Source: Candidatus Tectomicrobia bacterium (GTDB lineage: Bacteria; UBA8248). From it: a DNA stretch of 64,000 nt. The notes under the pieces are model-generated. The model did no database searches and was not told where the DNA came from. It saw nothing but the letters and a program-made list of their open reading frames with translations. Positions 1 through 64,000 of this stretch are shown here, piece by piece (positions within the stretch are counted from its first letter, which is position 1; each line of letters opens with the position of its first letter). A program made the position numbers and the translations under genes. The stretch lies in assembly GCA_016192135.1 (NCBI GenBank), contig JACPUR010000040.1, positions 1 through 64,000 of the forward strand. The letters run 5' to 3'.

Positions 1-1052
1 AGCGCCCCGGTGCTGATGCCGTGGTTGATCATCTGGAGCTGGGCGCCCAGGACCCCTTGCTCGTTCAGGGCGAAGACGCCCAGCATGACGAAGCCCAGGT
101 GGCTCACCGAGGAGTAGGCGACGAGCTTCTTCACGTCGGTCTGGGCCATGGCCACCAGGGCGCCATAGATGATGCCGATGATCGAGAGCAGCACCATGAA
201 GGGCACGAAGACCTGGCTCGCCTGGGGCAGGAGCGGCAGCGCGAAGCGCACGAAGCCGTAGGTGCCCATCTTCAGCAGGATGCCGGCCAGGATGACGCTC
301 CCCGCCGTCGGCGCCTCGACGTGGGCGTCGGGCAGCCAGGTGTGGAAGGGGAACATCGGCACCTTGATGGCGAAGCCGATGAAGAAGGCGAGGAAGATCC
401 ACACCTGGAGGGAGAGCGGGATTTTCGGCCCCACGGCGTAGAGCTCGACGATGTCGAAGGTGAGGCGCCCCGTGCCCACCTTCACGTTGACGAAGTAGAG
501 GGCGAGGATTCCCAGGAGCATGAGCACGCTGCCGAACAGCGTGTAGAGGAAGAACTTGATCGCGGCGTAGAGCTTCCGGGGCCCGCCCCAGATGCCGATG
601 AGGAAGTACATCGGCACGAGGGTGATCTCGAAGAAGACGTAGAAGAGGAAGAGGTCGAGGGCGATGAAGGTGCCCAGCATGCCCGTCCCGAGCAGGAGCA
701 GGCAGACGTAGTATTCCTTCTCGCGCTCGTGGATGGCGCTGAACGAGCACACCACCGAGACCAGCATGGTGAGGGTGGTGAGGAGCACCAGAAGGACGCT
801 GATCCCGTCCACCCCGACGAAGTAACTCACCCCGATGGAGGGGATCCAGGCCGCCTTCTCCACGAACTGGAAGCCGGCCTGCGCCGTGTCGAAGCGGGTC
901 CAGAGGGGGACGGAGAGGAGGAAGTCCACCGCCGCCACTCCCGTGGCGAAGGCCTTGATCGCCCCCGTCCGCTCCCTCTGGAAGAAGAGCATGACGATCA
1001 CCGCGCCCAGGACGGGCAGGAAGGTGATCAGCGTCAGAAGCGGCATGTTCAT
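1..1052 (-). CDS. nuoM: NADH-quinone oxidoreductase subunit M, reduced operon (3' end off window)
   Basis: Antiporter-like proton-pumping subunit of the complex I membrane arm. About 350 residues are visible, starting MNMPLLTLITFLPVLG; the C-terminus lies beyond the left edge. The family core is present: WLPDAHVEAPTAGSVILAG and the segment TDVKKLVAYSSVSHLGFVML, plus many hydrophobic helices. The gene follows nuoL by 23 bp and is the last visible member of the second, reduced complex I operon; nuoN is expected just off the window. A 65-bp stretch (79-143) is identical in DNA to 9859-9923 in the other nuoM, although flanking sequence has diverged. Identification is secure; only completeness is unknown. 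Confidence 0.93.
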   Translation of the reverse strand, partial: MNMPLLTLITFLPVLGAVIVMLFFQRERTGAIKAFATGVAAVDFLLSVPLWTRFDTAQAGFQFVEKAAWIPSIGVSYFVGVDGISVLLVLLTTLTMLVSVVCSFSAIHEREKEYYVCLLLLGTGMLGTFIALDLFLFYVFFEITLVPMYFLIGIWGGPRKLYAAIKFFLYTLFGSVLMLLGILALYFVNVKVGTGRLTFDIVELYAVGPKIPLSLQVWIFLAFFIGFAIKVPMFPFHTWLPDAHVEAPTAGSVILAGILLKMGTYGFVRFALPLLPQASQVFVPFMVLLSIIGIIYGALVAMAQTDVKKLVAYSSVSHLGFVMLGVFALNEQGVLGAQLQMINHGISTGA

Positions 1053-1075
1053 AATCCCTCCAAACCCCTACGCCC

Positions 1076-3103
1076 TCAGCGGAACAGGTAGGCGCTCACC
1101 ATGAGGAAGACGCCCAGGAGCATCATGAAGAGGTAGTTCTGCACCATCCCCGACTGGATGAACTTCAGGAGCTGGGCGAAAAACGCCAGCACCGAGGCCG
1201 TGCCGTTCACCGCGCCGTCCACCGTCCTGAGGTCGAAGAGCCCCGAGAGCCGGCTGGTCCACACGGTGAGGAAGGAGCTCCCGTTCACCGCGCCGTCCAC
1301 CACGCGCTGGTCGAAGTTGAAGAGCGCGCGCATGAGCCGGTAGATGGGCTCCACGATGCAGGCCTGGTAGAACTCGTCCACGTAGTACTTGTTGAGGAGC
1401 ACCCGGTAGAGGCCCGGGAAGCGCGCCGCCAGGCGGCCCGGGGCGGCGGTGTCGCGCATGTACATCCGCCAGGCCAGGGCGATGCCGCCCAGGGCCACGG
1501 CGATGGCCAGCGCGATGAGGACGATTCCCACCGTCCCGTGCCCGCCGCCCGGCTCCCCGGCCCCGGCCGCGGCCTTCACGATCCGGTAGCCCTCGCCCGC
1601 CGCGGCGTGCGCGGCGGGGGCCTTGGCCAGCGAGGGGGCCAGGAACTTGTGGATCCAGCCCGCGTCGGGCGGGAAGCCCGGGAGGATGCCCCCCACCACG
1701 CTCAGGACGGCCAGGATGACGAGCGGGACGGTCATCGTGGCGGGCGACTCGTGGATGTGCTCGCGGGCGTGGTGGTCCACCCGCATCTCGCCGTGGAAGG
1801 TCATGAAGATGAGGCGGAACATGTAGAAGGCCGTCATGAAGGCGGCCGCCGTCCCCAGCCCCCACACCAGGTAGTGCCCGGAGAAGAAGGCGCCGGCTAG
1901 GATCTCGTCCTTGCTCCAGAAGCCGGCGAAGGGGGGAACCCCCGCGATGGCGATGGCCCCGATGAGGAAGGTCCCGTAGGTGACGGGCATCTTGGACCGC
2001 AGGCCGCCCATGTAGCGCATGTCCTGCTGCTGGTCGGCCGGGGCGTGGTGCAGGGCGTGGATGACGCTCCCCGACCCCAGGAAGAGCAGGCCCTTGAAGA
2101 AGGCGTGGGTCATCAGGTGAAAGATGCCCGAGGCGAAGGCGCCCACGCCCAGGGCCATGAACATGAAGCCGAGCTGGCTCACCGTGCTGTAGGCCAGCAC
2201 GCGCTTGATGTCGTTCTGCACGAGGCCGATGGAGGCGGCGAAGATGGCCGTGAGCGCCCCGACCAGGGCCACCACCTCGAGCGCCGCCGGCCCCTGGACG
2301 TAGATGGGGCTGGTGCGGGCCACCATGTAGACCCCCGCCGTCACCATGGTGGCGGCGTGGATGAGGGCCGAGACCGGGGTGGGGCCCTCCATGGCGTCCG
2401 GCAGCCAGACGTAGAGGGGGATCTGGGCGCTCTTGCCCATCGCCCCGATGAAGAGGAGGAGCCCGATGGCCGTGGCGGCGGGGGCGGCCAGCTCGGCCTT
2501 GAAGGCCTCGCCGTAGGCCAAGCTCCCCGTCAGGGACCAGATGAGGAACATGCCCAGCAGGAACCCGGCGTCCCCGATGCGGTTGACGATGAAGGCCTTC
2601 TTCCCGGCGTCGGAGGCGGATTTCTTCTCGTACCAGAAGCCGATCAGCAGGTAGCTGCACAGCCCCACGCCCTCCCAGCCGACGAACATGACCAGGTAGT
2701 TGTCCCCCATGACGAGGAGGAGCATGGAGACCATGAAGAGGTTGAGGTAGGTGAAGAAGCGGGGGTAGCCGGGGTCGCCGTGCATGTAGCCGATGGAGTA
2801 GAGGTGGATGACGAAGCCCACCCCCGTCACCACCAGCAGCATGATGGTGCTCAGCGGGTCGATGAGGAAGCTCAGGGAGGCACTGAACTTGCCGGCCGTG
2901 ATCCAGTCCCAGACGGCCACGGTGTGGGAGCCGCCCGGGCCCAGGATCATCTCGCGGCTTATGCCCAGCACCACCAGGAAGGAGAGCCCGGCCATGAGGG
3001 TGGCGAGGTGCCCGGCCGCGCCGCGGGTCCTCGAGCCCAGCAGGCCGTTGATGAGCACCCCCGCGAGGGGGAACAGCGGGATGAGCCACGCGTACCGGAT
3101 CAT
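1076..3103 (-). CDS. nuoL: NADH-quinone oxidoreductase subunit L, reduced operon
   Basis: 675-residue distal proton-pumping subunit of the complex I membrane arm. It begins MIRYAWLIPLFPLAGVLING, with GGGAG just upstream of the ATG, and has about 15-16 hydrophobic segments. The core motif KSAQIPLYVWLPDAMEGPTP, the helix NDIKRVLAYSTVSQLG and a C-terminal lateral-helix region ending FLMVSAYLFR are all visible. Length is slightly above the usual 610-660 residues. It lies 7 bp after nuoK and 23 bp before nuoM. DNA at 2352-2438 and 2167-2218 is identical to parts of the second nuoL (12205-12291 and 12020-12071), suggesting gene conversion between the paralogous operons. Confidence 0.96.
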   Translation of the reverse strand: MIRYAWLIPLFPLAGVLINGLLGSRTRGAAGHLATLMAGLSFLVVLGISREMILGPGGSHTVAVWDWITAGKFSASLSFLIDPLSTIMLLVVTGVGFVIHLYSIGYMHGDPGYPRFFTYLNLFMVSMLLLVMGDNYLVMFVGWEGVGLCSYLLIGFWYEKKSASDAGKKAFIVNRIGDAGFLLGMFLIWSLTGSLAYGEAFKAELAAPAATAIGLLLFIGAMGKSAQIPLYVWLPDAMEGPTPVSALIHAATMVTAGVYMVARTSPIYVQGPAALEVVALVGALTAIFAASIGLVQNDIKRVLAYSTVSQLGFMFMALGVGAFASGIFHLMTHAFFKGLLFLGSGSVIHALHHAPADQQQDMRYMGGLRSKMPVTYGTFLIGAIAIAGVPPFAGFWSKDEILAGAFFSGHYLVWGLGTAAAFMTAFYMFRLIFMTFHGEMRVDHHAREHIHESPATMTVPLVILAVLSVVGGILPGFPPDAGWIHKFLAPSLAKAPAAHAAAGEGYRIVKAAAGAGEPGGGHGTVGIVLIALAIAVALGGIALAWRMYMRDTAAPGRLAARFPGLYRVLLNKYYVDEFYQACIVEPIYRLMRALFNFDQRVVDGAVNGSSFLTVWTSRLSGLFDLRTVDGAVNGTASVLAFFAQLLKFIQSGMVQNYLFMMLLGVFLMVSAYLFR

Positions 3104-3110
3104 GCGCTCC

Positions 3111-3413
3111 CTACCACTTGAGAAGGTTGATCTCGTCCACGTTCACCATCTGGCGGTCCCGGTTCAGCGAGATCAGGATGGCCAGCCCCACGGCGGCCTC
3201 GCACGCGGCCACGGCGATGATGAAGATGGCGAACACCTGCCCGGTCAGGTCGGCCCACTGGCGGGCGAAGCCCACGAACGTGACGTTCACCGAGTTCAGC
3301 ATCAGCTCGATGCTGAGCAGGATCATGATGGCGTTGCGGCGCATGAGGACGCCCGCCGCCCCGATGAGGAAGAGGATCGCGCCCAGCGCCAGGAAGTGCG
3401 TCAGCGGTATCAA
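3111..3413 (-). CDS. nuoK: NADH-quinone oxidoreductase subunit K, reduced operon
   Basis: 100-residue, three-helix membrane subunit of complex I that contributes to the proton channel next to NuoJ and NuoN. The start is TTG ([15 protein letters not shown]). The conserved glutamate helix reads [12 protein letters not shown] and a second acidic residue occurs in [11 protein letters not shown], both typical of NuoK. The C-terminus VDEINLLKW is a family signature. It sits between nuoJ (20 bp) and nuoL (7 bp) in the operon. The protein is clearly distinct from its paralogue at 12984-13289, so the two operons are not a recent whole-operon duplication. Confidence 0.95.
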
Positions 3414-3432
3414 GGCTCCCCTCCCCCCGCGC

Positions 3433-3942
3433 CTAGCGGGTGATCCGCCGCTTGGCGAGGACGATGGCCCCGATCATGGCCGCCAGCAGGAGCATCGAGG
3501 CGACCTCGAACGGGAACAGGAACTTCGTGTAGAGCACCTGCCCCAGGGCCTCCACGTTGCCCGGCGTCTCCCCGAGCTTCCAGGGCCACCGCCGGGCCTC
3601 GGGGTAGCCCCCGCGCCCCAGGACCATCCAGATCTCGGCCGCCAGCAGCAGGGCGGCGGCCAGGGCGAGGACGCTCTGGCGGTGCCACTGCCTGAGGCGG
3701 ATGCTCACCCCCACGTTCATCAGCATGATCGAGAAGAGGTAGAGCACCATGATGCCGCCGGCGTACACCAGGATCTGCACCCCGGCCAGGAACTCCGCCC
3801 CCGCCAGCACGAACAACCCCGCCATGAACAGGAAGGCGAGAACCAGGGAGAGCGCGGCGTGGATGACGTTGGCGCGCGTCACCATCAGCAGCGACGCCCC
3901 CACGATGCCCGCCGCGAAAATGTAGAAGAACAGCAGCTCCAA
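3433..3942 (-). CDS. nuoJ: NADH-quinone oxidoreductase subunit J, reduced operon
   Basis: 169-residue membrane subunit of complex I with about five helices. The start is TTG ([12 protein letters not shown]) preceded by GGAGGGC. The NuoJ signature around the pi-bulge helix, [18 protein letters not shown], is intact, and the C-terminus [13 protein letters not shown] is typical. It follows nuoH by only 16 bp. In normal operons nuoI lies between nuoH and nuoJ; here there is no room for it, so the absence of nuoI at this place is certain from the sequence. Confidence 0.95.
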
Positions 3943-3958
3943 GGCGGCCCTCCGCCGG

Positions 3959-4930
3959 CTAGAGGAAGAGGTACTTCACGAGCCCGGTCAAGAAGATGTT
4001 CGCCATCACGAGCGGGAACATGAACTTCCACCCCAGCCGCATGAGCTGGTCGTAGCGGTAGCGCGGCAGGGTGGCGCGGAGCCAGATGAAGACGAAGATG
4101 AGGACGCCCATCTTCAGCAGGTACCAGACGAAGCCGGGCAGGGGGATCCAATCGATCCCCTGCCAGCCCCCGAAGAAGAGGGCCACGGCCACCGCCGTGG
4201 TCACCATGATGTTCGCGTACTCGGCCAGGAAGAAGAAAGCGAACTTCATGCCGCTGTACTCGGTGTGGAAGCCCGCCACCAGCTCGGTCTCGGCCTCGGG
4301 CAGGTCGAAGGGCACCCGGTTCGTCTCCGCGAGCGAGGCGATGAAGAACACCACGAAGGCCAGCGGCTGGTAGAAGACGAACCAGACGTCGCCCTGCGCC
4401 TCGACGATCCGCTGGAGGTTCAGCGAGCCGGCCAGCATCAGGGGCCCGATGAGGGAGAAGCCCAGGAAGATCTCGTAGCTCAGCATCTGGGCGGCGCTCC
4501 TGAGGGCGCCGAGGAGGCTGTACTTGCTGTTCGAGGCCCAGCCGGCCATGACGATGCCGAAGACCCCGAGCGAGCTCACCGCCAGGATGAAGAAGATCCC
4601 GACGTTGATCTGAGTGATGTAGAAGTTCTGGCTGAAGGGCAGCACCGAGTACACCACGAAGGCCGGCACCAGCACCATGACGGGCGCGATGACGAAGACG
4701 ATCTTGTCCGCCTTGTCGGGGATGATGTCTTCCTTCAGGAAGAGCTTGAGGCCGTCGGCGATGGGCTGGAGGAGCCCGTGCCAGCCCACCCGCATGGGGC
4801 CGAGGCGCATCTGGATGTGGGCGATGATCTTCCGCTCGAGGTAGGTGAGGTAAGCCACCACCAGGGAGACGACGCCCAGGACGACGGCTATCTTCACCAG
4901 GGCGATGAGCGCCTCTGCCACGATACCCAA
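3959..4930 (-). CDS. nuoH: NADH-quinone oxidoreductase subunit H, reduced operon
   Basis: 323-residue membrane subunit that forms the quinone-chamber roof and the junction between the membrane arm and the peripheral arm of complex I. The start is TTG with AGGAG eight bases upstream. Conserved segments are [20 protein letters not shown], the motif [40 protein letters not shown] and [10 protein letters not shown]. It follows nuoD by 53 bp, so the nuoE, nuoF and nuoG genes that normally sit between D and H are missing. The paralogue at 14388-15374 differs throughout, for example MRVGWHG here against NRVGPAG there. Confidence 0.96.
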
Positions 4931-4983
4931 CCGCGGGACTCCTCTCTCCGGCCTTCCGGCTCCGGAGCTCTACGCCGGGCGCG

Positions 4984-6126
4984 TCAGCGGTCGCACTCGC
5001 CCAGGACGATGTCGATGCTTCCGATGATGGCCACCACGTCCGCCACCAGGCCGCCCATCACGAGCTTCTTGAGGCCGCTCAGGTTCACGAACGAGGGGGG
5101 GCGGATGCGCACCCGGTACGGCGTCTCCGAGCCGTCGCTCACGAGGTAGAAGCCGAACTCGCCCTTGGGATTCTCGATGCTGTGGTAGACCTCCCCCGCC
5201 GGCGGCTTGATCGTGCGCGGCACTTTGCAGCTCACCGGCCCCTTGGGGAGTTGGGCGAGGCACTGCTGGATGATGCGGTTGCTCTGGCGCATCTCCTCGA
5301 CGCGCACCAGGTAGCGGTCGTAGACGTCGCCGTTCTCCCCGACCGGGACCACGAAGTCCAGGTAGGGGTAGGCCGCGTAGGGCTGGGCCCGGCGGATGTC
5401 CCACCGCACGCCGCTCCCCCGGATGATCGGGCCCGTGAGGCTCAGGTCGATGGCGTCGTCCGCCGAGATGACGCCCACCCCCCGGGTTCGCTGGAGCCAG
5501 ATGCGGTTGTCGGTGAGGAGCGTCTCGTAGTCGCCGATGCGGGCCGGGAAGAGGTCCACGAACTCCTGCGAGAGGTCCAGGAACTTCTGGGGCACGTCCT
5601 GGTAGAGCCCGCCCAGGCGGAAGGCGTTCACCGTCAGCCGCGCGCCGAAGGCCTGCTCGAAGAGGTCGAGCACCATCTCCCGCTCGCGGAAGCACCACAG
5701 GAACACTGTCATCGCCCCGATGTCGAGGGCGTGCGTCGCGAGCCAGAGCAGGTGGCTCGAGATGCGGGAGAACTCCGCCACCATGGTGCGGATGTAGTGG
5801 GCCCGCATCGGGATCTCCCAGCCGAAGAGCTTCTCCACCGCCGTCACCCAGGCGAGGTTGCTCGAGGGCGCGGCGATATAGTCGAGCCGGTCGGTGTAGG
5901 GGATGAACATCGTGTAGGTGATGTTCTCGCCGATCTTCTCGGTGCCCCGGTGAAGGTAGCCGATGTCGCAGTCGCAGTCGGTCACCGTCTCGCCGTCGAG
6001 GCGGAGGATGACCCGCAGCACGCCGTGGGTGCTCGGGTGCTGCGGCCCCATGTTGATGATGAGCTCCTCGGTGCCGGGCAGCACCGAGGAGCGCTCGATC
6101 CGGGTGGAGGACTCCACCTCGAACAT
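4984..6126 (-). CDS. nuoD: NADH-quinone oxidoreductase subunit D, reduced operon
   Basis: About 380-residue 49-kDa-type subunit lining the quinone site in the peripheral arm. The ATG at 6126 (MFEVESSTRIERSS) has GGGAGAG at good spacing; a GTG five codons upstream is the alternative. The loop GPQHPSTHGV carries the quinone-binding His (His34), and Tyr83 in YTDRLDY is 49 residues later, the spacing known for the quinone-ligand pair. The signature YLHRGTEKIGEN differs from YLHTGIEKNMEV of the second copy, so the two belong to different NuoD lineages. The C-terminus IDIVLGECDR fits the family end, with Cys where the other copy has Ile. Intact and probably functional. Confidence 0.96.
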   Translation of the reverse strand: MFEVESSTRIERSSVLPGTEELIINMGPQHPSTHGVLRVILRLDGETVTDCDCDIGYLHRGTEKIGENITYTMFIPYTDRLDYIAAPSSNLAWVTAVEKLFGWEIPMRAHYIRTMVAEFSRISSHLLWLATHALDIGAMTVFLWCFREREMVLDLFEQAFGARLTVNAFRLGGLYQDVPQKFLDLSQEFVDLFPARIGDYETLLTDNRIWLQRTRGVGVISADDAIDLSLTGPIIRGSGVRWDIRRAQPYAAYPYLDFVVPVGENGDVYDRYLVRVEEMRQSNRIIQQCLAQLPKGPVSCKVPRTIKPPAGEVYHSIENPKGEFGFYLVSDGSETPYRVRIRPPSFVNLSGLKKLVMGGLVADVVAIIGSIDIVLGECDR

Positions 6127-6166
6127 CACGCGCTCTCCCACGCGAGGCCCGCTCCGGGGCGGGCGC

Positions 6167-6745
6167 TCACTCGCCGAATTCCTTGCGCTTGGGCTTGGTG
6201 TACACCCGCTCGCCCCGGCCCTCCAGGGGATAGTCCTTCCGGAGGGGGTGGCTGCCCCAGTCCTCGGGCAGCAGGATGCGCCGGAGGTCCGGGTGGCCCT
6301 TGAAGCGCACCCCGAACAGGTCGTACGCCTCCCGCTCCATCCAGTTGGCCCCGCTCCAGACGCCGGTGACGGAGGGGGCCTCCTCCCCGTCGCGGAGCTT
6401 CACCTTGAGCCGGAGCCGCCGGTTATGGTCGAAGCTGTACAGATGGTAGACGACGTGGAACGGGCGCTCCTCCCCGGGCCAGTGGGCCGCCGTGAGGTCC
6501 GAGAGCAGGCGGAAGCGGGCCGAGGGGTGGTCGCGCAGCAGGGTGGCCGCCGCGACCAGCGCCTCCGCGCGCAGGACCAGGGTGGCCTCGTCGGCCATGT
6601 CCTTGTAGGCGGTCTGCTCGAGGACGGCGCCCGGCCGCTCGCGCTCCACGAGCTCGCGCAGGTCCTGCGCCGGCGGGGCCGGCGCCGCCGCGGGGGCGGA
6701 CCCGGCGCCCTCCTCCTTGCCGTCCGGCTGTGCTTCGTCTGCCAT
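6167..6745 (-). CDS. nuoC: NADH-quinone oxidoreductase subunit C, reduced operon
   Basis: 192-residue 30-kDa-type peripheral-arm subunit of complex I that packs against NuoB and NuoD. The chosen ATG begins MADEAQPDGKEEGAG; the frame is open further upstream but that stretch has no family similarity. After an Ala/Pro-rich leader of about 35 residues come the typical elements FHVVYHLYSFDHNRRLRLKV and the signature MEREAYDLFGVRFKGHPDLR, followed by LPEDWGSHPLRKDYPLEG. It lies 17 bp after nuoB and 40 bp before nuoD. Identification rests on the C-terminal signature, which is strong. Confidence 0.95.
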   Translation of the reverse strand: MADEAQPDGKEEGAGSAPAAAPAPPAQDLRELVERERPGAVLEQTAYKDMADEATLVLRAEALVAAATLLRDHPSARFRLLSDLTAAHWPGEERPFHVVYHLYSFDHNRRLRLKVKLRDGEEAPSVTGVWSGANWMEREAYDLFGVRFKGHPDLRRILLPEDWGSHPLRKDYPLEGRGERVYTKPKRKEFGE

Positions 6746-6762
6746 CGGATTCCCTGGCCGCC

Positions 6763-7245
6763 TTACGCGGGGCGGCGGATGTAGCGCTCCTGCTCGATCT
6801 TCTTCTGGAGCTGCATGACGCCCCACATCAGCGACTCGGGGCGGGGCGGGCAGCCGGGGACGTAGACGTCCACCGGGACGACCTCGTCCACCCCCTGCAT
6901 CACGGCGTAGTTCGCGTAGGGGCCGCCGCAGGTGGCGCAGTTGCCCATGGCGATGACCCAGCGGGGCTCGGGCATCTGGTCGTACACCCGCCGCAGGGCC
7001 TGCCCCATCTTGTGCGTCACCGTGCCCGCCACGATCATCACGTCCGACTGCCGGGGCGTGGCGCGGAAGATGACGCCGAAGCGGTCGAAGTCGTACCGCG
7101 AGGCGCCCGAGGCCATCATCTCAATGGCGCAGCAGGCCAGGCCGAACGTCATGGGCCAGAGCGCGCTCTTGCGCGCCCAGGCGACCAGCCCGTCGACCCG
7201 GGTGGTGATGAAGTTGTCGTTGAACTTGCCTTCCACTAAGCCCAT
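6763..7245 (-). CDS. nuoB: NADH-quinone oxidoreductase subunit B, reduced operon
   Basis: 160-residue PSST-type subunit that carries Fe-S cluster N2, the electron donor to quinone. The start [12 protein letters not shown] overlaps the end of nuoA by 10 bp. The four N2 ligands are present: Cys38-Cys39 in [11 protein letters not shown], Cys103 in [11 protein letters not shown] and Cys132 in [11 protein letters not shown]. There is an extra cysteine (Cys106) that the second copy lacks (MGACASTGG). Because the operon has no nuoI, the clusters that normally feed N2 must come from another locus or be replaced. Confidence 0.96.
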
Positions 7246-7631
7246 TCCAACGCCTCCTTCCTCCAGGCGTAGAAATATCCGACCAGCAGGACCGCGATGA
7301 AGAGCATCATCTCGATGAAGCCGAACAGCCCCAGGGAGTCGTACTGCACCGCCCAGGGGAAGAGGAACACGGCCTCGACGTCGAACAGCAGGAACAGGAT
7401 GCCCAGCAGATAGAAGCGGATCGAGAAGCGCTCGTTTGCCTCCATCAGCGGGGGGATGCCGCACTCGTAGGGGGAGAGCTTGGCCGCGTCGGGCCGGTTG
7501 GGCCGCACCAGCAGGGCGGCGACGAGCGTCACCCCCGCGAAGCCGAAGGCCACCAGGGTGAAGATGAAGATGGGCACGTAGGCGTTGATCGACTGGTAGT
7601 CGCGGAAAAACGCCCCCAGCAGCTCCGCCAT
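7236..7631 (-). CDS. nuoA: NADH-quinone oxidoreductase subunit A, reduced operon
   Basis: 131-residue, three-helix membrane subunit at the complex I arm junction; first gene of the reduced operon. The signature [20 protein letters not shown] and the helix [15 protein letters not shown] are diagnostic, including the cysteine-bearing loop. The N-terminus [20 protein letters not shown] is longer than that of the second copy. The stop overlaps nuoB by 10 bp. The gene starts about 108 bp downstream of a sigma70-like promoter placed just after the preceding nuoN, so it may be transcribed independently as well as by read-through from the complete operon. Confidence 0.95.
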
Positions 7632-7650
7632 TGGCTCCTCACGAAAAATC

Positions 7651-7682
7651 GGCGCTCCCCCGCCCCTTTGCGGGGGGGCGCC
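7651..7682 (-). other. Inverted repeat in the leader of the reduced nuo operon
   Basis: A GC-rich inverted repeat (arms GGCGC-C-CCCCGC and matching GCGGGG-GCGCC around a CCTTTG-type loop) lies between the candidate promoter and nuoA. A second compact hairpin (about 7708-7723, CCCCC/GGGGG) is followed by CTTTT on the plus strand, where no gene ends. On the minus-strand transcript neither has a U-run, so they look like leader hairpins or repeat debris rather than terminators. Confidence 0.4.
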
Positions 7683-7738
7683 TCCCAGGCCTCCTGCCCC
7701 GCCTGATCCCCCCCGGGCGGGGGCTTTTCGATTCCCGT

Positions 7739-7767
7739 TCTATAGCATGGCCCCGGGGGAAATCCAA
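7739..7767 (-). promoter_or_regulatory. Candidate sigma70 promoter for the reduced nuo operon
   Basis: On the minus strand TTGGAT (7767-7762) is separated by 17 bp from TATAGA (7744-7739). It sits in the 148-bp gap between the nuoN stop and the nuoA start of the next operon, pointing into the latter. The match is good for such a GC-rich genome but untested. Confidence 0.5.
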
Positions 7768-7779
7768 CCCCGCCCGGCG

Positions 7780-9255
7780 TTAATTCAGCAGGAGCGTGGA
7801 GCGCAGGGCCAGCTCGAAGAACGCGGAGGGGAAGATTCCGAAATTGAGGATGCCCGCCGCGGCCAGCAGCAGCGCCGCCAGGGCGTAGCTCCAGCCGGGG
7901 CCCCGGGACGGGCGGGCGGGCTCCTCCCCGGGCTCGCGCATGTACATCAGAACGACGAGGCGGAGGTAGTAGTAGACCGAGACCACGCTATTCAGCACGG
8001 CGATGACCACGAGCCACACGAGGCCGGCCTTCACCCCGGCGCCGAAGAGGTAGAACTTGGCCACGAACCCGCCCGTCGGCGGGAGCCCCGCCAGGGCCAC
8101 CATGAACAGGGCCATCGCGGCGGCCAGGCCGGGGCGGGTGTAGCCCATGCCGGCGTAGTCCTCGATGCGGATGCGCTCCTCCCCCCGGGCCCCCGCCGCG
8201 GCCACCACGCAGAAGGCGCCCATGTTCATCAGGCCGTACACCAGCATGTAGAAGAGGAAGCTCCCGGCGGCCAGGTCGCTCCCCCGCCGGGCGGCGGCCA
8301 GGCCCACGAGGATGTAACCCGCGTGCGCGATGCTCGAGTAGGCCATCATGCGCTTGACGTCGGACTGCCAGATGGCGGCCACGTTCCCGGCCGTCATGGT
8401 GAGGGCGGCCATCACCCACAGGACGGCGTCGAGCTGGGTCCCGGCCTGGGGGCCCACCGCGAGCAGGAGGCGGAAAAACGCGGCGAAGGCCGCCACCTTG
8501 GGCCCCACCGACATGAAGGCCGTGACCGCCGTGGGGGAGCCCTCGTAGACGTCGGGCGTCCACATGTAGAAGGGCGCCGCCGCCACCTTGAAGCCCAGGC
8601 CCACCACCACGAAGCCCAGCCCGGCCAGGAAAGAGGGGCTCCGCGACGGCGGGTGGGTCGTCAGCCGCTGGGCGATCTCCAGGAGGTCCACCGACCCGGT
8701 CGCCCCGAAGATGAGCGCCATGCCGTAGAGGAGGAAGCCCGAGGCGAAGGAGCCCAGCAGGAAGTACTTGAGCGCCGCCTCGTTCCCCTCCGGCCGCCCC
8801 CGCAGGAAGCCGGCCAGGACGTAGAGGGCCAGGGAGAAGATCTCCAGCCCCACGAACACCATGAGCAGGCTTCGGGTGGCCGCCATGAGCATCATGCCCG
8901 AGGTGGCGAAGAGGATGAGGCCCAGGTACTCCCCCGCCGGCGCCTCGTCGAGGCTCCGCTGGGCGGCCGAGATGAGGACCGACATGAAGCTCGCCAGGAG
9001 GATGAGGACGAACACGAAGCGCGTGAAGCCGTCGTAGAGGTACATCCCGCCCAGCGAGGCGGCCTCGCTGCCGGGCTGGGCCGCGGCGGAGGCCCCCAGG
9101 GCGGCGGCCAGCACGGCCAGCGCGGCCGTCACGAGGAAGGAGCGCTCCCGCCGGGGAAAGAACACGTCCCACAAGAGGATGAAGACGGCCCCTCCCACCA
9201 CCAGGATGAGGGGCAGGAGGTAGGCCCACTGGATCTGCGGGAAGGGGACGGTCAC
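7780..9255 (-). CDS. nuoN: NADH-quinone oxidoreductase subunit N, complete operon
   Basis: 491-residue antiporter-like subunit of the complex I membrane arm and last gene of the complete operon. The GTG start (MTVPFPQIQWAYLLPLILVV) overlaps the nuoM stop as GTGA. Typical NuoN features are the lysine/glutamate helices, the segment LEIFSLALYVLAGF, KYFLLGSFASGFLLYGMALI, and the C-terminal MALFMVALAGLPPTGGFVAK with FYLFGAGVKAG. The gene ends at TAA 148 bp before nuoA of the reduced operon. The frame is open upstream through nuoM, but that part has no family similarity. Confidence 0.95.
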   Translation of the reverse strand: MTVPFPQIQWAYLLPLILVVGGAVFILLWDVFFPRRERSFLVTAALAVLAAALGASAAAQPGSEAASLGGMYLYDGFTRFVFVLILLASFMSVLISAAQRSLDEAPAGEYLGLILFATSGMMLMAATRSLLMVFVGLEIFSLALYVLAGFLRGRPEGNEAALKYFLLGSFASGFLLYGMALIFGATGSVDLLEIAQRLTTHPPSRSPSFLAGLGFVVVGLGFKVAAAPFYMWTPDVYEGSPTAVTAFMSVGPKVAAFAAFFRLLLAVGPQAGTQLDAVLWVMAALTMTAGNVAAIWQSDVKRMMAYSSIAHAGYILVGLAAARRGSDLAAGSFLFYMLVYGLMNMGAFCVVAAAGARGEERIRIEDYAGMGYTRPGLAAAMALFMVALAGLPPTGGFVAKFYLFGAGVKAGLVWLVVIAVLNSVVSVYYYLRLVVLMYMREPGEEPARPSRGPGWSYALAALLLAAAGILNFGIFPSAFFELALRSTLLLN

Positions 9256-10820
9256 GGCCGGCCTCCTTTCCGGAGGCGGTCGGCCAGGGCCGAGGGGACA
9301 CCGCGCGGGTCCTCGCCCGGCGCCTCGACGCTGAGCACCCGCCGCCCCACCTGGGTGAGCCAGGCCTGGGCCGAGGGTTCGATTTTCTCGAGCAGCGGCT
9401 TGGGGTAGAGGCCGATCCAAAACATGAGGAAGACCATGGGCGCCAGCACGGCCCACTCGCGGGCCGAGAGGTCGCGCAGGCCCGCGTTCGCGGGGGAGAG
9501 CCGGCTCCCGAAGAGCACCCTCTGGAGCATCCAGAGCATGTAGACCGCCGAGAGGACCACCCCCAGGGCCGCCGCGGCCGCCAGGGCCGGGCTGCGCTGG
9601 AAGGCGCCCGCCAGGATGGCGAACTCCCCGACGAAGCCGTTCAGGCCCGGAAGCCCGATGCTGCTCAGCGAGGCCAGGACGAAGAAGGCCGCCAGCGCGG
9701 GCGTCACCCGGGCGATGCCGCCGTAGTCGGCGATGAGCCGGGTGTGGCGCCGGCTGTAGAGCATGCCCACGATGAGGAAGAGCGCCCCCGTGCTCACCCC
9801 GTGGTTCACCATCTGAAGAACCCCGCCCGAGGCCCCGAGCAGGTTGAAGGAGAAGAGCCCCAGCATGACGAAGCCCAGGTGGCTCACCGAGGAGTAGGCG
9901 ACGAGCTTCTTCACGTCGGTCTGCACCATGGCCATGAGCGCCCCGTAGATGACGCCCGCCACCGCCAGCGCCAGGATGACCGGGGCGAACTCGCGCGCGG
10001 CGCTCGGGAAGAGCGGCATGGCCAGCCGCATGAAGCCGTAGGTGCCCATCTTGAGGAGCACCCCGGCCAGGATGACGCTCCCGGCCGTCGGGGCCTCCAC
10101 GTGGGCGTCGGGCAGCCAGGTGTGGAAGGGGAACATCGGCACCTTGATGGCGAAGGAGAGGGCGAAGGCCGCGAAGAGCCAGCCCTGGACGGAGGCGTCC
10201 AGGGGGCGCTCGAGGTGGGCCAGGATGTCGAAGGTCTGGCCCCCCGAGGCGAAGTAGAGCCACAGGATGGCGACCAGCATCAGCATGCTGCCGGCCATGG
10301 TGTAGAGGAAGAACTTGATCGCGGCGTAGATGCGCCGCGCCCCGCCCCAGATCCCGATGATGAGGTACATCGGGAGGAGCATGGCCTCCCAGAACACGTA
10401 GAAGAGGAAGAAGTCCAGCGCGACGAACACCCCTATCATCCCCGTCTCCAGCATGAGGAGGGAGATGTGGTAGAGCCGCACCCGGCGGTCCACGTCCCCC
10501 CAGGAGAAGAGGATGGCGATGGGGGTGAGGATGGTGGTCAGCAGGACCAGGGGCAGGCTCAGGCCGTCCACCCCCACCTTGTAGGCGACGCCGAACCGGG
10601 GCATCCAGGGGGCCGCCTCGACGAACTGCATCCGGGCGGTGCCGCCCTCGAACCCGAGGTAGAGCGCGGCGGAGAGGGCGAAGGTGGCGAGCGAGACGCC
10701 GAGCGCCGCCAGGCGGACGCGCCCCCGCCCCGCCTCGCCGTCCTCCCGCAGGAGGAGGAGCAGCAGCGCCCCCGCCAGGGGCAGGAACAGGATCGAGCTC
10801 AGCAACGGAAAACCGGCCAC
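9252..10820 (-). CDS. nuoM: NADH-quinone oxidoreductase subunit M, complete operon
   Basis: 522-residue proton-pumping subunit of complex I. The GTG start (MAGFPLLSSILFLPLAG) is preceded by GAGGAGAG; an open frame extends 54 codons upstream into repeat sequence and is not used here. Core motifs are YVFWEAMLLPMYLIIGIWGG, TWLPDAHVEAPTAGSVILAG and QTDVKKLVAYSSVSHLGFVM. DNA at 9859-9923 is identical over 65 bp to 79-143 of the other nuoM. A 249-bp gap with a dispersed repeat separates it from nuoL, the largest interruption in this operon. Confidence 0.95.
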   Translation of the reverse strand: MAGFPLLSSILFLPLAGALLLLLLREDGEAGRGRVRLAALGVSLATFALSAALYLGFEGGTARMQFVEAAPWMPRFGVAYKVGVDGLSLPLVLLTTILTPIAILFSWGDVDRRVRLYHISLLMLETGMIGVFVALDFFLFYVFWEAMLLPMYLIIGIWGGARRIYAAIKFFLYTMAGSMLMLVAILWLYFASGGQTFDILAHLERPLDASVQGWLFAAFALSFAIKVPMFPFHTWLPDAHVEAPTAGSVILAGVLLKMGTYGFMRLAMPLFPSAAREFAPVILALAVAGVIYGALMAMVQTDVKKLVAYSSVSHLGFVMLGLFSFNLLGASGGVLQMVNHGVSTGALFLIVGMLYSRRHTRLIADYGGIARVTPALAAFFVLASLSSIGLPGLNGFVGEFAILAGAFQRSPALAAAAALGVVLSAVYMLWMLQRVLFGSRLSPANAGLRDLSAREWAVLAPMVFLMFWIGLYPKPLLEKIEPSAQAWLTQVGRRVLSVEAPGEDPRGVPSALADRLRKGGRP

Positions 10821-10893
10821 CTCTCCTCCTCGGCTTCCCCAGCGCCCGCCAGAAAGCTCAAAGGCCCGGCGCCGTCTCGAATAACTTGCGTCG

Positions 10894-11034
10894 CCTCCCC
10901 CCTCTCCCCGTCTCTTCGGGTCCCCGAACCGGCCCGCCGGTTCGGGAGGGGGGAGAGGGGCCGGGGGTGAGGGAAATATCACGGCCCGCCACTAACCTTC
11001 CCTCACCCCAACCCTCTCCCAAAGGGAGAGGGAG
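10894..11034. repeat. CCCTCTCCC/GGGAGAGGG dispersed repeat inside the nuo operon
   Basis: Composite inverted repeat in the nuoL-nuoM gap. Outer arms are CCCCCTCTCCCC and GGGGGGAGAGGGG, with an inner palindrome CCGAACCGG/CCGGTTCGG at about 10924-10945. It is followed by CCCTCACCCCAACCCTCTCC and GGGAGAGGG. Related copies lie at 28346-28628, 48721-48822 and 62749-62846. Confidence 0.75.
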
Positions 11035-11069
11035 AAATTCCACACGCCCCTGGCTGCGCGCCGCCCCGC

Positions 11070-12971
11070 CTAGCCGCGCACCGTCAGGTAGATCAGGATC
11101 GCGAACGCGCCCGCCAGCATGGCCACGGCGTAGCTCTTCACGTAGCCGGTCTGGAGGCGGCGCACCGCCCCTCCGGCCGCCTGCACCGCCGCCCCCGCGC
11201 CGTTCACGGCGGCGTCGATGAGGCCCTCCTCGAAGTTCCGCCACGCCCAGATCGAGCCCCGCTTGATGGGCTGCACGATCCAGGCGTCGTAGATCTCGTC
11301 CACCCAGTACTTGTTCACCAGGAGCCGGTAGAGCCCCGGCCACCTCCGGGCGTAGGAGGCGCCCACGCCCTGGGCCTGCACGTAGAAGCGGTAGGCCAGG
11401 AAGATCCCGAAGAAGGCGATGGCGAGCGACACGGCCATCATCGCCACCTCGAGGACGGCCTCTTGGTGCCCGTCCCCGGCCTTGGGGAAGACCGGCGCCA
11501 GGAAGGCCCCGAAGACGTCCGCCCCGTGGATGAGCGGGATGCCCACCCACCCGCCCGCGATGGAGAGCAGCGCCAGCACCTGGAGGGGGACGCGCATCGG
11601 CGGGGGGGACTCGTGGAGCCGGGCCTGCTGCTCGATGGGGAGGGCGCACCTGCCGTGGAAGACCTTGAAGATGAGGCGGAACATGTAGAAGGCGGTCAGC
11701 AGGGCACCCGCCGCCCCCGCCAGCCACAGGAGGAGCCCCCCGCGCGGCGAGGTCATGGCCGCGAAGAGGATGGCGTCCTTGCTGAAGAAGCCCGCGAAGG
11801 GGAAGATGCCGGCGATCGCCAGCCCCCCTACCGTGAACGTCCAGTGCGTCACCGGCAGGCCCGCCCGCAGGCCCCCCATGCGGCGGATGTCCTGCTCCCC
11901 ATGCAGGGCGTGGATGACGCTCCCCGCGCCGAGGAAGAGGAGCGCCTTGAAGAAGGCGTGGGTCATCAGGTGGAAGATGGCGGCGGTGTAGGCCCCCACC
12001 CCCGCCGCCAGGAACATGTAGCCGAGCTGGCTCACCGTGCTGTAGGCCAGCACGCGCTTGATGTCGTTCTGGACGAGGGCGATGGTCCCCGCCATCAGCA
12101 GGGTCAGGGCCCCGATGGCGGCCACCACCCCCATGGCGAGCGGCGAGAGGGCGAAGAGGGCGTTGGTGCGCGCCACCATGTAGACGCCGGCCGTCACCAT
12201 GGTCGCGGCGTGGATGAGGGCCGAGACCGGGGTGGGGCCCTCCATGGCGTCCGGCAGCCAGACGTAGAGGGGGATCTGGGCGCTCTTGCCCGTGGCCCCC
12301 CCGAAGAGGAGCAGGCAGACGAGGGTCGCGGCGGCCGTCCCCGCCCCCAGCACCGAGGCCGCCTGGGGCAGCACCACGCCGAAGTCCAGCGAGCCGAAGT
12401 GGAACAGGATCATGAAGAGCGCGATGAGGAAGCAGAAATCCCCAACCCGGTTCACGATGAAGGCCTTCTTCCCCGCCTCGACGGCCGAGTCGCGCTCGTA
12501 CCAGAAGCCGATGAGGAGGTAGCTGCACAGCCCCACCGCCTCCCAGCCCACGAAGAGCACCAGGAAGTTGTCCCCCAGCACCAGGGTGAGCATCGAGAAG
12601 ACGAAGAGGTTGAGGTAGATGAAGTAGCGCGCCGCCCCCCGGTCGCCGTGCATGTAGCCGATGGAGTAGAGGTGGATGAGGGCGCCCACCCCGGTGATCA
12701 CCAGCACCATGACCGAGGAGAGGGGGTCCAGCAGGAAGCTGGCCTTGACGCTGAGACTCCCGACCGGGATCCACTCGAAGAGGAACGAGCGCAGCGCCCG
12801 CTGCCCGGGCGGCAGGCTCAGCAGGGAGAGGAACCCCCAGGCCCCCGCGAGGAAGGAGAGCGCGATGGCCCCCGTGGCGACCCGGCCGGCGAACTTCTCC
12901 CCCCGCCGGAGGCCGAAGAGGAGGTTCACCAGGACGCCCGCGAGCGGAAACAGCAAGATGAGTGTGAGCAC
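11070..12971 (-). CDS. nuoL: NADH-quinone oxidoreductase subunit L, complete operon
   Basis: 633-residue distal proton-pumping subunit of complex I. It starts with GTG (MLTLILLFPLAGVLVNLLFG). The conserved helix block around KSAQIPLYVWLPDAMEGPTP, the helix NDIKRVLAYSTVSQLGYMF, and a C-terminal lateral-helix region with YRLLVNKYWVDEIYDAWIV are intact. It lies 12 bp after nuoK. The amino-acid sequence matches the other NuoL strongly only in the channel core; there the DNA is identical over 87 bp (12205-12291) and 52 bp (12020-12071). Confidence 0.96.
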   Translation of the reverse strand: MLTLILLFPLAGVLVNLLFGLRRGEKFAGRVATGAIALSFLAGAWGFLSLLSLPPGQRALRSFLFEWIPVGSLSVKASFLLDPLSSVMVLVITGVGALIHLYSIGYMHGDRGAARYFIYLNLFVFSMLTLVLGDNFLVLFVGWEAVGLCSYLLIGFWYERDSAVEAGKKAFIVNRVGDFCFLIALFMILFHFGSLDFGVVLPQAASVLGAGTAAATLVCLLLFGGATGKSAQIPLYVWLPDAMEGPTPVSALIHAATMVTAGVYMVARTNALFALSPLAMGVVAAIGALTLLMAGTIALVQNDIKRVLAYSTVSQLGYMFLAAGVGAYTAAIFHLMTHAFFKALLFLGAGSVIHALHGEQDIRRMGGLRAGLPVTHWTFTVGGLAIAGIFPFAGFFSKDAILFAAMTSPRGGLLLWLAGAAGALLTAFYMFRLIFKVFHGRCALPIEQQARLHESPPPMRVPLQVLALLSIAGGWVGIPLIHGADVFGAFLAPVFPKAGDGHQEAVLEVAMMAVSLAIAFFGIFLAYRFYVQAQGVGASYARRWPGLYRLLVNKYWVDEIYDAWIVQPIKRGSIWAWRNFEEGLIDAAVNGAGAAVQAAGGAVRRLQTGYVKSYAVAMLAGAFAILIYLTVRG

Positions 12972-12983
12972 GGCCCCCCCTGC

Positions 12984-13289
12984 CTACAGCTTCAGCAGGT
13001 TCATTTCATCCACGTCGGTGGATTCCCGGTTCCGGTAGATCAGCACGACGATGGCCAGGCCGATGGCCGCCTCGGCCGCCGCCACCGCCATCACGAAGAA
13101 GACGACGAGCTGGCCGTCCAGCGAGTCGAGGGCGCTCCCGTGGGCGATGAACGCGAGGTTCGCGCCGTTCAGCATCAGCTCGATGCACAGGAAGACCACG
13201 ATGGCGTTGCGGCGCACCACCACGCCCACCACGCCCAGCGTGAAGAGCACCGCGCTCAGGATCAGGTAATGCTCGAGGGGAGCCAGCAC
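12984..13289 (-). CDS. nuoK: NADH-quinone oxidoreductase subunit K, complete operon
   Basis: 101-residue, three-helix complex I membrane subunit. The GTG start ([19 protein letters not shown]) follows AGGAGG. Both channel glutamates are present, in [15 protein letters not shown] and [15 protein letters not shown], and the end VDEMNLLKL is the family signature. It lies 22 bp after nuoJ and 12 bp before nuoL. Confidence 0.95.
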
Positions 13290-13311
13290 CCCGTCCTCCT
13301 TCCCGCCCGCC

Positions 13312-13836
13312 CTATCCCTGGCGGGTCCGCCGCTGGGCCAGGACCACAGCCCCCACGATGCCCACGAACAGCAGCACCCCCATCGCCTGGAAGGGGAGCA
13401 CGTACTGCGTCACCAGGACCTTGCCCACCGCCTGCACGGTGCCTATCTCGGCCAGCCGCCCGGGGGGGAAGAGCCCCTTCGCCCCGGTCCGCAGGGGGGT
13501 CGAGACGAACAGATTGATCAGTCCGGCGAAGACGCCCAGGGCGATGATGGTTCCGGCGAGCTTCTGGAAGGGGAGCCGGAGCGCCCCCCTCTCCTCGGCC
13601 CTCAGGTCGATGAGCATCACGACGAAGAGGAAGAGCATCATGATGGCGCCCGCGTACACGATCACCTGCACGACCGCCACGAACTGGGCGTTCAGGGAGA
13701 GATAGAGCCCCGCCAGCCCCAGGAAGGTGAGCACGAGGCTCAGGACGCAGTAGAGCGGGTTCGGCAGCGCCACCACGGCCACGGCGCCGCCCACCGTCAT
13801 CAGGGCCAGTAGATAGAAGAGCAGCTGCCCGGCCAC
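13312..13836 (-). CDS. nuoJ: NADH-quinone oxidoreductase subunit J, complete operon
   Basis: 174-residue membrane subunit of complex I with five predicted helices. The GTG start ([20 protein letters not shown]) has GGAGG six bases upstream. The NuoJ signature [20 protein letters not shown] is present, followed by a hydrophilic loop and a last helix ending [14 protein letters not shown]. It lies 33 bp after nuoI. Confidence 0.95.
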
Positions 13837-13869
13837 TAGCGGCCTCCCTCCCTCGAACGGTGGGCTCCC

Positions 13870-14349
13870 CTAGACATAGGTGAGGAGCTTCTTCTCGTCG
13901 TAGCGGGCCTTGAGCTCGGGATAATCCCCGGTCCGCTTGACCAGCAGATCCTGCTTCTCGTAGAGGAACTTGTCCCGGTGGTCCTCGCAGAACTCGTACT
14001 CGTTGCCGAGCACGATGGCCCCGACGGGGCAGGCCTCCTCGCAGTAGCCGCAGAAGATGCACCGCAGCTCGTTGATCTCGTAGATGCTCGCGTAGCGCTC
14101 GCCCTTGGAGGTGGGCCGCGCCGGGTCGTTCTCGGCGGACTCGACGAAGATGCAGTCCACCGGGCAGGCGGCCGAGCAGAGCTTGCAGCCCACGCAGCGC
14201 TCGAGGCCGTCCTCCCACCGGAGGAGCTTGTGCAGCCCGCGGTAGCCCTTGGGCATCTCTTCCTTCTCGTCCGGGTACTGCACCGTCACCCGGCTCTTCC
14301 AGGAGTGCTTCAGCGTGACCCAAAGCCCCCGGACGATCTCGCCCAGCAT
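13870..14349 (-). CDS. nuoI: NADH-quinone oxidoreductase subunit I, two [4Fe-4S] ferredoxin-type
   Basis: 159-residue TYKY-type subunit that carries clusters N6a and N6b and relays electrons to N2 in NuoB. The ATG (MLGEIVRGLWVTLKHSWKSR) is chosen because upstream codons lack similarity. The two ferredoxin motifs are Cys52/55/58/62 (CVGCKLCSAACP) and Cys97/100/103/107 (CIFCGYCEEACP). It lies between nuoH and nuoJ as usual. This is the only nuoI in the window; the reduced operon has none. Confidence 0.96.
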   Translation of the reverse strand: MLGEIVRGLWVTLKHSWKSRVTVQYPDEKEEMPKGYRGLHKLLRWEDGLERCVGCKLCSAACPVDCIFVESAENDPARPTSKGERYASIYEINELRCIFCGYCEEACPVGAIVLGNEYEFCEDHRDKFLYEKQDLLVKRTGDYPELKARYDEKKLLTYV

Positions 14350-14387
14350 CTCTTTTCCCTCCGCTTGCCTCCCTCGGGAGGCGGCGG

Positions 14388-15374
14388 CTAGCCCAGCAGG
14401 GCCATCACCCCCGCCGTCGCCACCACGTTCAGGATGGCGAGGGGGAGCAGCACCTTCCAGCCGAACGCCATGAGCTGATCGTAGCGCAGCCGGGGGGTGG
14501 TGGCCCGCACCCACATGAAGAAGAACATGAAGGCGAACACCTTGAGCAGGAACCAGACGACCGGCGGCAGGAAGGGCCCCCGCCAGCCGCCCAGGAAGAA
14601 CGTCGCCGCCACCGCGGAGAGCGTGATCATGCTGCAGTACTCCGCGAGGAAGTACATGGCGAAGTGCATGCTGCTGTACTCGGTGTGGAACCCGCCCGTC
14701 AATTCGCTCTCGGCCTCCGGGAGGTCGAAGGGCGCCCGGTTCGTCTCGGCCAACATGCAGACGAGGAACAGGAGGAAGCCGAGCGGCTGGAGCAGGATGA
14801 AGGGATAATCCGCCTGCGCCTCGACGATGTCCTTGAGGCTCAGGCTCCCCGTGATGAGCACCACCCCCAGGAGCGACATCCCGAGGCTCAGCTCGTAGCT
14901 GATGAGCTGGGCCGCCGAGCGCAGCCCGCCCAGGAGGGGGTACTTGCTGTTCGAGGCCCAGGCCCCGAGCACGATCCCGTACACCCCGATGCCCCCCATC
15001 GCGAAGATGTAGAGGATGCCCACGTTCACGTCGGCCACGACGAGGTCCACCTGCCGGCCGAAGACCGTGACCGAGCTCCCGAAGGGGACGACGGCGATGG
15101 CCGCCATGGCGGGCACGAGGGAGAGCAGGGGCGCCAGGACGAAGATCAGCTTGTCCGCCTGGGCGGGGATGACCGTTTCCTTGAACATGAGCTTGATGCC
15201 GTCCGCGATGGGCTGCAGGAGCCCCGCCGGCCCCACCCGGTTCGGGCCGTAGCGCACCTGCACGAGCGCGAACACCCGGCGCTCGGCCCAGGTCATGTAC
15301 GCGGCGATCAGGAGGAGCGCCCCGAAGGCGCCAGCCACCTTGATCAGCATCACGGCGAGGTCGGCCAGGCTCAT
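14388..15374 (-). CDS. nuoH: NADH-quinone oxidoreductase subunit H, complete operon
   Basis: 328-residue quinone-chamber membrane subunit of complex I. The ATG (MSLADLAVMLIKVAGAFG) overlaps the nuoG stop as ATGA. Conserved features are [60 protein letters not shown] and HTEYSSMHFAMYFLAEY. The reading frame is open far upstream across nuoG, but only the part from 15374 is NuoH. Confidence 0.96.
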   Translation of the reverse strand: MSLADLAVMLIKVAGAFGALLLIAAYMTWAERRVFALVQVRYGPNRVGPAGLLQPIADGIKLMFKETVIPAQADKLIFVLAPLLSLVPAMAAIAVVPFGSSVTVFGRQVDLVVADVNVGILYIFAMGGIGVYGIVLGAWASNSKYPLLGGLRSAAQLISYELSLGMSLLGVVLITGSLSLKDIVEAQADYPFILLQPLGFLLFLVCMLAETNRAPFDLPEAESELTGGFHTEYSSMHFAMYFLAEYCSMITLSAVAATFFLGGWRGPFLPPVVWFLLKVFAFMFFFMWVRATTPRLRYDQLMAFGWKVLLPLAILNVVATAGVMALLG

Positions 15375-17944
15375 GCGCCCGCTCCCGCCCGGGCCGCGGC
15401 CCGGACCTTGACGGTGACGCCGCCCCGGGACCCGCCCGCCTCGATGCCGCCCCGGAGCGCGGCGAGGTAGCCCTCCGGCGCGAGCGCGAGCCCCACCGGG
15501 AGCGAGGCGTCCACCCGGACGGGCAGGCGGTAGGCCCGCCCGCCGAGATCGAGCTCGGCCTCCTCGCCCTCCCCCGCCCCGACCCGGTCGGCGTCCGGGG
15601 GCGAGAGGCGAAGCGCGGCGGGGGGCATGTCCTTGAGGTGATAGGCCGAGGCGGCGTAGCTCCCCGAGAGCCAGAGCGCCGGCGCCAGCATGAGCCGCAG
15701 CCCCTCGGCCGGGGCCGCCGCCGGGGGCAGCGCCGCGGGGCGGAACGCCCCCCCGCGCTCCCGGGCGAGGTGCACGCCCTCCTCCGGGAGGCGGGCGAAG
15801 GCGGCGGCGTACTCCGGCGCGAGCGCGCGCGCCTGGAGGCGGATGCGGTCCAGCGAGGCCGCCTTCATCGGGGCCTCCATCAGCCGGCTCAGCTCGGCGA
15901 AGGCACGCCAGGGCTCCCGCGCCTCGCCCAGGGGCTTGAGGGCCCGGCGCAGCCGCTGCACCCGCCGCTCGAGGTTGGTCACCGTCCCCTCCTCCTCGTA
16001 GAGGGTGGTGGCGGGGAGCACCACGTCGGCGTAGGCCACGCTCGCGTTCTCGTGGGAGGCGTGGAGGACGACGAACTCCGCCGCCTCGAGCGCCCGCCGC
16101 ACCCTCGCGCCGTCGGGATGCTCGGCCGCCGGATCGCACTGGAAGAGGTAGAGGGCCCGGACGCGGCCGTTGTTCAGCGCGTCCCACATCTGGCCCGAGG
16201 CTAGGCCCGGGGTTTCGCTCACGGAGCCGCCCCAGGAGGCCCGGCAGGCCTCGCGGGCGACGGCGTCCGAGAGGGGCCTGCCGCCCGGCAGGAGGCCGGG
16301 GTGGAGGCCCATGTCGAGCGCCCCCTGCAGGTTCGGGCCCTGGGTGGCGAAGAGGAGCCCCGCGTGGAGCAGGAGCGCGAGGTTGGCCGCCTCGGCGGCC
16401 GAGGCCTCGTCGTCCGCGCCGGGGCCGGCCAGCACCGCCGCCCCGCCCTCGGCCCGGAGCGCCTGGGCGGCCGCCCGGACCTCCGGGGGGTCGAGGTCGG
16501 CCTCGCGGCAGAGGGCGCCGAAATCGGCCGAGGCGAGGACCCGCGAGTAAGCCTCGGCGCCCTCGCCCCCGGGGGCCGCCGCCTCGGAGAGGGCCTTGGC
16601 CAGGGCGCGCAGGGCGCGGGCGGTCCCACCCGGCAGGGGGTTCAGGTGCCGGACCCCGGCGAGCCGCAGGTCGACCCGCCGGGGGTGGACGCTCACCACG
16701 GCGGCCCCGGCCCTGGCCGCCTTGCGGATCTGGAGCGCCAGGATGGGATGCTCCTCGAAAGGATCGCTCCCCACGAGGAGGATGGCCTTGGAGCGGCCCA
16801 GGTCCTCGATGCGCCCCAGCCCCCCGATGGCGCCGAAGGCGGCGAGCTGGGCCTCGGTCTGGGCCAGGTCGCGGGGGTGGACGCGGCAGTCCACGTTGTT
16901 GCTCCCGAGCGCGTCGCGGAAGAAGGCGCCGAACTGGAAGGCGGACTCGTTCGTGGCCCAGGCGCCGCCCAGCCCGGCCACGGCGGAGCCGCCCCCCTCG
17001 GAGCGGACGGCGTTCAGCCGCCGGGCGACGGCGCCCAGGGCCTCGGCCCAGGAGCACGGCTCGAGGCGCTCCCCGCGCCGGATCATCGGGCGCAGGATGC
17101 GCTCGGCGGCGTGTGCCCCGCTCCAGCCGTAGCGCCCCACGTCGCAGATCCACGAGTCGTTCACCTGGGGATTCTCCGCCCCCGTCACGCGCTTGAGCTC
17201 GGTCCCCATGCGCCAGACGCGCTGGCGGCAGCCGACGCTGCACAGCGTGCAGGGGCCGGCGACGTGGCTCATCTCCCAGACGCGGGCGGTGAAGCGGTAC
17301 TTGTTGTCGGTCAGGGCGCCCACGGGGCAGATGTCGATGACGTTGCCCGAGACGATGCTGGTCAGGGGCAGGTCCTCGAAGACGCCCACCTCGGTGCGGT
17401 CGCCCCGGTGGGCCCAGCCGAATTCGCCTCCGCCGTCGATCTCGTGGCTGAAGCGGATGCACCGGGTGCAGTGCACGCAGCGGTTCATCTCGGGCTTGAC
17501 GTAGGCGCTGATCTCCTTGCGCGGGTAGATGCGCCGCAGCTCGTGGGTGCGGCTGACGGGCTTGCCGTAGGCCATGGTCTGGTCCTGGAGGGGGCATTCC
17601 CCCCCCTGGTCGCAGACCGGGCAGTCGAGGGGATGGTTCTTGAGGAGGAACTCGAACACCCCCTCCTGGGCCTCCTTGACCCGGCGCGTCAGGGCGCTCA
17701 CCACCATCCCCGGCGCGGCCGGGGTGGCGCAGGAGGGCTGGAGCTTGGGGATGGGCTTGCCGTTCCCCGCGTCGAGCACCTCGACCAGGCAGGCGCGGCA
17801 CTGCCCCACCACCGAGAGGTAGCGGTGGTAGCAGAAGTGGGGGATGTGGATCCCGCGCCTGAGCGCCGCCTCCAGGATGGGCTCGCCCTTGCGGGCGCTG
17901 AGCGCCTGCCCGTCTAGGGTGAAGGTGATCTCCGGTTCCGCCAT
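15371..17944 (-). CDS. nuoG: NADH-quinone oxidoreductase subunit G (75-kDa Fe-S subunit)
   Basis: 857-residue Fe-S subunit of the NADH module. The ATG at 17944 (MAEPEITFTLDGQALSARKG) is immediately preceded by a possible GTG start. Ligands visible: [2Fe-2S] N1b Cys38, 49, 52, 72; N3-type His104 with Cys108, 111, 117 (HPLDCPVCDQGGEC); a third set Cys156, 159, 162 and 206; and an N7-type set Cys232, 235, 239, 267 (C-x2-C-x3-C-x27-C). The rest is a degenerate molybdopterin-oxidoreductase domain. N7 occurs in only some bacterial NuoG lineages. It lies between nuoF (22 bp) and nuoH (overlap). Confidence 0.96.
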   Translation of the reverse strand: MAEPEITFTLDGQALSARKGEPILEAALRRGIHIPHFCYHRYLSVVGQCRACLVEVLDAGNGKPIPKLQPSCATPAAPGMVVSALTRRVKEAQEGVFEFLLKNHPLDCPVCDQGGECPLQDQTMAYGKPVSRTHELRRIYPRKEISAYVKPEMNRCVHCTRCIRFSHEIDGGGEFGWAHRGDRTEVGVFEDLPLTSIVSGNVIDICPVGALTDNKYRFTARVWEMSHVAGPCTLCSVGCRQRVWRMGTELKRVTGAENPQVNDSWICDVGRYGWSGAHAAERILRPMIRRGERLEPCSWAEALGAVARRLNAVRSEGGGSAVAGLGGAWATNESAFQFGAFFRDALGSNNVDCRVHPRDLAQTEAQLAAFGAIGGLGRIEDLGRSKAILLVGSDPFEEHPILALQIRKAARAGAAVVSVHPRRVDLRLAGVRHLNPLPGGTARALRALAKALSEAAAPGGEGAEAYSRVLASADFGALCREADLDPPEVRAAAQALRAEGGAAVLAGPGADDEASAAEAANLALLLHAGLLFATQGPNLQGALDMGLHPGLLPGGRPLSDAVAREACRASWGGSVSETPGLASGQMWDALNNGRVRALYLFQCDPAAEHPDGARVRRALEAAEFVVLHASHENASVAYADVVLPATTLYEEEGTVTNLERRVQRLRRALKPLGEAREPWRAFAELSRLMEAPMKAASLDRIRLQARALAPEYAAAFARLPEEGVHLARERGGAFRPAALPPAAAPAEGLRLMLAPALWLSGSYAASAYHLKDMPPAALRLSPPDADRVGAGEGEEAELDLGGRAYRLPVRVDASLPVGLALAPEGYLAALRGGIEAGGSRGGVTVKVRAAARAGAGA

Positions 17945-17966
17945 CACTCCGCCTTTCGCTCCCGCC

Positions 17967-19265
17967 TCATCCCGGGTAGGGGCTGCCGAGCGGGCAGCGG
18001 CCCTCCGCGACGTGGGCCTCGAACTCGCCGTGGAACTTCTTGAGGAAGGCGCCGAACATCATGGCGCAGGCGTCCGAGAGGACGCAGATCGTGTTGCCCC
18101 GCATGTTGGGGTCGATGGAGGCCAGGGTGGCGAGGTCGTCCGCCCGGCCCCCGCCCGCCTCCATCCGGTTGAGGATCTCCGAGACCCAGCCCGTGCCCTC
18201 GCGGCACACCGAGCACTGCCCGCAGGACTCGTGCTCGAAGAAGCGCGCGAGCCGCCCGGCCGCCTGCACCATGCAGGCCGTCTCGTCCATCACGATGACG
18301 CCGCCGCTCCCGCCCATGCTCCCGGCGCGGGCCAGGGCGTCGAAGTCCATCTTCACCTTGCCCTCGATGACCTCCTGGGCCGTGAGCACGGGGGCGCTCG
18401 CGCCGCCCGGGATGACGGCCTTGAGGCCCTTGCCGTTCCGCATGCCCCCCGCGTGCCCGAAGATGATCTCCTCGCAGGTGAGGCCCAGGGGGAGCTCGTA
18501 GAGGCCCGGCTTCTTCACGTGGCCGGAGACGCAGTACATGCGGGTGCCCGTGTTCTTCTCGTCGATGCCGATCCCGGCGAACCACTCGGCCCCTTTGTTC
18601 ACGATGTGGGGGAGGTTCGAGAGGGTCTCGACGTTGTTGATGACGGTGGGCTTCCCGTAGAGCCCCACCACGGCCGGGAAGGGGGGCTTGAGCCTCGGGT
18701 GGCCCCGCTTGCCCTCGAGGGACTCGAGCAGGCCCGTCTCCTCCCCGCAGATGTAGGCTCCGGCCCCCCGGTGGGTGTAGATGTCGCAGCCGAAGCCGCT
18801 CCCCAGGATGTTCTCCCCGATGTAGCCCTTGGCGTAGGCCTCGCCCAGCGCCCGCTCGACCGAGCGCCAGGGGGCGTCGAACTCCCCCCGGATGTAGATG
18901 TAGGCCTTGGCGATGCCCACCGCGTAGCAGGCGATGAGGATGCCCTCGATGAGCTGGTGGGGATCGCGGATCATCAGCTCGCGGTCCTTGAAGGTGCCGG
19001 GCTCGCCCTCGTCCCCGTTCACCGCCAGGTACTTAGGGTTCAGGTTCTGGGGCACGAAGCTCCACTTGAGCCCGCAGGGGAAGCCCGCCCCGCCCCGGCC
19101 CCTGAGCCCCGACGCCTTGACCAGCTCGATGACGTCCTTGGGCTCCATCTTGCCCAGGATCTTGCGGACGGCCTGGTAGCCCCCCGTCGCCTCGTAGCCG
19201 GCGAGGGTGAGCGCCTCGGGGTCCCCGAAGCGCGAGGTCACGATCTTCTCGTAGCGGATCGCCAT
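17967..19265 (-). CDS. nuoF: NADH-quinone oxidoreductase subunit F (NADH/FMN subunit)
   Basis: 432-residue subunit that oxidises NADH and holds FMN and cluster N3. The ATG at 19265 begins MAIRYEKIVTSRFGDPEALT. The nucleotide/FMN site shows as GLRGRGGAGFPCGLKW (residues 53-68) and NGDEGEPGTFKDRE (83-96). The [4Fe-4S] ligands are Cys348, 351, 354 (ESCGQCSVCREGT) and Cys394 (NTICVLSDA). It follows nuoE by 25 bp. This is the only nuoF in the window, so only the complete operon encodes NADH oxidation. Confidence 0.97.
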   Translation of the reverse strand: MAIRYEKIVTSRFGDPEALTLAGYEATGGYQAVRKILGKMEPKDVIELVKASGLRGRGGAGFPCGLKWSFVPQNLNPKYLAVNGDEGEPGTFKDRELMIRDPHQLIEGILIACYAVGIAKAYIYIRGEFDAPWRSVERALGEAYAKGYIGENILGSGFGCDIYTHRGAGAYICGEETGLLESLEGKRGHPRLKPPFPAVVGLYGKPTVINNVETLSNLPHIVNKGAEWFAGIGIDEKNTGTRMYCVSGHVKKPGLYELPLGLTCEEIIFGHAGGMRNGKGLKAVIPGGASAPVLTAQEVIEGKVKMDFDALARAGSMGGSGGVIVMDETACMVQAAGRLARFFEHESCGQCSVCREGTGWVSEILNRMEAGGGRADDLATLASIDPNMRGNTICVLSDACAMMFGAFLKKFHGEFEAHVAEGRCPLGSPYPG

Positions 19266-19290
19266 TTTTCCGCTTTCCCCGCCCCCGGCC

Positions 19291-19890
19291 TCAGCCGGCG
19301 GCCTTCTCACGCGCGGCGCCGGCGCCCTCGCGCGGCGGCGCGGCCTCGTCCGCCCCGACGGGGGAGACCGGCTCGCCCTTCTCCAGCGCGGCCACGAGCT
19401 CGTCCACCAGGGCGGGGGTGACGTGCTCGAAGTAGTCCTCGTTGATCTGGAGGCAGGGCGCCCCGCCGCACGCCCCCAGGCACTCGACCCGCTCGACGGA
19501 GAACTTCCCGTCGGCCCGGGTGTGGCCCGCGCGGCAGCCCAGCCGCCGCTCCAGGTGGCGCAGGATGCCCGCCGCCCCCAGCAAGGCGCAGGAGAGGTTG
19601 TCGCACACCATGAAGTGGTGCTTCCCGACGGGCTTGGTCTTGAGCATGGTGTAGAAGCTCACCACGCCCCAGACGTCCATCGGGGAGAGCTCGAAGAGCG
19701 AGGCCACGTGCTGCATGACGGCGCTCGTGATGTGGCCCGCCTGCTTCTGCGCCAGGTGCAGCGCCGGGATGAGGGCCGAGCGCTTCTGCGGGTACTTGGC
19801 GAGGATGCGGTCGAGCTCGGCCCGGTTCTCGGGCGTGAACTCGAACCGCTCCTCCCTCGGGGAGTGCGGGAACCGCGCGCCTAGCGCCAT
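19291..19890 (-). CDS. nuoE: NADH-quinone oxidoreductase subunit E (24-kDa [2Fe-2S])
   Basis: 199-residue thioredoxin-fold subunit that binds [2Fe-2S] cluster N1a in the NADH module. The ligands are Cys96 and Cys101 (VCDNLSC) and Cys137 and Cys141 (CLGACGGAPC). The N-terminal helical part ILAKYPQKRSALIPALHLAQ is typical. The C-terminus extends about 25 residues beyond the usual end in a low-complexity Ala/Glu/Gly stretch. It lies 19 bp after nuoD and 25 bp before nuoF. Confidence 0.96.
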   Translation of the reverse strand: MALGARFPHSPREERFEFTPENRAELDRILAKYPQKRSALIPALHLAQKQAGHITSAVMQHVASLFELSPMDVWGVVSFYTMLKTKPVGKHHFMVCDNLSCALLGAAGILRHLERRLGCRAGHTRADGKFSVERVECLGACGGAPCLQINEDYFEHVTPALVDELVAALEKGEPVSPVGADEAAPPREGAGAAREKAAG

Positions 19891-19909
19891 CTCGTTCCTT
19901 TCCTGATCC

Positions 19910-21130
19910 TCACCGGTCGATCTCGCCCAGGACGATGTCGAGGCTTCCGATGGCGGCCACGACGTCCCCCACGAGCGACCCCCGGACGATCTCCGGGAGC
20001 GCGAACAGGTTCGAGAAGCTCGGGGCCCGCACCTTCACCTTGTAGGGCTTGGGGCTCCCGTCGCTGATGATGTAGTAGCCCAGCTCCCCCCGTGGCGACT
20101 CGATGACCTGGTACACCTCGCCCGCCGGGACGTGATAGCCCTCGGTGAATATCTTGAAGTGGTGGATGAGCGCTTCCATGTCGTAGGCGAGCTGCTCCTT
20201 GGGGGGGGGCACCACCTTGCGGTCGTCCGACATGAGCGGCCCCTCGGGCATCCCGTCGAGGGCCTGCATGCAGATGCGGTGGGACTGGCGCATCTCGGCG
20301 ATGCGCACCCGGTAGCGGTCCAGCACGTCGCCGTTGCGCCCGAGCGGCACCTCGAAGTCGAACTCCTCGTAGCCGCAGTAGGGCTCGCGCTTGCGGATGT
20401 CGTAGTCCACCCCGCTGGCCCGGAGGCAGGGCCCGGTGATGCCCCAGGCGACCGCCGCCTCGCCCGAGATGGGGCAGACGCCCTCGGTCCGCCGGCGGTA
20501 GATGGGGTTGTCGGTCAGCAGTTCCTCGTACTCGTCCACCCGATCGGGGAAGGTGGAGAGGAAGCGCCGGCAGTCGTCGAAGAACTCGGGGTAGGGCTTG
20601 CGCGCCACCCCGCCGACGCGGAAGTAGCTGGTCATCATCCTGACCCCCGAGACCTTCTCGAAGATCTTGAGGATGACCTCGCGCTCCCGGAAGCAGTAGA
20701 GGAAGACCGTCATGGCGCCCAGGTCCAGGCCGTGGGTGCCCAGCCAGACCAGGTGGCTCTGGATGCGGGTCAGCTCGGTGAGCAGCACCCGGAGCCAGCG
20801 GCACCGCCGGGGGACCTCCATGCCGAGGAGCCTCTCCACCGCGAGGACGTAGCCCAGGTTGTTCGACAGGGGCGCCAGGTAGTCCATGCGGTCTGTCATC
20901 GGGAGGGCCTTGTTGTAGGTCTTGACCTCCATGTTCTTCTCGATGCCGGTGTGGAGGTAGCCGATGACGGGCTTGCAGGAGATGGCGGTTTCCCCCTCCA
21001 TCTCGAGCACGAGGCGCAGCACGCCGTGGGTGCTCGGGTGTTGGGGCCCCATGTTGAGGGTGAGGGACTCGGTGCGGATCGGGCCCAGGAGATCCGAGTC
21101 GAGCGGCGATCTTCGGGTTTCCTGCGCCAT
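19910..21130 (-). CDS. nuoD: NADH-quinone oxidoreductase subunit D, complete operon
   Basis: 406-residue 49-kDa-type quinone-site subunit of complex I. The ATG at 21130 (MAQETRRSPLDSDLLGPIRT) is used; upstream codons in the open frame overlap nuoC. The quinone-site pair is His35 (GPQHPSTHGV) and Tyr84 (MTDRMDY), again 49 residues apart. The signature YLHTGIEKNMEVKTY places it in a different NuoD subtype from the copy at 4984-6126. The C-terminus SLDIVLGEIDR is canonical. It lies 35 bp after nuoC. Confidence 0.96.
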   Translation of the reverse strand: MAQETRRSPLDSDLLGPIRTESLTLNMGPQHPSTHGVLRLVLEMEGETAISCKPVIGYLHTGIEKNMEVKTYNKALPMTDRMDYLAPLSNNLGYVLAVERLLGMEVPRRCRWLRVLLTELTRIQSHLVWLGTHGLDLGAMTVFLYCFREREVILKIFEKVSGVRMMTSYFRVGGVARKPYPEFFDDCRRFLSTFPDRVDEYEELLTDNPIYRRRTEGVCPISGEAAVAWGITGPCLRASGVDYDIRKREPYCGYEEFDFEVPLGRNGDVLDRYRVRIAEMRQSHRICMQALDGMPEGPLMSDDRKVVPPPKEQLAYDMEALIHHFKIFTEGYHVPAGEVYQVIESPRGELGYYIISDGSPKPYKVKVRAPSFSNLFALPEIVRGSLVGDVVAAIGSLDIVLGEIDR

Positions 21131-21165
21131 GACGGCTCCCGCGCCGGGCCCTGAAGGGGCGGCGC

Positions 21166-21723
21166 TTACTCCTTGGCCTCGGGCTTCCCCTTCGGCGTCT
21201 CGCGGAAGGTGAACTCCACCGGCTCGGCCGAGACGTCGAAATCCTTGCGGTGCGGATGCCCCTCCATCCCCTCGGGCGTCAGGATGCGCTGGAGGTCCGG
21301 GTGGCCGTCGAAGACGATCCCCACCAGGTCGTAGGCCTCCGCCTCGTGGCTGGCCGCGCCGGGCCACACGGAGGCCACGCTCGGCAGGCGGGGCTCGAGA
21401 TCGTCCTCGCAGGGCACGTCGAGCCGGAGGCGCTTGGCCCGGGCCATGTCCAGGAGGGCGTAGCTCGCCTTGAAGCGGTGCTCCGCCGGCAGCTCCAGCC
21501 GGTCCACCCCGGCCACGTAGCTCAGCAGCTTGAAGCCCCGCTCGTCCCGCGGGAAGCGCGCCGCCTCCGGCAGGGCCGAGGAGGCGAGCTCGACCGCGAT
21601 CTGCCCGCGGTGCTCCCGGGCGGCGAGGACCGCTCCGCCGAAGCGGGCGCGCAGGGCCTGCACGTCCGGGTCCGCATCCTCAGGACGGGCGGCCTGGGCG
21701 GATTCCTGGGTTTCCTCGATCAC
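21166..21723 (-). CDS. nuoC: NADH-quinone oxidoreductase subunit C, complete operon
   Basis: 185-residue 30-kDa-type subunit of the complex I peripheral arm. The start is GTG (MIEETQESAQAARPEDADPD). The family block is SVWPGAASHEAEAYDLVGIV followed by FDGHPDLQRILTPEGMEGHP and HRKDF. It is separate from nuoD (35 bp gap), not fused as in some Proteobacteria. The 83-bp gap from nuoB contains no further gene. Confidence 0.94.
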   Translation of the reverse strand: MIEETQESAQAARPEDADPDVQALRARFGGAVLAAREHRGQIAVELASSALPEAARFPRDERGFKLLSYVAGVDRLELPAEHRFKASYALLDMARAKRLRLDVPCEDDLEPRLPSVASVWPGAASHEAEAYDLVGIVFDGHPDLQRILTPEGMEGHPHRKDFDVSAEPVEFTFRETPKGKPEAKE

Positions 21724-21806
21724 TCGGTGTTCCCTTTTTTCGGGTCACCCCTCTCCCGGCCGGGCCGCGGCCCCGGGGGAGCCGCGGAAAGAGAGGGTGT
21801 TCCGTC

Positions 21807-22304
21807 TCAGGCCTGGGAGGCGGGCGCGCGATCCCGGTACAGGCCCTCGGCCTCGATCTTCTTCTGGAGCTTCAGGATCCCGTCGATCAGCGTCTCGGGC
21901 CGGGGGGGGCAGCCCGGCACGTAGATGTCCACCGGGACCACCTCGTCCACCCCCTGCACCAGGGCGTAGTTGTTGAAGACGCCCCCGGTCGAAGCGCAGG
22001 CGCCCATCGAGATGACCCACTTGGGCTCCGGCATCTGGTCGTAGATCTGGCGAAGGACCGGGGCCATCTTCCGCGACACCCGCCCGGCCACGATCATCAG
22101 GTCCGCCTGGCGCGGCGAGGCGCGGAAGACCTCGGCCCCGAAGCGGGAGATGTCGTACTTGGCGGCCGAGGTGGACATCATCTCGATGGCGCAGCAGGCC
22201 AGCCCAAAGAGGGCGGGCCAGATGCTGTTCTTCCGGGCCCACTTGATCACGTCGGCGGCCTTGCCCAGGACCACCTGCCCCTCGAGTTTCTCCTCTAATC
22301 CCAT
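21807..22304 (-). CDS. nuoB: NADH-quinone oxidoreductase subunit B, complete operon
   Basis: 165-residue PSST-type subunit with the N2 cluster. It starts [20 protein letters not shown] and overlaps nuoA by 10 bp. The ligands are Cys37-Cys38 ([11 protein letters not shown]), Cys103 (MGACASTGG) and Cys132 ([11 protein letters not shown]). It resembles the second NuoB closely in the core ([11 protein letters not shown] against [11 protein letters not shown]) but has different termini. Confidence 0.96.
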
Positions 22305-22651
22305 TCCAGGGCTCCCCGTTTCCATTCGTAGACGAGGCTGGCCACCAGGAGGCCCATGAAAGGCAGCATGACGGCGAACCCGTAGAGCCCGAGGTCCCGG
22401 AACGCGACCGCCCACGGATAGAGGAAGACCGTCTCCACATCGAAGACGATGAAGAGAATGGCCACCAGGAAGAACTTGACGGAAAAGCGCCCCCGCGCGC
22501 TCGTCTGGGGGACGATCCCGCACTCGTAGGCCGCCGCTTTTTTCGCCGTCGGGCGCCGCTTCCCGAAGAGGAAGGTTATGGCCAGGGTCACCAGGCCGAA
22601 GCCCCCCGCCAGGACGAGAAGGGCGAGGATGGGCACGTATTCGCGGGGCAA
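22295..22651 (-). CDS. nuoA: NADH-quinone oxidoreductase subunit A, complete operon
   Basis: About 118-residue, three-helix complex I subunit and first gene of the complete operon. The TTG at 22651 ([17 protein letters not shown]) is preferred because GGAGG lies six bases upstream; a TTG five codons earlier (22666) is the alternative. The signature [20 protein letters not shown] and the helix [16 protein letters not shown] are diagnostic. The promoter lies about 75 bp upstream. Confidence 0.94.
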
Positions 22652-22726
22652 GATCAGCCTCCACAAGGACCAGGGGGCGCGCGCCCGCCGGTCAAGATAA
22701 GCGGGGGCCGCCCGCAGTCTTGAATC

Positions 22727-22756
22727 ATATTAGGGTGGGGGTGCGGCGGGTGTCAA
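22727..22756 (-). promoter_or_regulatory. Sigma70-type promoter of the complete nuo operon
   Basis: On the minus strand a perfect TTGACA (22756-22751) is followed after 18 bp by TAATAT (22732-22727), in the gap between the HEAT/TPR gene and nuoA. It points into nuoA. Both boxes are near consensus and stand out in this GC-rich sequence. Confidence 0.75.
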
Positions 22757-22803
22757 GGAATCCCCGGTCCGGAATACCGGTTTCTTTCACTTCCCGGGCC
22801 GGG

Positions 22804-23454
22804 TCAGAGCTTCTTCCGGGACTCCGCGAGCGCCCGCTCGATGGCCTCGATGTAGCGGGCGGCGGCCTCGGAGTGCGGGAGCACCACCAGGGTCTTCCGG
22901 AAGGCCGAGATGGCCCCCTCCCAGTCCCTGAGGCCGACGTAGTTGAGGCCCAGGCCGAAGAGGGCGCCGAAGTGGTGGGGGTTCAAGGCCAGGGTCTTCT
23001 CGCAATCCGCCACGGACTCCCGGTAGCGCTTGGCCATGTAGAGGGCGGTCGCCCGCTTGTTCCACCCCTCGGCGAAGTTGGGCTTGAGTTCAATCATTTC
23101 CGAAAAGGTCTCGACCGCCTTCTCCGGGAGGCCCTGCTCCATCCACACCACCCCGCGCCGCATCAGGGCGTCCACCTCGGGGTCGCCCGAGCGCATCCAG
23201 ATGGCCCAGAGCGCGTCGTGGGCGGCGTCGCGGACCCCGGCGTCCTCGTCCTTGAGGAGGGCGGCCAGCGGGGCCGAATGGCGCATCCTCCCCGTCTCCC
23301 CCAGCTTCTGGACGGCCTCGATGCGCTCCCCGGCCGCCCGGCTCCTGAGGCGGGGGAGGAGGTCATCCGCTGGGGCGGCCCCCGCCCCCGGGGCGGAGCC
23401 CGGCAGGGCCAGCGCGGCCGCCAGCAGAAAAGCCCGGATTCCCCGCGGCGCCAT
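22804..23454 (-). CDS. Secreted HEAT/TPR-repeat protein
   Basis: 216-residue protein with a signal peptide (AFLLAAALALPGSAPGAGA, cleavage probably near residue 27). A HEAT-like pair follows at about 30-90, with LLKDEDAGVRDAAHDALWAI typical of HEAT. Three TPR units occupy about 95-205, including AVETFSEMIELKPNFAEGWN, SVADCEKTLALNPHHFGALF and AISAFRKTLVVLPHSEAAAR. Such proteins act as periplasmic scaffolds; no enzyme motif is seen. It lies upstream of nuoA with the nuo promoter in between, so it need not be linked to complex I. The specific role is unknown. Confidence 0.85.
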   Translation of the reverse strand: MAPRGIRAFLLAAALALPGSAPGAGAAPADDLLPRLRSRAAGERIEAVQKLGETGRMRHSAPLAALLKDEDAGVRDAAHDALWAIWMRSGDPEVDALMRRGVVWMEQGLPEKAVETFSEMIELKPNFAEGWNKRATALYMAKRYRESVADCEKTLALNPHHFGALFGLGLNYVGLRDWEGAISAFRKTLVVLPHSEAAARYIEAIERALAESRKKL

Positions 23455-23518
23455 GGGTTTTCCCTCCCTTCCCTTTTCCTCTTTACCTTGGGAACACCCA
23501 GCCCCGGCCGGATGTTCC

Positions 23519-24388
23519 CTACCCCCCCAGGATGACCAGCACGAGCCCCGCCAGCACGATGCCCCCGCCCAGGAGGGCCTCCCCCAGCCGCTCCCGCTCC
23601 CGGAAGAAGAGGTACCCCATGGCGATGGCGAAGAGGATCTCGGTCTGCTTCACCGACTCCACATAGGAGGTCAGGGTCAGCCGGTAGGCCTCCGCTAGGG
23701 CGTAGCTGTTCACGAAGGCGAAGAAACCCATCCCCGCGAAGCCCTTCCAGTGGGCTGGGACCTGGCGGAAGTGCCGGGCGGACTGCCGCAGGGCGATCGG
23801 GAGCATGAGCAGGGAGGCCGCCGCGTAGGTCCCCAGGGTGCCGAAGGCGGCGCTCGAGGAGACGGCCGCCCATTTGAAGCAGATGACCGAAGGGGCGTAC
23901 AGGAAAGAAGAGATGAGGCCGTAGCGCAGCCCCTTGTCCGAGAGGACGAGCCGCACCGGCTCCCACGGCGAGACGCGCGCGCGCGAGGCGTTCAGGAAGT
24001 ACACCCCCGCGAAGGCCACCAGGACGCCCGCCAGCCCCCAGGCCGAGGGGGCCTCCCCCAGGGTGAAGTAGGAGAGCAGCACGAGCCAGATGATCGAGAG
24101 CTTCCAGATCGAGGTGACGACCCCGATCTTCCCATAGAGCAGGGCTTTGGAGAGGGTGAGGGTGGCGGCCGTCTGGGCGAAGGCGAAGAGGGCGCATGCC
24201 GCCCAGAAGGAGGGCCGGATCTCGGGCACCCCCGTCGCCGCGACCGCCACGGCGGCGAAGGGGAGTAGGAAGACGAAGCGGCCCAGGACGTTGATGTATT
24301 CGTCCAGCTTGTGGCCCAGCGACTTCATCGCCGCGTTGCGCGAGGTCTGGGCCAGGGCCGAGACGAGGGAGAGCGTCACCCAATCCAA
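23519..24388 (-). CDS. EamA/DMT-family permease
   Basis: 289-residue inner-membrane protein of the drug/metabolite transporter superfamily. About ten hydrophobic helices form two repeats; each repeat has EamA-type features such as GVVTSIWKLSIIWLVLLSYF and ESVKQTEILFAIAMGYLFFR, followed by a glutamate-containing turn (RERERLGEALLGGGIVL). The substrate cannot be told from sequence. It is the first of two minus-strand genes, 64 bp upstream of the HEAT/TPR gene, and faces the ABC operon across a 340-bp gap. Confidence 0.87.
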   Translation of the reverse strand: MDWVTLSLVSALAQTSRNAAMKSLGHKLDEYINVLGRFVFLLPFAAVAVAATGVPEIRPSFWAACALFAFAQTAATLTLSKALLYGKIGVVTSIWKLSIIWLVLLSYFTLGEAPSAWGLAGVLVAFAGVYFLNASRARVSPWEPVRLVLSDKGLRYGLISSFLYAPSVICFKWAAVSSSAAFGTLGTYAAASLLMLPIALRQSARHFRQVPAHWKGFAGMGFFAFVNSYALAEAYRLTLTSYVESVKQTEILFAIAMGYLFFRERERLGEALLGGGIVLAGLVLVILGG

Positions 24389-24728
24389 GGCTGCCCCTTT
24401 TCAAGGTGTCGGAGACGGAAAGGTCTTCTACCCTCCCTTCCTCAACCGCGCAACCGCGCAACCGCGCCGGGCGGGACTTTCCGGCGCTCAAATTTCTGTC
24501 TTGCATCCATCCCCAAAATACGGGAAACTCGCACCATACGCTCATTCCTACTTATTTTCATATTCGAAACTCTCGCCATTTCTTTCGCTGTCATGCCCGA
24601 AGAAGACGGCTTCCCCGCCTTTGTCCCAGGCGGGAGGAGAGACCGGGCCGGCGTCCCCCCTCGGGGGAAGGCCGCGGGCCCCAATCCGGCTCCACGGACC
24701 GCTCCCCATTTTCCAGGAGGAGGATCCC
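24389..24728. other. Divergent intergenic region with a short tandem repeat
   Basis: A 340-bp gap between the EamA gene and the ABC importer operon. It holds three perfect tandem copies of CAACCGCG (24443-24466) and then an unusually AT-rich stretch (about 24480-24600) that probably contains divergent promoters, although no clean -35/-10 pair could be assigned. Immediately before the downstream ATG is the strong ribosome site AGGAGGAGG. No gene is seen. Confidence 0.6.
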
Positions 24729-26330
24729 ATGCGCACCCGCTCAATACCGCTGGTTCTCGCCGCGCTGGCGGCCGCCCTGGCCTTCGCGCTCCCCGCCCGG
24801 GCGGCGGAGCCCAAGCGCGGCGGCATCGTCAACTGGTTCATCTACGCCGACCCCACCCGCCTGGACGTACACGGCGAGTCGGCCCTCGCCCACCAGCAGG
24901 CCACGGGGGGCGTCTTCAGCGGCCTCCTCCAGCACGACCCCGAGAAGCCGGGCGAGCCCGTCCCCGACTTGGCGACGGGCTACGAGGCCTCCGCGGACGG
25001 GACGGTGTTCACCTTCAAGCTCCGCCAGGGGGTGAAGTGGCACGACGGCAAGCCCTTCACCTCCCGGGATGTGGTGGCCACCTTTCAGCGCGTGACGGGG
25101 AAGGACTTCCGCAGCCCCCGCTGCGGCACCCTGATCAAGCCCATCCTCGCGAAGATCGAAGCGGCGGACGACCATACGGTCAAGTTCACGCTCAAGCATC
25201 CGGCCGGCACCTTCATCCCCTCAATCGCCTCGGCGTGGTGCCGGATCGTCCCCAAGCACGTCCTCGACCGCGACGGCAACCTGAACTCGGCCAAGAGCAT
25301 CGTCGGCACGGGGCCCTTCAAGCTCAAGGACTACAAGCGGGGCAGCATCATCGAGTGGGAGCGCAACCCCGACTACTACGCCAAGGGCCTCCCCTACGTG
25401 GACGGGGTGAGGCAGTTCGTCCTGGTGGGCCGGCCCACCCAGCTCGCGGCCGCCAAGGCGGGCAAGGTGATGCTCTGGGACACTTGGCCCCCCATGTCGA
25501 AGTCCCAGGCGGAGGAGGTGAAGAAGGCGCGCGGGGACCGGGTGAAGATATACCCCTGGCCGATCAACACGGTATTCATCACCTACCTCAACCCCAAGAA
25601 GAAGCCCTTCGACAACCCGGAGATGCGCAGGGCCGTCCGGCTGGCGATCAACCCCCACGAGGTCGTCGCCAAGGTGTTCGAGGGCGCGGGCACGCCTTGC
25701 AACCTCCTCGACCCCAAGCTCTACGGGGAATTCGCGCTCCCCCGGGAAGAGGTGCTGAAGGCGCCCGGGTGCAACCCGGCCACGAAGGAAAAGGACATCG
25801 AGGAGGCGAGGAAGATCGTCCAGAAGCTCCACCCGAACGGGGTGGAGGTCGAGGTCGCCACTCGGGCCGTGGCCGACTACGTGGACCGCAGCCAGCTCAT
25901 CATCCAGCAGCTGCGGAAGATCGGCATCCGCGTGAACTTCAAGACCTACGAGAGCGCGGTCGGCTTCCGCAACTGGGGCTCGGGCAACTTCACGATCATC
26001 AGCTCCCAGGACACGGCGATGGTCCTGTCCGACCCCCACAGCATGTTCGCCCTCACCTACAGCGGGGACGGGGGCCGGAACTACACGCGGTGGAAGGACC
26101 CGAAGATCGAGGAGCTCATCGGCAAGGGCCTGCGCGAGACCGACAAGGCCAAGCGCGTGAAGATCTATCACGACCTCCAGCGCTACATCCTCTCGAAGCC
26201 GGATCATCCCAACATCGTGATCTCCTGGATCGAGGGATGGTTCTTTGAGGACACGCGCCTCAAGAACTACCGCCAGGCGACCACCGTCTACGACAACAAC
26301 ACGTTCCAGAAGGTCTGGCTCGGCGAATAG
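24729..26330 (+). CDS. ABC importer substrate-binding protein, peptide/opine/nickel family
   Basis: 533-residue periplasmic solute-binding protein (SBP family 5, DppA/OppA fold). The ATG follows AGGAGGAGG; the frame is open upstream but without similarity. Residues 1-25 are a signal peptide ending ALPARA-A. Family signatures are the segment DLATGYEASADGTVFTFKLR, GVKWHDGKPFTSRDVV and SIVGTGPFKLKDYKRGS. It is the first gene of a three-gene operon with two permeases. The ligand is unknown; related proteins bind peptides, heme, opines or metals. Confidence 0.92.
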   Translation: MRTRSIPLVLAALAAALAFALPARAAEPKRGGIVNWFIYADPTRLDVHGESALAHQQATGGVFSGLLQHDPEKPGEPVPDLATGYEASADGTVFTFKLRQGVKWHDGKPFTSRDVVATFQRVTGKDFRSPRCGTLIKPILAKIEAADDHTVKFTLKHPAGTFIPSIASAWCRIVPKHVLDRDGNLNSAKSIVGTGPFKLKDYKRGSIIEWERNPDYYAKGLPYVDGVRQFVLVGRPTQLAAAKAGKVMLWDTWPPMSKSQAEEVKKARGDRVKIYPWPINTVFITYLNPKKKPFDNPEMRRAVRLAINPHEVVAKVFEGAGTPCNLLDPKLYGEFALPREEVLKAPGCNPATKEKDIEEARKIVQKLHPNGVEVEVATRAVADYVDRSQLIIQQLRKIGIRVNFKTYESAVGFRNWGSGNFTIISSQDTAMVLSDPHSMFALTYSGDGGRNYTRWKDPKIEELIGKGLRETDKAKRVKIYHDLQRYILSKPDHPNIVISWIEGWFFEDTRLKNYRQATTVYDNNTFQKVWLGE

Positions 26331-26404
26331 GAGCGCTTCCGGCCCCGCGGGCGGGACGGCCGTCCCCCGCCCGCGGGCCTTCGCCTTGCGGCCGGAGCGA
26401 AGCC

Positions 26405-27367
26405 ATGCGCGAGTACATCATCCGGCGGGTCCTGCTCTTCATTCCCTCCCTCGTGGGGGCGAGCCTCGTCATCTTCGTCCTGATGCGGCTCGTCCCGGGC
26501 GACATCGCCGAGATCCTGGTCTATTCCGCGGGCTCCGAGCAGGCCTCCGTGGCCAAGGCCCAGGTGGCCAAGATCCGCGCCGAACTCGGCCTCGACAAGC
26601 CCATCGCCGTCCAATACGTCCTCTGGCTCAAGGGCGCCCTGCAGGGAAACTTCGGCCATTCCTATCTCGAGGACCGGCCGGTGGCCGAAATGCTCGCCGA
26701 GTGGTTCCCGCGCACGATGGAGCTGGCCCTCCTGACCCTTCTCCTGGCCGCGCTCTGGGCCGTGCCCCTGGGGGTGGTCTCGGCGGTCAAGCAGGACCGC
26801 TGGCCCGACTATCTCTGCCGCTCGCTCAGCATCAGCGGGCTGAGCGTGCCGATCTTCTTCTCCGGCGTCCTCATCCTCTTCGTCCTGGTGCGCTACTTCC
26901 AGTGGCTTCCCCCCCTGGAGTACGCGAGCCTGTGGGAGGACCCCGCCCGGAACCTCCAGAAGATCATCTGGCCCGCCCTCGCCCAGGCCTTCTACATCAG
27001 CGCCCCCATCACCCGCCTGACGCGGAGCCAGCTCCTCGAGGTCATCCGCGAGGACTACGTGCGCACGGCCCGCTCCAAGGGCCTGCTCGAGCAGCTCGTC
27101 ATCTACCGCCATGCGCTCAAGAACGCCCTCCTGCCCGTCGTCACCTTCACGGGCTGGTGGGTCGGGCGCCTCCTGGGGGGCATCGTGGTGATGGAGATCA
27201 TCTTCCAGATCCCGGGCATGGGCATGGGGCTCATCACCTCGGTCAACAACCGCGACTACCCGGCGGTGCAGGCGATCGTGTTCGTCATGGCGGGCATCTT
27301 CCTCCTGCTCAACCTGCTGGTCGACCTCGTCTACGCCTGGCTCGATCCGCGCATCAAGTACGCCTGA
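26405..27367 (+). CDS. ABC importer permease, DppB type
   Basis: 320-residue inner-membrane permease of the peptide/nickel ABC family. The N-terminus MREYIIRRVLLFIPSLVGAS and the segment IFVLMRLVPGDIAEIL are DppB signatures. Six helices are expected. The ATPase-coupling loop (EAA-like) reads REDYVRTARSKGLLEQLVIY followed by RHALKNALLPV. The C-terminus DLVYAWLDPRIKYA is canonical. It follows the binding-protein gene by 74 bp and precedes the DppC-type gene by 10 bp. Confidence 0.94.
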   Translation: MREYIIRRVLLFIPSLVGASLVIFVLMRLVPGDIAEILVYSAGSEQASVAKAQVAKIRAELGLDKPIAVQYVLWLKGALQGNFGHSYLEDRPVAEMLAEWFPRTMELALLTLLLAALWAVPLGVVSAVKQDRWPDYLCRSLSISGLSVPIFFSGVLILFVLVRYFQWLPPLEYASLWEDPARNLQKIIWPALAQAFYISAPITRLTRSQLLEVIREDYVRTARSKGLLEQLVIYRHALKNALLPVVTFTGWWVGRLLGGIVVMEIIFQIPGMGMGLITSVNNRDYPAVQAIVFVMAGIFLLLNLLVDLVYAWLDPRIKYA

Positions 27368-27377
27368 GGAGCGGGGA

Positions 27378-28304
27378 ATGAAAACCGGCATCGCGCCCAG
27401 GGAGGCCCAGCGGGGAGGGCGGGAGGCGCCCCGGGAGGAGCTCCGCTCCGGCCGCGAGGAGCTGTGGAACGTCCTGCGCAACTTCCCCCGCCGCCAGCCG
27501 CTGGGAGCCATCGGCGGGATCCTCGTCGCCCTGCTGGTGTTCGTCGGCCTGTTCGCCCCGTGGCTCGCCCCCCACAACCCGAAGGCGGCGGGGTTCGACC
27601 CCTACCTTCCGCCCGGCGGCGGCTTCCCCTTCGGGACGGACCACCTGGGCCGCGACGTGCTGAGCCGGGTGATCTGGGGCGCGCGGCTCTCGCTCTACGT
27701 GGGGCTCACCTCGGTGGGGATCGGCGTCACCCTGGGCTCCCTCTGGGGAGTCGTGACGGCCTTCTTCGGCGGGCTGTGGGACACGGTGAGCCAGCGCGTG
27801 GTGGACATCCTGATGGCCTTCCCCCCCATCATCCTGGCCCTGGGGCTGATGGCCGTGCTCGGCCAGTCGGTGGAGAACGTCATCCTGACCCTCACGGTAC
27901 TCCTCACCCCCACGGCGGCGCGCACCATCCGCTCCACCGTCCTCGGGATCAAGGAGATGATGTACATCGAGGCCGCCCGCGCGGCGGGCCTCCCGAGCCG
28001 GCGGCTCATCGCCCGCCACATCATCCCCAACGCGATGGCCACCTACCTCGTCCTCTTCAGCGTGAACATCGCCTACGCCATCGTGGTGGAGGCGGCCCTG
28101 AGCTTCCTCGGCCTGGGCGCCCCCCCCGACGAGCCCTCCTGGGGCGGGATGCTCACCGGCGCGGCCGGGCACCTCGAGCGCGCCCCCTGGATCGCCCTCT
28201 TCCCGGGCGCGGCGCTCAGCCTCTCGGCCTTCGGGCTGAACCTCCTGGGCGACGCCGTCCGCGACCTCCTCGACCCCCGGCTCCGGGGCACCGGATCGGG
28301 CTAG
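27378..28304 (+). CDS. ABC importer permease, DppC type
   Basis: 308-residue partner permease. A hydrophilic N-terminus of about 40 residues precedes the first helix (AIGGILVALLVFVGLFAPWL). The DppC signatures HPL-like GTDHLGRDVLSRVIWGARLS and the coupling loop EAARAAGLPSRRLIARHIIP are clear, as is the end LLDPRLRGT. No ATPase genes follow; the operon ends here and a repeat-rich gap comes next. The two ATP-binding subunits must be encoded elsewhere or shared with another importer. Confidence 0.94.
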   Translation: MKTGIAPREAQRGGREAPREELRSGREELWNVLRNFPRRQPLGAIGGILVALLVFVGLFAPWLAPHNPKAAGFDPYLPPGGGFPFGTDHLGRDVLSRVIWGARLSLYVGLTSVGIGVTLGSLWGVVTAFFGGLWDTVSQRVVDILMAFPPIILALGLMAVLGQSVENVILTLTVLLTPTAARTIRSTVLGIKEMMYIEAARAAGLPSRRLIARHIIPNAMATYLVLFSVNIAYAIVVEAALSFLGLGAPPDEPSWGGMLTGAAGHLERAPWIALFPGAALSLSAFGLNLLGDAVRDLLDPRLRGTGSG

Positions 28305-28345
28305 CGGCGGAATCCGAACGCATGGCTCGCGCCGGGGCCCGGTTT

Positions 28346-28628
28346 CCTCCCCCTCTCCCCCTGGGAGAGGGCGGGGCATCCAAGCGGCCCGCCGCTCGGA
28401 TGCTCCGGGTGAGGGATGATCCGGCGGCGCGGCCTTCCCTCGCCCCCGTCCCCTCTCCCGCCTGCGCGGGCCGAAGCCCTTCCACCTTCGCGAATCCGCT
28501 CCCGCCTTCGCGGATACGCTTCGGCGGGCGGCGGCCCGGAGGGAGAGGGGAGCCAGACCCGGCGGGGAACGATGTCCCCGCGAACAACCCGTTGAGACGT
28601 CACAGCTGGCTCCCTCTCTCCCCACCCC
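28346..28628. repeat. CCCTCTCCC/GGGAGAGGG composite repeat
   Basis: Most of the 377-bp gap between the DppC-type and MFS genes is a mosaic palindrome. CCCTCTCCCC with GGGAGAGGG opens it. Next comes a near-perfect hairpin with arms GCATCC-AGCGG and CCGCT-GGATGC (about 28377-28404), then CGCGAATCCGCTCCCGCC-like direct repeats, and finally GGAGGGAGAGGGGAGCC answered by GGCTCCCTCTCTCCCC. No coding potential of its own is seen. Confidence 0.7.
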
Positions 28629-28630
28629 CG

Positions 28631-28639
28631 TGCTAGGAT
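28631..28639 (+). promoter_or_regulatory. Candidate extended -10 promoter of the MFS gene
   Basis: TGCTAGGAT (extended -10, TG-n-TAGGAT) lies 43 bp before the GTG start of the MFS carrier, at the downstream edge of the repeat. No convincing -35 is present. Confidence 0.35.
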
Positions 28640-28681
28640 CGCGCCGCGCCTTTCCCGAGCCGAAAGGGGAACCCCGTCTCC

Positions 28682-29935
28682 GTGCCCGCCGCCCCTCCCC
28701 TTCCCGCGACGCCCCCCCGCTTCTGGTACGGCTGGGTCGTCCTGGGCACCGTCTTCCTGGCGATGTGCACCCTCATCTCCGTGCGGAGCTCCTTCGGGGT
28801 CTTCTTCAAGGCCGTGGCGGGGGAGTTCGGCTGGAACCGCGCCCAGACCTCGGGCGCCTTCTCGGCGGGGCTGCTGGGCCAGGCGCTGGGCTCCCCCTTC
28901 GCGGGCTGGCTGATGGACCGCTGGAGCATCCGGGGCACCATGGCCGCCGGCATCCTCTTCACCGGCCTGGCCGCGGGCGCCATGGCCCTCACGAACGGCC
29001 TGGGCTTCTACTACGCCATGTACTTCCTGCTCTGCCTGGCCTTCGCGGGCGGGACCTGGGTGGCCCAGGTGCCCACCCTCTCCAACTGGTTCGTCTCGCG
29101 CCGGGGCATGGCCATGGGCGTCACCAACTCGGCCCAGGGCCTGGCCTTCTTCATGAACGTGGCCACCCCCTTCCTCATCGCCTGGCTCGGCTGGCGGGGG
29201 AGCTACCTCGCCCTCGGCGGGATGCTCCTCTTCCTCACCTTCCCCCTCATCGCCTTCTTCCACCGCGACCACCCCCGGCAGATGGGCACGGTGGCGGACG
29301 CGCCCTTCCTCCGGACGGGGGTGGCCCCGCCCCCCGCCCCCGGGAAAAAAGAAAGCCCCGCCCGCGGGGGCGCCATCCTCTCCCTCCCCTTCGCCCTCGT
29401 CGCGGGCGTCTACATGAGCATCGCCTTCTCCTTCTCGGCCCAGATCGTCCACCTCGTGCCCCACGCGACGGACCAGGGCTTCACCCCGGCCGAGGGAGGG
29501 CTCGTGCTGGCGGTGTGGGGGGGCGTCATGGTGGCGGGGAACCTCCTGAGCGCCGCCTCGGACCGCGTGGGCCGCCTCCCCACCTATTGGGCGGGCGCCC
29601 TGCTGGGGGCCCTCGCCGCCCTCCTCCTCGCCGGTTATTCCCGCGGGGACGCCCCCTGGGTCTTCTACCTCGCCACCGCCCTCTCGGGCCTGGGGCTGGG
29701 CCTCGCCCGGCCCACCGCATCGAGCCTCCTCGCCGACAACTTCTCGGGCGCCCGCTTCGGCCGGATCAACGGGGCCGCCATGAGCCTCTTCGCCCTGGCG
29801 GGGGCCGCCGGCCCCACGGTCACCGGCGCCATGTTCGACGCCCGGGGAAACTACCGCGAGGCCCTCTGGCTCGTCGCCGCCTTCTTCATCCTGGGGGCCG
29901 CGTTCGCGACCGGGCTGGGGAGGAGGAAGCCATGA
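28682..29935 (+). CDS. Major facilitator superfamily transporter
   Basis: 417-residue inner-membrane carrier with about twelve helices; GTG start (MPAAPPLPATPPRFWYGWVV). The MFS loop-2/3 motif appears as GWLMDRWSIRGTMAAG and its second-half counterpart as LLSAASDRVGRLPTYW. A central cytoplasmic loop (about 195-225) is Pro/Ala-rich. The overall pattern (FYYAMYFLLCLAFAGGTWVA, SNWFVSRRGMAMGVTNSAQG) resembles the oxalate/formate and monocarboxylate branch. The substrate is not predictable. It is monocistronic, bounded by repeats on both sides. Confidence 0.9.
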   Translation: MPAAPPLPATPPRFWYGWVVLGTVFLAMCTLISVRSSFGVFFKAVAGEFGWNRAQTSGAFSAGLLGQALGSPFAGWLMDRWSIRGTMAAGILFTGLAAGAMALTNGLGFYYAMYFLLCLAFAGGTWVAQVPTLSNWFVSRRGMAMGVTNSAQGLAFFMNVATPFLIAWLGWRGSYLALGGMLLFLTFPLIAFFHRDHPRQMGTVADAPFLRTGVAPPPAPGKKESPARGGAILSLPFALVAGVYMSIAFSFSAQIVHLVPHATDQGFTPAEGGLVLAVWGGVMVAGNLLSAASDRVGRLPTYWAGALLGALAALLLAGYSRGDAPWVFYLATALSGLGLGLARPTASSLLADNFSGARFGRINGAAMSLFALAGAAGPTVTGAMFDARGNYREALWLVAAFFILGAAFATGLGRRKP

Positions 29936-29947
29936 GAATGTTCTTTT

Positions 29948-30103
29948 CGCAGGGCGAATCTTGTATTCGCCCCGTTATGCCTCCGGGCGAACACGGGACC
30001 TTCGCCCTCCGCAGGGATTGGGCCTCCCGAAGGAGGGTTCGCCCCTACGGATCATTCTCCGTGCCGCCTCGCATGCAGGGGCGGTTCGCGAACCGCCCCT
30101 ACG
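29948..30103. repeat. Cluster of GGGGCG-type palindromes, one intact copy
   Basis: The intact palindrome CAGGGGCGGTTCG/CGAACCGCCCCTACG occupies 30076-30103. Before it lie degenerate half-copies (GGGCGAATC/ATTCGCCCC at about 29950-29973, then GGGCGAAC and GTTCGCCCCTACGG). It belongs to the GTAGGGGC-ended palindrome family found throughout the window. Confidence 0.75.
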
Positions 30104-30192
30104 GGACACCCGTGTCGCCCGCCAAACCGCACCGGACAGAAGCCGCGCGCGGCGGTAGAATGGCCGCGTCATTTTTCCCCGGAGGACTTCCC

Positions 30193-30663
30193 ATGCCCCG
30201 CGCCGCCCGGCTCCTCGCCGCCCTCCTCCTCTCGGGCTGCGCCTCCGCCCCGGCTGGCCTCACCCAGGAGGTGACCGTCGAGGTGGTGAACGCCCCCGGC
30301 GCCGACTGCACCGGGGAGGACCTCCAGGGGCGGAAGTACCATTGGCCCAAGACCCCCGCCTCGGCCGCCCTCCCCCGGCGCGGCGGGCCCATCAACCTCG
30401 CCTGCGAGGCGCCCGGATTCAAGGCGCTCGCCTTCGTCCTCACCCGCTCGGCCGAGACCGGGACCAGCCCGCGCGAGACCTTCTTCTTCTTTCCCCCGGC
30501 CGCCGCCGCGGCCGGCCTCCTCCAGGGCGGCCCCGACGCCCGCTACCAGTACCCCAGCCCCGTCCGCCTGCTGATGGAGCCCGCTCCCGGCGCCCCCGAG
30601 GAGGTGAGGAGGCGCTACCGGGAGCTCATCCGGGAGCACGAGCGGGAGTCGCTGGGGAGGTAG
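30193..30663 (+). CDS. Small lipoprotein of unknown function
   Basis: 156-residue predicted lipoprotein. The ATG follows GGAGGACTTCCC; the signal peptide ends in the lipobox LLSGC (Cys16), so it should be lipid-anchored in the cell envelope. A beta-rich segment follows (TVEVVNAPGADCTGEDLQGR) with two further cysteines at about residues 35 and 73. The end is charged and helical (EEVRRRYRELIREHERESLG). I recognise no named family. It is isolated between a repeat cluster and a converging HTH gene. Confidence 0.75.
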   Translation: MPRAARLLAALLLSGCASAPAGLTQEVTVEVVNAPGADCTGEDLQGRKYHWPKTPASAALPRRGGPINLACEAPGFKALAFVLTRSAETGTSPRETFFFFPPAAAAAGLLQGGPDARYQYPSPVRLLMEPAPGAPEEVRRRYRELIREHERESLGR

Positions 30664-30739
30664 GGGATGCGGAGGCGCTGGCCCCCATCCGCCGCTTTTT
30701 ACTCAGAGTCAAATCCGGAAACCCGCCGTTTCGACGAAA

Positions 30740-31147
30740 TTAGGTCTCTTTTTTCCCGCGCTTCGCCGCTTCCGCTTCCTTCCCGGCCTTGATCAGCCGC
30801 GCAAGGCGGCGAAGCTCCGGGCCCACCGCGGGGTCGCGCAGGAGAGCCAGGAACTCTTCCTCGTCGGGGGTGGGGAGCCCGCGCGCTCCCCAGTAGGCCA
30901 TCGACTCGGCCACGCCCTTTTCCGCGTCCAGATCCGGGAAGAAAACGGTGATCGACACCTCCATCGCCGCCGCCAGCTTGGCGAGGGTCTCGGCCTTGGG
31001 GGAGCGGTAGCGGCCCACCTCGATGGCGGAAATGTGGGCCTGGGAAACCCCAGAGGCGGCGGCCAGCGCCGTCTGGTCCCATCCCCTCTCCAGGCGTAAC
31101 GCCTTAAGAATCAGTCCGATTTTCTTTTCAGCCTTCCGCTCGGCCAT
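30740..31147 (-). CDS. XRE-family transcriptional regulator (Cro/C1-type HTH)
   Basis: 135-residue DNA-binding protein when read from ATG 31147 (MAERKAEKKIGLILKALRLE). An open frame extends 24 codons upstream but runs over the AT-rich promoter zone and is hydrophobic, so it is not used. The HTH spans about residues 10-65: LERGWDQTALAAASGVSQAH followed by ISAIEVGRYRSPKAETLAKL. A charged C-terminal region with LLRDPAVGPELRRLARLIKA follows. It is divergent from a second small HTH gene and may control both, a layout common for self-regulating pairs. Confidence 0.8.
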   Translation of the reverse strand: MAERKAEKKIGLILKALRLERGWDQTALAAASGVSQAHISAIEVGRYRSPKAETLAKLAAAMEVSITVFFPDLDAEKGVAESMAYWGARGLPTPDEEEFLALLRDPAVGPELRRLARLIKAGKEAEAAKRGKKET

Positions 31148-31195
31148 CCGCAGAAGGTACAAATATGCGAGTTCAAATACCACAGGAAAAATACA

Positions 31196-31224
31196 TTGAC
31201 GCCAATAAGTTGAATGCATATATT
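31196..31224 (+). promoter_or_regulatory. Sigma70 promoter of the HTH-methyltransferase unit
   Basis: TTGACG (31196-31201), a 17-bp spacer and TATATT (31219-31224) lie in a strikingly AT-rich divergent region of about 115 bp. The transcript would start about 30 bp before the small HTH gene. Base composition here is unlike the rest of the window. Confidence 0.65.
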
Positions 31225-31262
31225 TTTAAGCAATTACTTGTTCTCAAATTGAGCGCCATGTC

Positions 31263-31496
31263 ATGAAAAACGACCTTCGCCACATCCGGGAAAAGCACAA
31301 CCTCACCCAGGAACAGTTGCAGCAGGCGTCCGGGGTGGATCAATCGATCATCAGCGCCATCGAGATCAGCGGCCGCAGGCCCATCGTGGACACCGCGCTC
31401 CGGCTGGCCCGGGGGCTCTCCCGCCTGACCGGCAGGCAGTACCGGGTCGAGGATCTGTTCCCTCCGGAGGGGGACCCCATGGGGAGGCGCCGGTGA
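31263..31496 (+). CDS. Small XRE-family HTH protein
   Basis: 77-residue protein that is essentially one Cro/C1-type HTH domain: REKHNLTQEQLQQASGVDQS then IISAIEISGRRPIVDTALRL. The end QYRVEDLFPPEGD is typical of regulators of this size. There is no obvious ribosome site; translation may begin near the 5' end of the transcript. Its stop overlaps the start of the methyltransferase gene (GTGA), so the two are translationally coupled. Likely a repressor or activator of its own unit. Confidence 0.82.
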   Translation: MKNDLRHIREKHNLTQEQLQQASGVDQSIISAIEISGRRPIVDTALRLARGLSRLTGRQYRVEDLFPPEGDPMGRRR

Positions 31497-32035
31497 ATCC
31501 GGACGCGGGGCTCCAGCCCGGGCATCACGTCCAGCGGGAGGGATTCTTCCAGAAACTCGCGAAGGAGCGGCACGGAAGGCTCTTCCGGCAGTGGCTGGGG
31601 GAAAACGGGCGGATCCTCGATCTGGGGTGCTGGGACGGCGCGCTCGCCCGGCACTACGCCGCGGGGAACGACGTGATCGGCCTGGACCTCGGCCTGGCCG
31701 CCCTCCGGCTGGCGGCGCAAGTCCCCGGCATCCGAGCCGTTCAAGCCCCCCTGAGCGGGCCCTTGCCCTTCCCGGACGAGTGCTTCAGCGCCGCCGTGCT
31801 GGCCGATGCCGGAGAGCACCTGCCCTGGCTCGCCCTCATCCTGGCCGAGGCGCACCGCGTGCTCCGGCCGGAGGGCTTGCTCGTCGGGAGCGTTCCTCTC
31901 GCCTCCCATTTGCCGGACCGGCGGTTCACCTACCGGGACTTCCAGGGGCTTCTGGCCGCGCGCTTCCAGCTGGAAGTTTTCATCAGCGGAGAGCCGGGAG
32001 CCGGAAACACAGCCTTCCGCTGCCGGAAGATGTGA
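31493..32035 (+). CDS. Class I SAM-dependent methyltransferase
   Basis: 180-residue Rossmann-fold methyltransferase; GTG start overlapping the previous stop. Motif I (SAM binding) is ILDLGCWDGALARHYAAG at residues 41-58, then VIGLDLG with the acidic residue that binds the ribose, a central SAAVLADAGEHLPWLAL and the post-motif III EAHRVLRPEGLLVGSVP. These are the methyltransferase_11 features. It is short, with no clear substrate domain. The substrate is unknown; coupling to an HTH regulator suggests a regulated small-molecule or regulatory methylation. Confidence 0.85.
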   Translation: MNPDAGLQPGHHVQREGFFQKLAKERHGRLFRQWLGENGRILDLGCWDGALARHYAAGNDVIGLDLGLAALRLAAQVPGIRAVQAPLSGPLPFPDECFSAAVLADAGEHLPWLALILAEAHRVLRPEGLLVGSVPLASHLPDRRFTYRDFQGLLAARFQLEVFISGEPGAGNTAFRCRKM

Positions 32036-32051
32036 GGGCGCGCAACCCTCC

Positions 32052-32768
32052 CTACCCCACCGCCTCTTTCAAAAAATACTCCATCGCGGCCCATGATCTC
32101 CTGTCCGCGCCGGCGTCGTACTTCACGCCCCCGGCGGGGTTGTTGGCGTGGGGGTTGGTGAAGGCGTGCAGGGCGTGGCCATAGGCGTGGAGCTGCCAGT
32201 CGGCCCGGGCCTCGGTGAGCTCCCTGGCGATCATGAGGACGTCCTCGGGCGGGGCGAGGGGATCGTCCCAGCCGTGCAAGAGGAGGACCTTGGCGGCGAT
32301 GGGGGGCTGGGGGCCGAGCTTGGGCGGGTGGAAGAGGCCGTGGAAGCTCGCCACGCCCCGGACGCCCGGGGCGCCGCTCCGCGCGAGGTCGAGGACGCAG
32401 AGCCCGCCGAAGCAGTAGCCGATGGCGGCGACGCGCCCGGGGTCGGCCAGGGGGTGCTTCCTGGCCGCCTCGAGGGAGGCCAGGAGGCGGCGGCGCAGCA
32501 TGGCCCGGTCCTCCAGGAGGGGCTGCATGAGCTTGGAGTTGTCCCCCGCGGGGTTGCCCCGGACGCCCCGGCCGAAGAGGTCCACGGCGAAGGCCAGGTA
32601 GCCCAGCCCCGCGAGCCGCCCGGCCGCCTCTCGCTCGGCGCCGAGCAGCCCGGCCCAGGCGTGGCTCACCAGGACGCAGGGGCGCTTCGACCGGCTCGAT
32701 TCGTCATACGCCGCGTGGCCCTCGAAGGCGACGCCGCCCTCCTGGTACTCGATGGTCTCGGTGCGCAT
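32052..32768 (-). CDS. Dienelactone hydrolase family protein
   Basis: 238-residue alpha/beta-hydrolase. The ATG at 32768 follows GGAGGAGG; the longer open frame has no support. The nucleophile elbow reads GYCFGGLCV, with cysteine at the nucleophile place as in dienelactone hydrolases. Asp in HGWDDPLAPPEDV and His in YGHALHAFTNPHAN complete the Cys-Asp-His triad. It probably cleaves an ester or lactone in the cytoplasm. The gene stands alone, converging on the methyltransferase gene, and gives no pathway clue. Confidence 0.9.
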   Translation of the reverse strand: MRTETIEYQEGGVAFEGHAAYDESSRSKRPCVLVSHAWAGLLGAEREAAGRLAGLGYLAFAVDLFGRGVRGNPAGDNSKLMQPLLEDRAMLRRRLLASLEAARKHPLADPGRVAAIGYCFGGLCVLDLARSGAPGVRGVASFHGLFHPPKLGPQPPIAAKVLLLHGWDDPLAPPEDVLMIARELTEARADWQLHAYGHALHAFTNPHANNPAGGVKYDAGADRRSWAAMEYFLKEAVG

Positions 32769-32905
32769 GTCGGCCTCCTCCAAAATCCAAATGGGAACCG
32801 CCTGGAGCCGGGGAAGGCGCCGCCGCCGTCCCGGCGTTCGCTTTCCCCGGCCCGGTGATGTAGAATCCTCAACAGGCATTCACTATTTTCAGAATCGAGG
32901 CGCAT

Positions 32906-33262
32906 ATGAACCGGTGCACGCGCGTGACGTTCAGCGGCTCCTCGGGGGCGGACTACCAGTTCGAGGTCTACCCCGTGAGCGCCATCTTCAACGACTTCGG
33001 CGCGGTCTACATGTTCACGAACCGGACGGCGGCCCCCGACGGCACGGGCCAGCACATGGCGGTGTTCATCGGGGAGAGCGAGGAGCTCGGCTCGCGGCTG
33101 GCCAAGCACGACCTGCTCCAATCCGCCGGGCGGCATAAGTTCAACTGCGTCTGCGTCCACCGCGAGGCCGACGAGGACCTGCGCGTCGTGGCCGAGGCGG
33201 ACCTGCGCAAGCGCTACAAGCCCAAGGGCAACAGCTTCTCCTTCCTTCAGAACGGTCACTAA
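32906..33262 (+). CDS. Degenerate GIY-YIG-like small protein
   Basis: 118-residue protein. The order of elements matches a GIY-YIG nuclease fold: FGAVYMFTNR (residues 31-40) in place of GIY, AVFIGESEELGSRLAKHDLL (52-71) in place of YIG with the conserved Arg64 and His68, then a Glu in VVAEADLRKRYKPKGN (about residue 98) and Asn109. The second motif tyrosine is phenylalanine (FIG). The N-terminal 30 residues form an extra strand pair. The role could be nuclease-like or only DNA binding; the fold assignment is by pattern and not certain. It is a single gene with a TAGAAT -10-like box at 32861-32866. Confidence 0.6.
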   Translation: MNRCTRVTFSGSSGADYQFEVYPVSAIFNDFGAVYMFTNRTAAPDGTGQHMAVFIGESEELGSRLAKHDLLQSAGRHKFNCVCVHREADEDLRVVAEADLRKRYKPKGNSFSFLQNGH

Positions 33263-33338
33263 CCGGCAGAGAAAGGCATCCGGAGGGCGCCCCGCCCCCC
33301 CCAGGTTCCGCGCATCTTTCCCGGCTTTCCGTTCCCCC

Positions 33339-34373
33339 TCACCCCTCCTCCCGGTAGAGCCCCAGGGCCTCGATCATGGGCTGGTCGTTGATGGAGAAGA
33401 GGATGGTCTCTTCTTCCCCGGCCGCGTGCTGGTGCCGCGCCCAGGAGGGGACGCAGAAGGCGTCTCCCCTCTCCCAGTCGAACCTTTGGCCATCGATGAC
33501 CGAATGCCCGCTCCCCTTGAAGCACAAATAGACGGCGCTTCCGGTGTGGCGGTGGGGGCTGAGCTCCCGGCCGGGCCGCAGGAGCTGGATGCGGCAGCCC
33601 ATGGTGGGGTAGACGGGCCCCCCGGTGCCCGGGTGGACGAAGTCCATGGCCACATCGTCGTGGGGAGAGGCCTCCCCCGAGGCGGCGAGGCGGCGCAGCG
33701 CCCGCTCGGTCCGCTCCCACTTGTAGAGGAGGAGCGGCGAGTAGGGGCCGCTCTGCCGCTCCCAGGCGGGGCGGAGCGCGCCCTCGGCCCAGCGGGCGAG
33801 GCTCCCGCCCTCGGGCCTGGGCGCGGGGGGAGGCGCCTCGCCCGCCCCCTCGAAGAAGCTCGCGCGCAGCTCGCGCACCATAATGATGTCGAGGCCGTCC
33901 ATCCAGATGACGGGCTTCTCTCCCGTGTTCTCGTGGTCGTGCCAGGCCCAGGGGGGCGTCAGGACGAAGTCGCCGGGACCCAGGGCGCAGCGCTCGCCCT
34001 CCACGGTGGTCGAGGCGCCCTCCCCCTCCAGGATGAAGCGGATGGCGGCCGCCGCGTGGCGGTGGGTGTGGGCCTTCTCCCCGGGGAGGATGTACTGGAA
34101 GGCGCCCCAGAGGGTGTCGGTCGTGGCCGTCAGGCCGTCGTAGGGGAGGCCCGGGTTGGCGAAGCCGAGCACCCGGCGCTCGCCCTCGGTCATGGGGGCC
34201 AGGGCGCCCGAGGCCCGGACGAGGGGGAGGACCTCCCGGAAGCGCCAGAGGTGGGGCTGGGCGCGGGGGCTGGGGGTGCGGGGGACGTGGTCCTTGTATA
34301 CCTTCCAGAGCGGGATGAGGCGCTGGCGCTCCATCGCCCCGTAGAAGTCGGCCAGCTCGGCGCCGGTGGGCAT
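33339..34373 (-). CDS. Gentisate 1,2-dioxygenase-type bicupin
   Basis: 344-residue protein with two cupin domains, the size of gentisate dioxygenases (about 350). The ATG at 34373 (MPTGAELADFYGAMERQRLI) is chosen over an upstream open frame that enters a repeat. The first cupin carries the Fe(II)-type ligands His104 and His106 (AHTHRHAAAAIRFILEGEG) and His145 (WAWHDHENTGE). The second cupin has HRHTGSAVYLCFKGSGHSVI and VPSWARHQH. Enzymes of this family open the ring of gentisate or 1-hydroxy-2-naphthoate with O2. There are no ring-degradation neighbours, so the substrate is open. Confidence 0.85.
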   Translation of the reverse strand: MPTGAELADFYGAMERQRLIPLWKVYKDHVPRTPSPRAQPHLWRFREVLPLVRASGALAPMTEGERRVLGFANPGLPYDGLTATTDTLWGAFQYILPGEKAHTHRHAAAAIRFILEGEGASTTVEGERCALGPGDFVLTPPWAWHDHENTGEKPVIWMDGLDIIMVRELRASFFEGAGEAPPPAPRPEGGSLARWAEGALRPAWERQSGPYSPLLLYKWERTERALRRLAASGEASPHDDVAMDFVHPGTGGPVYPTMGCRIQLLRPGRELSPHRHTGSAVYLCFKGSGHSVIDGQRFDWERGDAFCVPSWARHQHAAGEEETILFSINDQPMIEALGLYREEG

Positions 34374-34405
34374 GTCAACCTCCCGATCGATTGCACGGTT
34401 CGTCC

Positions 34406-34569
34406 GTAGGGGCGGTTCGCGAACCGCCCCTACGCAAGGCGCCATCGCGATCCTGACACCGTAGGGACGTATTGCCATACGCCCCTACACAAAGAAGCAA
34501 CGTGACCCTGGTTCTGTAGGGGCGGCCCCCCGTGGCCGCCCCGGGGCAGGCACAGGGGCCTGCCCCTAC
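34406..34569. repeat. Three GTAGGGGC-ended palindromic units in tandem
   Basis: 34406-34433 is GTAGGGGCGGTTC/GAACCGCCCCTAC. 34461-34488 is GTAGGGACGTAT/ATACGCCCCTAC. 34516-34569 is a compound unit (GGGGCGGCC...GGCCGCCCC and GGCAGGC...GCCTGCC between GTAG and CTAC ends). Ends are constant and inner arms differ but stay complementary. Confidence 0.85.
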
Positions 34570-34585
34570 AGGTTTCTCTTTCCAT

Positions 34586-34617
34586 AAAAACGGCGGCGGA
34601 GGGGGCCTCCGCCGCCG
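34586..34617 (-). terminator. Rho-independent terminator after the nitrile hydratase-like unit
   Basis: On the minus strand a perfect stem GGCGGCGGAGG/CCTCCGCCGCC with a short C-rich loop is followed by GTTTTTAT. It lies about 25 bp beyond the stop of the alpha-like subunit and fits a strong intrinsic terminator. Confidence 0.88.
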
Positions 34618-34641
34618 GGGGATTCGATCCGTTCCCTTCCC

Positions 34642-35385
34642 CTAGACCGGGATCGGCCGCGCCTCGAACTCCTGGGGCGTGAGGGCGTCGCCCACCCCGA
34701 TCATGCTGTCGCGGGTGACGAGCATGGCCAGCCTTTCCTCGCTCCAGCCCTCGGTGCCCTTGGGGCGGCGGGGGATGATGAGGTAGCGGCAGTCGGCGTT
34801 CGAGTCCACCGTGATGAGCTCGATGCCCTCGGGGGCCTCATAGCCCAGGTCGCGCAGGGCGCCGCGCGGGTCCACCACGGACTTCGAGCGGTAGGGGAAG
34901 CTCTTGTACCAGGTGGGGGGCTGGCCCAGCAGGACGCGCGGATAGCACGAGCACAGCGTGCAGGTGACCATGTAGTGCACCTGGCCGGTGTTCTCGAGGG
35001 CGACCAGGTGGTTGACGGCCGAGGTGTCGATGCCGAGCTCGGCGCAGGCCTCCTTCGCGTCCATCAAGAGGCGCTTCTTGAACTCCGGGTCGGCCCAGGC
35101 GCGGGCCACCACCTTGGCGCCGATGGCGGGGGTCTGGGCCTCGATGTCCTCGATGGCGCGGCGCATCTCGTCGGTGGTGACGAGGCCCTTCTCGCGCAGG
35201 ACGTTCAGGAGCGCCACCACACGGATCTGGAAGTAGTCCATCTCGTGCTCGGCCCGCCCCACGGTGTCATGGAGATAGCCCACGTCCTCCTTGCGGCGGA
35301 GGATGTGGGTGTCGTCGTGGCCGTGCCCGTGAGGGTGGTCGTGGCCGTTCCCGTGATCGTGGTGATGATCGTGGCTGTCGGACAT
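34642..35385 (-). CDS. Nitrile hydratase alpha / thiocyanate hydrolase gamma-like subunit with His-rich tail
   Basis: 247-residue metallo-hydratase subunit. The metal-binding motif C142-T-L-C145-S-C147 is the cobalt-type form (iron-type enzymes have C-S-L-C-S-C). It is followed by YPRVLLGQPPTWYKSFPYRS and VVDPRGAL, all typical of the family. Residues 5-27 contain eleven histidines in HD/HG repeats, a tail not usual in this family and similar to metal-storage tails of nickel or cobalt chaperones. It is second in a two-gene unit, 14 bp after a small beta-like gene. It could hydrate nitriles or hydrolyse thiocyanate; the sequence alone does not decide. Confidence 0.9.
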   Translation of the reverse strand: MSDSHDHHHDHGNGHDHPHGHGHDDTHILRRKEDVGYLHDTVGRAEHEMDYFQIRVVALLNVLREKGLVTTDEMRRAIEDIEAQTPAIGAKVVARAWADPEFKKRLLMDAKEACAELGIDTSAVNHLVALENTGQVHYMVTCTLCSCYPRVLLGQPPTWYKSFPYRSKSVVDPRGALRDLGYEAPEGIELITVDSNADCRYLIIPRRPKGTEGWSEERLAMLVTRDSMIGVGDALTPQEFEARPIPV

Positions 35386-35399
35386 GCGTGGCGCTCCTC

Positions 35400-35687
35400 T
35401 CAGGCCGGCTCGAGCCAGTGCTCGTAGATCTCGATTCGCAGCTTGTCCTGGGGCTTCCCGGGCTTGTGGTCCCACAGGTCGTTCACGCTGAACTCGACCC
35501 AGTAGAGTTCCCGCGCGGGCAGGCCGTCCTTCCCGTAGGCCAGGAGCTCGGGGTTCTTGTAGCGCCCGAAGTAGCGGCTGACGACCCCCGTCTTGCCGCG
35601 CACGTAGGGGCAGGTGCGGATGTGGCCGGGCGGGTAGAGGTTCTTCACCTTGACCCGCTGGCCCACCTGGAACCTGGTCTGCTCCAT
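35400..35687 (-). CDS. Nitrile hydratase beta C-terminal-domain (SH3-like) protein
   Basis: 95-residue protein equal to the C-terminal barrel of nitrile hydratase beta: FQVGQRVKVKNLYPPGHIRT, PYVRGKTGVVSRYFG, and ELYWVEFSVNDLW before the end IEIYEHWLEPA. The ATG has AAGGGG upstream; the longer open frame runs into a promoter zone. The N-terminal helical half of the usual beta subunit (about 100 residues) is absent here and nearby. Thiocyanate hydrolase also splits beta into two chains, so this may correspond to its alpha chain, with the other chain encoded elsewhere or dispensed with. Confidence 0.85.
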   Translation of the reverse strand: MEQTRFQVGQRVKVKNLYPPGHIRTCPYVRGKTGVVSRYFGRYKNPELLAYGKDGLPARELYWVEFSVNDLWDHKPGKPQDKLRIEIYEHWLEPA

Positions 35688-35881
35688 GGGGAACCCCTTG
35701 ATTTCAGATAGGTTAATCCGGTTCGTGCGCCGTGGCAGCTTCAGTTTGCACAGACGCGGAGATGTGTAAAGGGGGGGAGGAGTCCTGAATCGGCCGGTGA
35801 ATCCGGGAATGCAACCCGGAACCAGGGCCGTCTGATAGTGTGGATGAGAGTATCCATAGAGCGCCGGGTCCGGAGAGGGCC

Positions 35882-36238
35882 ATGCGAAAACGGGGGCGTC
35901 TTGTGGGCGTTTCGGCACGCCATCTTCCCGGCGGCGCGCTCATCCTCGCCGCCCTCGCCCTGGGACTCCTCCTCCCCGGCTGCGCCCGCCCCTACAACGG
36001 CTACTCCTATACCCCGAGCTACTCCTCCTCGAGCGAAGCCAAGAAGGAAGAACCTCCCAAAGAAGAAGAGAAGGAGAGAAAGCACCGCCACTACGGCTAC
36101 CACTCCCACCGCCCCTCCGGCTCCTCGGGATGGCGGGGGGGCACCTCCTCCGGCAGCCATTCCTACCGCGGGGGACACGGACACTCATCCGGCGGGGGAG
36201 GCGGATACCGCGGCAAACGAAGCTGGCGATCGAAATAG
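35882..36238 (+). CDS. Small Ser/Gly/His-rich lipoprotein
   Basis: 118-residue predicted lipoprotein with GGAGAGGG before the ATG. The signal peptide ends in the lipobox LLPGC (Cys34). Then come a Tyr/Ser-rich stretch, a charged stretch (AKKEEPPKEEEKERKHRHYG) and a low-complexity Gly/Ser/His tail (for example SSGGGGGYRGKRSWRSK). It is probably an unstructured envelope protein. No family is recognised. It is divergent from the nitrile hydratase-like unit. Confidence 0.72.
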   Translation: MRKRGRLVGVSARHLPGGALILAALALGLLLPGCARPYNGYSYTPSYSSSSEAKKEEPPKEEEKERKHRHYGYHSHRPSGSSGWRGGTSSGSHSYRGGHGHSSGGGGGYRGKRSWRSK

Positions 36239-36276
36239 CCACGGGACGGCCTGCCTGACCGGCGTCCGGAAATGCA

Positions 36277-36304
36277 CAGGGGCGGGTTTGAAACCCGCCC
36301 CTAC
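36277..36304. repeat. GTAGGGGC-type palindrome
   Basis: CAGGGGCGGGTTT/AAACCCGCCCCTAC; terminal arms match the family and the inner arm is GGGTTT/AAACCC. Confidence 0.8.
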
Positions 36305-36330
36305 GGAAAACTCGCCTCACCACCGCGCGA

Positions 36331-36450
36331 TGTCATCCTGAGCCCTTCGCTTCGCTCAGGACAGGCTTCGCGAAGGATCCCGGTTTCGACTTTTCACGGC
36401 CTAGATCGGGGTTCTTCGGCCCTCGCCACGCTCGGGGCCTCGGAATGACA
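36331..36450. repeat. TGTCAT...ATGACA dispersed element
   Basis: About 120 bp bounded by TGTCATCCTGAG and CTCGG-GGCCTCGGAATGACA. Inside are inverted motifs such as CTTCGCTTCGCTC and GGCTTCGCGAAGGATC. It is related to the elements at 45883-45975 and 46549-46641 and sits between convergent genes. Confidence 0.7.
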
Positions 36451-36460
36451 TCCTGTCCCC

Positions 36461-37486
36461 CTACTTCTTCTTCCCTTCCTTGATCTTGTAGAGCTTCATC
36501 ACGTTGCCCGAGAGGATCTGCCCCTGGGCCTTCTTGGGGAGCTTCGAGAGGCCGGGGATGCCGGTGGCCTTGCCCAGGTTCCCCATGTCGAAGGGGTAGT
36601 CGGTGCCGTACATCACCCGGTCCAACCCCAGGGACTTGACCGCGAACTGGAGGCACTCGGGGTTGTGGATGATGGTGTCGTAGTAGAATTTCTTGATGTA
36701 GCGCTCGGGCGCCTTGGCGCCGTTCACCTTGGGCTCCTGCCGCTCCCCGTAGCCGTGCTGCCAGCGCCCGCGGATCCAGGGGGTGTAGCCGCCGCAGTGG
36801 GAGAGCAGGAACTTGAGCTTGGGGAAGCGGTCGAAGACACCCCCCCAGATGATGCAGGCGGCGGCGATGGTGGTGTCGAGCGGGTTCCCGATGAAATTGC
36901 GCAGGTAGTAGTCCTTGAGGCGGTCGTTCACCCCCATCACCTCGATCGGGTGGATGAAGACGGGCACGTCGAGGTCCACCACCGCCTGCCAGAACACGTC
37001 CAGCCCCTTGTCGTCGAGGTTCTTCCCGGCCACGTTCGAGCCGATCTGCACCCCGATGTGGCCGTTCTTGACCGCGCGCCTGAGCTCGGCCGCCGCCGCC
37101 GGGGGATCCTGCAAGGGCACCTGGGCCATGCAGAGGAACTTGTCCGGGTGCTGCTTCGTCAGCGCCACCAGGGCGTCGTTCAGGGCCGAGGAGATATCCT
37201 TGTTCAGCCCCGCGTCCTGGGCGTAGTAGGTCATCGGCGGGACGACGGAGAGGATCTGCTTGTCCACCCCCATCCGCTTCATGTCCTTGAGGCGCATCTC
37301 GACGTTCCAGGTCTCCTTGGGCAAGGGATTCGGGTGCACCCGCTCCTGCCCGAGCACGGTCGAGCGCGTCACCAGGAACTCCCACTTGTCGCCCGGCTGG
37401 ATCGAGATGGCCCCGCCGAAGCGGCCCTGGCGGGCGTCCTCGATGAAGGACTGGGGAGCGATGTGGGCGTGGGGATCGATGATCAC
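36461..37486 (-). CDS. Amidohydrolase-2 (ACMSD-like) family protein
   Basis: 341-residue TIM-barrel metal-dependent hydrolase or decarboxylase of the amidohydrolase-2 group (relatives of aminocarboxymuconate-semialdehyde decarboxylase). GTG start with AAGGAGA upstream. Metal ligands fit the family: His6 and His8 in IIDPHAHIA, a His in DVPVFIHPIEVMG, another in LLSHCGGYTPW and an Asp in VMYGTDYPFDMG. Such enzymes decarboxylate or hydrolyse aromatic or dicarboxylic intermediates. It is monocistronic between repeats, so the substrate cannot be deduced. Confidence 0.88.
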   Translation of the reverse strand: MIIDPHAHIAPQSFIEDARQGRFGGAISIQPGDKWEFLVTRSTVLGQERVHPNPLPKETWNVEMRLKDMKRMGVDKQILSVVPPMTYYAQDAGLNKDISSALNDALVALTKQHPDKFLCMAQVPLQDPPAAAAELRRAVKNGHIGVQIGSNVAGKNLDDKGLDVFWQAVVDLDVPVFIHPIEVMGVNDRLKDYYLRNFIGNPLDTTIAAACIIWGGVFDRFPKLKFLLSHCGGYTPWIRGRWQHGYGERQEPKVNGAKAPERYIKKFYYDTIIHNPECLQFAVKSLGLDRVMYGTDYPFDMGNLGKATGIPGLSKLPKKAQGQILSGNVMKLYKIKEGKKK

Positions 37487-37668
37487 GGAATCTCTCCTTC
37501 AGAGGGGGATTGCCCCAGGGGGATTTTCGGCCTGCGCACGCGGTGCGGGCGGATTATGCCGGAGGGCGCGGGAAAGGGGAAGCGGGGACGGCCGCGGGGA
37601 AAGCAGCCCCCTTATTATCCAAGGGGGCTTGACCCCCCCTGCGGAAGAACCGCCGCGAAACCTGATCC

Positions 37669-37696
37669 GTAGGGGCGAGGCATGCCTCGCCCCTAC
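37669..37696. repeat. GTAGGGGC palindrome (perfect)
   Basis: GTAGGGGCGAGGCA/TGCCTCGCCCCTAC, a perfect 28-bp palindrome with inner arm GAGGC/GCCTC, lying just after the stop of the following minus-strand lipoprotein gene. Confidence 0.85.
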
Positions 37697-37722
37697 ACAA
37701 GCACTGCCATCTTCTGGCCCCC

Positions 37723-38706
37723 CTAGTACTCCTTGTCCACCACGATGGTGACGCCGGAGGTCCCGGCGGCGACGGGGTCCGGGGCCTGGCCCTCGAGGTC
37801 GCCCTTCTGGGGCGGGCCGGCGCTTCCGTCCGCGTCCACCCGGGCCACGAGCCGCACCCGGCCCTCGAACTTCACGCCGGGCATCATCACGTGTTCCTGC
37901 GAGATTTGGAACGCGAGGGGGAACTTGGGCTCCGGGATCCGCACCACGGCCAGGGGCGGGCCGCCCCCCTCGGGCCGGGCGATGAGGAAGAGGGCGCGCT
38001 TGCCCCCCGCCTTTCCCGCGAGGGCGGGGGCGAGGACGACGGTGCCCGAGATGGCTCCCCCGCCCGCCGGGGCCGCCGCCTCGGGCGGCTTCGGGGCCTG
38101 GGGCTGCGTTTGCGCCGGGGGCCGCGCTTGCGCCTGGGGAGGAGAAGGCGGGGCGGCGGGGGCCTGCCCCCGCGCCGGGGCCTCGGGCTTCTTCGCCGCT
38201 TCCTTGGGCGGCTCGGCCGAGCCCGCCTGGGCGATGACCACCTCCACGTCCCGGGCGCCGATGGGGGCCGGGCGGGCGCTCACCCCCTCGTAGCTCCCCC
38301 TGGCCAGGGGCGCCGCCCCATTCGCCCGGCGCAGGGGCCCGAGCTCGTAGTCGGTGAGGTTCTCGCCGAGGAGCCGCGCCCGCACCCGGACCTGCCCGGA
38401 GAATGCCCGCCCCGGCGCGAACACGTCGTCCGGGGTCATGACGAAGCGGAGGGGGAAGCTGGGCTCCACCAGCCGCTGGACGGCGAAGGGGGGGCCGCCT
38501 TGGGCGGGCTCCAGGTAGATGAAGAGCTGGCGCAGTTTCCGGGCCTCGGGCGGGAGCGAGGGCGCGAGATGGACGACGCCCGAGACGGACGCCTGGGGCT
38601 CCGAGCCGCAGCCCGCGGCCAGCATGGCCAGAAAAGCCCATCCCAGCGCCCGCCGTGCCAAGGGCGCGCTCAAGACCCCGTTCTTACGTTTTCCGAGCAT
38701 TTTCAT
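37723..38706 (-). CDS. Lipoprotein with two CcmI C-terminal-type domains
   Basis: 327-residue predicted lipoprotein (lipobox LAAGC, Cys33). Two copies of one domain, at about 39-160 and 217-327, each run from a strand-rich start (VSGVVHLAPSLPPEARKL; ISGTVVLAPALAGKAGGK) through FIYLEPAQGGPPFAVQRLVE or LFLIARPEGGGPPLAVVRIP to a last strand. The second matches the periplasmic C-terminal domain of the cytochrome c maturation factor CcmI closely (PLAF...MMPG...V...ARVDADGSA...GDLEG). A Pro/Ala/Gln-rich linker of about 55 residues separates them. No TPR or membrane part of CcmI is present. Function unknown; apocytochrome or other periplasmic protein binding is plausible. Confidence 0.75.
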   Translation of the reverse strand: MKMLGKRKNGVLSAPLARRALGWAFLAMLAAGCGSEPQASVSGVVHLAPSLPPEARKLRQLFIYLEPAQGGPPFAVQRLVEPSFPLRFVMTPDDVFAPGRAFSGQVRVRARLLGENLTDYELGPLRRANGAAPLARGSYEGVSARPAPIGARDVEVVIAQAGSAEPPKEAAKKPEAPARGQAPAAPPSPPQAQARPPAQTQPQAPKPPEAAAPAGGGAISGTVVLAPALAGKAGGKRALFLIARPEGGGPPLAVVRIPEPKFPLAFQISQEHVMMPGVKFEGRVRLVARVDADGSAGPPQKGDLEGQAPDPVAAGTSGVTIVVDKEY

Positions 38707-38737
38707 CCCATCGCGGCGGCGCCGGGGCGAAGCCTCT

Positions 38738-39670
38738 TCATTCCGGATAGGAGCGTGCCTGCCGCATGAACGCCTCCACCTCGCCCAGCCGGGGGAGAGC
38801 CGCCCTCCCCCCGAGCGCGCGGCAGCTCATGGCCGCGAGGGCGTTGGCGAAACGGAGGGTGCGCGGAAGCGGATGCCCCTGGAGGACCCCATATATGAGC
38901 CCCGCATGGAATACATCCCCCGCCCCGGTCGTGTCCACCGCCTCCACCTCGAAGGCGGGGGAGCGGTGGAAGCGCTCCCCGTCGAAGGCCAGCGCCCCGC
39001 TCTCCCCCAGGGTGGCGGCGGCCACCCGGGGGCCCAGGCGGCGGATGGCGCGCAGGGCCTCCTCCAGCGAGGCCTCGCCCGTGAAGGCTTGGGGAAAATC
39101 CTCCGACGCCACCAGGTAGTCGGTCATCCGCACGAGCGCCTCCGTGCCCGGCAGGGCGCGCTCGGCGTCGAAGGAAACGGGGATGCCCTCCTCCCTCGCC
39201 CACTCGGCCGCCCGCAGCTCGGCCTCGAGGTTGTGGCCGTCCACGTGGAGGAGCCGCGACGAGCGCACGATGTCCTCCCGCACATCCTCCGGCCGGAGCG
39301 CCACCTCCCGCCGCCAGAGAATCGTGCGTCCGCCCCGCTCGGCGGACGGGCCGCCGCGCTGGACGAGGATGACCGCGAACTGGCTCGCCCGCCCCGGCTG
39401 GAGGGCCACGCCCTCCACGTCCACCCCCTCCTCGCGGAGGCTCTGGAGGGAGAACCTCCCCTCCTCGTCGTCCCCCACCGCGCCGATGTAGGCCGTCCGC
39501 AGCCCGAGCCGGGCAAGGGCCGCCATGGCGGTGGCCGCCTGGCCGCCGCCCTGGCGCGAAACCTCCAGCAACGGCCCTTTGGTGTTGAATAGAGGGTGGC
39601 GCTCCACCACGCAGAGGAGATCGGCCGAGTTGAGGCCGATCCCCACCGCGTCGAAGCGCTTCCCGCGCAC
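38738..39670 (-). CDS. PfkB-family carbohydrate/nucleoside kinase
   Basis: 310-residue ribokinase-fold kinase; GTG start (MRGKRFDAVGIGLNSADLLC). The N-terminal glycine motif GGGQAATAMAALARLG (residues 41-56) binds the sugar. The C-terminal motif DTTGAGDVFHAG (246-257) contains the catalytic Asp252 and the anion hole. It phosphorylates a sugar or nucleoside with ATP; the exact substrate is not determinable. It starts 8 bp after the CoA-transferase-like beta gene, so it is the third gene of that operon, an unusual pairing. Confidence 0.9.
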   Translation of the reverse strand: MRGKRFDAVGIGLNSADLLCVVERHPLFNTKGPLLEVSRQGGGQAATAMAALARLGLRTAYIGAVGDDEEGRFSLQSLREEGVDVEGVALQPGRASQFAVILVQRGGPSAERGGRTILWRREVALRPEDVREDIVRSSRLLHVDGHNLEAELRAAEWAREEGIPVSFDAERALPGTEALVRMTDYLVASEDFPQAFTGEASLEEALRAIRRLGPRVAAATLGESGALAFDGERFHRSPAFEVEAVDTTGAGDVFHAGLIYGVLQGHPLPRTLRFANALAAMSCRALGGRAALPRLGEVEAFMRQARSYPE

Positions 39671-39677
39671 GCGAGGC

Positions 39678-40418
39678 TCAGGCGAATTCGAGGAAGCGCA
39701 CCCCCTCGGGGTCCGCCGCCTGGAGCGCGGCCGCCTCCTCCGGGGTGGGCTCGGGGGTCTCGAAGACTTCCTCGCAGGGGCCGGGGTCGAAGCCGGTGGC
39801 CTCGCGGACCGTTTCGGGCGCGACGCCCGCGTGGCGGCTCTCGATGCGGAGGCGCCCCTCCTCCTTCCGGAAGATGCAGAGCGGCGTGATCACCCGGTCC
39901 ACCTTTCCGGAAGCCGTCACCCAGGCGCAGCGCTCGGGGAAGCTCCGCGGGTCGTGGGCCGTGCGCCACAGGACGGTGCGCTTCGCCGTGGGCAGGATGC
40001 AGGCGCTCCCGGCGCCCCCCGGGAGTCGCACCTTGGGGCGCTTGGGGTCGCCGATGTAGGAGAGGTTGATGTCCCCCCGGCCGTCGATCTGGGCCCCGCC
40101 CAGGAAGGCCAGGTCGAGCGCCCCGCGCGCCGAGAGGTCGAAGATCTCGGTCAGGTTGAAGTGGGCGCGGGCGCCCTCCAGGAGCTGCACCCCCACCGTC
40201 GAGCCGGGGAGGCGCGCCGGCCGGGCGTCCACCCCGCCCGGGATGTTCAGGTAGATGAGGTTCGGGGCGTGGAGCCTCCGGGCGATCCCGACCGCCGTCA
40301 TGGGCAGGGCGGAAGCCACCCCGTGGAAGACGAGCTCGCCGTCCCGGATCTGCCGGGCGAGGAAGACGGCCATCCGGTCGGCCGCCCGCCTCTTCTCGGG
40401 CGAGAGCTCCCGCCTCAT
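39678..40418 (-). CDS. CoA-transferase-like subunit B (GctB/IpdB type)
   Basis: 246-residue family I CoA-transferase-fold protein. It begins MRRELSPEKRRAADRMAVFL and overlaps the alpha gene stop as ATGA. The fold signatures LAFLGGAQIDGRGDINLSYI and RLPGGAGSACILPTAKRT are present. At the place where glutaconate CoA-transferases carry the catalytic Glu (xYxYEsG pattern) this protein reads NLIYLNIPGG, so that Glu seems absent (Ile59). IpdB-type ring-opening hydrolases also lack it. The pair may therefore be a hydrolase or lyase acting on an acyl-CoA and not a transferase. Confidence 0.82.
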   Translation of the reverse strand: MRRELSPEKRRAADRMAVFLARQIRDGELVFHGVASALPMTAVGIARRLHAPNLIYLNIPGGVDARPARLPGSTVGVQLLEGARAHFNLTEIFDLSARGALDLAFLGGAQIDGRGDINLSYIGDPKRPKVRLPGGAGSACILPTAKRTVLWRTAHDPRSFPERCAWVTASGKVDRVITPLCIFRKEEGRLRIESRHAGVAPETVREATGFDPGPCEEVFETPEPTPEEAAALQAADPEGVRFLEFA

Positions 40419-41260
40419 GAAATTCTCCCGGCCGGCCGCGCCGCACCCGCCCCGCGGTCCGCCTCCTCCCACGCGGCGAGATGGGCGGCCAGGCCTTCCG
40501 GTGAGGCGGCTTCTTCCAGATACCGGCCCACCGCCTCCTCGTCCAGGTCGTAGAAGGGGGGACAGGCCCCGGGCCGCGCCCCGCCCGGCACATGGGCCAC
40601 GGCATGAACCAGGAAGGCCGGAATCTGGGTGCGCTCGGGCCGCTCCTCGAAGAAGGAGGTTTCGACGATCCGCTCGGCGGTCAGGATCACCCCCTCGGCC
40701 GCCCGGCTCATGAGCACGTCCTCGAAGGTGCCCCCCTCGATGCGGGCGTTGCCCTCAGCGTCGGCCCAGGGCACATGCAGGACGGCCCAGCGCGGGCGGA
40801 TGCGGGGGATCATGAAGACCTTTTCCCCGGTGTAGGGGTCGCGTGCCTCCCGGAAGCCGGTGAGGCCGGGCACGTCGCTCCCCTGGAGGCCCGCCACGGG
40901 CTGGCTGGGGATGCCGTAGGCCGAGGCCCTCAAGCCCGCGATGACGGTGTAGCAGGCGTGCTCCACGGCCCGCACCGCGCCCGTCTCCACCCCCCGGCGG
41001 TAGGCGGGGGCCAGGCCGAAGAGGTTCTCGAAGCCGACGTAGCCCGAGTGGACCTCCTCCGCCGCCCCGGCCGCGCAGAGGAGGTCGATGTCGTAGGCCC
41101 CGGCCGTCTTCACGAGCCGGAGGCCACGCCGCCCCTGCCGGGCGAGCTCCCGGGCGAAGGCCGAGGGGATGCGCGTCAGGGAGTTCCCGCCCAGGGCGAT
41201 CATTTGGCCGTCCCCGGCGAGCCGGGCGGCCTCAGGCAGGGAGACGAGTTTTCCGGCCAC
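40415..41260 (-). CDS. CoA-transferase-like subunit A (GctA/IpdA type)
   Basis: 281-residue partner subunit; GTG start (MAGKLVSLPEAARLAGDGQM) with AAAAGGAG upstream. The open frame extends 39 codons further into the promoter and is not used. Family features are GGNSLTRIPSAFARELARQG, SGYVGFENLFGLAPAYRRG and a Glu at 78 in GFEN, which could correspond to the catalytic Glu of the IpdA ring-cleaving enzymes (inference). It is first gene of an operon with the B subunit and a PfkB kinase, led by a promoter at 41309-41337. Confidence 0.83.
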   Translation of the reverse strand: MAGKLVSLPEAARLAGDGQMIALGGNSLTRIPSAFARELARQGRRGLRLVKTAGAYDIDLLCAAGAAEEVHSGYVGFENLFGLAPAYRRGVETGAVRAVEHACYTVIAGLRASAYGIPSQPVAGLQGSDVPGLTGFREARDPYTGEKVFMIPRIRPRWAVLHVPWADAEGNARIEGGTFEDVLMSRAAEGVILTAERIVETSFFEERPERTQIPAFLVHAVAHVPGGARPGACPPFYDLDEEAVGRYLEEAASPEGLAAHLAAWEEADRGAGAARPAGRIS

Positions 41261-41308
41261 GGAAGCTCCTTTTCGGACCCCGGCGAGCATCCGCCGGGCG
41301 ACGGAAGG

Positions 41309-41337
41309 ATTATCGCCCCAAGGGCTTTTTGCCTCAA
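41309..41337 (-). promoter_or_regulatory. Promoter of the CoA-transferase-like/PfkB operon
   Basis: On the minus strand TTGAGG (41337-41332), 17-bp spacer, GATAAT (41314-41309), about 50 bp before the GTG start of the A subunit. It is back-to-back with the scpA promoter. Confidence 0.6.
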
Positions 41338-41370
41338 GAACGGGCTTGGGAGCCGAAAAAATCAAAGAAA

Positions 41371-41399
41371 TTGACATATCCGCCCGGATTCCCTAGTCT
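41371..41399 (+). promoter_or_regulatory. Promoter of scpA-scpB
   Basis: TTGACA (41371-41376), 17-bp spacer, TAGTCT (41394-41399), in an AT-richer pocket. The leader to scpA is about 105 bp. Confidence 0.6.
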
Positions 41400-41511
41400 G
41401 CGCCTTGCGGGTCATGGGGGCCCGCTCCTCCGCCCCGAGAGACGCTCCGTCCCAGCCGCCGAGGCGCGAAAAGCCGCCTTTTTCGCCGTTTCGGCAAGGG
41501 GTTTTCGCCGT

Positions 41512-42504
41512 ATGCAACCCCCGGAGAAGCGGGAGCCCGCGGCCCCCCCGCAGGCCCCCGGCGCCCCAGACGAGAGCACCTCACCGGCGCCCCGCCTGGA
41601 CGTGATGAGCCTCGAGGAGATCGGGGCCGGCCGAGACATGACGGCCGGCTCGCCCGAGGGCTGGGATGTGGCGCCCGCCGAGGCGGCCGCCTCCGCTTCC
41701 CCCGGGCCGCCCGGGCCCGATTCTCCCGAGTTCGAACTCGACGACTCGCCGCGCCTCCCGGAGGGCGAGTCCTTCCGGGTCAAGCTCGACGGCTTCGAGG
41801 GCCCGCTGGAGCTCCTGCTCCACCTCGTGCGCGAGCACAAGCTCGACATCAACGACATCCCCATCGCCTTCATCACCGATCAGTACCTCAAGCACATCGA
41901 GCTGATGCGCAGGCTCAACATCAACATCGCCTCGGACTACCTGGTCATGGCCTCCTGGCTCGTCTACATCAAGAGCCGCACCCTGCTGCCCCAGCAGGAG
42001 GGCGACGCGCAGGAGGAGGACCCCGAGGTGCTGCGCCAGGAGCTCCAGCGCCAGCTCCTCGAGTACCAGCGGTTCAAGCGCCTCAGCCAGGCCTTCCGCC
42101 GGGCCGAGGAGGAGCAGTCGTGGGTGTTCGCGCGGGGCGGGAACGGCGACGGCATCATGCTCGACCCGGCCGACGCGGCGGAGGAGCCCCGGCTCCAGGT
42201 CACGATGTTCGACCTCATCAGCGCCATCCGGCACCTCATCGAGTCCATCGGGGAGGAGGGCGTCCACCTCGTCGAGATCGACGAGCTGGAGATGGCCGAC
42301 CGCCAGACCTATCTCCTCGACGCCCTGGAGAAGGCGGGGCCGGAGGGCGTGGTCTTCCAGAAGCTCTTCGAGGGGGCGCGGGTGCTGGCCGTCGTGGTCA
42401 CCTTCCTCGCCCTGCTCGAGCTGATCCGCAAGAACCTCGTCGTCGCGAGGCAATCCGCCAATTTCGCCGAAATCCGGCTCGCCAAGGCGGTGAAGGATGA
42501 ATGA
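41512..42504 (+). CDS. scpA: Segregation and condensation protein A
   Basis: 330-residue kleisin of the bacterial SMC-ScpAB condensin, which organises chromosome arms for segregation. ATG (MQPPEKREPAAPPQAPGAPD) with AAGGGG upstream. The first 80 residues are a low-complexity extension absent from most ScpA. The N-terminal kleisin domain starts FRVKLDGFEGPLELLLHLVR and continues IASDYLVMASWLVYIKSRTL. The C-terminal winged helix is EGVVFQKLFEGARVLAVVVT with the end NFAEIRLAKAV. It overlaps scpB by 8 bp. Confidence 0.95.
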   Translation: MQPPEKREPAAPPQAPGAPDESTSPAPRLDVMSLEEIGAGRDMTAGSPEGWDVAPAEAAASASPGPPGPDSPEFELDDSPRLPEGESFRVKLDGFEGPLELLLHLVREHKLDINDIPIAFITDQYLKHIELMRRLNINIASDYLVMASWLVYIKSRTLLPQQEGDAQEEDPEVLRQELQRQLLEYQRFKRLSQAFRRAEEEQSWVFARGGNGDGIMLDPADAAEEPRLQVTMFDLISAIRHLIESIGEEGVHLVEIDELEMADRQTYLLDALEKAGPEGVVFQKLFEGARVLAVVVTFLALLELIRKNLVVARQSANFAEIRLAKAVKDE

Positions 42505-43573
42505 GCCCAACCGGGAAGCCGACATGAACGAGAACGATCGTTTGCAGGGCGAAGCGCAGAAAGGAGCGGCATTCGAATTGACGGCCGACGCGATCACCCC
42601 GCCCGAGGAGGCCCGCAAGGCCCTCGCCGAGCGGCAGATGGAGGCCATCGAGGAGCCTCCCCAGGCCTCCACCTTCGACCTCGCCGCGGCGGGAGCCGCT
42701 CCTTCCCGCGAGGGATCCGAAGGCGGGGACGAGGGAGAGGACGCCGAGGAGGGCACGCCCCTCATCGTCGAGGAGACCGAGGCCAAGCGCATCATCCTCA
42801 CCCTGCTCTTCGTCGCGCACGAGCCGCTGCGCCCGCGCGACATCTCGATGATTTTCCGCGGCGTCGAGAACATCAACGCCAAGGTGGTGCGCAGGCTCGT
42901 GGCCGAGCTCATGGAGGAGCACCGCGACCATCCCCTCCAGATCGCCGAGGTGGCCGAGGGCTACCGCATGTGCACCCGGCCCGAGTTCGGCCCCTGGGTG
43001 CGGCGGCTCCTCAAGGCGGAGCGCAAGGCCAAGCTCTCCCAGGCGGCGCTCGAGACGCTGGCGATCATCGCCTACAAGCAGCCCATCACGAAGCCCGAGG
43101 TCGAGGAGATCCGCCGGGTGGACTGCGGGGGCGTGATGACCACCCTTCTGGAGCGCAACCTCGTCCGCATCCTGGGCCGCAAGGACGTGGTGGGCCGCCC
43201 CATCGTGTACGGCACCACGCCCCAGTTCCTCGAGTACTTCGGCTTCAAGAGCCTGGCCGACATGCCCAAGCCCGACGAATTCGAGGCGCTGGCCGGCCTC
43301 GGGCCCCAGGAGGAGGCGGACATCCTGCCCATCGGCGGCGAGGGCATGATCCCCATCCCCGAAACCGCCGGCGGCGCCTCCGCGCCCCCTGTCTCCGAGG
43401 TGCTGGACGGCCCGGCCGTGGCCGGGGCCGAGGAGGGCGAGGCGGAGGGCAACGGGCACGCGAACGGCCACACCAACGGGCACGCGAACGGGCATTCCAA
43501 CGGCCACGCCCAGGGCGGGGCCGGGGAAGAGGAGGGCGCGGCGCCCTCGGAAGAGAGCGAGCGGCAGCCCTAG
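42497..43573 (+). CDS. scpB: Segregation and condensation protein B
   Basis: 358-residue kite subunit of the SMC-ScpAB condensin. The winged-helix core is at about residues 95-265: AKRIILTLLFVAHEPLRPRD, LSQAALETLAIIAYKQPITK and VEEIRRVDCGGVMTTLLERN, RKDVVGRPIVYGTTPQFLEY. It has unusual flanks: an acidic N-terminal extension of about 90 residues and a C-terminal tail with five G/N-H repeats (NGHANGHTNGHANGHSNGHA) and an acidic end. A strong terminator follows. Confidence 0.95.
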   Translation: MNEPNREADMNENDRLQGEAQKGAAFELTADAITPPEEARKALAERQMEAIEEPPQASTFDLAAAGAAPSREGSEGGDEGEDAEEGTPLIVEETEAKRIILTLLFVAHEPLRPRDISMIFRGVENINAKVVRRLVAELMEEHRDHPLQIAEVAEGYRMCTRPEFGPWVRRLLKAERKAKLSQAALETLAIIAYKQPITKPEVEEIRRVDCGGVMTTLLERNLVRILGRKDVVGRPIVYGTTPQFLEYFGFKSLADMPKPDEFEALAGLGPQEEADILPIGGEGMIPIPETAGGASAPPVSEVLDGPAVAGAEEGEAEGNGHANGHTNGHANGHSNGHAQGGAGEEEGAAPSEESERQP

Positions 43574-43575
43574 CC

Positions 43576-43638
43576 GTAGGGGCGGCCCCCCGTGGCCGCC
43601 CTTCTCAATGCAGGGCAGGCACGGGGGCCTGCCCCTAC
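43576..43638. repeat. Compound GTAGGGGC palindrome
   Basis: GTAGGGGCGGCC...GGCCGCCC, a short spacer, then GGGCAGGC...GCCTGCCCCTAC. It has the same architecture as 34516-34569, with nine extra spacer bases. Confidence 0.8.
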
Positions 43639-43656
43639 ACCCACTGGTTTTCCACA

Positions 43657-43689
43657 CCGCCGCGGGCTTTCCCCCGCGGCGGTTTTTTT
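43657..43689 (+). terminator. Rho-independent terminator of scpA-scpB
   Basis: Perfect 10-bp stem CCGCCGCGGG/CCCGCGGCGG with a six-base loop, followed by seven T. It ends about 33 bp before the ATG of the next gene and so separates the two transcription units. Confidence 0.92.
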
Positions 43690-43722
43690 GCTCAAATGGC
43701 CGAAACGAACGGGAGACCTCTC

Positions 43723-44670
43723 ATGCGCTTCGGGGTCATGGCGGCGGGCGGGGTGGGCGCCTACTTCGGGGGGCTGCTCGCCCGCGCGGGAGAGGACGTG
43801 CGCTTCATCGCCCGGGGGGCTCACCTCGAGGCCATCCGGCGGGAGGGCCTGCGCGTCGAGGCGGTGGTGCCCGAGGGGGGCTTCGCGGTGAAGGCTCCCT
43901 TCGCCACGGACGACCCGGCCGGGGCGGGCGTCTGCGACGTCGTCCTCTTCTGCGTGAAGACCACCGCGAACGAGGCGGCCATCCCCGCCATCGCGCCCAT
44001 GATGGGGCCCGATAGCGTGGTCATCAGCCTGCAGAACGGGGTGGACAACGAGGACCGGCTCGCCGCCCGCTACGGCCGGGAGCGCGTCATGGGGGGCGCC
44101 GCCTACATCTTCACCTCGGTGGCGGGGCCGGGCCTCATCCGCCAGATCGGGGGGCCGAGGCGCCTCGTCTTCGGGGAGCTGGGGGGCGGCGCGAGCCCGC
44201 GCGGGGAGCGCATCCTGGCCGTCTTGAAGAACGCGCAGGTCAACGCCGAGCTCTCGGCCGACATCGAGGCCGAGCTCTGGACCAAGTTCATCTTCATCTG
44301 CGGGGTGAGCGGGATGACCGCCCTCACCCGCTCGCCGCTCGGCGAGATCATGGCCTACGAGGGCACCCGGTGGATGATGCGCGGGGTGATGCGCGAGGTC
44401 TGCGAGGTGGGCCGGGCGCGCGGGGTGCGGCTCCCCCAGGGGGCGGACGAGGACCGCTTCCGCTTCCTCGGCGAGCAGAACCCGGCGAGCAAGGGGAGCC
44501 TCTGCCACGACCTGGAGGCCGGGCGGCGGCTGGAGATCGACGCCCTGTGCGGGGCGCTCTCCCGCCTGGGGCGCGAGGCGGGCGTCGCCACACCCCTCAA
44601 CGATTTCATCTACCACACCCTGAAGCTCGCGGATTTGCAGATCGCGGGCGAGGTGAAACTCAAGGCGTAG
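43723..44670 (+). CDS. Ketopantoate reductase (ApbA/PanE)-family dehydrogenase
   Basis: 315-residue NAD(P)-dependent 2-hydroxyacid dehydrogenase-like protein. ATG 43723 (MRFGVMAAGGVGAYFGGLLA) has GGGAGA upstream; an ATG at 43696 falls directly after the terminator T-run and is less likely. The dinucleotide motif is slightly altered (AAGGVG). Typical family segments are VLFCVKTTANEAAI, VISLQNGVDNEDRLA and, in the C-terminal domain, ELWTKFIFICGVSGMTALTR and a Lys/Asn/Ser end region (NPASKGSLCHDLEAGRRLEI). Genuine PanE makes pantoate, but many homologues differ; the substrate is open. Its 3' end overlaps the convergent cNMP gene by 11 bp. Confidence 0.87.
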   Translation: MRFGVMAAGGVGAYFGGLLARAGEDVRFIARGAHLEAIRREGLRVEAVVPEGGFAVKAPFATDDPAGAGVCDVVLFCVKTTANEAAIPAIAPMMGPDSVVISLQNGVDNEDRLAARYGRERVMGGAAYIFTSVAGPGLIRQIGGPRRLVFGELGGGASPRGERILAVLKNAQVNAELSADIEAELWTKFIFICGVSGMTALTRSPLGEIMAYEGTRWMMRGVMREVCEVGRARGVRLPQGADEDRFRFLGEQNPASKGSLCHDLEAGRRLEIDALCGALSRLGREAGVATPLNDFIYHTLKLADLQIAGEVKLKA

Positions 44671-45196
44671 CCGGAGCCGCCTTTTCTTCTTTTTCTTCTT
44701 TCGCCCACCCCTCGATGAAGGCGTCCGCCTCGCGCAGGTAGCGGGCGAGCTGGCGCGCGACGTTCGTCATGACCTTGGCTCGCAGGAAGGGCGACGGCGC
44801 ACCGAGAACCTCGGCGCTCGCGGCCAGCAGGACCGTCTTCTTCATCGCCCAGGCGCTCCCGCTCCGGGGGGCCACCTCCAACAGCGCCATCTCCCCGAAC
44901 GCGTCCCCCGGCCCCAGGCGCACCTCGTGCTTGTGAGCGCCGCCCGGCACGACCGACACCTGGCCCGAGACGACGATGTACATGCAGCCGCCCGGCTCCC
45001 CGCGCTGGAAAATGAGAGACCCCTCGTCGAAGGACTCCATGCGGCACAGCCGCAGGAACTCTCTCACTTCGCTCTCCTGCATGGAGGAGAAAAAGGCGCA
45101 TGTTTTTTGGAGCTTGACCAGGACGTACTGAAGGCGCTCCGGGAGCGCCCGCCTGAAGACCACCTTCTGGACGCCCGCCCCCCCGCTCCCGGCCAT
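44660..45196 (-). CDS. Stand-alone cyclic nucleotide-binding (Crp-like) domain protein
   Basis: 178-residue protein made of one cNMP-binding beta-roll without an HTH domain. ATG 45196 has AAGG seven bases upstream. The domain spans about 30-140: FQRGEPGGCMYIVVSGQVSV, LGPGDAFGEMALLEVAPRSG with the phosphate-binding Arg. N- and C-terminal helices flank it (LRAKVMTNVARQLARYLREA). It is paralogous to the protein at 54413-54895: both begin with a LQYVLVKLQKTCAFFSSM-like helix. Likely a signal-responsive regulator acting through a partner; ligand unknown. Confidence 0.85.
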   Translation of the reverse strand: MAGSGGAGVQKVVFRRALPERLQYVLVKLQKTCAFFSSMQESEVREFLRLCRMESFDEGSLIFQRGEPGGCMYIVVSGQVSVVPGGAHKHEVRLGPGDAFGEMALLEVAPRSGSAWAMKKTVLLAASAEVLGAPSPFLRAKVMTNVARQLARYLREADAFIEGWAKEEKEEKAAPATP

Positions 45197-45393
45197 CGGC
45201 CAGCCTTCCCTCATGGGGAGCACAGCAAGCCCTCTCCCTCCCGCCGCACGGAGCCTCGCGCGCCCGGCGGATGCTGTAAAATGCCCTGCGCATGTAACGC
45301 CGGATGGGGCGGTCTTAATTCCTCCCCGGGCCGCGGTGCGGGAAAATACGATCCCCCTGCCGTGAAAAAACGATCTCAACTTGAGAGGCGGCC

Positions 45394-45864
45394 ATGCCCC
45401 GCCACTGGCTCATGAAGACCGAGCCCGAGGTCTTCTCCTTCGACGACCTCCTCGCCAAGCCCGGGAAGACCGACCGCTGGGAGGGGGTGCGCAACTACCT
45501 CGCGCGCAACCACATGAGGGCGATGAAGAAGGGCGACCGGGTGCTCTTCTACCACTCGAACGCCGGCCCCCCGCACGTCGCGGGGCTGGCCGAGGTGGTC
45601 CGCGAGGCCTACCCCGACCCCACCGCCTTCGACCGGAAGTCCAGGTATTACGATCCCAAGTCCAGCCCCGGGAACCCGCGCTGGTTCATGGTGGACGTCC
45701 GCGCCCTCTCCAAGCTCCCCCGCCCCGTGGCCCTCCCCGAGATGAAGGCCAATCCCAGGCTCAAGGACATGCCCGTCGTCCGGCCCTTCCAGCGCCTCTC
45801 CGTCCAGCCCGTCACGAAGGAGGAGTTCGAGGAGGTGGTGAGGATGGGGAAGGGGAAGGGCTAA
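45394..45864 (+). CDS. EVE domain protein
   Basis: 156-residue protein of the EVE/PUA-like family (thymocyte nuclear protein 1 type). It begins MPRHWLMKTEPEVFSFDDLL. The family signature WEGVRNYLARNHMRAMKKGD and VLFYHSNAGPPHVAGLAEVV lines the modified-base pocket; SPGNPRWFMVDVRA and PVVRPFQRLSVQPVTKEEF follow. EVE proteins bind modified bases in DNA or RNA, and some act with restriction enzymes; here no nuclease is fused or adjacent. A decayed copy of its last codons lies about 670 bp downstream (46478-46528). Confidence 0.93.
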   Translation: MPRHWLMKTEPEVFSFDDLLAKPGKTDRWEGVRNYLARNHMRAMKKGDRVLFYHSNAGPPHVAGLAEVVREAYPDPTAFDRKSRYYDPKSSPGNPRWFMVDVRALSKLPRPVALPEMKANPRLKDMPVVRPFQRLSVQPVTKEEFEEVVRMGKGKG

Positions 45865-45882
45865 AACGGCCAAGCTCTCGGT

Positions 45883-45975
45883 TGTCATGCTAAGCGAAGC
45901 ATCTTCGTCAGCGGCCACTCGGCTAGATTCCTCGCGGAGTTTACCCTGAGCGCAAGCGCAGGGCTCGGAATGACA
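45883..45975. repeat. TGTCAT...ATGACA element, copy 1
   Basis: 93 bp from TGTCATGCTAAGCGAAGC to GGGCTCGGAATGACA, 18 bp after the EVE stop. It is about 90% identical to 46549-46641 in the same orientation; for example TTCCTCGCGGAGTTTACCCT is perfectly shared. Confidence 0.9.
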
Positions 45976-45989
45976 CCCAAACCGTTCCG

Positions 45990-46358
45990 CTACTTTTCTC
46001 CGAGCACATCCCCCTCCTCGAACAGCATCAGGTACGGCTCGCCGAACTGGCGGGGGCTCCCGAGGTCCCAGTCCTCGGCGCTGTCCCAGGGCTTGAGGCG
46101 CACCCCCCAGTCCCCGCCAAAGACCAGGTGGACGACCGCCCCGCCCGAGTCCGAGACGGGGGCGTAGAGGGCCGGGCAGGGGGTGCCGCCCCCCGCGCTG
46201 CTCCAGCCGGTGACGCGGTAGAGGCCGGGGGGCCGGCCGGGCTCGGCCAGGCGCACCCGGGAGACCTCCACGGGCGCCGCCAGGGCCTCGTAGGCCATGG
46301 CGGGCATGCGGGGGCAGTTCTCGTTCTCGTCCACCTCGAGGGTGAGGGTTTCGGCCAT
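45990..46358 (-). CDS. Hypothetical protein, 122 residues
   Basis: Soluble protein beginning MAETLTLEVDENENCPRMPA and ending FEEGDVLGEK. It is rich in Trp, Gly and Pro with several short strands (VRLAEPGRPPGLYRVTGWSS, VVHLVFGGDWGVRLKPWDSA). There is no signal peptide, helix-rich region or known motif. Codon use fits the genome, and the frame stays open between two stops, supporting a real gene. It lies between the EVE gene and its decayed partial copy and is flanked by two direct repeats, as if captured by a duplication. I do not recognise the family. Confidence 0.6.
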   Translation of the reverse strand: MAETLTLEVDENENCPRMPAMAYEALAAPVEVSRVRLAEPGRPPGLYRVTGWSSAGGGTPCPALYAPVSDSGGAVVHLVFGGDWGVRLKPWDSAEDWDLGSPRQFGEPYLMLFEEGDVLGEK

Positions 46359-46435
46359 GCCCGGATTCTCGCGCATCCGGGGGGCCGGTGAAACTCCCGC
46401 ATCGGGCGCAAGGCCGGCACCAAAAGCCGACAAAA

Positions 46436-46467
46436 AAGTAGGGGCGTTCAATTGAACGCCCCTACTT
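46436..46467. repeat. GTAGGGGC palindrome (perfect, 32 bp)
   Basis: AAGTAGGGGCGTTCAA/TTGAACGCCCCTACTT is a perfect palindrome. It ends ten bases before the EVE 3' fragment, at the point where similarity to the intact gene is lost. Confidence 0.9.
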
Positions 46468-46477
46468 GAGTGCACCG

Positions 46478-46528
46478 CCGGTGACGAAGGAGGAACATGA
46501 CGAGGCCGCGAGGAGGAAGAAGGACTAA
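46478..46528 (+). pseudogene. Decayed 3' end of a second EVE gene
   Basis: The frame reads PVTKEEHDEAARRKKD and stop, against PVTKEEFEEVVRMGKGKG and stop at the end of the intact EVE gene. The DNA shares GACGAAGGAGGA-type runs (GTGACGAAGGAGGA here, GTCACGAAGGAGGA there), then GGACTAAAAC against GGGCTAAAAC at the stop, and the same downstream repeat. No start or upstream domain remains. It is best read as the remnant of a duplication. Confidence 0.65.
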
Positions 46529-46548
46529 AACATTCGGAGCTCTTTGGT

Positions 46549-46641
46549 TGTCATGCTGAGCGAAGCATCTTCGTCAGCGGCTACACACGCAGATTCCTCG
46601 CGGAGTTTACCCTGAGCGCAAGCGCAGGGCTCGGAATGACA
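46549..46641. repeat. TGTCAT...ATGACA element, copy 2
   Basis: 93-bp direct copy of 45883-45975, placed 20 bp after the pseudogene stop just as copy 1 is 18 bp after the EVE stop. Confidence 0.9.
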
Positions 46642-46664
46642 ATGACCTTGGTGTCCTCCCAAAA

Positions 46665-46694
46665 CGCAGGGGCGTTCGATGGAACGCCCCTGCG
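46665..46694. repeat. GGGGCG palindrome next to element copy 2
   Basis: CGCAGGGGCGTTCGA/TGGAACGCCCCTGCG, inner arm GTTC/GAAC. The whole 380-bp gap 46359-46738 consists of repeats plus the EVE remnant; no other gene is seen. Confidence 0.8.
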
Positions 46695-46738
46695 AAACCT
46701 TCAGCCTCAATGACGCTTCAAAAAATTCTTCGCGCTTC

Positions 46739-47212
46739 CTATGTGTTCTTCCGGATGACCGGCCGGCGCGCCTGGGGGCTGCGGAAGCGCAGCGCACCGC
46801 CGCTGGGCGCGGCGGGGGGCACGGGGCGCTCGGGGACGTGGGCCAGCGGGGGGTCGGGCACCCGGCTGAGGTGGGGCTCCGGCGCGCGGGGGCGGGGAGC
46901 GGGCGCTTCGAGATCCCGGAGGCGGGAGTGGACCTCGGGCTCTCTCTTTTGGGACGGCGGGACGGCGGGAGGCTCCGGGAAGTCGAAGACCGCCCGGGCG
47001 CGCGCCGCATCCCGGCCGTCTTCCTCCTCGAGGAGCAGGAAGAGGTCCTCGAGGCGGGTGTCGAGGCGGTGGAGGGTTTCCTCCATCCGGCCCAGCCCGA
47101 GGTACCAGCGCAGGAAAGGACGCATGAGGATCAGGGCGGCCGCCGCCCCGAGGGCGGCGAAGAGGAGCAAGACGGCTTCGGGGGCGAACTGGAGGAGGAA
47201 GGCGCGGTCCAT
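46739..47212 (-). CDS. Single-pass membrane protein, function unknown
   Basis: 157 residues from ATG 47212 (MDRAFLLQFAPEAVLLLFAA), with AAGGG seven bases upstream; an ATG two codons earlier is also possible. One membrane helix at about 10-35, then an amphipathic region (RMEETLHRLDTRLEDLFLLL) that could form a coiled coil, then a Pro/Arg-rich cytoplasmic tail (about 75-157). No known domain. The pattern (helix plus short coil) is common in small bacterial envelope proteins. It is weakly supported beyond being open and having a good start. Confidence 0.55.
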   Translation of the reverse strand: MDRAFLLQFAPEAVLLLFAALGAAAALILMRPFLRWYLGLGRMEETLHRLDTRLEDLFLLLEEEDGRDAARARAVFDFPEPPAVPPSQKREPEVHSRLRDLEAPAPRPRAPEPHLSRVPDPPLAHVPERPVPPAAPSGGALRFRSPQARRPVIRKNT

Positions 47213-47330
47213 CTCCATTCCCTTCGGGCCCGGAGGCGGAGCGGCGGCCTCTCCCCGCCCGGGGCCGGGCAGTCCCCGGGCGCGCACCTTCACTATACGC
47301 TCGGGGATGGGGCCGGGGGCTAGCGGGTGT

Positions 47331-48680
47331 TTACCCGAATTTCGCCATGCCGGCTTCCCGGAGGATGCGCCGGCCGGACTCGGCGAGCTCTTCCATCCTT
47401 TGCGCGAGGCCGGGGGCGAGGAGCCGCCCGCCGCGCTTGCGGAACTCGCCGGCCACGAGGACGGTGTCCACGTTCCCGGGGTTCGCGTGGAAGACCACGG
47501 CCTCGACGGAGTCGTGGACGGGGGAGAGGTTCAGGTCCTTCCGGATGAGGATGATGTCGGCCTGCTTGCCCGGGGTGAGGGAGCCGGTGCGGTGCCCCAG
47601 CCCGAGGGCGCGGGCGCCCTCGATGGTGGCCCATTCAATCGCCCGCCGGCAGCTCACCACCACCCGCTCCGGGGCCTGGCCCTGGCGCAGGAGCCAGCCG
47701 TTCGCCGTGGACCGCCAGAACTGGAGCCCCACCCGCATCGGGGTGAACATCTCGCCGGCGACGTTGGATTCGATGTCCACCCCCAGGGAAGGGGCGCCGC
47801 CCGCGACCACGAACCGCCCGCAGATCGGGTCGCCGTGCCCCATCTGCATCTCCACCTCGGGGCAGGCAGTGAGGGTGGTCCCGGACTCGGCGATGAGGTG
47901 AAGTTCATCGTCGGTGAACTGGTTGCCGTGCACGATGTTGAAGTGGGGGCCGAGGAGGCCGTCCCGGTGAAGCCGCGGAATGGCGTCCGGGCACTCGCGG
48001 ACGAGGCGGCCGCCGATGTGGGCGCTCGCCACCAGGCCGTGCTCGTAGGCGAGGCGGATGTCCTTCGCCGCCACCTCGTAAGGGGTCTGGTCGGGGCCCC
48101 GCAGGGCCATGCCGAGGGTGACGCGCGCGCCGTCGTCGCGGAGGCGGTCCCGGAGGCGGCGCACCTCCTCCGCCGGATGGGGGATGTCCGCGGGGCTCGC
48201 GCTCCCCGTCTTGTCCCACCGCGCCGTGCCGTGGCCGAAGACGGCGCGGACGCCCGAGTCGAAGTGGGCGTCGATGGCGCGGTCGGAGTGCCCGGGTGTG
48301 GGGTTGTTGTGGCACCAGTCGAAGAGGGAGGTGATGCCGGAGTCCAGGTGGTTCCAGCCGCCCACGAGGTTGGCGAGGTAGATGTCCTCGGCGGTGAAGT
48401 GGCGCGCGAGGTTCAGGTGCATGGTGCGGTAGTAGTCGGCGAGGGTCCAGTCCCCGGCCACCCCGCGCAGGCCCGTCTGCCAGAGGTGGACGTGGGCGTC
48501 CACGAACCCGGGCAGGACGATCATCCCGGAGGCGTCCACCGGCTCGGCGCCGGAGGCGTCCACCACCTGGCCCACGGCGGCGATCCGGTCGCCGTCGACG
48601 AGGACGCTCCCGCCCCGGATGTCTCCCAGGGCGGGATCCATGGTGATCAGGTCGCCGCCGCGGATGAGGACCCTGGCCAT
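47331..48680 (-). CDS. Amidohydrolase (chlorohydrolase/cytosine-deaminase-like)
   Basis: 449-residue metal-dependent hydrolase of the TRZ/ATZ and SAH/MTA-deaminase group. The N-terminal composite-domain strand precedes FVDAHVHLWQTGLRG with ligands His63 and His65. Further ligands are His in VASAHIGGRLV, His in FNIVHGNQFTDDEL and Asp in SLGVDIESNVAGEMFT. The end GHRTGSLTPGKQADIILIRK is the typical C-terminal strand. It probably deaminates or dechlorinates a nitrogen heterocycle; the substrate is unknown. It is adjacent to an enolase-superfamily gene in the same direction across a repeat. Confidence 0.9.
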   Translation of the reverse strand: MARVLIRGGDLITMDPALGDIRGGSVLVDGDRIAAVGQVVDASGAEPVDASGMIVLPGFVDAHVHLWQTGLRGVAGDWTLADYYRTMHLNLARHFTAEDIYLANLVGGWNHLDSGITSLFDWCHNNPTPGHSDRAIDAHFDSGVRAVFGHGTARWDKTGSASPADIPHPAEEVRRLRDRLRDDGARVTLGMALRGPDQTPYEVAAKDIRLAYEHGLVASAHIGGRLVRECPDAIPRLHRDGLLGPHFNIVHGNQFTDDELHLIAESGTTLTACPEVEMQMGHGDPICGRFVVAGGAPSLGVDIESNVAGEMFTPMRVGLQFWRSTANGWLLRQGQAPERVVVSCRRAIEWATIEGARALGLGHRTGSLTPGKQADIILIRKDLNLSPVHDSVEAVVFHANPGNVDTVLVAGEFRKRGGRLLAPGLAQRMEELAESGRRILREAGMAKFG

Positions 48681-48720
48681 GAATCTTCTCTCCTTCCCAT
48701 CCGCCCGCGCTTTCGGCTGT

Positions 48721-48822
48721 TCCCCCTCCCTCCGGGAGGTCGGGCCCGCATGGGCCCGAGGGGGGAGGGAGATCCCGGCTCCGCCCCCTCCTCAGCCCTC
48801 CCCCGGAGGGGGAGGGTGAAAT
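48721..48822. repeat. CCCTCCC/GGGAGGG dispersed repeat
   Basis: CCCCCTCCCTCCGGGAGG with GGGCCCGCATGGGCCC palindrome and GGGGGGAGGGAG, then CCCTCCCCCGGAGGGGGAGG. It separates the amidohydrolase and enolase-superfamily genes. Confidence 0.7.
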
Positions 48823-48824
48823 GC

Positions 48825-49934
48825 TCACCCGCCCGCGGGCGGGGCGAAGTTCCGCAGGGACGCCTCGTCGAACTCGATCCCCAGCCCCGGCCTGTCCGGG
48901 AGGACGAAGAAACCGTCCTTCACGGGCATGGGCTCCTTCAGGATGGGCTCCCACCAGGGCATGTGCTCGCACCAGACGGCGTGCGGGCAGGCGCTCATGA
49001 GGTGGGCCGAAACCTCGTGGAAGAGGTGCGGGGTGATCGGCTTGCCGAACTTCTCCGCCAGCCGTGCCGAGCGGAGCCAGCCCGTCACCCCCGCGCAGCG
49101 CTCCAGGTCCGCCATCAGCACGTCCGCGCCCCCGGCCTCCAGGATGCGCGCCAGGCCTCCCGGGCCGTAGTTCGTCTCCCCGGCGCAGATGTCGGTGGCG
49201 CTCTCCCCGGCGAGGGCGGCCATGGCGGGTATGTCCTCGTGGTCGACGGGCTCCTCGATCCAGACGAGGCGCTCCGCCTCGAGCTCCCGGCAGGCGCGGC
49301 GGGCATGCTCAAGGCCCCAGCCCTGGTTGGCGTCCACCATGAGCGGGAAGTCCTCTCCTATGGCTTCGCGCACCGCGCGCACCCGGCCGAGGTCCTCCTC
49401 CAGGGAGGGCTTGCCGAGGCGCAGCTTCATGGCCCGGAAGCCGCGCCCCTTGAGGGAGGCCGCCTCCCGCTGGAGCTCGTCGCGGGAGGCGTTGAGCCAC
49501 AGGCCCTCGCTCGCGTAGCAGGGGATCTCCCGCCGGGCGCCCCCGAGGAGCCTCCACAGCGGCTGGCCCGCGGCCTGGGCGGCGATGTCCCAGCAGGCGG
49601 TGTCGAGCGCCCCGATGGCCATGGCGCTGAGGCCCTCGCGGCCGACGAAGCTCGCCGAGCGGCGCATGGCCTCCCAGTTGGCCTCGGCGTCGCGCGGATC
49701 CTTGCCGGCGATGACCCCGAAGAGGTCCCGCACCATGGCCATGAGGGCCCGCGCCCGCTCGGGGCCGAAGGCGAAGCACCAGCCGATGCCCTTCAGGCCC
49801 TCCCGGGTGCGGACGGTGACGGCGCAGGTGTCCACGGCGGGGAGCCGGAAGGTCGAAACCTCGAGCGGCCGGGGCAGCGGCACCCGCACGTGGGCCGGGG
49901 TGGCCATCAGGAGGGTGAGGGACGAAGCGGCCAT
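48825..49934 (-). CDS. Enolase-superfamily enzyme (mandelate racemase/muconate lactonizing group)
   Basis: 369-residue alpha-proton-abstraction enzyme. ATG 49934 (MAASSLTLLMATPAHVRVPL) is preceded by AGGGAG. The capping domain is followed by a TIM barrel with the Lys motif AMKLRLG, the three metal ligands Asp (LMVDANQGW), Glu (VWIEEPVDHED) and Glu (ICAGETNYG), and a late His (PITPHLFHEVSAHLM). The order is that of the mandelate racemase subgroup. It likely racemises or dehydrates a sugar acid or similar hydroxy acid. The exact substrate is not predictable. Confidence 0.9.
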   Translation of the reverse strand: MAASSLTLLMATPAHVRVPLPRPLEVSTFRLPAVDTCAVTVRTREGLKGIGWCFAFGPERARALMAMVRDLFGVIAGKDPRDAEANWEAMRRSASFVGREGLSAMAIGALDTACWDIAAQAAGQPLWRLLGGARREIPCYASEGLWLNASRDELQREAASLKGRGFRAMKLRLGKPSLEEDLGRVRAVREAIGEDFPLMVDANQGWGLEHARRACRELEAERLVWIEEPVDHEDIPAMAALAGESATDICAGETNYGPGGLARILEAGGADVLMADLERCAGVTGWLRSARLAEKFGKPITPHLFHEVSAHLMSACPHAVWCEHMPWWEPILKEPMPVKDGFFVLPDRPGLGIEFDEASLRNFAPPAGG

Positions 49935-50028
49935 GCTCGGGCACTCCCTGGCCGGAAGCCGGAAAGAACGATAAGGGAAAGGGCTCCGCACAGATTACCC
50001 CCTCCCGGGGGGAATGGCTATAATCCCT

Positions 50029-50034
50029 TTTGCG
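50029..50034 (+). promoter_or_regulatory. Candidate -10 box of the pseudouridine synthase operon
   Basis: A perfect TATAAT at 50029-50034, about 42 bp before the ATG; no -35 at the right distance, so the call rests on the -10 alone. Confidence 0.4.
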
Positions 50035-50075
50035 AACAAATGTGCCGCGCCCTTCTCCATTCCAGCGGGTAGCCC

Positions 50076-50990
50076 ATGTCCGAAATCCGTCTCCAGAAGA
50101 TCATCTCCCAGGCCGGGGTCGCCTCCCGCCGGGAGGCCGAGCGCCTCATCTCGGAGGGCCGGGTGACGGTGAACGGGCGCGCGGTCACCGAGCTGGGGGC
50201 GAAGGCGGACCCGGGCGCGGACGCCGTCAAGGTGGACGGCAAGCTCATCACCCGCCGCGAGCCCCCCGCCTACTTCGTGATGAACAAGCCCCGCAACGTC
50301 CTCACCACCATGCGGGACGAGGAGGAGAAGGGCCGGCCCACGGTGGCGGACCTGCTGCCTCCGGGCGGGCGGCGCGTCTTCCCGGTCGGCAGGCTGGACT
50401 TCGACGCCGAGGGGGCGATCCTCTTCACGAACGACGGGGAACTCGCCCACCGCCTCACCCACCCGAGCTTTCAGGTGCCCCGCGTCTACGAGGTCAAGGT
50501 GAAGGGCGCGCCGGACGCCAAGGCGCTGGCCCGCATGGGCCGGCGCGGCGCCAGCCGCCCCCCCCGGGGCTCCGGCGCCGGGCCCGAGCCCGCCGGGGTG
50601 CGGCTCCTGCCCAGCAAGACCGAGAGCAACGCCTGGCTCCGCATCGAGCTGCGGGAGGGCCGGCATCACCACATCAAGAAGATGTGCGAGGAGGCGGGCC
50701 ACCCGGTCCTCAAGCTCACGCGCCGTTCCTTCGCGGGGGTGAAGATACTGGGGCTGGCCCCGGGCGCGGTCCGGCCCCTGACCGAGGCGGAGGTGGCCCG
50801 CCTGAAGGCCCTGATCGGGCTCGGAAGGCCCGCGCCCTCCCCCGCCCCGCGCTCCCGCGAGGGATGGGCCCTGCCCAAGTCCCGCCGCCCGGCCCGCGCC
50901 AGGGGCGCGGAGGCCGCCAAGGGCCGCGGAGATTCCAAGCCCTCCGGCAAAGGACGGCCCAGGAGCAAGGGGCGGCGCCGGGCGCCATGA
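50076..50990 (+). CDS. rluB: Pseudouridine synthase, RsuA/RluB/E/F family
   Basis: 304-residue rRNA pseudouridine synthase. An S4 RNA-binding domain (residues 3-60, RLQKIISQAGVASRREAERL) precedes the catalytic domain with the family motif GRLDFDAEGAILFTNDGELA containing the catalytic Asp. The motif REGRHHHIKKMCEEAGHPVL and LKLTRRSFAGVKILGLAPG are typical. A basic C-terminal tail (Arg/Lys/Pro-rich, about 60 residues) probably binds RNA. RluB modifies 23S rRNA position 2605; RsuA-type function cannot be excluded. The stop overlaps the next gene as ATGA. Confidence 0.9.
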   Translation: MSEIRLQKIISQAGVASRREAERLISEGRVTVNGRAVTELGAKADPGADAVKVDGKLITRREPPAYFVMNKPRNVLTTMRDEEEKGRPTVADLLPPGGRRVFPVGRLDFDAEGAILFTNDGELAHRLTHPSFQVPRVYEVKVKGAPDAKALARMGRRGASRPPRGSGAGPEPAGVRLLPSKTESNAWLRIELREGRHHHIKKMCEEAGHPVLKLTRRSFAGVKILGLAPGAVRPLTEAEVARLKALIGLGRPAPSPAPRSREGWALPKSRRPARARGAEAAKGRGDSKPSGKGRPRSKGRRRAP

Positions 50991-51904
50991 GACGCCCGGC
51001 CCTGCTCCTCGCGGCCCTGCTGGCTGCCCTTCCGGTCTTCCCCGGGGCGGCCCCGGGGAGCACCGCCCCCCCCGAGGGGGTGGCGCGCTTCGAGGTGGAG
51101 GGGGAGGCCCTCATCCTCCGGGGCAACCAGGCCGCCGCCCAGGAGCGGGCCGTCGAGAACGCCCTGCGGCGGGCGGTGCTGCGCGCCGTGCGCCAGGCGG
51201 TCGGGGAAGAGGGCCTCGCCCGCTACCGCCGCCAGATCGAGGGCTCGATCCTCGCCACCGGCCGGGATTTCATCCGCAGCTACCGAATCCTCCACATGGG
51301 GACCGACGCCGGGGGCACGAGCGTCCAGGCGCGCCTGGAGGCGTTGGTGGACTGGCCGGGCCTCGACGAGGCGCTGCGCGCCCTGCGCCTGGCCCGCCCG
51401 GCCGGAAGGGAGCAGCGCGTGCTCTTCCTGGTCGAGGAGCGCGTCCTGGGCCAGGACGGCGTCCAGGCGGCGGAGGGGGTTCCCGGCATCGCCGAGGAGC
51501 GCCTGACGCTCCCCTTCCAGGAGGCGGGCTATTCCGTCCTGCGCCCGCCCGCCCAGGGCGAAACCTTCCCGCCCTCCCAGGTGGCCGCGGCCCTCCGGGG
51601 GGAGATGGGAGCGGCCCGCCTCCTCGGCGGCCTGTGCGGCTGCCGCCTGGTGGTGACGGCCCGGGCCGTCTCGGAGCGCGAGCGGAACGGAGCGCTGGTG
51701 GCCCTCGCCAACGGGCGCATCATCCGGGTCGAGGACGGCGCCGTCATCGCCATCCGCTCCTACCAGGTGCGCCTGCCGCCCGGCCGGGCCCGCAGCCACG
51801 AGGCCGCCCTCGCGGCGGCGGCGGGCCAGCTCGCGACCCAGCTCCTCGCGGAGGCGCGGCGGGCCGTGCCGCCTCCGCCGCCCGCGGCCAAGGCAAACCC
51901 ATGA
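50987..51904 (+). CDS. Secreted protein with FlgT-N/LPP20-like domain
   Basis: 305-residue exported protein (signal peptide RRPALLLAALLAALPVFPGA). Residues about 30-120 match the pattern of the LPP20/FlgT N-terminal family: VEGEALILRGNQAAAQERAV followed by ENALRRAVLRAVRQAVGEEG, then RDFIRSYRIL and a strand pair. The C-terminal half (about 130-290) has two alpha/beta stretches. Its role is probably envelope-related, but no flagellar genes are near. It starts inside the pseudouridine synthase stop, so the two are co-translated. Confidence 0.7.
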   Translation: MRRPALLLAALLAALPVFPGAAPGSTAPPEGVARFEVEGEALILRGNQAAAQERAVENALRRAVLRAVRQAVGEEGLARYRRQIEGSILATGRDFIRSYRILHMGTDAGGTSVQARLEALVDWPGLDEALRALRLARPAGREQRVLFLVEERVLGQDGVQAAEGVPGIAEERLTLPFQEAGYSVLRPPAQGETFPPSQVAAALRGEMGAARLLGGLCGCRLVVTARAVSERERNGALVALANGRIIRVEDGAVIAIRSYQVRLPPGRARSHEAALAAAAGQLATQLLAEARRAVPPPPPAAKANP

Positions 51905-51913
51905 GGGAAGCTG

Positions 51914-51922
51914 TGCTATGAT
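51914..51922 (+). promoter_or_regulatory. Candidate extended -10 promoter
   Basis: TGCTATGAT (TG-n-TATGAT) in the 60-bp gap before the phosphatidyltransferase gene, 43 bp ahead of its GTG. No -35 match. Confidence 0.35.
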
Positions 51923-51964
51923 CACGGCTCCGGCGGAAGGACCGGCTTCGCCGAGGGGGAGACC

Positions 51965-52543
51965 GTGCGCCTGAGTGTATCGTTGCCTCCATCGCTCACG
52001 CTGGCGACGAAGATCACCCTCGGCCGGGTGCTGCTCGTCCCCCTCTTCGCCATCTCGCTGGCCTACCACCGGCACGGGTGGGCGCTCTTCCTGTTCCTCC
52101 TGGCCAGCCTGGCCGACACGGTGGACGGCCACCTCGCCCGCCGCCGGGGCGAGATGACCTCGCTGGGGGCCCTGCTGGACCCGATCGCCGACAAGCTGCT
52201 GATGGTGACGGCCTACGTCCTGCTGGGCGTCTCCGGGGAGGTCCCCGCCTGGCTGGCCGTCCTGGTGGTGTCCCGGGACGTGCTCCTGTGCCTGGGATGC
52301 ATGGTGCTCTTCATGACCTCGGGCTTCGCCGCGCCGGCCCCGTCCTACCTGGGGAAGACGACCACCGCCCTTCAGATGCTGGCCATCCTCGCCGCCCTCG
52401 CGGCGAGCGCCGCCGGAGCGGGCGGGGGGGCGTGGCTCGCCGCCCTGTTCGCGCTGACGGGGGCCCTCACGGCGGCTTCGGGGATTCACTACTTGTTCTT
52501 CGTGGGAGCGCGGAACGCCGCCCCGCCGGAAGGGAACCGCTAG
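51965..52543 (+). CDS. CDP-alcohol phosphatidyltransferase (PgsA-like)
   Basis: 192-residue inner-membrane enzyme; GTG start (MRLSVSLPPSLTLATKITLG). The family signature D-G-x2-A-R-x8-G-x3-D-x3-D is complete at residues 54-76 (DGHLAR ... GALLDPIADK), and four to six helices surround it. Enzymes of this family swap CMP on CDP-diacylglycerol for an alcohol such as glycerol-3-phosphate in membrane lipid synthesis. PgsA is the best guess from length; other alcohols are possible. It precedes the AI-2E-type permease by 35 bp. Confidence 0.88.
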   Translation: MRLSVSLPPSLTLATKITLGRVLLVPLFAISLAYHRHGWALFLFLLASLADTVDGHLARRRGEMTSLGALLDPIADKLLMVTAYVLLGVSGEVPAWLAVLVVSRDVLLCLGCMVLFMTSGFAAPAPSYLGKTTTALQMLAILAALAASAAGAGGGAWLAALFALTGALTAASGIHYLFFVGARNAAPPEGNR

Positions 52544-52578
52544 GACCCGCCGCGCCGGGACGCCCTGAGGATCGCGCC

Positions 52579-53673
52579 TTGAACGGGACGCACGGAAACG
52601 AGACCTCCGTCCTCCTGACCTGGAAGCGGATCTGGCTCATCCTCATCCTGATCGGCGTCATCTGGATGCTGATGAACGCGCGGGCCGCGCTGACCCCCCT
52701 GATCATCTCCTTCATCCTGGCCTACATCCTGCACCCACTGGTGGACATCCTGGAGCGCCGGCGGATTCCGCGGACGGCGGCCGTCCTCATCCTGCTGCTG
52801 GCGGTGGCGCTCGTCATCTTCGTCCTCTGGGTCAGCATCGCGCCGCTGGTGGAACGGCAGTTCTCAGCCTTCGCCCAGCGCATGCCGGGTTACATCAAGG
52901 TGGCGGAGAGCTGGGTGGAGCGCATGGTGCAGCGCTTCCAGCTCGTCCCCGCGGAGGACGTCCGCCGGTTCATCACCCAGAACCTCTCCTCCCTGGGCCG
53001 GCTGCCCCTGGAGGCGCTCCAGGCGGGCGGGAACTTCCTCCTCCAGACGACGCGCGGCATCGTGTCGCTCGTCCTGGGCGCCGCCTACCTGGCGCTCATC
53101 CCGGTGATGACGTTCTACCTCCTCCGGGACATGAACAAGCTCTCCGGGATGCTCTTCACCTACATCCATCCCGCCTTCCAGCCCGAGGTCCGGAAGCGGC
53201 TCGACCGGCTGGACGAGCTGCTCGGCTCCTTCATCAAGGGACAGCTCACGGTGGGGGTCATCCTCTCCGTTCTCTACGTCGCCGGCTTCTATCTCGTGGG
53301 CCTCCCCCTCTGGCTGGTGCTGGGACTGATAACGGGCATCGTCTCGATGTTCCCCTACGTCGAATGGATCGTGGCCCTTCCCCTGGCCATAGGCCTCGCC
53401 GCGCTCGCCTACCAGGATTGGCTCCATCCCCTGGCGGTACTGGCGGTCTTCGGCGTCGTCTCGCCGGTCGGCGGGATGTTCATCGTCCCCCGCGTGGTGG
53501 GGGACCGGGTGGGCCTGCACCCGGTGGTGGTGATCGCCTCGATCATGATCGGCGGCGAGCTGATGGGCTTCATGGGCATCCTGCTCGCCGTGCCCCTGGC
53601 CGCGGCCATCAAGGTGGGCCTCGAGGCCGTCTACGACTACTACATCGCGGACACGAAGCAGGCCGCCCCCTGA
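52579..53673 (+). CDS. AI-2E/PerM-family permease
   Basis: 364-residue inner-membrane protein of the PerM/YdiK/TqsA family. A TTG start (MNGTHGNETSVLLTWKRIWL) is proposed, with GAGG upstream. About seven to eight helices are seen, with the family motifs LLRDMNKLSGML, SFIKGQLTVGVILSVLYVAG and the region PYVEWIVALPLAIGL followed by PRVVGDRVGLHPVVVIASIM. Some members export autoinducer-2 or act as Na+/H+ carriers; the function here is unknown. It lies between the phosphatidyltransferase and haloacid dehalogenase genes with short gaps. Confidence 0.9.
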   Translation: MNGTHGNETSVLLTWKRIWLILILIGVIWMLMNARAALTPLIISFILAYILHPLVDILERRRIPRTAAVLILLLAVALVIFVLWVSIAPLVERQFSAFAQRMPGYIKVAESWVERMVQRFQLVPAEDVRRFITQNLSSLGRLPLEALQAGGNFLLQTTRGIVSLVLGAAYLALIPVMTFYLLRDMNKLSGMLFTYIHPAFQPEVRKRLDRLDELLGSFIKGQLTVGVILSVLYVAGFYLVGLPLWLVLGLITGIVSMFPYVEWIVALPLAIGLAALAYQDWLHPLAVLAVFGVVSPVGGMFIVPRVVGDRVGLHPVVVIASIMIGGELMGFMGILLAVPLAAAIKVGLEAVYDYYIADTKQAAP

Positions 53674-53695
53674 CCCGGCGGCCGCGGAGAAGCGC

Positions 53696-54409
53696 ATGGG
53701 CCTCCTCGGCGTGAAAGCCATCGCCTTCGACGTCTTCGGCACCGTGGTGGACTGGCGCTCGAGCCTCATCCGCGAGGGGGAGGCGATGGGCCGGGCGAAG
53801 GGCATCTCCGCCGACTGGGCGGCCTTCGCCGGCGCCTGGCAGGCCGGCAAGGATCCCGCCATCGAGCGCATCCGGCTGGGGGCGGCCCCCTGGTCCACGC
53901 TGGACGCCATCCACCGCGCGAGGCTCGACCTCCTCCTCGGCCAGTTCGGGATCTCCGGGCTCGAAGAGGAGGAGAAGGACCAGTTCAACCGCGCCTGGCA
54001 CCGCCTCGCGCCCTGGCCGGACTCGGTGCCCGGCCTCCAGCGCCTCAAGCGGCACTACGCGGTCACGACCCTCTCGAACGGGAACTTCTCGGCGCTGGTG
54101 AACATGGCCAGGCACGCGGGCCTGCCCTGGGACTGCGTCATCGCGGTCGACCTCTTCGGCTGCTACAAGCCCGCCCCGGAGGTGTACCTGGGGGCGGCGG
54201 ACCTCCTGGGGCTCGCCCCCGGCGAGGTGATGCTGGCGGCGGCCCACAACTACGACCTGCGCGCCGCGCACGCCAACGGCCTCCGGACGGGCTACATCCG
54301 GCGGCCCCTCGAGTTCGGCCCCGGCCAGAAGACGGACCTCGAGCCCGATCAGACGTGGGACGTCATGGCGGAGAGCATCGAGGAACTGGCGGAGAAAATG
54401 GGAGCGTAG
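53696..54409 (+). CDS. HAD-superfamily (S)-2-haloacid dehalogenase type II-like
   Basis: 237-residue cytoplasmic hydrolase. It follows the type II haloacid dehalogenase pattern: nucleophile Asp12 in AFDVFGTVVDW, Ser127-Asn128 in TTLSNGNFSALV, Lys158 in LFGCYKPAPEVYL, and Asp187 in AAAHNYDLRAAHANGLRTGY with the family phrase HNYDLRAA. A genuine type II enzyme removes halide from 2-halo-alkanoic acids through an Asp ester. Many relatives act on phosphates, but the HNxDLxAA signature supports the dehalogenase subfamily. Confidence 0.87.
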   Translation: MGLLGVKAIAFDVFGTVVDWRSSLIREGEAMGRAKGISADWAAFAGAWQAGKDPAIERIRLGAAPWSTLDAIHRARLDLLLGQFGISGLEEEEKDQFNRAWHRLAPWPDSVPGLQRLKRHYAVTTLSNGNFSALVNMARHAGLPWDCVIAVDLFGCYKPAPEVYLGAADLLGLAPGEVMLAAAHNYDLRAAHANGLRTGYIRRPLEFGPGQKTDLEPDQTWDVMAESIEELAEKMGA

Positions 54410-54412
54410 CCC

Positions 54413-54895
54413 CTACGACGCCCCGAGGTGGGCGTTCGACTCGCGGAGCTTCTCGGACATTTCCTGCGCGACCCCCAGCAGCACCTTGTAAGCGAGGTTG
54501 GGCGTCTTCTCGCTCATGACCGACGCGGAGATGGCGAACAGCCGCACCGGCTCCGCCGCGGCCGCCGAGGCCGTGCGGGGGATCCGCTCGAGCAGCGACA
54601 TCTCGCCAAAAACGTGCCCGGGGCCCAGGCGGGCCACCTCGCGATCCTGGATGGTGATGGACACCTCCCCCGAGATCACCAGGTAGAAATCCTTGGCGCT
54701 TTCTCCCTGCCGGAAGATGGACTGGCCCTTCTCGAACGCCACTTGCTTGCACAGCCGGAGGAAGGCGGCGATCTCCTCTCCGGTCATTTCGGAAAAAAAG
54801 TGATAGTTCATTTGGAGCTTCTGGACGAGGTGGCGCTGGACGTCCGTCAGTTCGTGGGGCTGCATGTCCCAATGCCCGGGAACGCCCATGCCCAT
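54413..54895 (-). CDS. Stand-alone cyclic nucleotide-binding (Crp-like) domain protein
   Basis: 160-residue protein with one cNMP-binding roll: IFRQGESAKDFYLVISGEVS and LGPGHVFGEMSLLERIPRTA (phosphate-cassette Arg present), a short N-terminal helix (LQMNYHFFSEMTGEEIAAFL) and a C-terminal helix. There is no HTH. GGAGGG lies five bases before the ATG. It is a paralogue of 44660-45196 and ends 3 bp from the convergent dehalogenase gene. Probably a signal receptor for an unknown partner. Confidence 0.85.
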   Translation of the reverse strand: MGMGVPGHWDMQPHELTDVQRHLVQKLQMNYHFFSEMTGEEIAAFLRLCKQVAFEKGQSIFRQGESAKDFYLVISGEVSITIQDREVARLGPGHVFGEMSLLERIPRTASAAAAEPVRLFAISASVMSEKTPNLAYKVLLGVAQEMSEKLRESNAHLGAS

Positions 54896-54914
54896 CCAAC
54901 CCTCCGCCGAAACG

Positions 54915-55439
54915 CTAACTCGGCACCTCCACCCCCCGGTCCACCGCCCGCGCCATCAGGAACAGGAGGTCCGAGAGCCGGTTGAGGTAGATGAGGAGGT
55001 CCGGGTTCTCGAGGTAGCCCTCGTCCCGCAGGCGCACCGCCCAGCGCTCGGCGCGGCGGAGGATGGTGAGGCCCAGGTCCAGCGCGGCCCCGCCCGCGGA
55101 TTCCCCCGAGATGTACCAGTCCGTGAGCTTGATCGCCTCCTCGTAGCGGGCGATCTCGGCCTCCGCCCAGGCCACGAGGGCGGGCCCCACCCGCTCCTTC
55201 AGGCGGGGCGCCTTGCCCCGCTGGGTGGCGAGCTCGCTGCTGGCCACAAAAAGGTCCTTCTGGATCTTGAGGATGGCGGGCTTGAGCCACTCGGGGGCGA
55301 GGGCGCGCCCGAGGCCGAGCGCCGCCTGGGCCTCGTAGACGGCGCCGTAGGCCTCGACCTGGGGGTGGTACTTGGGGACGCGGTCGGCGAACCAGAGGTC
55401 GGTGTTGCCGTCGTCGCCGCGCTTGGTGACGAGGGACAT
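54915..55439 (-). CDS. PduO-type cob(I)alamin adenosyltransferase-like protein
   Basis: 174-residue homologue of PduO/MMAB, which makes adenosylcobalamin from ATP and cob(I)alamin. The ATP loop is MSLVTKRGDDGNTDLWF and the C-terminal helix holds RRAERWAVRLRDEGYLENPD followed by YLNRLSDLLFLMARAVD, as in the family. In the usual GTVDELN motif this protein has GAVYEAQ (residues 32-38), so the conserved Asp is Tyr. That Asp normally supports a salt bridge in the active site, so activity may be altered. It lies between the cNMP protein and the malate-dehydrogenase-like gene. Confidence 0.82.
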   Translation of the reverse strand: MSLVTKRGDDGNTDLWFADRVPKYHPQVEAYGAVYEAQAALGLGRALAPEWLKPAILKIQKDLFVASSELATQRGKAPRLKERVGPALVAWAEAEIARYEEAIKLTDWYISGESAGGAALDLGLTILRRAERWAVRLRDEGYLENPDLLIYLNRLSDLLFLMARAVDRGVEVPS

Positions 55440-55481
55440 GGGCGGGTTCCTCCTGGGCGGCCCCCGCGGGCGCCGGAGCGC

Positions 55482-56543
55482 CTACAGCCGCCGGATGATG
55501 TCGGCGGTGGCCTCCTTGGTGGTGGCCGTGCCGCCGAGGTCCCGGGTGCGGTTGCCCTGGGCCAGGTGGCCGCGCACGGCCCGCTCGAGGCGCCGGGCGG
55601 CGCGCTCCTCGCCGAGGTAGTCCAGCATCAGCCCGGCCGAGAGGACGGCCGCGACGGGGTTGGCGATGCCCTTCCCCATGATGTCGGGGGCGGAGCCGTG
55701 GACGGGCTCGAACATGCCGGGGGCGGTGCGGGCGGGGTTGGTGTTGGCGCTGGCGGCGACGCCCAGGCCCCCCACGATGGCCGCGCCCAGGTCGGTGAGG
55801 ATGTCGGCGAAGAGGTTGGTCGAGACCACCACGTCGAAGCGGCCGGGGCGGCGGACGAACTCCAGCGCGGCGGCGTCCACGAGGTACTTGGCGGTCTTCA
55901 CCTTCTTGTAGCGCGGGCGCGCGGCCACCTCGGCGAACACCTCGTCCCAGAGCACCAGGGTGTGGCCCTGGGCGTTGGACTTGGTGACGTTGGTGACGTG
56001 CTTCCCGCGCTTGAGGGAGGCCTCGAAGGCGGCGGCGATGATGCGCTCGCAGCCCCGCCGGGTGAACAGCGCCACCTGGGCGGCCACCTCCCCGGGGAAG
56101 CCCTGGTAGTGGCGGCCGCCGATGGGGCTGTACTCGCCCTCGGTGTTCTCGCGGAAGAAGAGCATGTCGATGTCGCCCGGGCCGCAGCCCTTGAGGGGGG
56201 ACTCGAGCCCCTCGTAGAGGACGATGGGCCGGGCGTTGATGTAGAGGTCGAAACCCCGGCGGATGGGCAGGAGGAGCTGGTTCAGGGTGATGTGGTCGGG
56301 GATGTCGGGCCGGCCCACGGCGCCGAGCAGGATGGCGTCGAAGGGGCGGAGGCGCTCGAGATAGTCCTCCGGGCACATGCGGCCCTTGGCGTGGTAGTAG
56401 TCGCTCCCCCACGGGAAGGACGCGAAGCCGAACGAGAGCCCCCGCTCGCTCCGGGCGAGCGAGCGCAGGACGCGCACCGCCTCGCCCACGACCTCGGGCC
56501 CGATTCCGTCTCCGGGTACCAGCGCGATCCGATGCTTGGCCAT
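55482..56543 (-). CDS. Tartrate/D-malate dehydrogenase-like beta-decarboxylating enzyme
   Basis: 353-residue member of the isocitrate/isopropylmalate dehydrogenase family. The N-terminus HRIALVPGDGIGPEVVGEAV and motifs DLYINARPIVLYEGLESPLK, FFRENTEGEYSPIGGRHYQG, the substrate Lys in NVTKSNAQGHTLVLWDEVF and the metal-site Asp in DVVVSTNLFADILTDLG are present. The phrase INARPIVLYEG and SAPDIMGKGIANPVAAVLS fit the tartrate/D-malate dehydrogenase subgroup rather than LeuB. It oxidises a 2-hydroxyacid with NAD+ and decarboxylates it. No related pathway genes are adjacent. Confidence 0.88.
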   Translation of the reverse strand: MAKHRIALVPGDGIGPEVVGEAVRVLRSLARSERGLSFGFASFPWGSDYYHAKGRMCPEDYLERLRPFDAILLGAVGRPDIPDHITLNQLLLPIRRGFDLYINARPIVLYEGLESPLKGCGPGDIDMLFFRENTEGEYSPIGGRHYQGFPGEVAAQVALFTRRGCERIIAAAFEASLKRGKHVTNVTKSNAQGHTLVLWDEVFAEVAARPRYKKVKTAKYLVDAAALEFVRRPGRFDVVVSTNLFADILTDLGAAIVGGLGVAASANTNPARTAPGMFEPVHGSAPDIMGKGIANPVAAVLSAGLMLDYLGEERAARRLERAVRGHLAQGNRTRDLGGTATTKEATADIIRRL

Positions 56544-56577
56544 GCCACCTCCGAGGATGCCCGCCGGGGGGCGGGGA

Positions 56578-58149
56578 TCAGAAACCCTGCGACACCAGGT
56601 ACTCCACCGGATTGTAGTCGTCGGTGAGGACGGGCCCGTAGGCGCCCGGCAGGGGAGGCGCCACCCGCGAGCCCGCGATGAAGGCGAGCTGCGGATCGGC
56701 CTCGAGCCGGCCCATGAGGGAGAGGAAGCGGCCTTCCTCCCGGTCGCGGAAGGCGAAGAAGAGCACGTTCTGCGCCGCGCCGGGCAGGGCCGGATCGGTG
56801 CTGAACACCCAGACGTCCGGGAAGACCGAGGCGAGGGTGCGGTAGACCGATGCGTAGAGCACCCCGCCGGGGCCGGAGCGGTGGGCGATGAGATTCATCA
56901 GGAAGGCGCCGCCCGGCGCCAGCTTGCCCCGCACCTCCTCGAAGAACTCCCGGGTCACCAGATGGGGCGGGATGTTCCTGAGCCCCCGGTAGGCGTCTCC
57001 CACGATGAAGTCCCATTGGCCGCCGGTCTCGCGCAGCACGCGCCGGCCGTCCCCCGGGAGGACGCGGACCTTGGGATAACGGTCCAGGTGGAAGAACCTG
57101 CGCCCCGCCTGGATCACGTCGGGGTCGAGCTCGGCCACGGTGATGTCGACTGCGGGGCGCGAGAGATGGAGGGCCTTGGGCATGGTGAACCCCCCGCCCC
57201 CCAGGAAGAAGGCGCTCCGCATCTCCGGCAGCGCGACCCTCCCCAGGGCGAGGAACCGGGAATAGCGGAAGTGCAGGGCGCGGTCGTCGCCCGCCACCAT
57301 CGCGGCCTCCGGCTGGGAGTCGAGGTAGAGCTCGAACACCTGGCGCCCGCCGTCCTCCCAGTTCTGGATGCGGATGGTGTGGTACATGTTCTCCTGGAAG
57401 TGGATGGTCTGCGGCAGCCTGCCGGGCGGCCGCCCCGCCCAGGCGGCTCCGGCCGCGAGGCAGACGGCGGCCAGCAGGGCGGCTCCCTGCACCGCCTTGA
57501 GGCCCGGGCCGGCGCCGTGCCCGCGGGTCAGCCAGAGCCCGGCCCCTCCCGCCAGGGCCAGGGCCACCGAAGTCGCCAGAAAGATCGAGTTCAGCCCAAA
57601 GGCCGGGATGAAGAAGAAGCCGGTGGCGAAGGTGCCCGCGATGCTCCCCACCGTGGACCAGGTGAAGAGATCCCCCGTCACCGTGCCGATGAGGCGCTCG
57701 TCGCTCGCCTTGAGCTTGACGGCGTAGGGGGTGAGGATGGCCAGGATGAAGCTCGGGGCCACGAAGAGGAGGATGCCCGCGAAGATGGGGCCCGAGCGCA
57801 GGCTCAGCCCCCGCTCGAGGACGGGCATGAGGACCGCCCGCAGGAAGGGCACCAGCGCCACCAGGGCCGCGCCGATGATCATGAGGAGGAAGAACATGCG
57901 GAACGAGGGGGCGCGGTCGGCCAGGCGCCCCCCGGCCGAGTAGCCCAGGCTCAGGGCGGCGAGGATGATGCCGATCATGCTCGTCCAGGTGAAGAGCGTG
58001 TTGCCGAAATGGGGGGCCAGCACCCGGCCCGCCGCGATCTCAAGAATGAGGATGGAGCCTCCCGAGAGGAACACGCAGATGTAGAGATACCATGTTTCCC
58101 ATCCGGCCGCCGCGTCCTCGCGGGCCGCGGCGGGCGCTCGCCTGGCCAT
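56578..58149 (-). CDS. Membrane-anchored spermidine synthase-like fusion
   Basis: 523-residue protein with an N-terminal membrane half (about seven helices, residues 20-230) fused to a polyamine-synthase-type aminopropyltransferase domain. The C-terminal half shows FFLGGGGFTMPKALHLSRPA (SAM-type glycine loop), ITVAELDPDVIQAGRRFF, VLPGDGRRVLRETGG and DFIVGDAYRGLRNIPPHLVT with the catalytic Asp, and LTDDYNPVEYL at the end. Such fusions are widespread but their product is rarely known. It is the last of three minus-strand genes, back-to-back with an ABC binding-protein gene. Confidence 0.88.
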   Translation of the reverse strand: MARRAPAAAREDAAAGWETWYLYICVFLSGGSILILEIAAGRVLAPHFGNTLFTWTSMIGIILAALSLGYSAGGRLADRAPSFRMFFLLMIIGAALVALVPFLRAVLMPVLERGLSLRSGPIFAGILLFVAPSFILAILTPYAVKLKASDERLIGTVTGDLFTWSTVGSIAGTFATGFFFIPAFGLNSIFLATSVALALAGGAGLWLTRGHGAGPGLKAVQGAALLAAVCLAAGAAWAGRPPGRLPQTIHFQENMYHTIRIQNWEDGGRQVFELYLDSQPEAAMVAGDDRALHFRYSRFLALGRVALPEMRSAFFLGGGGFTMPKALHLSRPAVDITVAELDPDVIQAGRRFFHLDRYPKVRVLPGDGRRVLRETGGQWDFIVGDAYRGLRNIPPHLVTREFFEEVRGKLAPGGAFLMNLIAHRSGPGGVLYASVYRTLASVFPDVWVFSTDPALPGAAQNVLFFAFRDREEGRFLSLMGRLEADPQLAFIAGSRVAPPLPGAYGPVLTDDYNPVEYLVSQGF

Positions 58150-58235
58150 TCGGACCTCCCCGGGTAAGAGACGCCCCTCACTCTAGGTCAGCGCAACCGG
58201 GGGGGCAACCGCCGCGGCGCGGCGGGCGGGTTTCG

Positions 58236-58264
58236 TTGACCCCCTCCCGGCCATCTCCTATACT
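58236..58264 (+). promoter_or_regulatory. Sigma70 promoter of the orphan ABC binding protein
   Basis: TTGACC (58236-58241), 17-bp spacer, TATACT (58259-58264). The transcript would start about 110 bp before the gene. It is close to consensus in both boxes. Confidence 0.75.
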
Positions 58265-58383
58265 CACCCCAATTCAAGACCCAAGAGACGGGTCCGCGCC
58301 GGAATCGGTTCCGGGAGGACCCACGCCTTATGAGGGGCGGCCGCCACGCGGAGGCCCCGGGAAATCCTGTCATGGAGGGAATC

Positions 58384-59973
58384 ATGCGACGGATCTTTTT
58401 CTCCATAGCCGTATGCGCCGTACTCGTGTCGGCCCTGGGCGCCCCGCCCCGCGCCGGAGCCGCCAAGAAGGGGGGGACGCTCCGCATCGCCATGGAGGGA
58501 AACATCCCCCACATGGACGGGACCGTGGTGCTCGGCCTGCCGATCAAGTTCTACCGCGAGATCTCAGGCTCGAGCCTCGTCATGGTCAACGAGAAGTACG
58601 AGATCGTGGGCGACCTGGCCCACAAGTGGGAGTTCTCGGACGAAGGGCGGGTTATCACCTTCCATCTGAGGCCCGGGGCGAAGTTCCACGACGGCACCCC
58701 GCTCGACGCCGAGGCCGTGAAGTGGAACTTCGACCTCATCAACGGCCGGCTCGAGACGGACTGGATGAAGGAGGAGAAGAAGAAGAACCCCAAGTTCAAG
58801 TTCAACTCGAGCTATAACCTCTATCTTTACCAGGTGAAGAAGGTGGAGGTGGTGGACAAGCACACCGTGCGGCTCCACCAGCAGGACCTGGGCAAGGGCA
58901 TGACGCTCCCCGCCCTCGCCGGCTACTTCACCCGCATAACCTTCGTTTCGCCCACGGCCTACAACCGCGACTACGACAAGTTCAAGCGGCTGCCGGTCTA
59001 CAGCGGGCCCTTCAAGATCACCGAGTACAAACACAACCAGCTCGTGGTGATGGAGCGGTTCAAGGACTATTACATCAAGGATCGCCCCCATCTCGACCGC
59101 ATCGAGATCTACTACATGCCGGACGCCAACCAGCGCCTGAACGCCCTGCGCGCCGGCCAGATCGACATGATCTTCAGCGTGCCCCTCTCCCTGGTGGCCA
59201 CCCTCGAGAAGACCCCCGGCGTGAAGCTCCACACCGGCCGGACGGCGACCACCATGGGGATCCCCATCAACAACCAGCGCGGCCCCTTCAAGGACGTCCG
59301 CGTGCGCAAGGCGCTCGGCTGCCACGGCATCGACCGCGCCCTCATCGTGCGCACCGCCCTCCGCGGGCTGTCTGAGCCGTGGGCCTCCTTCTCCGGCCCG
59401 GGCGCCCGGGACGCCATCGACCTGACGGCGGAGTGCCGCTTCGACCCGGCGAAGGTCAAGTCCCTCCTCGCCGAGGCGGGCTACGGCCCCCAGAAACCCT
59501 TCAAGTTCCAGATGCCCATCATCAACTCCGACCCCACCTACGCCGAGATCGCCCAGATCATGAAGACCACCTACGGACAGATGGGGATCCAGATGGACAT
59601 CCAGGTCCTCGATCGGGCCACGTGGGTGAACCTCTTCGTCCTGCGGCGGGTGGCCGACATGACCATCCAGGACACTTTGCCCACCTTCGACTTCAACTCG
59701 GCCAGCCACACCTTCTACTCCAAGACCTTCCTCGACTACTACATGATGAAGGACCCGAAGGTGGACGCCATGGTCGAGGAATGGCGCTCCACCATCGATC
59801 CGAAGAAGCAGATCGAGATCAGCCACCGCCTCCAGCGCTACATCGTGGATCAGGGCTACTACCCCTCGGTGGCGGGCTCCCCCTTCATCCAGGCGACCCG
59901 GGACTACGTGAAGGACTTCGCCTTCCGCAACAAGATCATCTTCACCCTCAGGGACACCTGGCTGGACAAATAG
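58384..59973 (+). CDS. ABC importer substrate-binding protein (SBP family 5), orphan
   Basis: 529-residue periplasmic binding protein of the DppA/OppA type. ATG 58384 follows GGAGGGA; ATG codons at 58372 and earlier lack such a site. A signal peptide (MRRIFFSIAVCAVLVSALGA) is followed by GGTLRIAMEGNIPHMD. Family signatures are DLAHKWEFSDEGRVITFHLR, GAKFHDGTPLDAEAVKWNFD and YSGPFKITEYKHNQLVVMER. No permease or ATPase is adjacent; a terminator follows. It might deliver its ligand to the permeases at 26405-28304 or others. The ligand is unknown. Confidence 0.9.
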   Translation: MRRIFFSIAVCAVLVSALGAPPRAGAAKKGGTLRIAMEGNIPHMDGTVVLGLPIKFYREISGSSLVMVNEKYEIVGDLAHKWEFSDEGRVITFHLRPGAKFHDGTPLDAEAVKWNFDLINGRLETDWMKEEKKKNPKFKFNSSYNLYLYQVKKVEVVDKHTVRLHQQDLGKGMTLPALAGYFTRITFVSPTAYNRDYDKFKRLPVYSGPFKITEYKHNQLVVMERFKDYYIKDRPHLDRIEIYYMPDANQRLNALRAGQIDMIFSVPLSLVATLEKTPGVKLHTGRTATTMGIPINNQRGPFKDVRVRKALGCHGIDRALIVRTALRGLSEPWASFSGPGARDAIDLTAECRFDPAKVKSLLAEAGYGPQKPFKFQMPIINSDPTYAEIAQIMKTTYGQMGIQMDIQVLDRATWVNLFVLRRVADMTIQDTLPTFDFNSASHTFYSKTFLDYYMMKDPKVDAMVEEWRSTIDPKKQIEISHRLQRYIVDQGYYPSVAGSPFIQATRDYVKDFAFRNKIIFTLRDTWLDK

Positions 59974-59988
59974 GAAGGCCTACGGCAT

Positions 59989-60032
59989 CACGCCCCCACC
60001 CCCTTGGCAAGGGGGGTGGGGGCGTGAATTTT
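59989..60032 (+). terminator. Rho-independent terminator after the orphan binding protein
   Basis: Stem CACGCCCCCACC.CCCTT / AAGGGG.GGTGGGGGCGTG around a short GGC loop, followed by AATTTT. It begins 16 bp beyond the stop codon. Confidence 0.8.
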
Positions 60033-60130
60033 CCCCGCGATGGCCCCGCCGGCCGCGCCCCGCGCCCGCCTGGATTTTTCGGCTCCGATCCCGCATAAAT
60101 CCCGGAGGAGCCCCCTTCGAGGAGCCCGCC

Positions 60131-60823
60131 GTGCCCGCGCCCCCAAAGGTTTACTCCTCCTCCGCCGAGGCCGTGGCGGACATCCCCGACGGCGCCGTCA
60201 TCCTCCTCGGCGGCTTCGGCGGGGTGGGCGTGCCCGAGAACCTCCTCGCCGCCATGGCGGACCACCCGGCGCGTGAGCTGACCGTCGTCTCGAACCACGC
60301 CGGGTTCGGGGAGCGGGGCCTGGGCCGCCTCCTGCGCCAGGGCAAGGTGCGCAAGATGATCTGCACCTACGCCTTCCACAAGAGCGCCTTCATCTTCCGG
60401 GAGCTCTACATGGCCGGGAAAATCGAGCTCGAGCAAATCCCCCAAGGCACCCTGGCCGAGCGCCTCAGGGCCGCCGGGGCGGGCATCCCCGCCTTCTACA
60501 CCCCCACGGGCGCGGGCACGCTCGCCGCCGAGGGGAAGGAAATCCGCTCCTTCAACGGCCGCGAGGCCCTGCTGGAGTACGCCCTGCCCGGGGACTTCGC
60601 CCTCATCAAGGCCCACACGGCCGACCGGCTGGGGAACCTCGTCTACCGGGGAACGGCCGGGAACTTCAACCCCGTCATGGCGGCGGCGGCGCGGGTGGCC
60701 ATCGCCGAGGTGGAGCGCATCGTGGAGACGGGAGGCATCCCGCCCGAGCAGGTCCACACGCCCTCCGTGTACGTGGGCCGCGTCGTCCGGGGAGAGAACC
60801 TTGACTTTCGCTCGGAGGCTTGA
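60131..60823 (+). CDS. 3-oxoacid CoA-transferase subunit A
   Basis: 230-residue subunit A of a family I CoA-transferase (ScoA/AtoD-like); GTG start. The CoA-binding and fold motifs ILLGGFGGVGVPENLLAAMA, GKIELEQIPQGTLAERLRAA, GAGIPAFYTPTGAGTLAAEG and GNLVYRGTAGNFNPVMAAAA are all present. The end IPPEQVHTPSVYVGRVV is typical. It overlaps the B subunit by 23 bp. The enzyme moves CoA between succinyl- or acetyl-CoA and a 3-oxoacid or similar acid in ketone or fatty acid breakdown. Confidence 0.92.
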   Translation: MPAPPKVYSSSAEAVADIPDGAVILLGGFGGVGVPENLLAAMADHPARELTVVSNHAGFGERGLGRLLRQGKVRKMICTYAFHKSAFIFRELYMAGKIELEQIPQGTLAERLRAAGAGIPAFYTPTGAGTLAAEGKEIRSFNGREALLEYALPGDFALIKAHTADRLGNLVYRGTAGNFNPVMAAAARVAIAEVERIVETGGIPPEQVHTPSVYVGRVVRGENLDFRSEA

Positions 60824-61496
60824 GGCGGCCGCGCTCGGCCCGGACGATATCGCCCGCCGCGTGGCGCGCGAGGTGCCGGACGGCGCGGTGGTGAACCTGG
60901 GGATCGGCATCCCCACCCGGGTGGCGAACTTCGTCCCCCCGGAGCGGGGCATCCTCTTCATGGCCGAGAACGGCATCCTGGGCGTGGGGCCCCGGCCGCC
61001 CAAGGGCCGGGAGGACCGCGACCTCGTGAACGCCTCACGAGAGCCCATCACCGCGCTGCCGGGCGCGGCCATCTTCGGCCACGCGGACTCCTTCGCCATG
61101 ATCCGGGGCGGCCACGTGGACATCGCCGTGCTGGGCGCGCTCCAGGTTTCGGCCGGGGGCGACCTCGCCAACTGGACGGTGCCGGGCGCGGGCAAGGGCG
61201 GCATCGGCGGCGCGATGGACCTCGCCACCGGCGCGCGCGCCGTCTACGCCATCATGACCCACCTCACCAAGGAGGGGGAGCTGAAGCTCCTGGAGGAGTG
61301 CACCTATCCCCTCACCGCGCGCCGGGTGGTGACCAAGCTCTTCACCGACATCGCCTTCATCGAGTTCACGCCCGAGGGGCCCCTCCTCCGGGAAGTGGCG
61401 CAGGGCCTCACCGCCGAGGACGTGCAGCGGGCCAGCGCGCCCCGGCTGCGCGTCGCCGAGCCCCTCGGGGCGCTGGCGCGGGAGGAGGGGCCGTGA
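60801..61496 (+). CDS. 3-oxoacid CoA-transferase subunit B
   Basis: 231-residue catalytic subunit; TTG start with GGAGAG upstream, inside the end of the A gene. The catalytic Glu is in the canonical ENG motif (FMAENGILGVGP). Other features: VVNLGIGIPTRVANFVPPER, FGHADSFAMIRGGHVDIAVL, and GAGKGGIGGAMDLATGARAV. Unlike the CoA-transferase-like pair at 39678-41260 it should be a true transferase. The stop overlaps the FIST gene start (GTGA). Confidence 0.93.
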   Translation: MTFARRLEAAALGPDDIARRVAREVPDGAVVNLGIGIPTRVANFVPPERGILFMAENGILGVGPRPPKGREDRDLVNASREPITALPGAAIFGHADSFAMIRGGHVDIAVLGALQVSAGGDLANWTVPGAGKGGIGGAMDLATGARAVYAIMTHLTKEGELKLLEECTYPLTARRVVTKLFTDIAFIEFTPEGPLLREVAQGLTAEDVQRASAPRLRVAEPLGALAREEGP

Positions 61497-62719
61497 TCCG
61501 CGCCGGCGCCGGGCTCTCGGACCTCGCCGCCTCGGGCGAGGCCGTCCGGCGGGCGGTGGCGGAGGCGGCCGGGGAGGCGCGGCTGGACCGGGCGGACCTG
61601 CTCTTCCTCTTCGTGACGTCGGATCACCTGCCCCAGTTCCCCGAGGTGGCGCGCGCGGCGGCCCAGGCCTCGGGCGGGGCTCGCATAGTGGGCTGCACCG
61701 GCTACGGCGTCCTCACCTCCGAGGGAGAGATCGAGGGCGGCCCCGGCGTCGCCGCCCTCGCCCTGGGCGGGGACGGCGTCGCGGCCGCGCCCTTCCTCTC
61801 GGAGGGGCTGAGCGCCGCCCCGCGCGAGTGCGGCCGGGCCATCGGCCGGCAGGCGCGCGGGACGCTGGGCGCGAAGCTGGAGGAGGGCTCGCCGCCCCTG
61901 GTCATCCTCCTCCCGGACACCTACAACCTCCGCCCGCGCGAGCTCTTCGAGGGCATCCACGAGGGGCTGGGCCGGCGCGCCGTCATCGTGGGAGGCGGGG
62001 CGTCGGAGAACGGCTCGCTCGGCCGCACCTTCCAGTTCCTGGACGGCCGGGTGCACAACAACGCCGTGGCGGGCGCCGTCCTGGCGGGCGGGCAGGCGCG
62101 CTTCATCGGCATCTCCCAGGCCTACCAGCCGGTGGGCGACCCCTGGCTGGTGACCCGGGCGAAGGACAACCTCATCTTCGAGATCTCGGGCCGGCCCGCC
62201 TTCGAGGTCTTCGCCGAGGCGGCCGGCCCCGAGCTGATGGAGAACCTGCGCGCCGCCGCCTCCCAGGTCTTCGTCGGGATCCCCGGGGACCCGGACCAGG
62301 TCTCCCTCGACCACGGCAACTACATCGTGCGGCCCATCGTGGGGGTGGAGCCGGCCAAGGGCATCCTCGCCCTGGCCGAGCCCATCCCCGTGGGCCAGGC
62401 GATCACCTTCGCCCGGCGGGACGGCGGGCGCGCCCTGGACGACTTCGAGGCCATGCTCCAGAAAGGGGTGGACCGCTTCGGGCGGGGGAACTTCGACGAC
62501 GCGGCCGCCTTCGGCCTCTACTTCAACTGCGCCGGGCGGGGCAGCGCCCTCTACGGCTCGCGCGGGGTGGACGCCGCCGCCATCCGCCGGGCGATGTTCG
62601 GCCTGCCGGTGGCGGGCTTCTTCACCGGGGCCGAGATCGGCCCGATCGGGGGCCACGACCACCTGCACCAGTTCTCGGGCGTGCTGGTGCTCCTGGGCGA
62701 GAACCCGGGGGTGAGATAG
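61493..62719 (+). CDS. FIST-domain protein
   Basis: 408-residue protein of the FIST N + FIST C family, a predicted sensory ligand-binding module. The GTG start (MIRAGAGLSDLAASGEAVRR) has GGAGGAGGGG upstream. FIST_N covers about residues 25-220 (ARIVGCTGYGVLTSEGEIEG, RRAVIVGGGASENG), and FIST_C about 240-395 ending EIGPIGGHDHLHQFSGVLVL. It is not fused to kinase or cyclase output domains, so it may bind a small molecule itself. Translational coupling to a CoA-transferase suggests a sensor for the same substrate (inference). Confidence 0.9.
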   Translation: MIRAGAGLSDLAASGEAVRRAVAEAAGEARLDRADLLFLFVTSDHLPQFPEVARAAAQASGGARIVGCTGYGVLTSEGEIEGGPGVAALALGGDGVAAAPFLSEGLSAAPRECGRAIGRQARGTLGAKLEEGSPPLVILLPDTYNLRPRELFEGIHEGLGRRAVIVGGGASENGSLGRTFQFLDGRVHNNAVAGAVLAGGQARFIGISQAYQPVGDPWLVTRAKDNLIFEISGRPAFEVFAEAAGPELMENLRAAASQVFVGIPGDPDQVSLDHGNYIVRPIVGVEPAKGILALAEPIPVGQAITFARRDGGRALDDFEAMLQKGVDRFGRGNFDDAAAFGLYFNCAGRGSALYGSRGVDAAAIRRAMFGLPVAGFFTGAEIGPIGGHDHLHQFSGVLVLLGENPGVR

Positions 62720-62748
62720 GGTAAAAGGAAGGGATGCGAGACGAAGAA

Positions 62749-62846
62749 TTTCCCTCTCCCCTTGGGAGAGGGGAGGGTGAGGGTGCCTTGCCCGTCCGCT
62801 TCCCTCACCCCAGCCCTCTCCCGGAGGGAGAGGGAGCGCCCCGCAG
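62749..62846. repeat. CCCTCTCCC/GGGAGAGGG dispersed repeat
   Basis: CCCTCTCCCCTTGGGAGAGG, a spacer with GTGAGGG, then CCCTCACCCCAGCCCTCTCC and GGAGGGAGAGGGAG. The first and third elements of 10894-11034 are clearly shared. Confidence 0.75.
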
Positions 62847-62926
62847 GGGCGGCGGCGGAACGCCCCTGCTTATGCATCCGGCGCCGCATCACATTATCCA
62901 CGATGGGTCATTCACCGGGAGACCTC

Positions 62927-63355
62927 ATGGGCTACAGCACCGGCAACATCATCGTGACGACCGTGCACGTCCTCTCGGCCATCCTCGCGGTCGGGGGCGT
63001 GGCCTTCCTGCGCTTCGTGGCGCTGCCCTTCGCCGAGGGGCTGCCCGGGCAGGAGCGCGCCCGCTTCCAGGAGACCCTGCGCAGGCGCTTCACCCCGATC
63101 CTGCACGGCTCCTTCACCCTGCTTCTCCTGACCGGCATCCACCACATCACCCGCATCATCCGCTCGGGGCTGGCTTTTTCGCCGGAGCTCATCGCGAAAA
63201 TTGTCCTCGCCCTCGCCATCATCTTCATCGGGGTGGCCCTCACCCTGCCCTCGGGCATGGAGGGGATGAAGGCCCGGCGCAAGCAGTGGCTCAGCGTGAA
63301 CCTCGCCCTCGCGCTGATCGTGGTCTTCCTCGGAATCCTGGTGACGCACCGGTAG
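62927..63355 (+). CDS. Small four-helix membrane protein, CopD-like
   Basis: 142-residue inner-membrane protein. ATG 62927 (MGYSTGNIIVTTVHVLSAIL) has GGGAGA upstream; ATG 62903 has none. Four hydrophobic helices lie at about 8-30, 50-72, 82-104 and 117-138. Histidine and glycine placement in the first helix (VHVLSAILAVGGVAFLRFVA) recalls the CopD family of metal/redox membrane proteins, but the match is by pattern only. It is followed by the sigma factor gene after 9 bp, so they may be co-transcribed. Confidence 0.65.
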   Translation: MGYSTGNIIVTTVHVLSAILAVGGVAFLRFVALPFAEGLPGQERARFQETLRRRFTPILHGSFTLLLLTGIHHITRIIRSGLAFSPELIAKIVLALAIIFIGVALTLPSGMEGMKARRKQWLSVNLALALIVVFLGILVTHR

Positions 63356-63364
63356 GGCGCGAAG

Positions 63365-63955
63365 ATGGAAGATGGGGAGCTCGGCGTGGCCATCCGCGAG
63401 AACGGCGGGAGAATCCGCGCCTACATCGCGCGGATGATCGGCGCGGACGATGAGGCGGACGACCTCCTCCAGGAAACCTTCGCCCGCGCCCTGGCGGCGA
63501 AGGATTCGTTCCAGGGCGAATCGAAGATCTCGACCTGGCTCTACTCCATCGCGACCCACGCCTGCCTGGATTACCTGAAGAGCGCGCGGCGCCGCCGGGT
63601 CGATCTCGTCCCCCCCGAGACGCTCATCCGGGTGACGGCGGACGAGGAGGAATCCCCCCACCTCTCCGCCGCCCTCCTCATCGACCAAGCCCGGATGGGC
63701 GAGTGCGTCCGGGGCCTCATCGGCGAGCTTCCCCCGGACCAGCGCATGGCGCTCCTCCTGCACGACATCGAGGGAATGAACCTCGCGGGCCTCGCGGATG
63801 CTCTCGGCTGTACCGCCGCAACGGCCAAGGTACGGATTCACCGGGCCCGGAAGAGGCTTCGCGCCGTCCTCGAAGAAAACTGCGCCTTCGGCTGCGACGG
63901 CCGGGGCGTCTTCGTCTGCGAGCCCAAATCTCCGGATAAAAAACCTCTCGCCTGA
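63365..63955 (+). CDS. ECF-family RNA polymerase sigma factor with Cys-containing tail
   Basis: 196-residue sigma-70 family factor. Region 2 (about 10-80): DDEADDLLQETFARALAAKD and STWLYSIATHACLDYLKSAR. Region 4 (about 115-168): ELPPDQRMALLLHDIEGMNL with AGLADALGCTAATAKVRIHR. A 25-residue tail holds three Cys (ENCAFGCDGRGVFVCEPKSP), a feature of some ECF groups with metal- or redox-sensing partners. The next gene, probably an anti-sigma factor, would lie past the right edge; the last 45 bp show only the start of that gap. Confidence 0.88.
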   Translation: MEDGELGVAIRENGGRIRAYIARMIGADDEADDLLQETFARALAAKDSFQGESKISTWLYSIATHACLDYLKSARRRRVDLVPPETLIRVTADEEESPHLSAALLIDQARMGECVRGLIGELPPDQRMALLLHDIEGMNLAGLADALGCTAATAKVRIHRARKRLRAVLEENCAFGCDGRGVFVCEPKSPDKKPLA

Positions 63956-64000
63956 GCCGGCCCTCCGACTTTCTTACCCTCCGGTGTAACCCATCCTCCC

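Follow-up and report, generated by a model that had tools for sequence, protein, structure and literature searches.

Eleven-subunit complex I and its usual gene layout

The closest described counterpart of the operon considered here is the 11-subunit type of complex I of Desulfitobacterium hafniense DCB-2, which lacks NuoEFG and uses a donor other than NADH (PMC11238625). What feeds these enzymes is still debated: one proposal is a platform at which several donors could dock, and ferredoxin is a leading candidate (PMC11238625). In a related lineage, Nitrospina gracilis possesses a second complex I, NUO-2, with dispersed genes (nuoB2 and nuoF2 are unlinked) and a proposed link to ferredoxin; it has a modified NuoF and NuoG together with an E subunit, and its nuoI lies inside the cluster (PMC3578206). 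Another second complex I, the 2M type of the Nitrospirales, occurs beside the canonical enzyme, contains two NuoM and is also proposed to be linked to ferredoxin (PMC12342949, citing Chadwick et al. 2018).

The window, a stretch of 64,000 nucleotides from a Candidatus Tectomicrobia bacterium (contig JACPUR010000040.1, here C40), carries a complete 14-gene nuo set (set I) and, directly downstream of it, a second and shorter one (set II). Set II is most probably (probability about 0.85) a dedicated 11-subunit complex I without an NADH module, with a relocated nuoI, in a clade named Nitrospinota or Tectomicrobia. It has in common with the D. hafniense type subunits A, B, C, D, H, J, K, L and M (and N in its relatives), the lack of NuoEFG, a NuoI in the genome that falls in the same tree group and, as proposed here, a donor that would not be NADH. 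It differs in that nuoI is unlinked, within a trxB-nuoI-pncB cluster and not between nuoH and nuoJ, and in that a 14-subunit set lies directly upstream. A ferredoxin link is proposed for set II as for NUO-2, but set II has no EFG. Unlike the 2M enzyme, set II has a single nuoM, followed by nuoN in its relatives. Its Q and P modules are homologous to those of the canonical 14-subunit enzyme, represented in the same genome by set I, where nuoI sits between nuoH and nuoJ and encodes a longer inter-motif loop. By gene content and phylogeny, set II appears to belong to the known 11-subunit class and to depart from it only in layout; the position of nuoI between nuoH and nuoJ is usual for this enzyme type and not essential to it.

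The second nuo operon

Set II lies on the minus strand in the order nuoA-B-C-D-H-J-K-L-M, with products that match the corresponding family models, most of them above the curated cut-offs. The genes are nuoA (7236..7631; NCBIfam NuoA models), nuoB (6763..7248; over the TIGR01957 cut-off), nuoC (6167..6745; over TIGR01961), nuoD (4984..6126, with a possible alternative in-frame GTG start at 6141; over TIGR01962), nuoH (3959..4930; over NF004741), nuoJ (3433..3942; NCBIfam NuoJ models), nuoK (3111..3413; over NF004320), nuoL (1076..3103; over TIGR01974) and nuoM (3..1052; over TIGR01972). The window starts at base 1 of contig C40, and because the contig ends there the 3' end of nuoM is cut. All nine genes are open, and neither the reading frames nor the family models reveal a frameshift, which the earlier note had named as a possible objection.

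The absence of E, F, G and I from their places, as claimed in that note, is confirmed by the gaps: 53 bp separate the nuoD stop (4984) from the nuoH start (4930), and 16 bp (3943..3958) separate the nuoH stop (3959) from the nuoJ start (3942). The latter gap is the site of nuoI in 11- and 14-subunit operons, and outgroup operons carry the gene here. The residues said to be retained are likewise in place: the four N2 cysteines of NuoB are C52, C53, C117 and C146 in an alignment to PSST, and the quinone-site His34 and Tyr83 of NuoD (numbered from the ATG at 6126) have the spacing found in known complex I. NuoD is 78-96% identical across the family. At the level of sequence, the cofactor sites are intact and conservation is strong.

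Set I occupies about 7788..22666 on the minus strand, is complete from nuoA to nuoN and has its own nuoI inside 13870-14514. The genome encodes one NuoF, which sits in set I, and no NuoEFG module belonging to set II was found.

The closest genomes form a family of 18 (f1), the sole family of its phylum among the genomes compared. The same I-less order was found in the family genomes wherever it could be read, with nuoN following nuoM, and the tandem (nuoN of set I, then nuoA of set II) occurs in every family genome in which the junction was read. Beyond nuoN, where the earlier note had suggested looking for a missing input gene, neither nuoI nor nuoEFG nor any further Fe-S gene was present in the family genomes read; the genes downstream are unrelated ones or encode a HAD phosphatase and an AIR-synthase-like protein. 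The nuoN of set II is known from these relatives only. A search for the remainder of nuoM and nuoN elsewhere in the window's own assembly gave no match; antiporter-like proteins on contigs C17 and C1 were rejected as Mrp-type and hydrogenlyase-like, respectively. In an unrelated genome, another complex I tandem consists of an 11-type operon with a further run of nuoA, B, C and D behind it (G031:C62, L061:2382-13751).

An unlinked nuoI gene

Where, then, is the NuoI of set II encoded? A TIGR01971 search of the genome returned two genes over the cut-off: the nuoI of set I and a further gene, on contig C19 (28880-29422, minus strand; L036:1378-1923), the product of which scores 126.8 bits against a cut-off of 113.05. 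This orphan NuoI is full length (181 residues) and has both CxxCxxCxxxCP (4Fe-4S) motifs intact. The absence of NuoI therefore does not hold for the genome, since a second full-length copy lies on another contig. Set II and the orphan together would make up a complete complement of 11 subunits, with A-D, H and J-M in the window, I on the other contig and the end of the operon, nuoN, seen only in relatives.

The orphan gene starts about 60 bp after trxB and ends 26 bp before pncB. Of the 18 family genomes, 16 contain it, with identities of 78-93%, and in each of these 16, where the locus is assembled, trxB and pncB are its neighbours; 15 genomes have both it and the NuoD of set II. The named relatives that carry it are MAGs with the labels Nitrospinota, Nitrospinae or Candidatus Tectomicrobia, including UBA8248. 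A GTDB phylum UBA8248, to which the window would belong, has been listed beside Tectomicrobia (PMC10839748). The two genomes without the orphan are G009, from which the housekeeping trxB is also absent, and G016, in which a contig ends inside trxB; both cases therefore look like assembly gaps, and the same is probably true of the missing set II NuoD in G014 and G016. In a same-genus draft (G002:C116, L078:536-990) a frameshift breaks the orphan nuoI in two and about 16 residues are lost around the first cluster motif, through assembly error or real damage. In the outgroups G038 and G029, a search for a trxB-pncB pair without nuoI found no pncB next to trxB.

The two cluster motifs of the orphan are separated by 27 residues that include GKGR, as in 11-type NuoI, compared with 34 in the NuoI of set I. 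A short loop with GKG(K/R) is common to the orphan and many 11-type NuoI, although loop length alone is an imperfect separator of the types, since some 14-type NuoI have 28 residues. The orphan and its orthologues (L063:1501-2043; L064-L077) also end in a conserved C-terminal extension, about NYxGPRPWGKLFGLRxxExxRRP, which is absent from the closest operon-borne 11-type proteins. As NuoI is the subunit that meets the donor in 11-subunit enzymes, this tail is a candidate docking site.

The same genome contains, on contig C1, a formate-hydrogenlyase-like or group 4 complex locus (G000:C1:328000-345000; L045) that includes a NuoI-like subunit of its own as well as two antiporter-like subunits. 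That this locus is supplied with its own NuoI-like gene was counted in favour of the orphan serving set II.

Shared histories of NuoI and NuoH

The first NuoI tree places the orphan together with the NuoI of 11-subunit (nuoABCDHIJKLMN) operons with support of 92/91, and forcing it into a clade with the NuoI of set I costs 25.6 log units and is rejected (AU p=0.031). Its placement was weak in a smaller tree without long branches, and for this reason a wider sample was added, drawn from 290 genomes and yielding a tree of 74 rows. The nearest matches outside the family are mostly NuoI from within nuoABCDHIJKLMN operons (best in G104, G065 and G185). In the 74-row tree, in which several nodes are weak and some branches long, a branch with SH-aLRT 96 parts nearly all 14-type NuoI, including those of the family's set I, from the orphan; 12 of the 14 operon-borne 11-type NuoI fall on the orphan's side and two on the 14-type side. 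The orphan is phylogenetically distinct from the NuoI of set I.

Of the trees proposed in the earlier note, that of NuoH was informative: the set II protein is nested among the genomes of the same 11-subunit operons (SH-aLRT 97; 100/98 with G038 in the first tree). The NuoD tree recovers clean family groups with unresolved deep nodes. By phylogeny, the histories of nuoI and of the other set II genes match. Since the 11-subunit operons that are sister to set II have nuoI in its normal place between nuoH and nuoJ, relocation is the simplest account.

Electron input and alternative explanations

In the proposed scheme, set II would provide the Q module and the proton-pumping arm, and its NuoI would be supplied from the unlinked cluster, the gene having left the H-J position in an ancestor of the clade and become fixed next to trxB. 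The orphan would dock on set II, and electrons entering at its two 4Fe-4S clusters (N6a, N6b) would pass to N2 in NuoB and reduce quinone at the NuoD/NuoB/NuoH site while protons are pumped by H, L, M and N. The most likely donor would be reduced ferredoxin from 2-oxoacid:ferredoxin oxidoreductases, given that there is no second NADH module and that three POR-type oxidoreductases are encoded in the genome; the gene neighbourhoods of set II and the orphan point to no donor. The reverse direction, from quinol to ferredoxin, may also operate. Docking of the orphan on set II is inferred, and so is the use of ferredoxin, which is somewhat better than an even bet.

The earlier note had supposed a complex without NuoI, one that borrows NuoI and NuoEFG from the complete set, or a different electron input. 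Borrowing of NuoI, perhaps with NuoEFG, is made conceivable by the tandem arrangement, which could allow co-expression, and by the single NuoF. It is nevertheless very improbable: a separate, conserved 11-type NuoI exists that would otherwise have no complex, and set II NuoH groups with operons that lack EFG. The NuoI part of the claim is accordingly not supported, while the gene order, the lack of EFG and the idea of a different input are. Borrowing of NuoEFG alone would be compatible with the one NuoF, but the closest relatives of set II are known EFG-less operons. Could set II instead be an input-less or decaying duplicate, a proton/quinone device only or non-functional? The local operon does lack any electron-input gene, but every frame is intact, NuoD is highly conserved, the N2 and quinone-site residues are kept and so is the orphan NuoI, all of which makes decay extremely improbable.

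A further reading takes the neighbours of the orphan as its partners, with thioredoxin reductase (TrxR) passing electrons from NADPH to give an NADPH- or thiol-linked complex I. The strict trxB-nuoI-pncB linkage and the clade-specific tail would fit, but this TrxR passes the equivalog cut-off of ordinary thioredoxin reductase and, as the only such enzyme of the genome, is needed for housekeeping, and none of the other conserved neighbours is an energy gene. The proximity of trxB to nuoI is therefore probably incidental, and the reading is very improbable. Just as doubtful is the notion that the tail (consensus NYxGPRPWGKLFGLR) and the fixed TrxR and nicotinate phosphoribosyltransferase neighbours mark a complex I with an electron input of a new sort, either exchangeable or linked to NADPH/thioredoxin.

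Dispersal of 11-subunit sets

On the preferred reading, a dedicated 11-subunit complex with a relocated nuoI, set II has an ordinary mechanism but an unusual layout, a lineage-specific oddity that leaves the already known enzyme class unchanged. What it adds is a lineage with 14- and 11-subunit sets in tandem in which the nuoI of the second set has been relocated; literature searches did not turn up a comparable unlinked nuoI in this clade. It also illustrates that subunit loss concluded from one operon can be wrong.

Another bacterial family (G029, G177) likewise has solitary 11-type NuoI genes. In the one-contig genome G029 the 11-type NuoD, NuoI and NuoH genes each lie apart, and the dispersed loci found are L058 (G029:C1:1446488), L155 (G029:C1:918219), G029:C1:1543420 and L223 (G177). 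Dispersal of the 11-subunit set has happened more than once. In two unrelated genomes, distant TrxR-fold flavoproteins (25-27% identity) are encoded in or beside nuo clusters (L136:8793-9743 in G028; L123:3467-4381 in G038). The G028 gene lies in the interval from nuoD to nuoG, a stretch that gave no match to nuoE or nuoF, and both proteins are possible alternative input flavoproteins.
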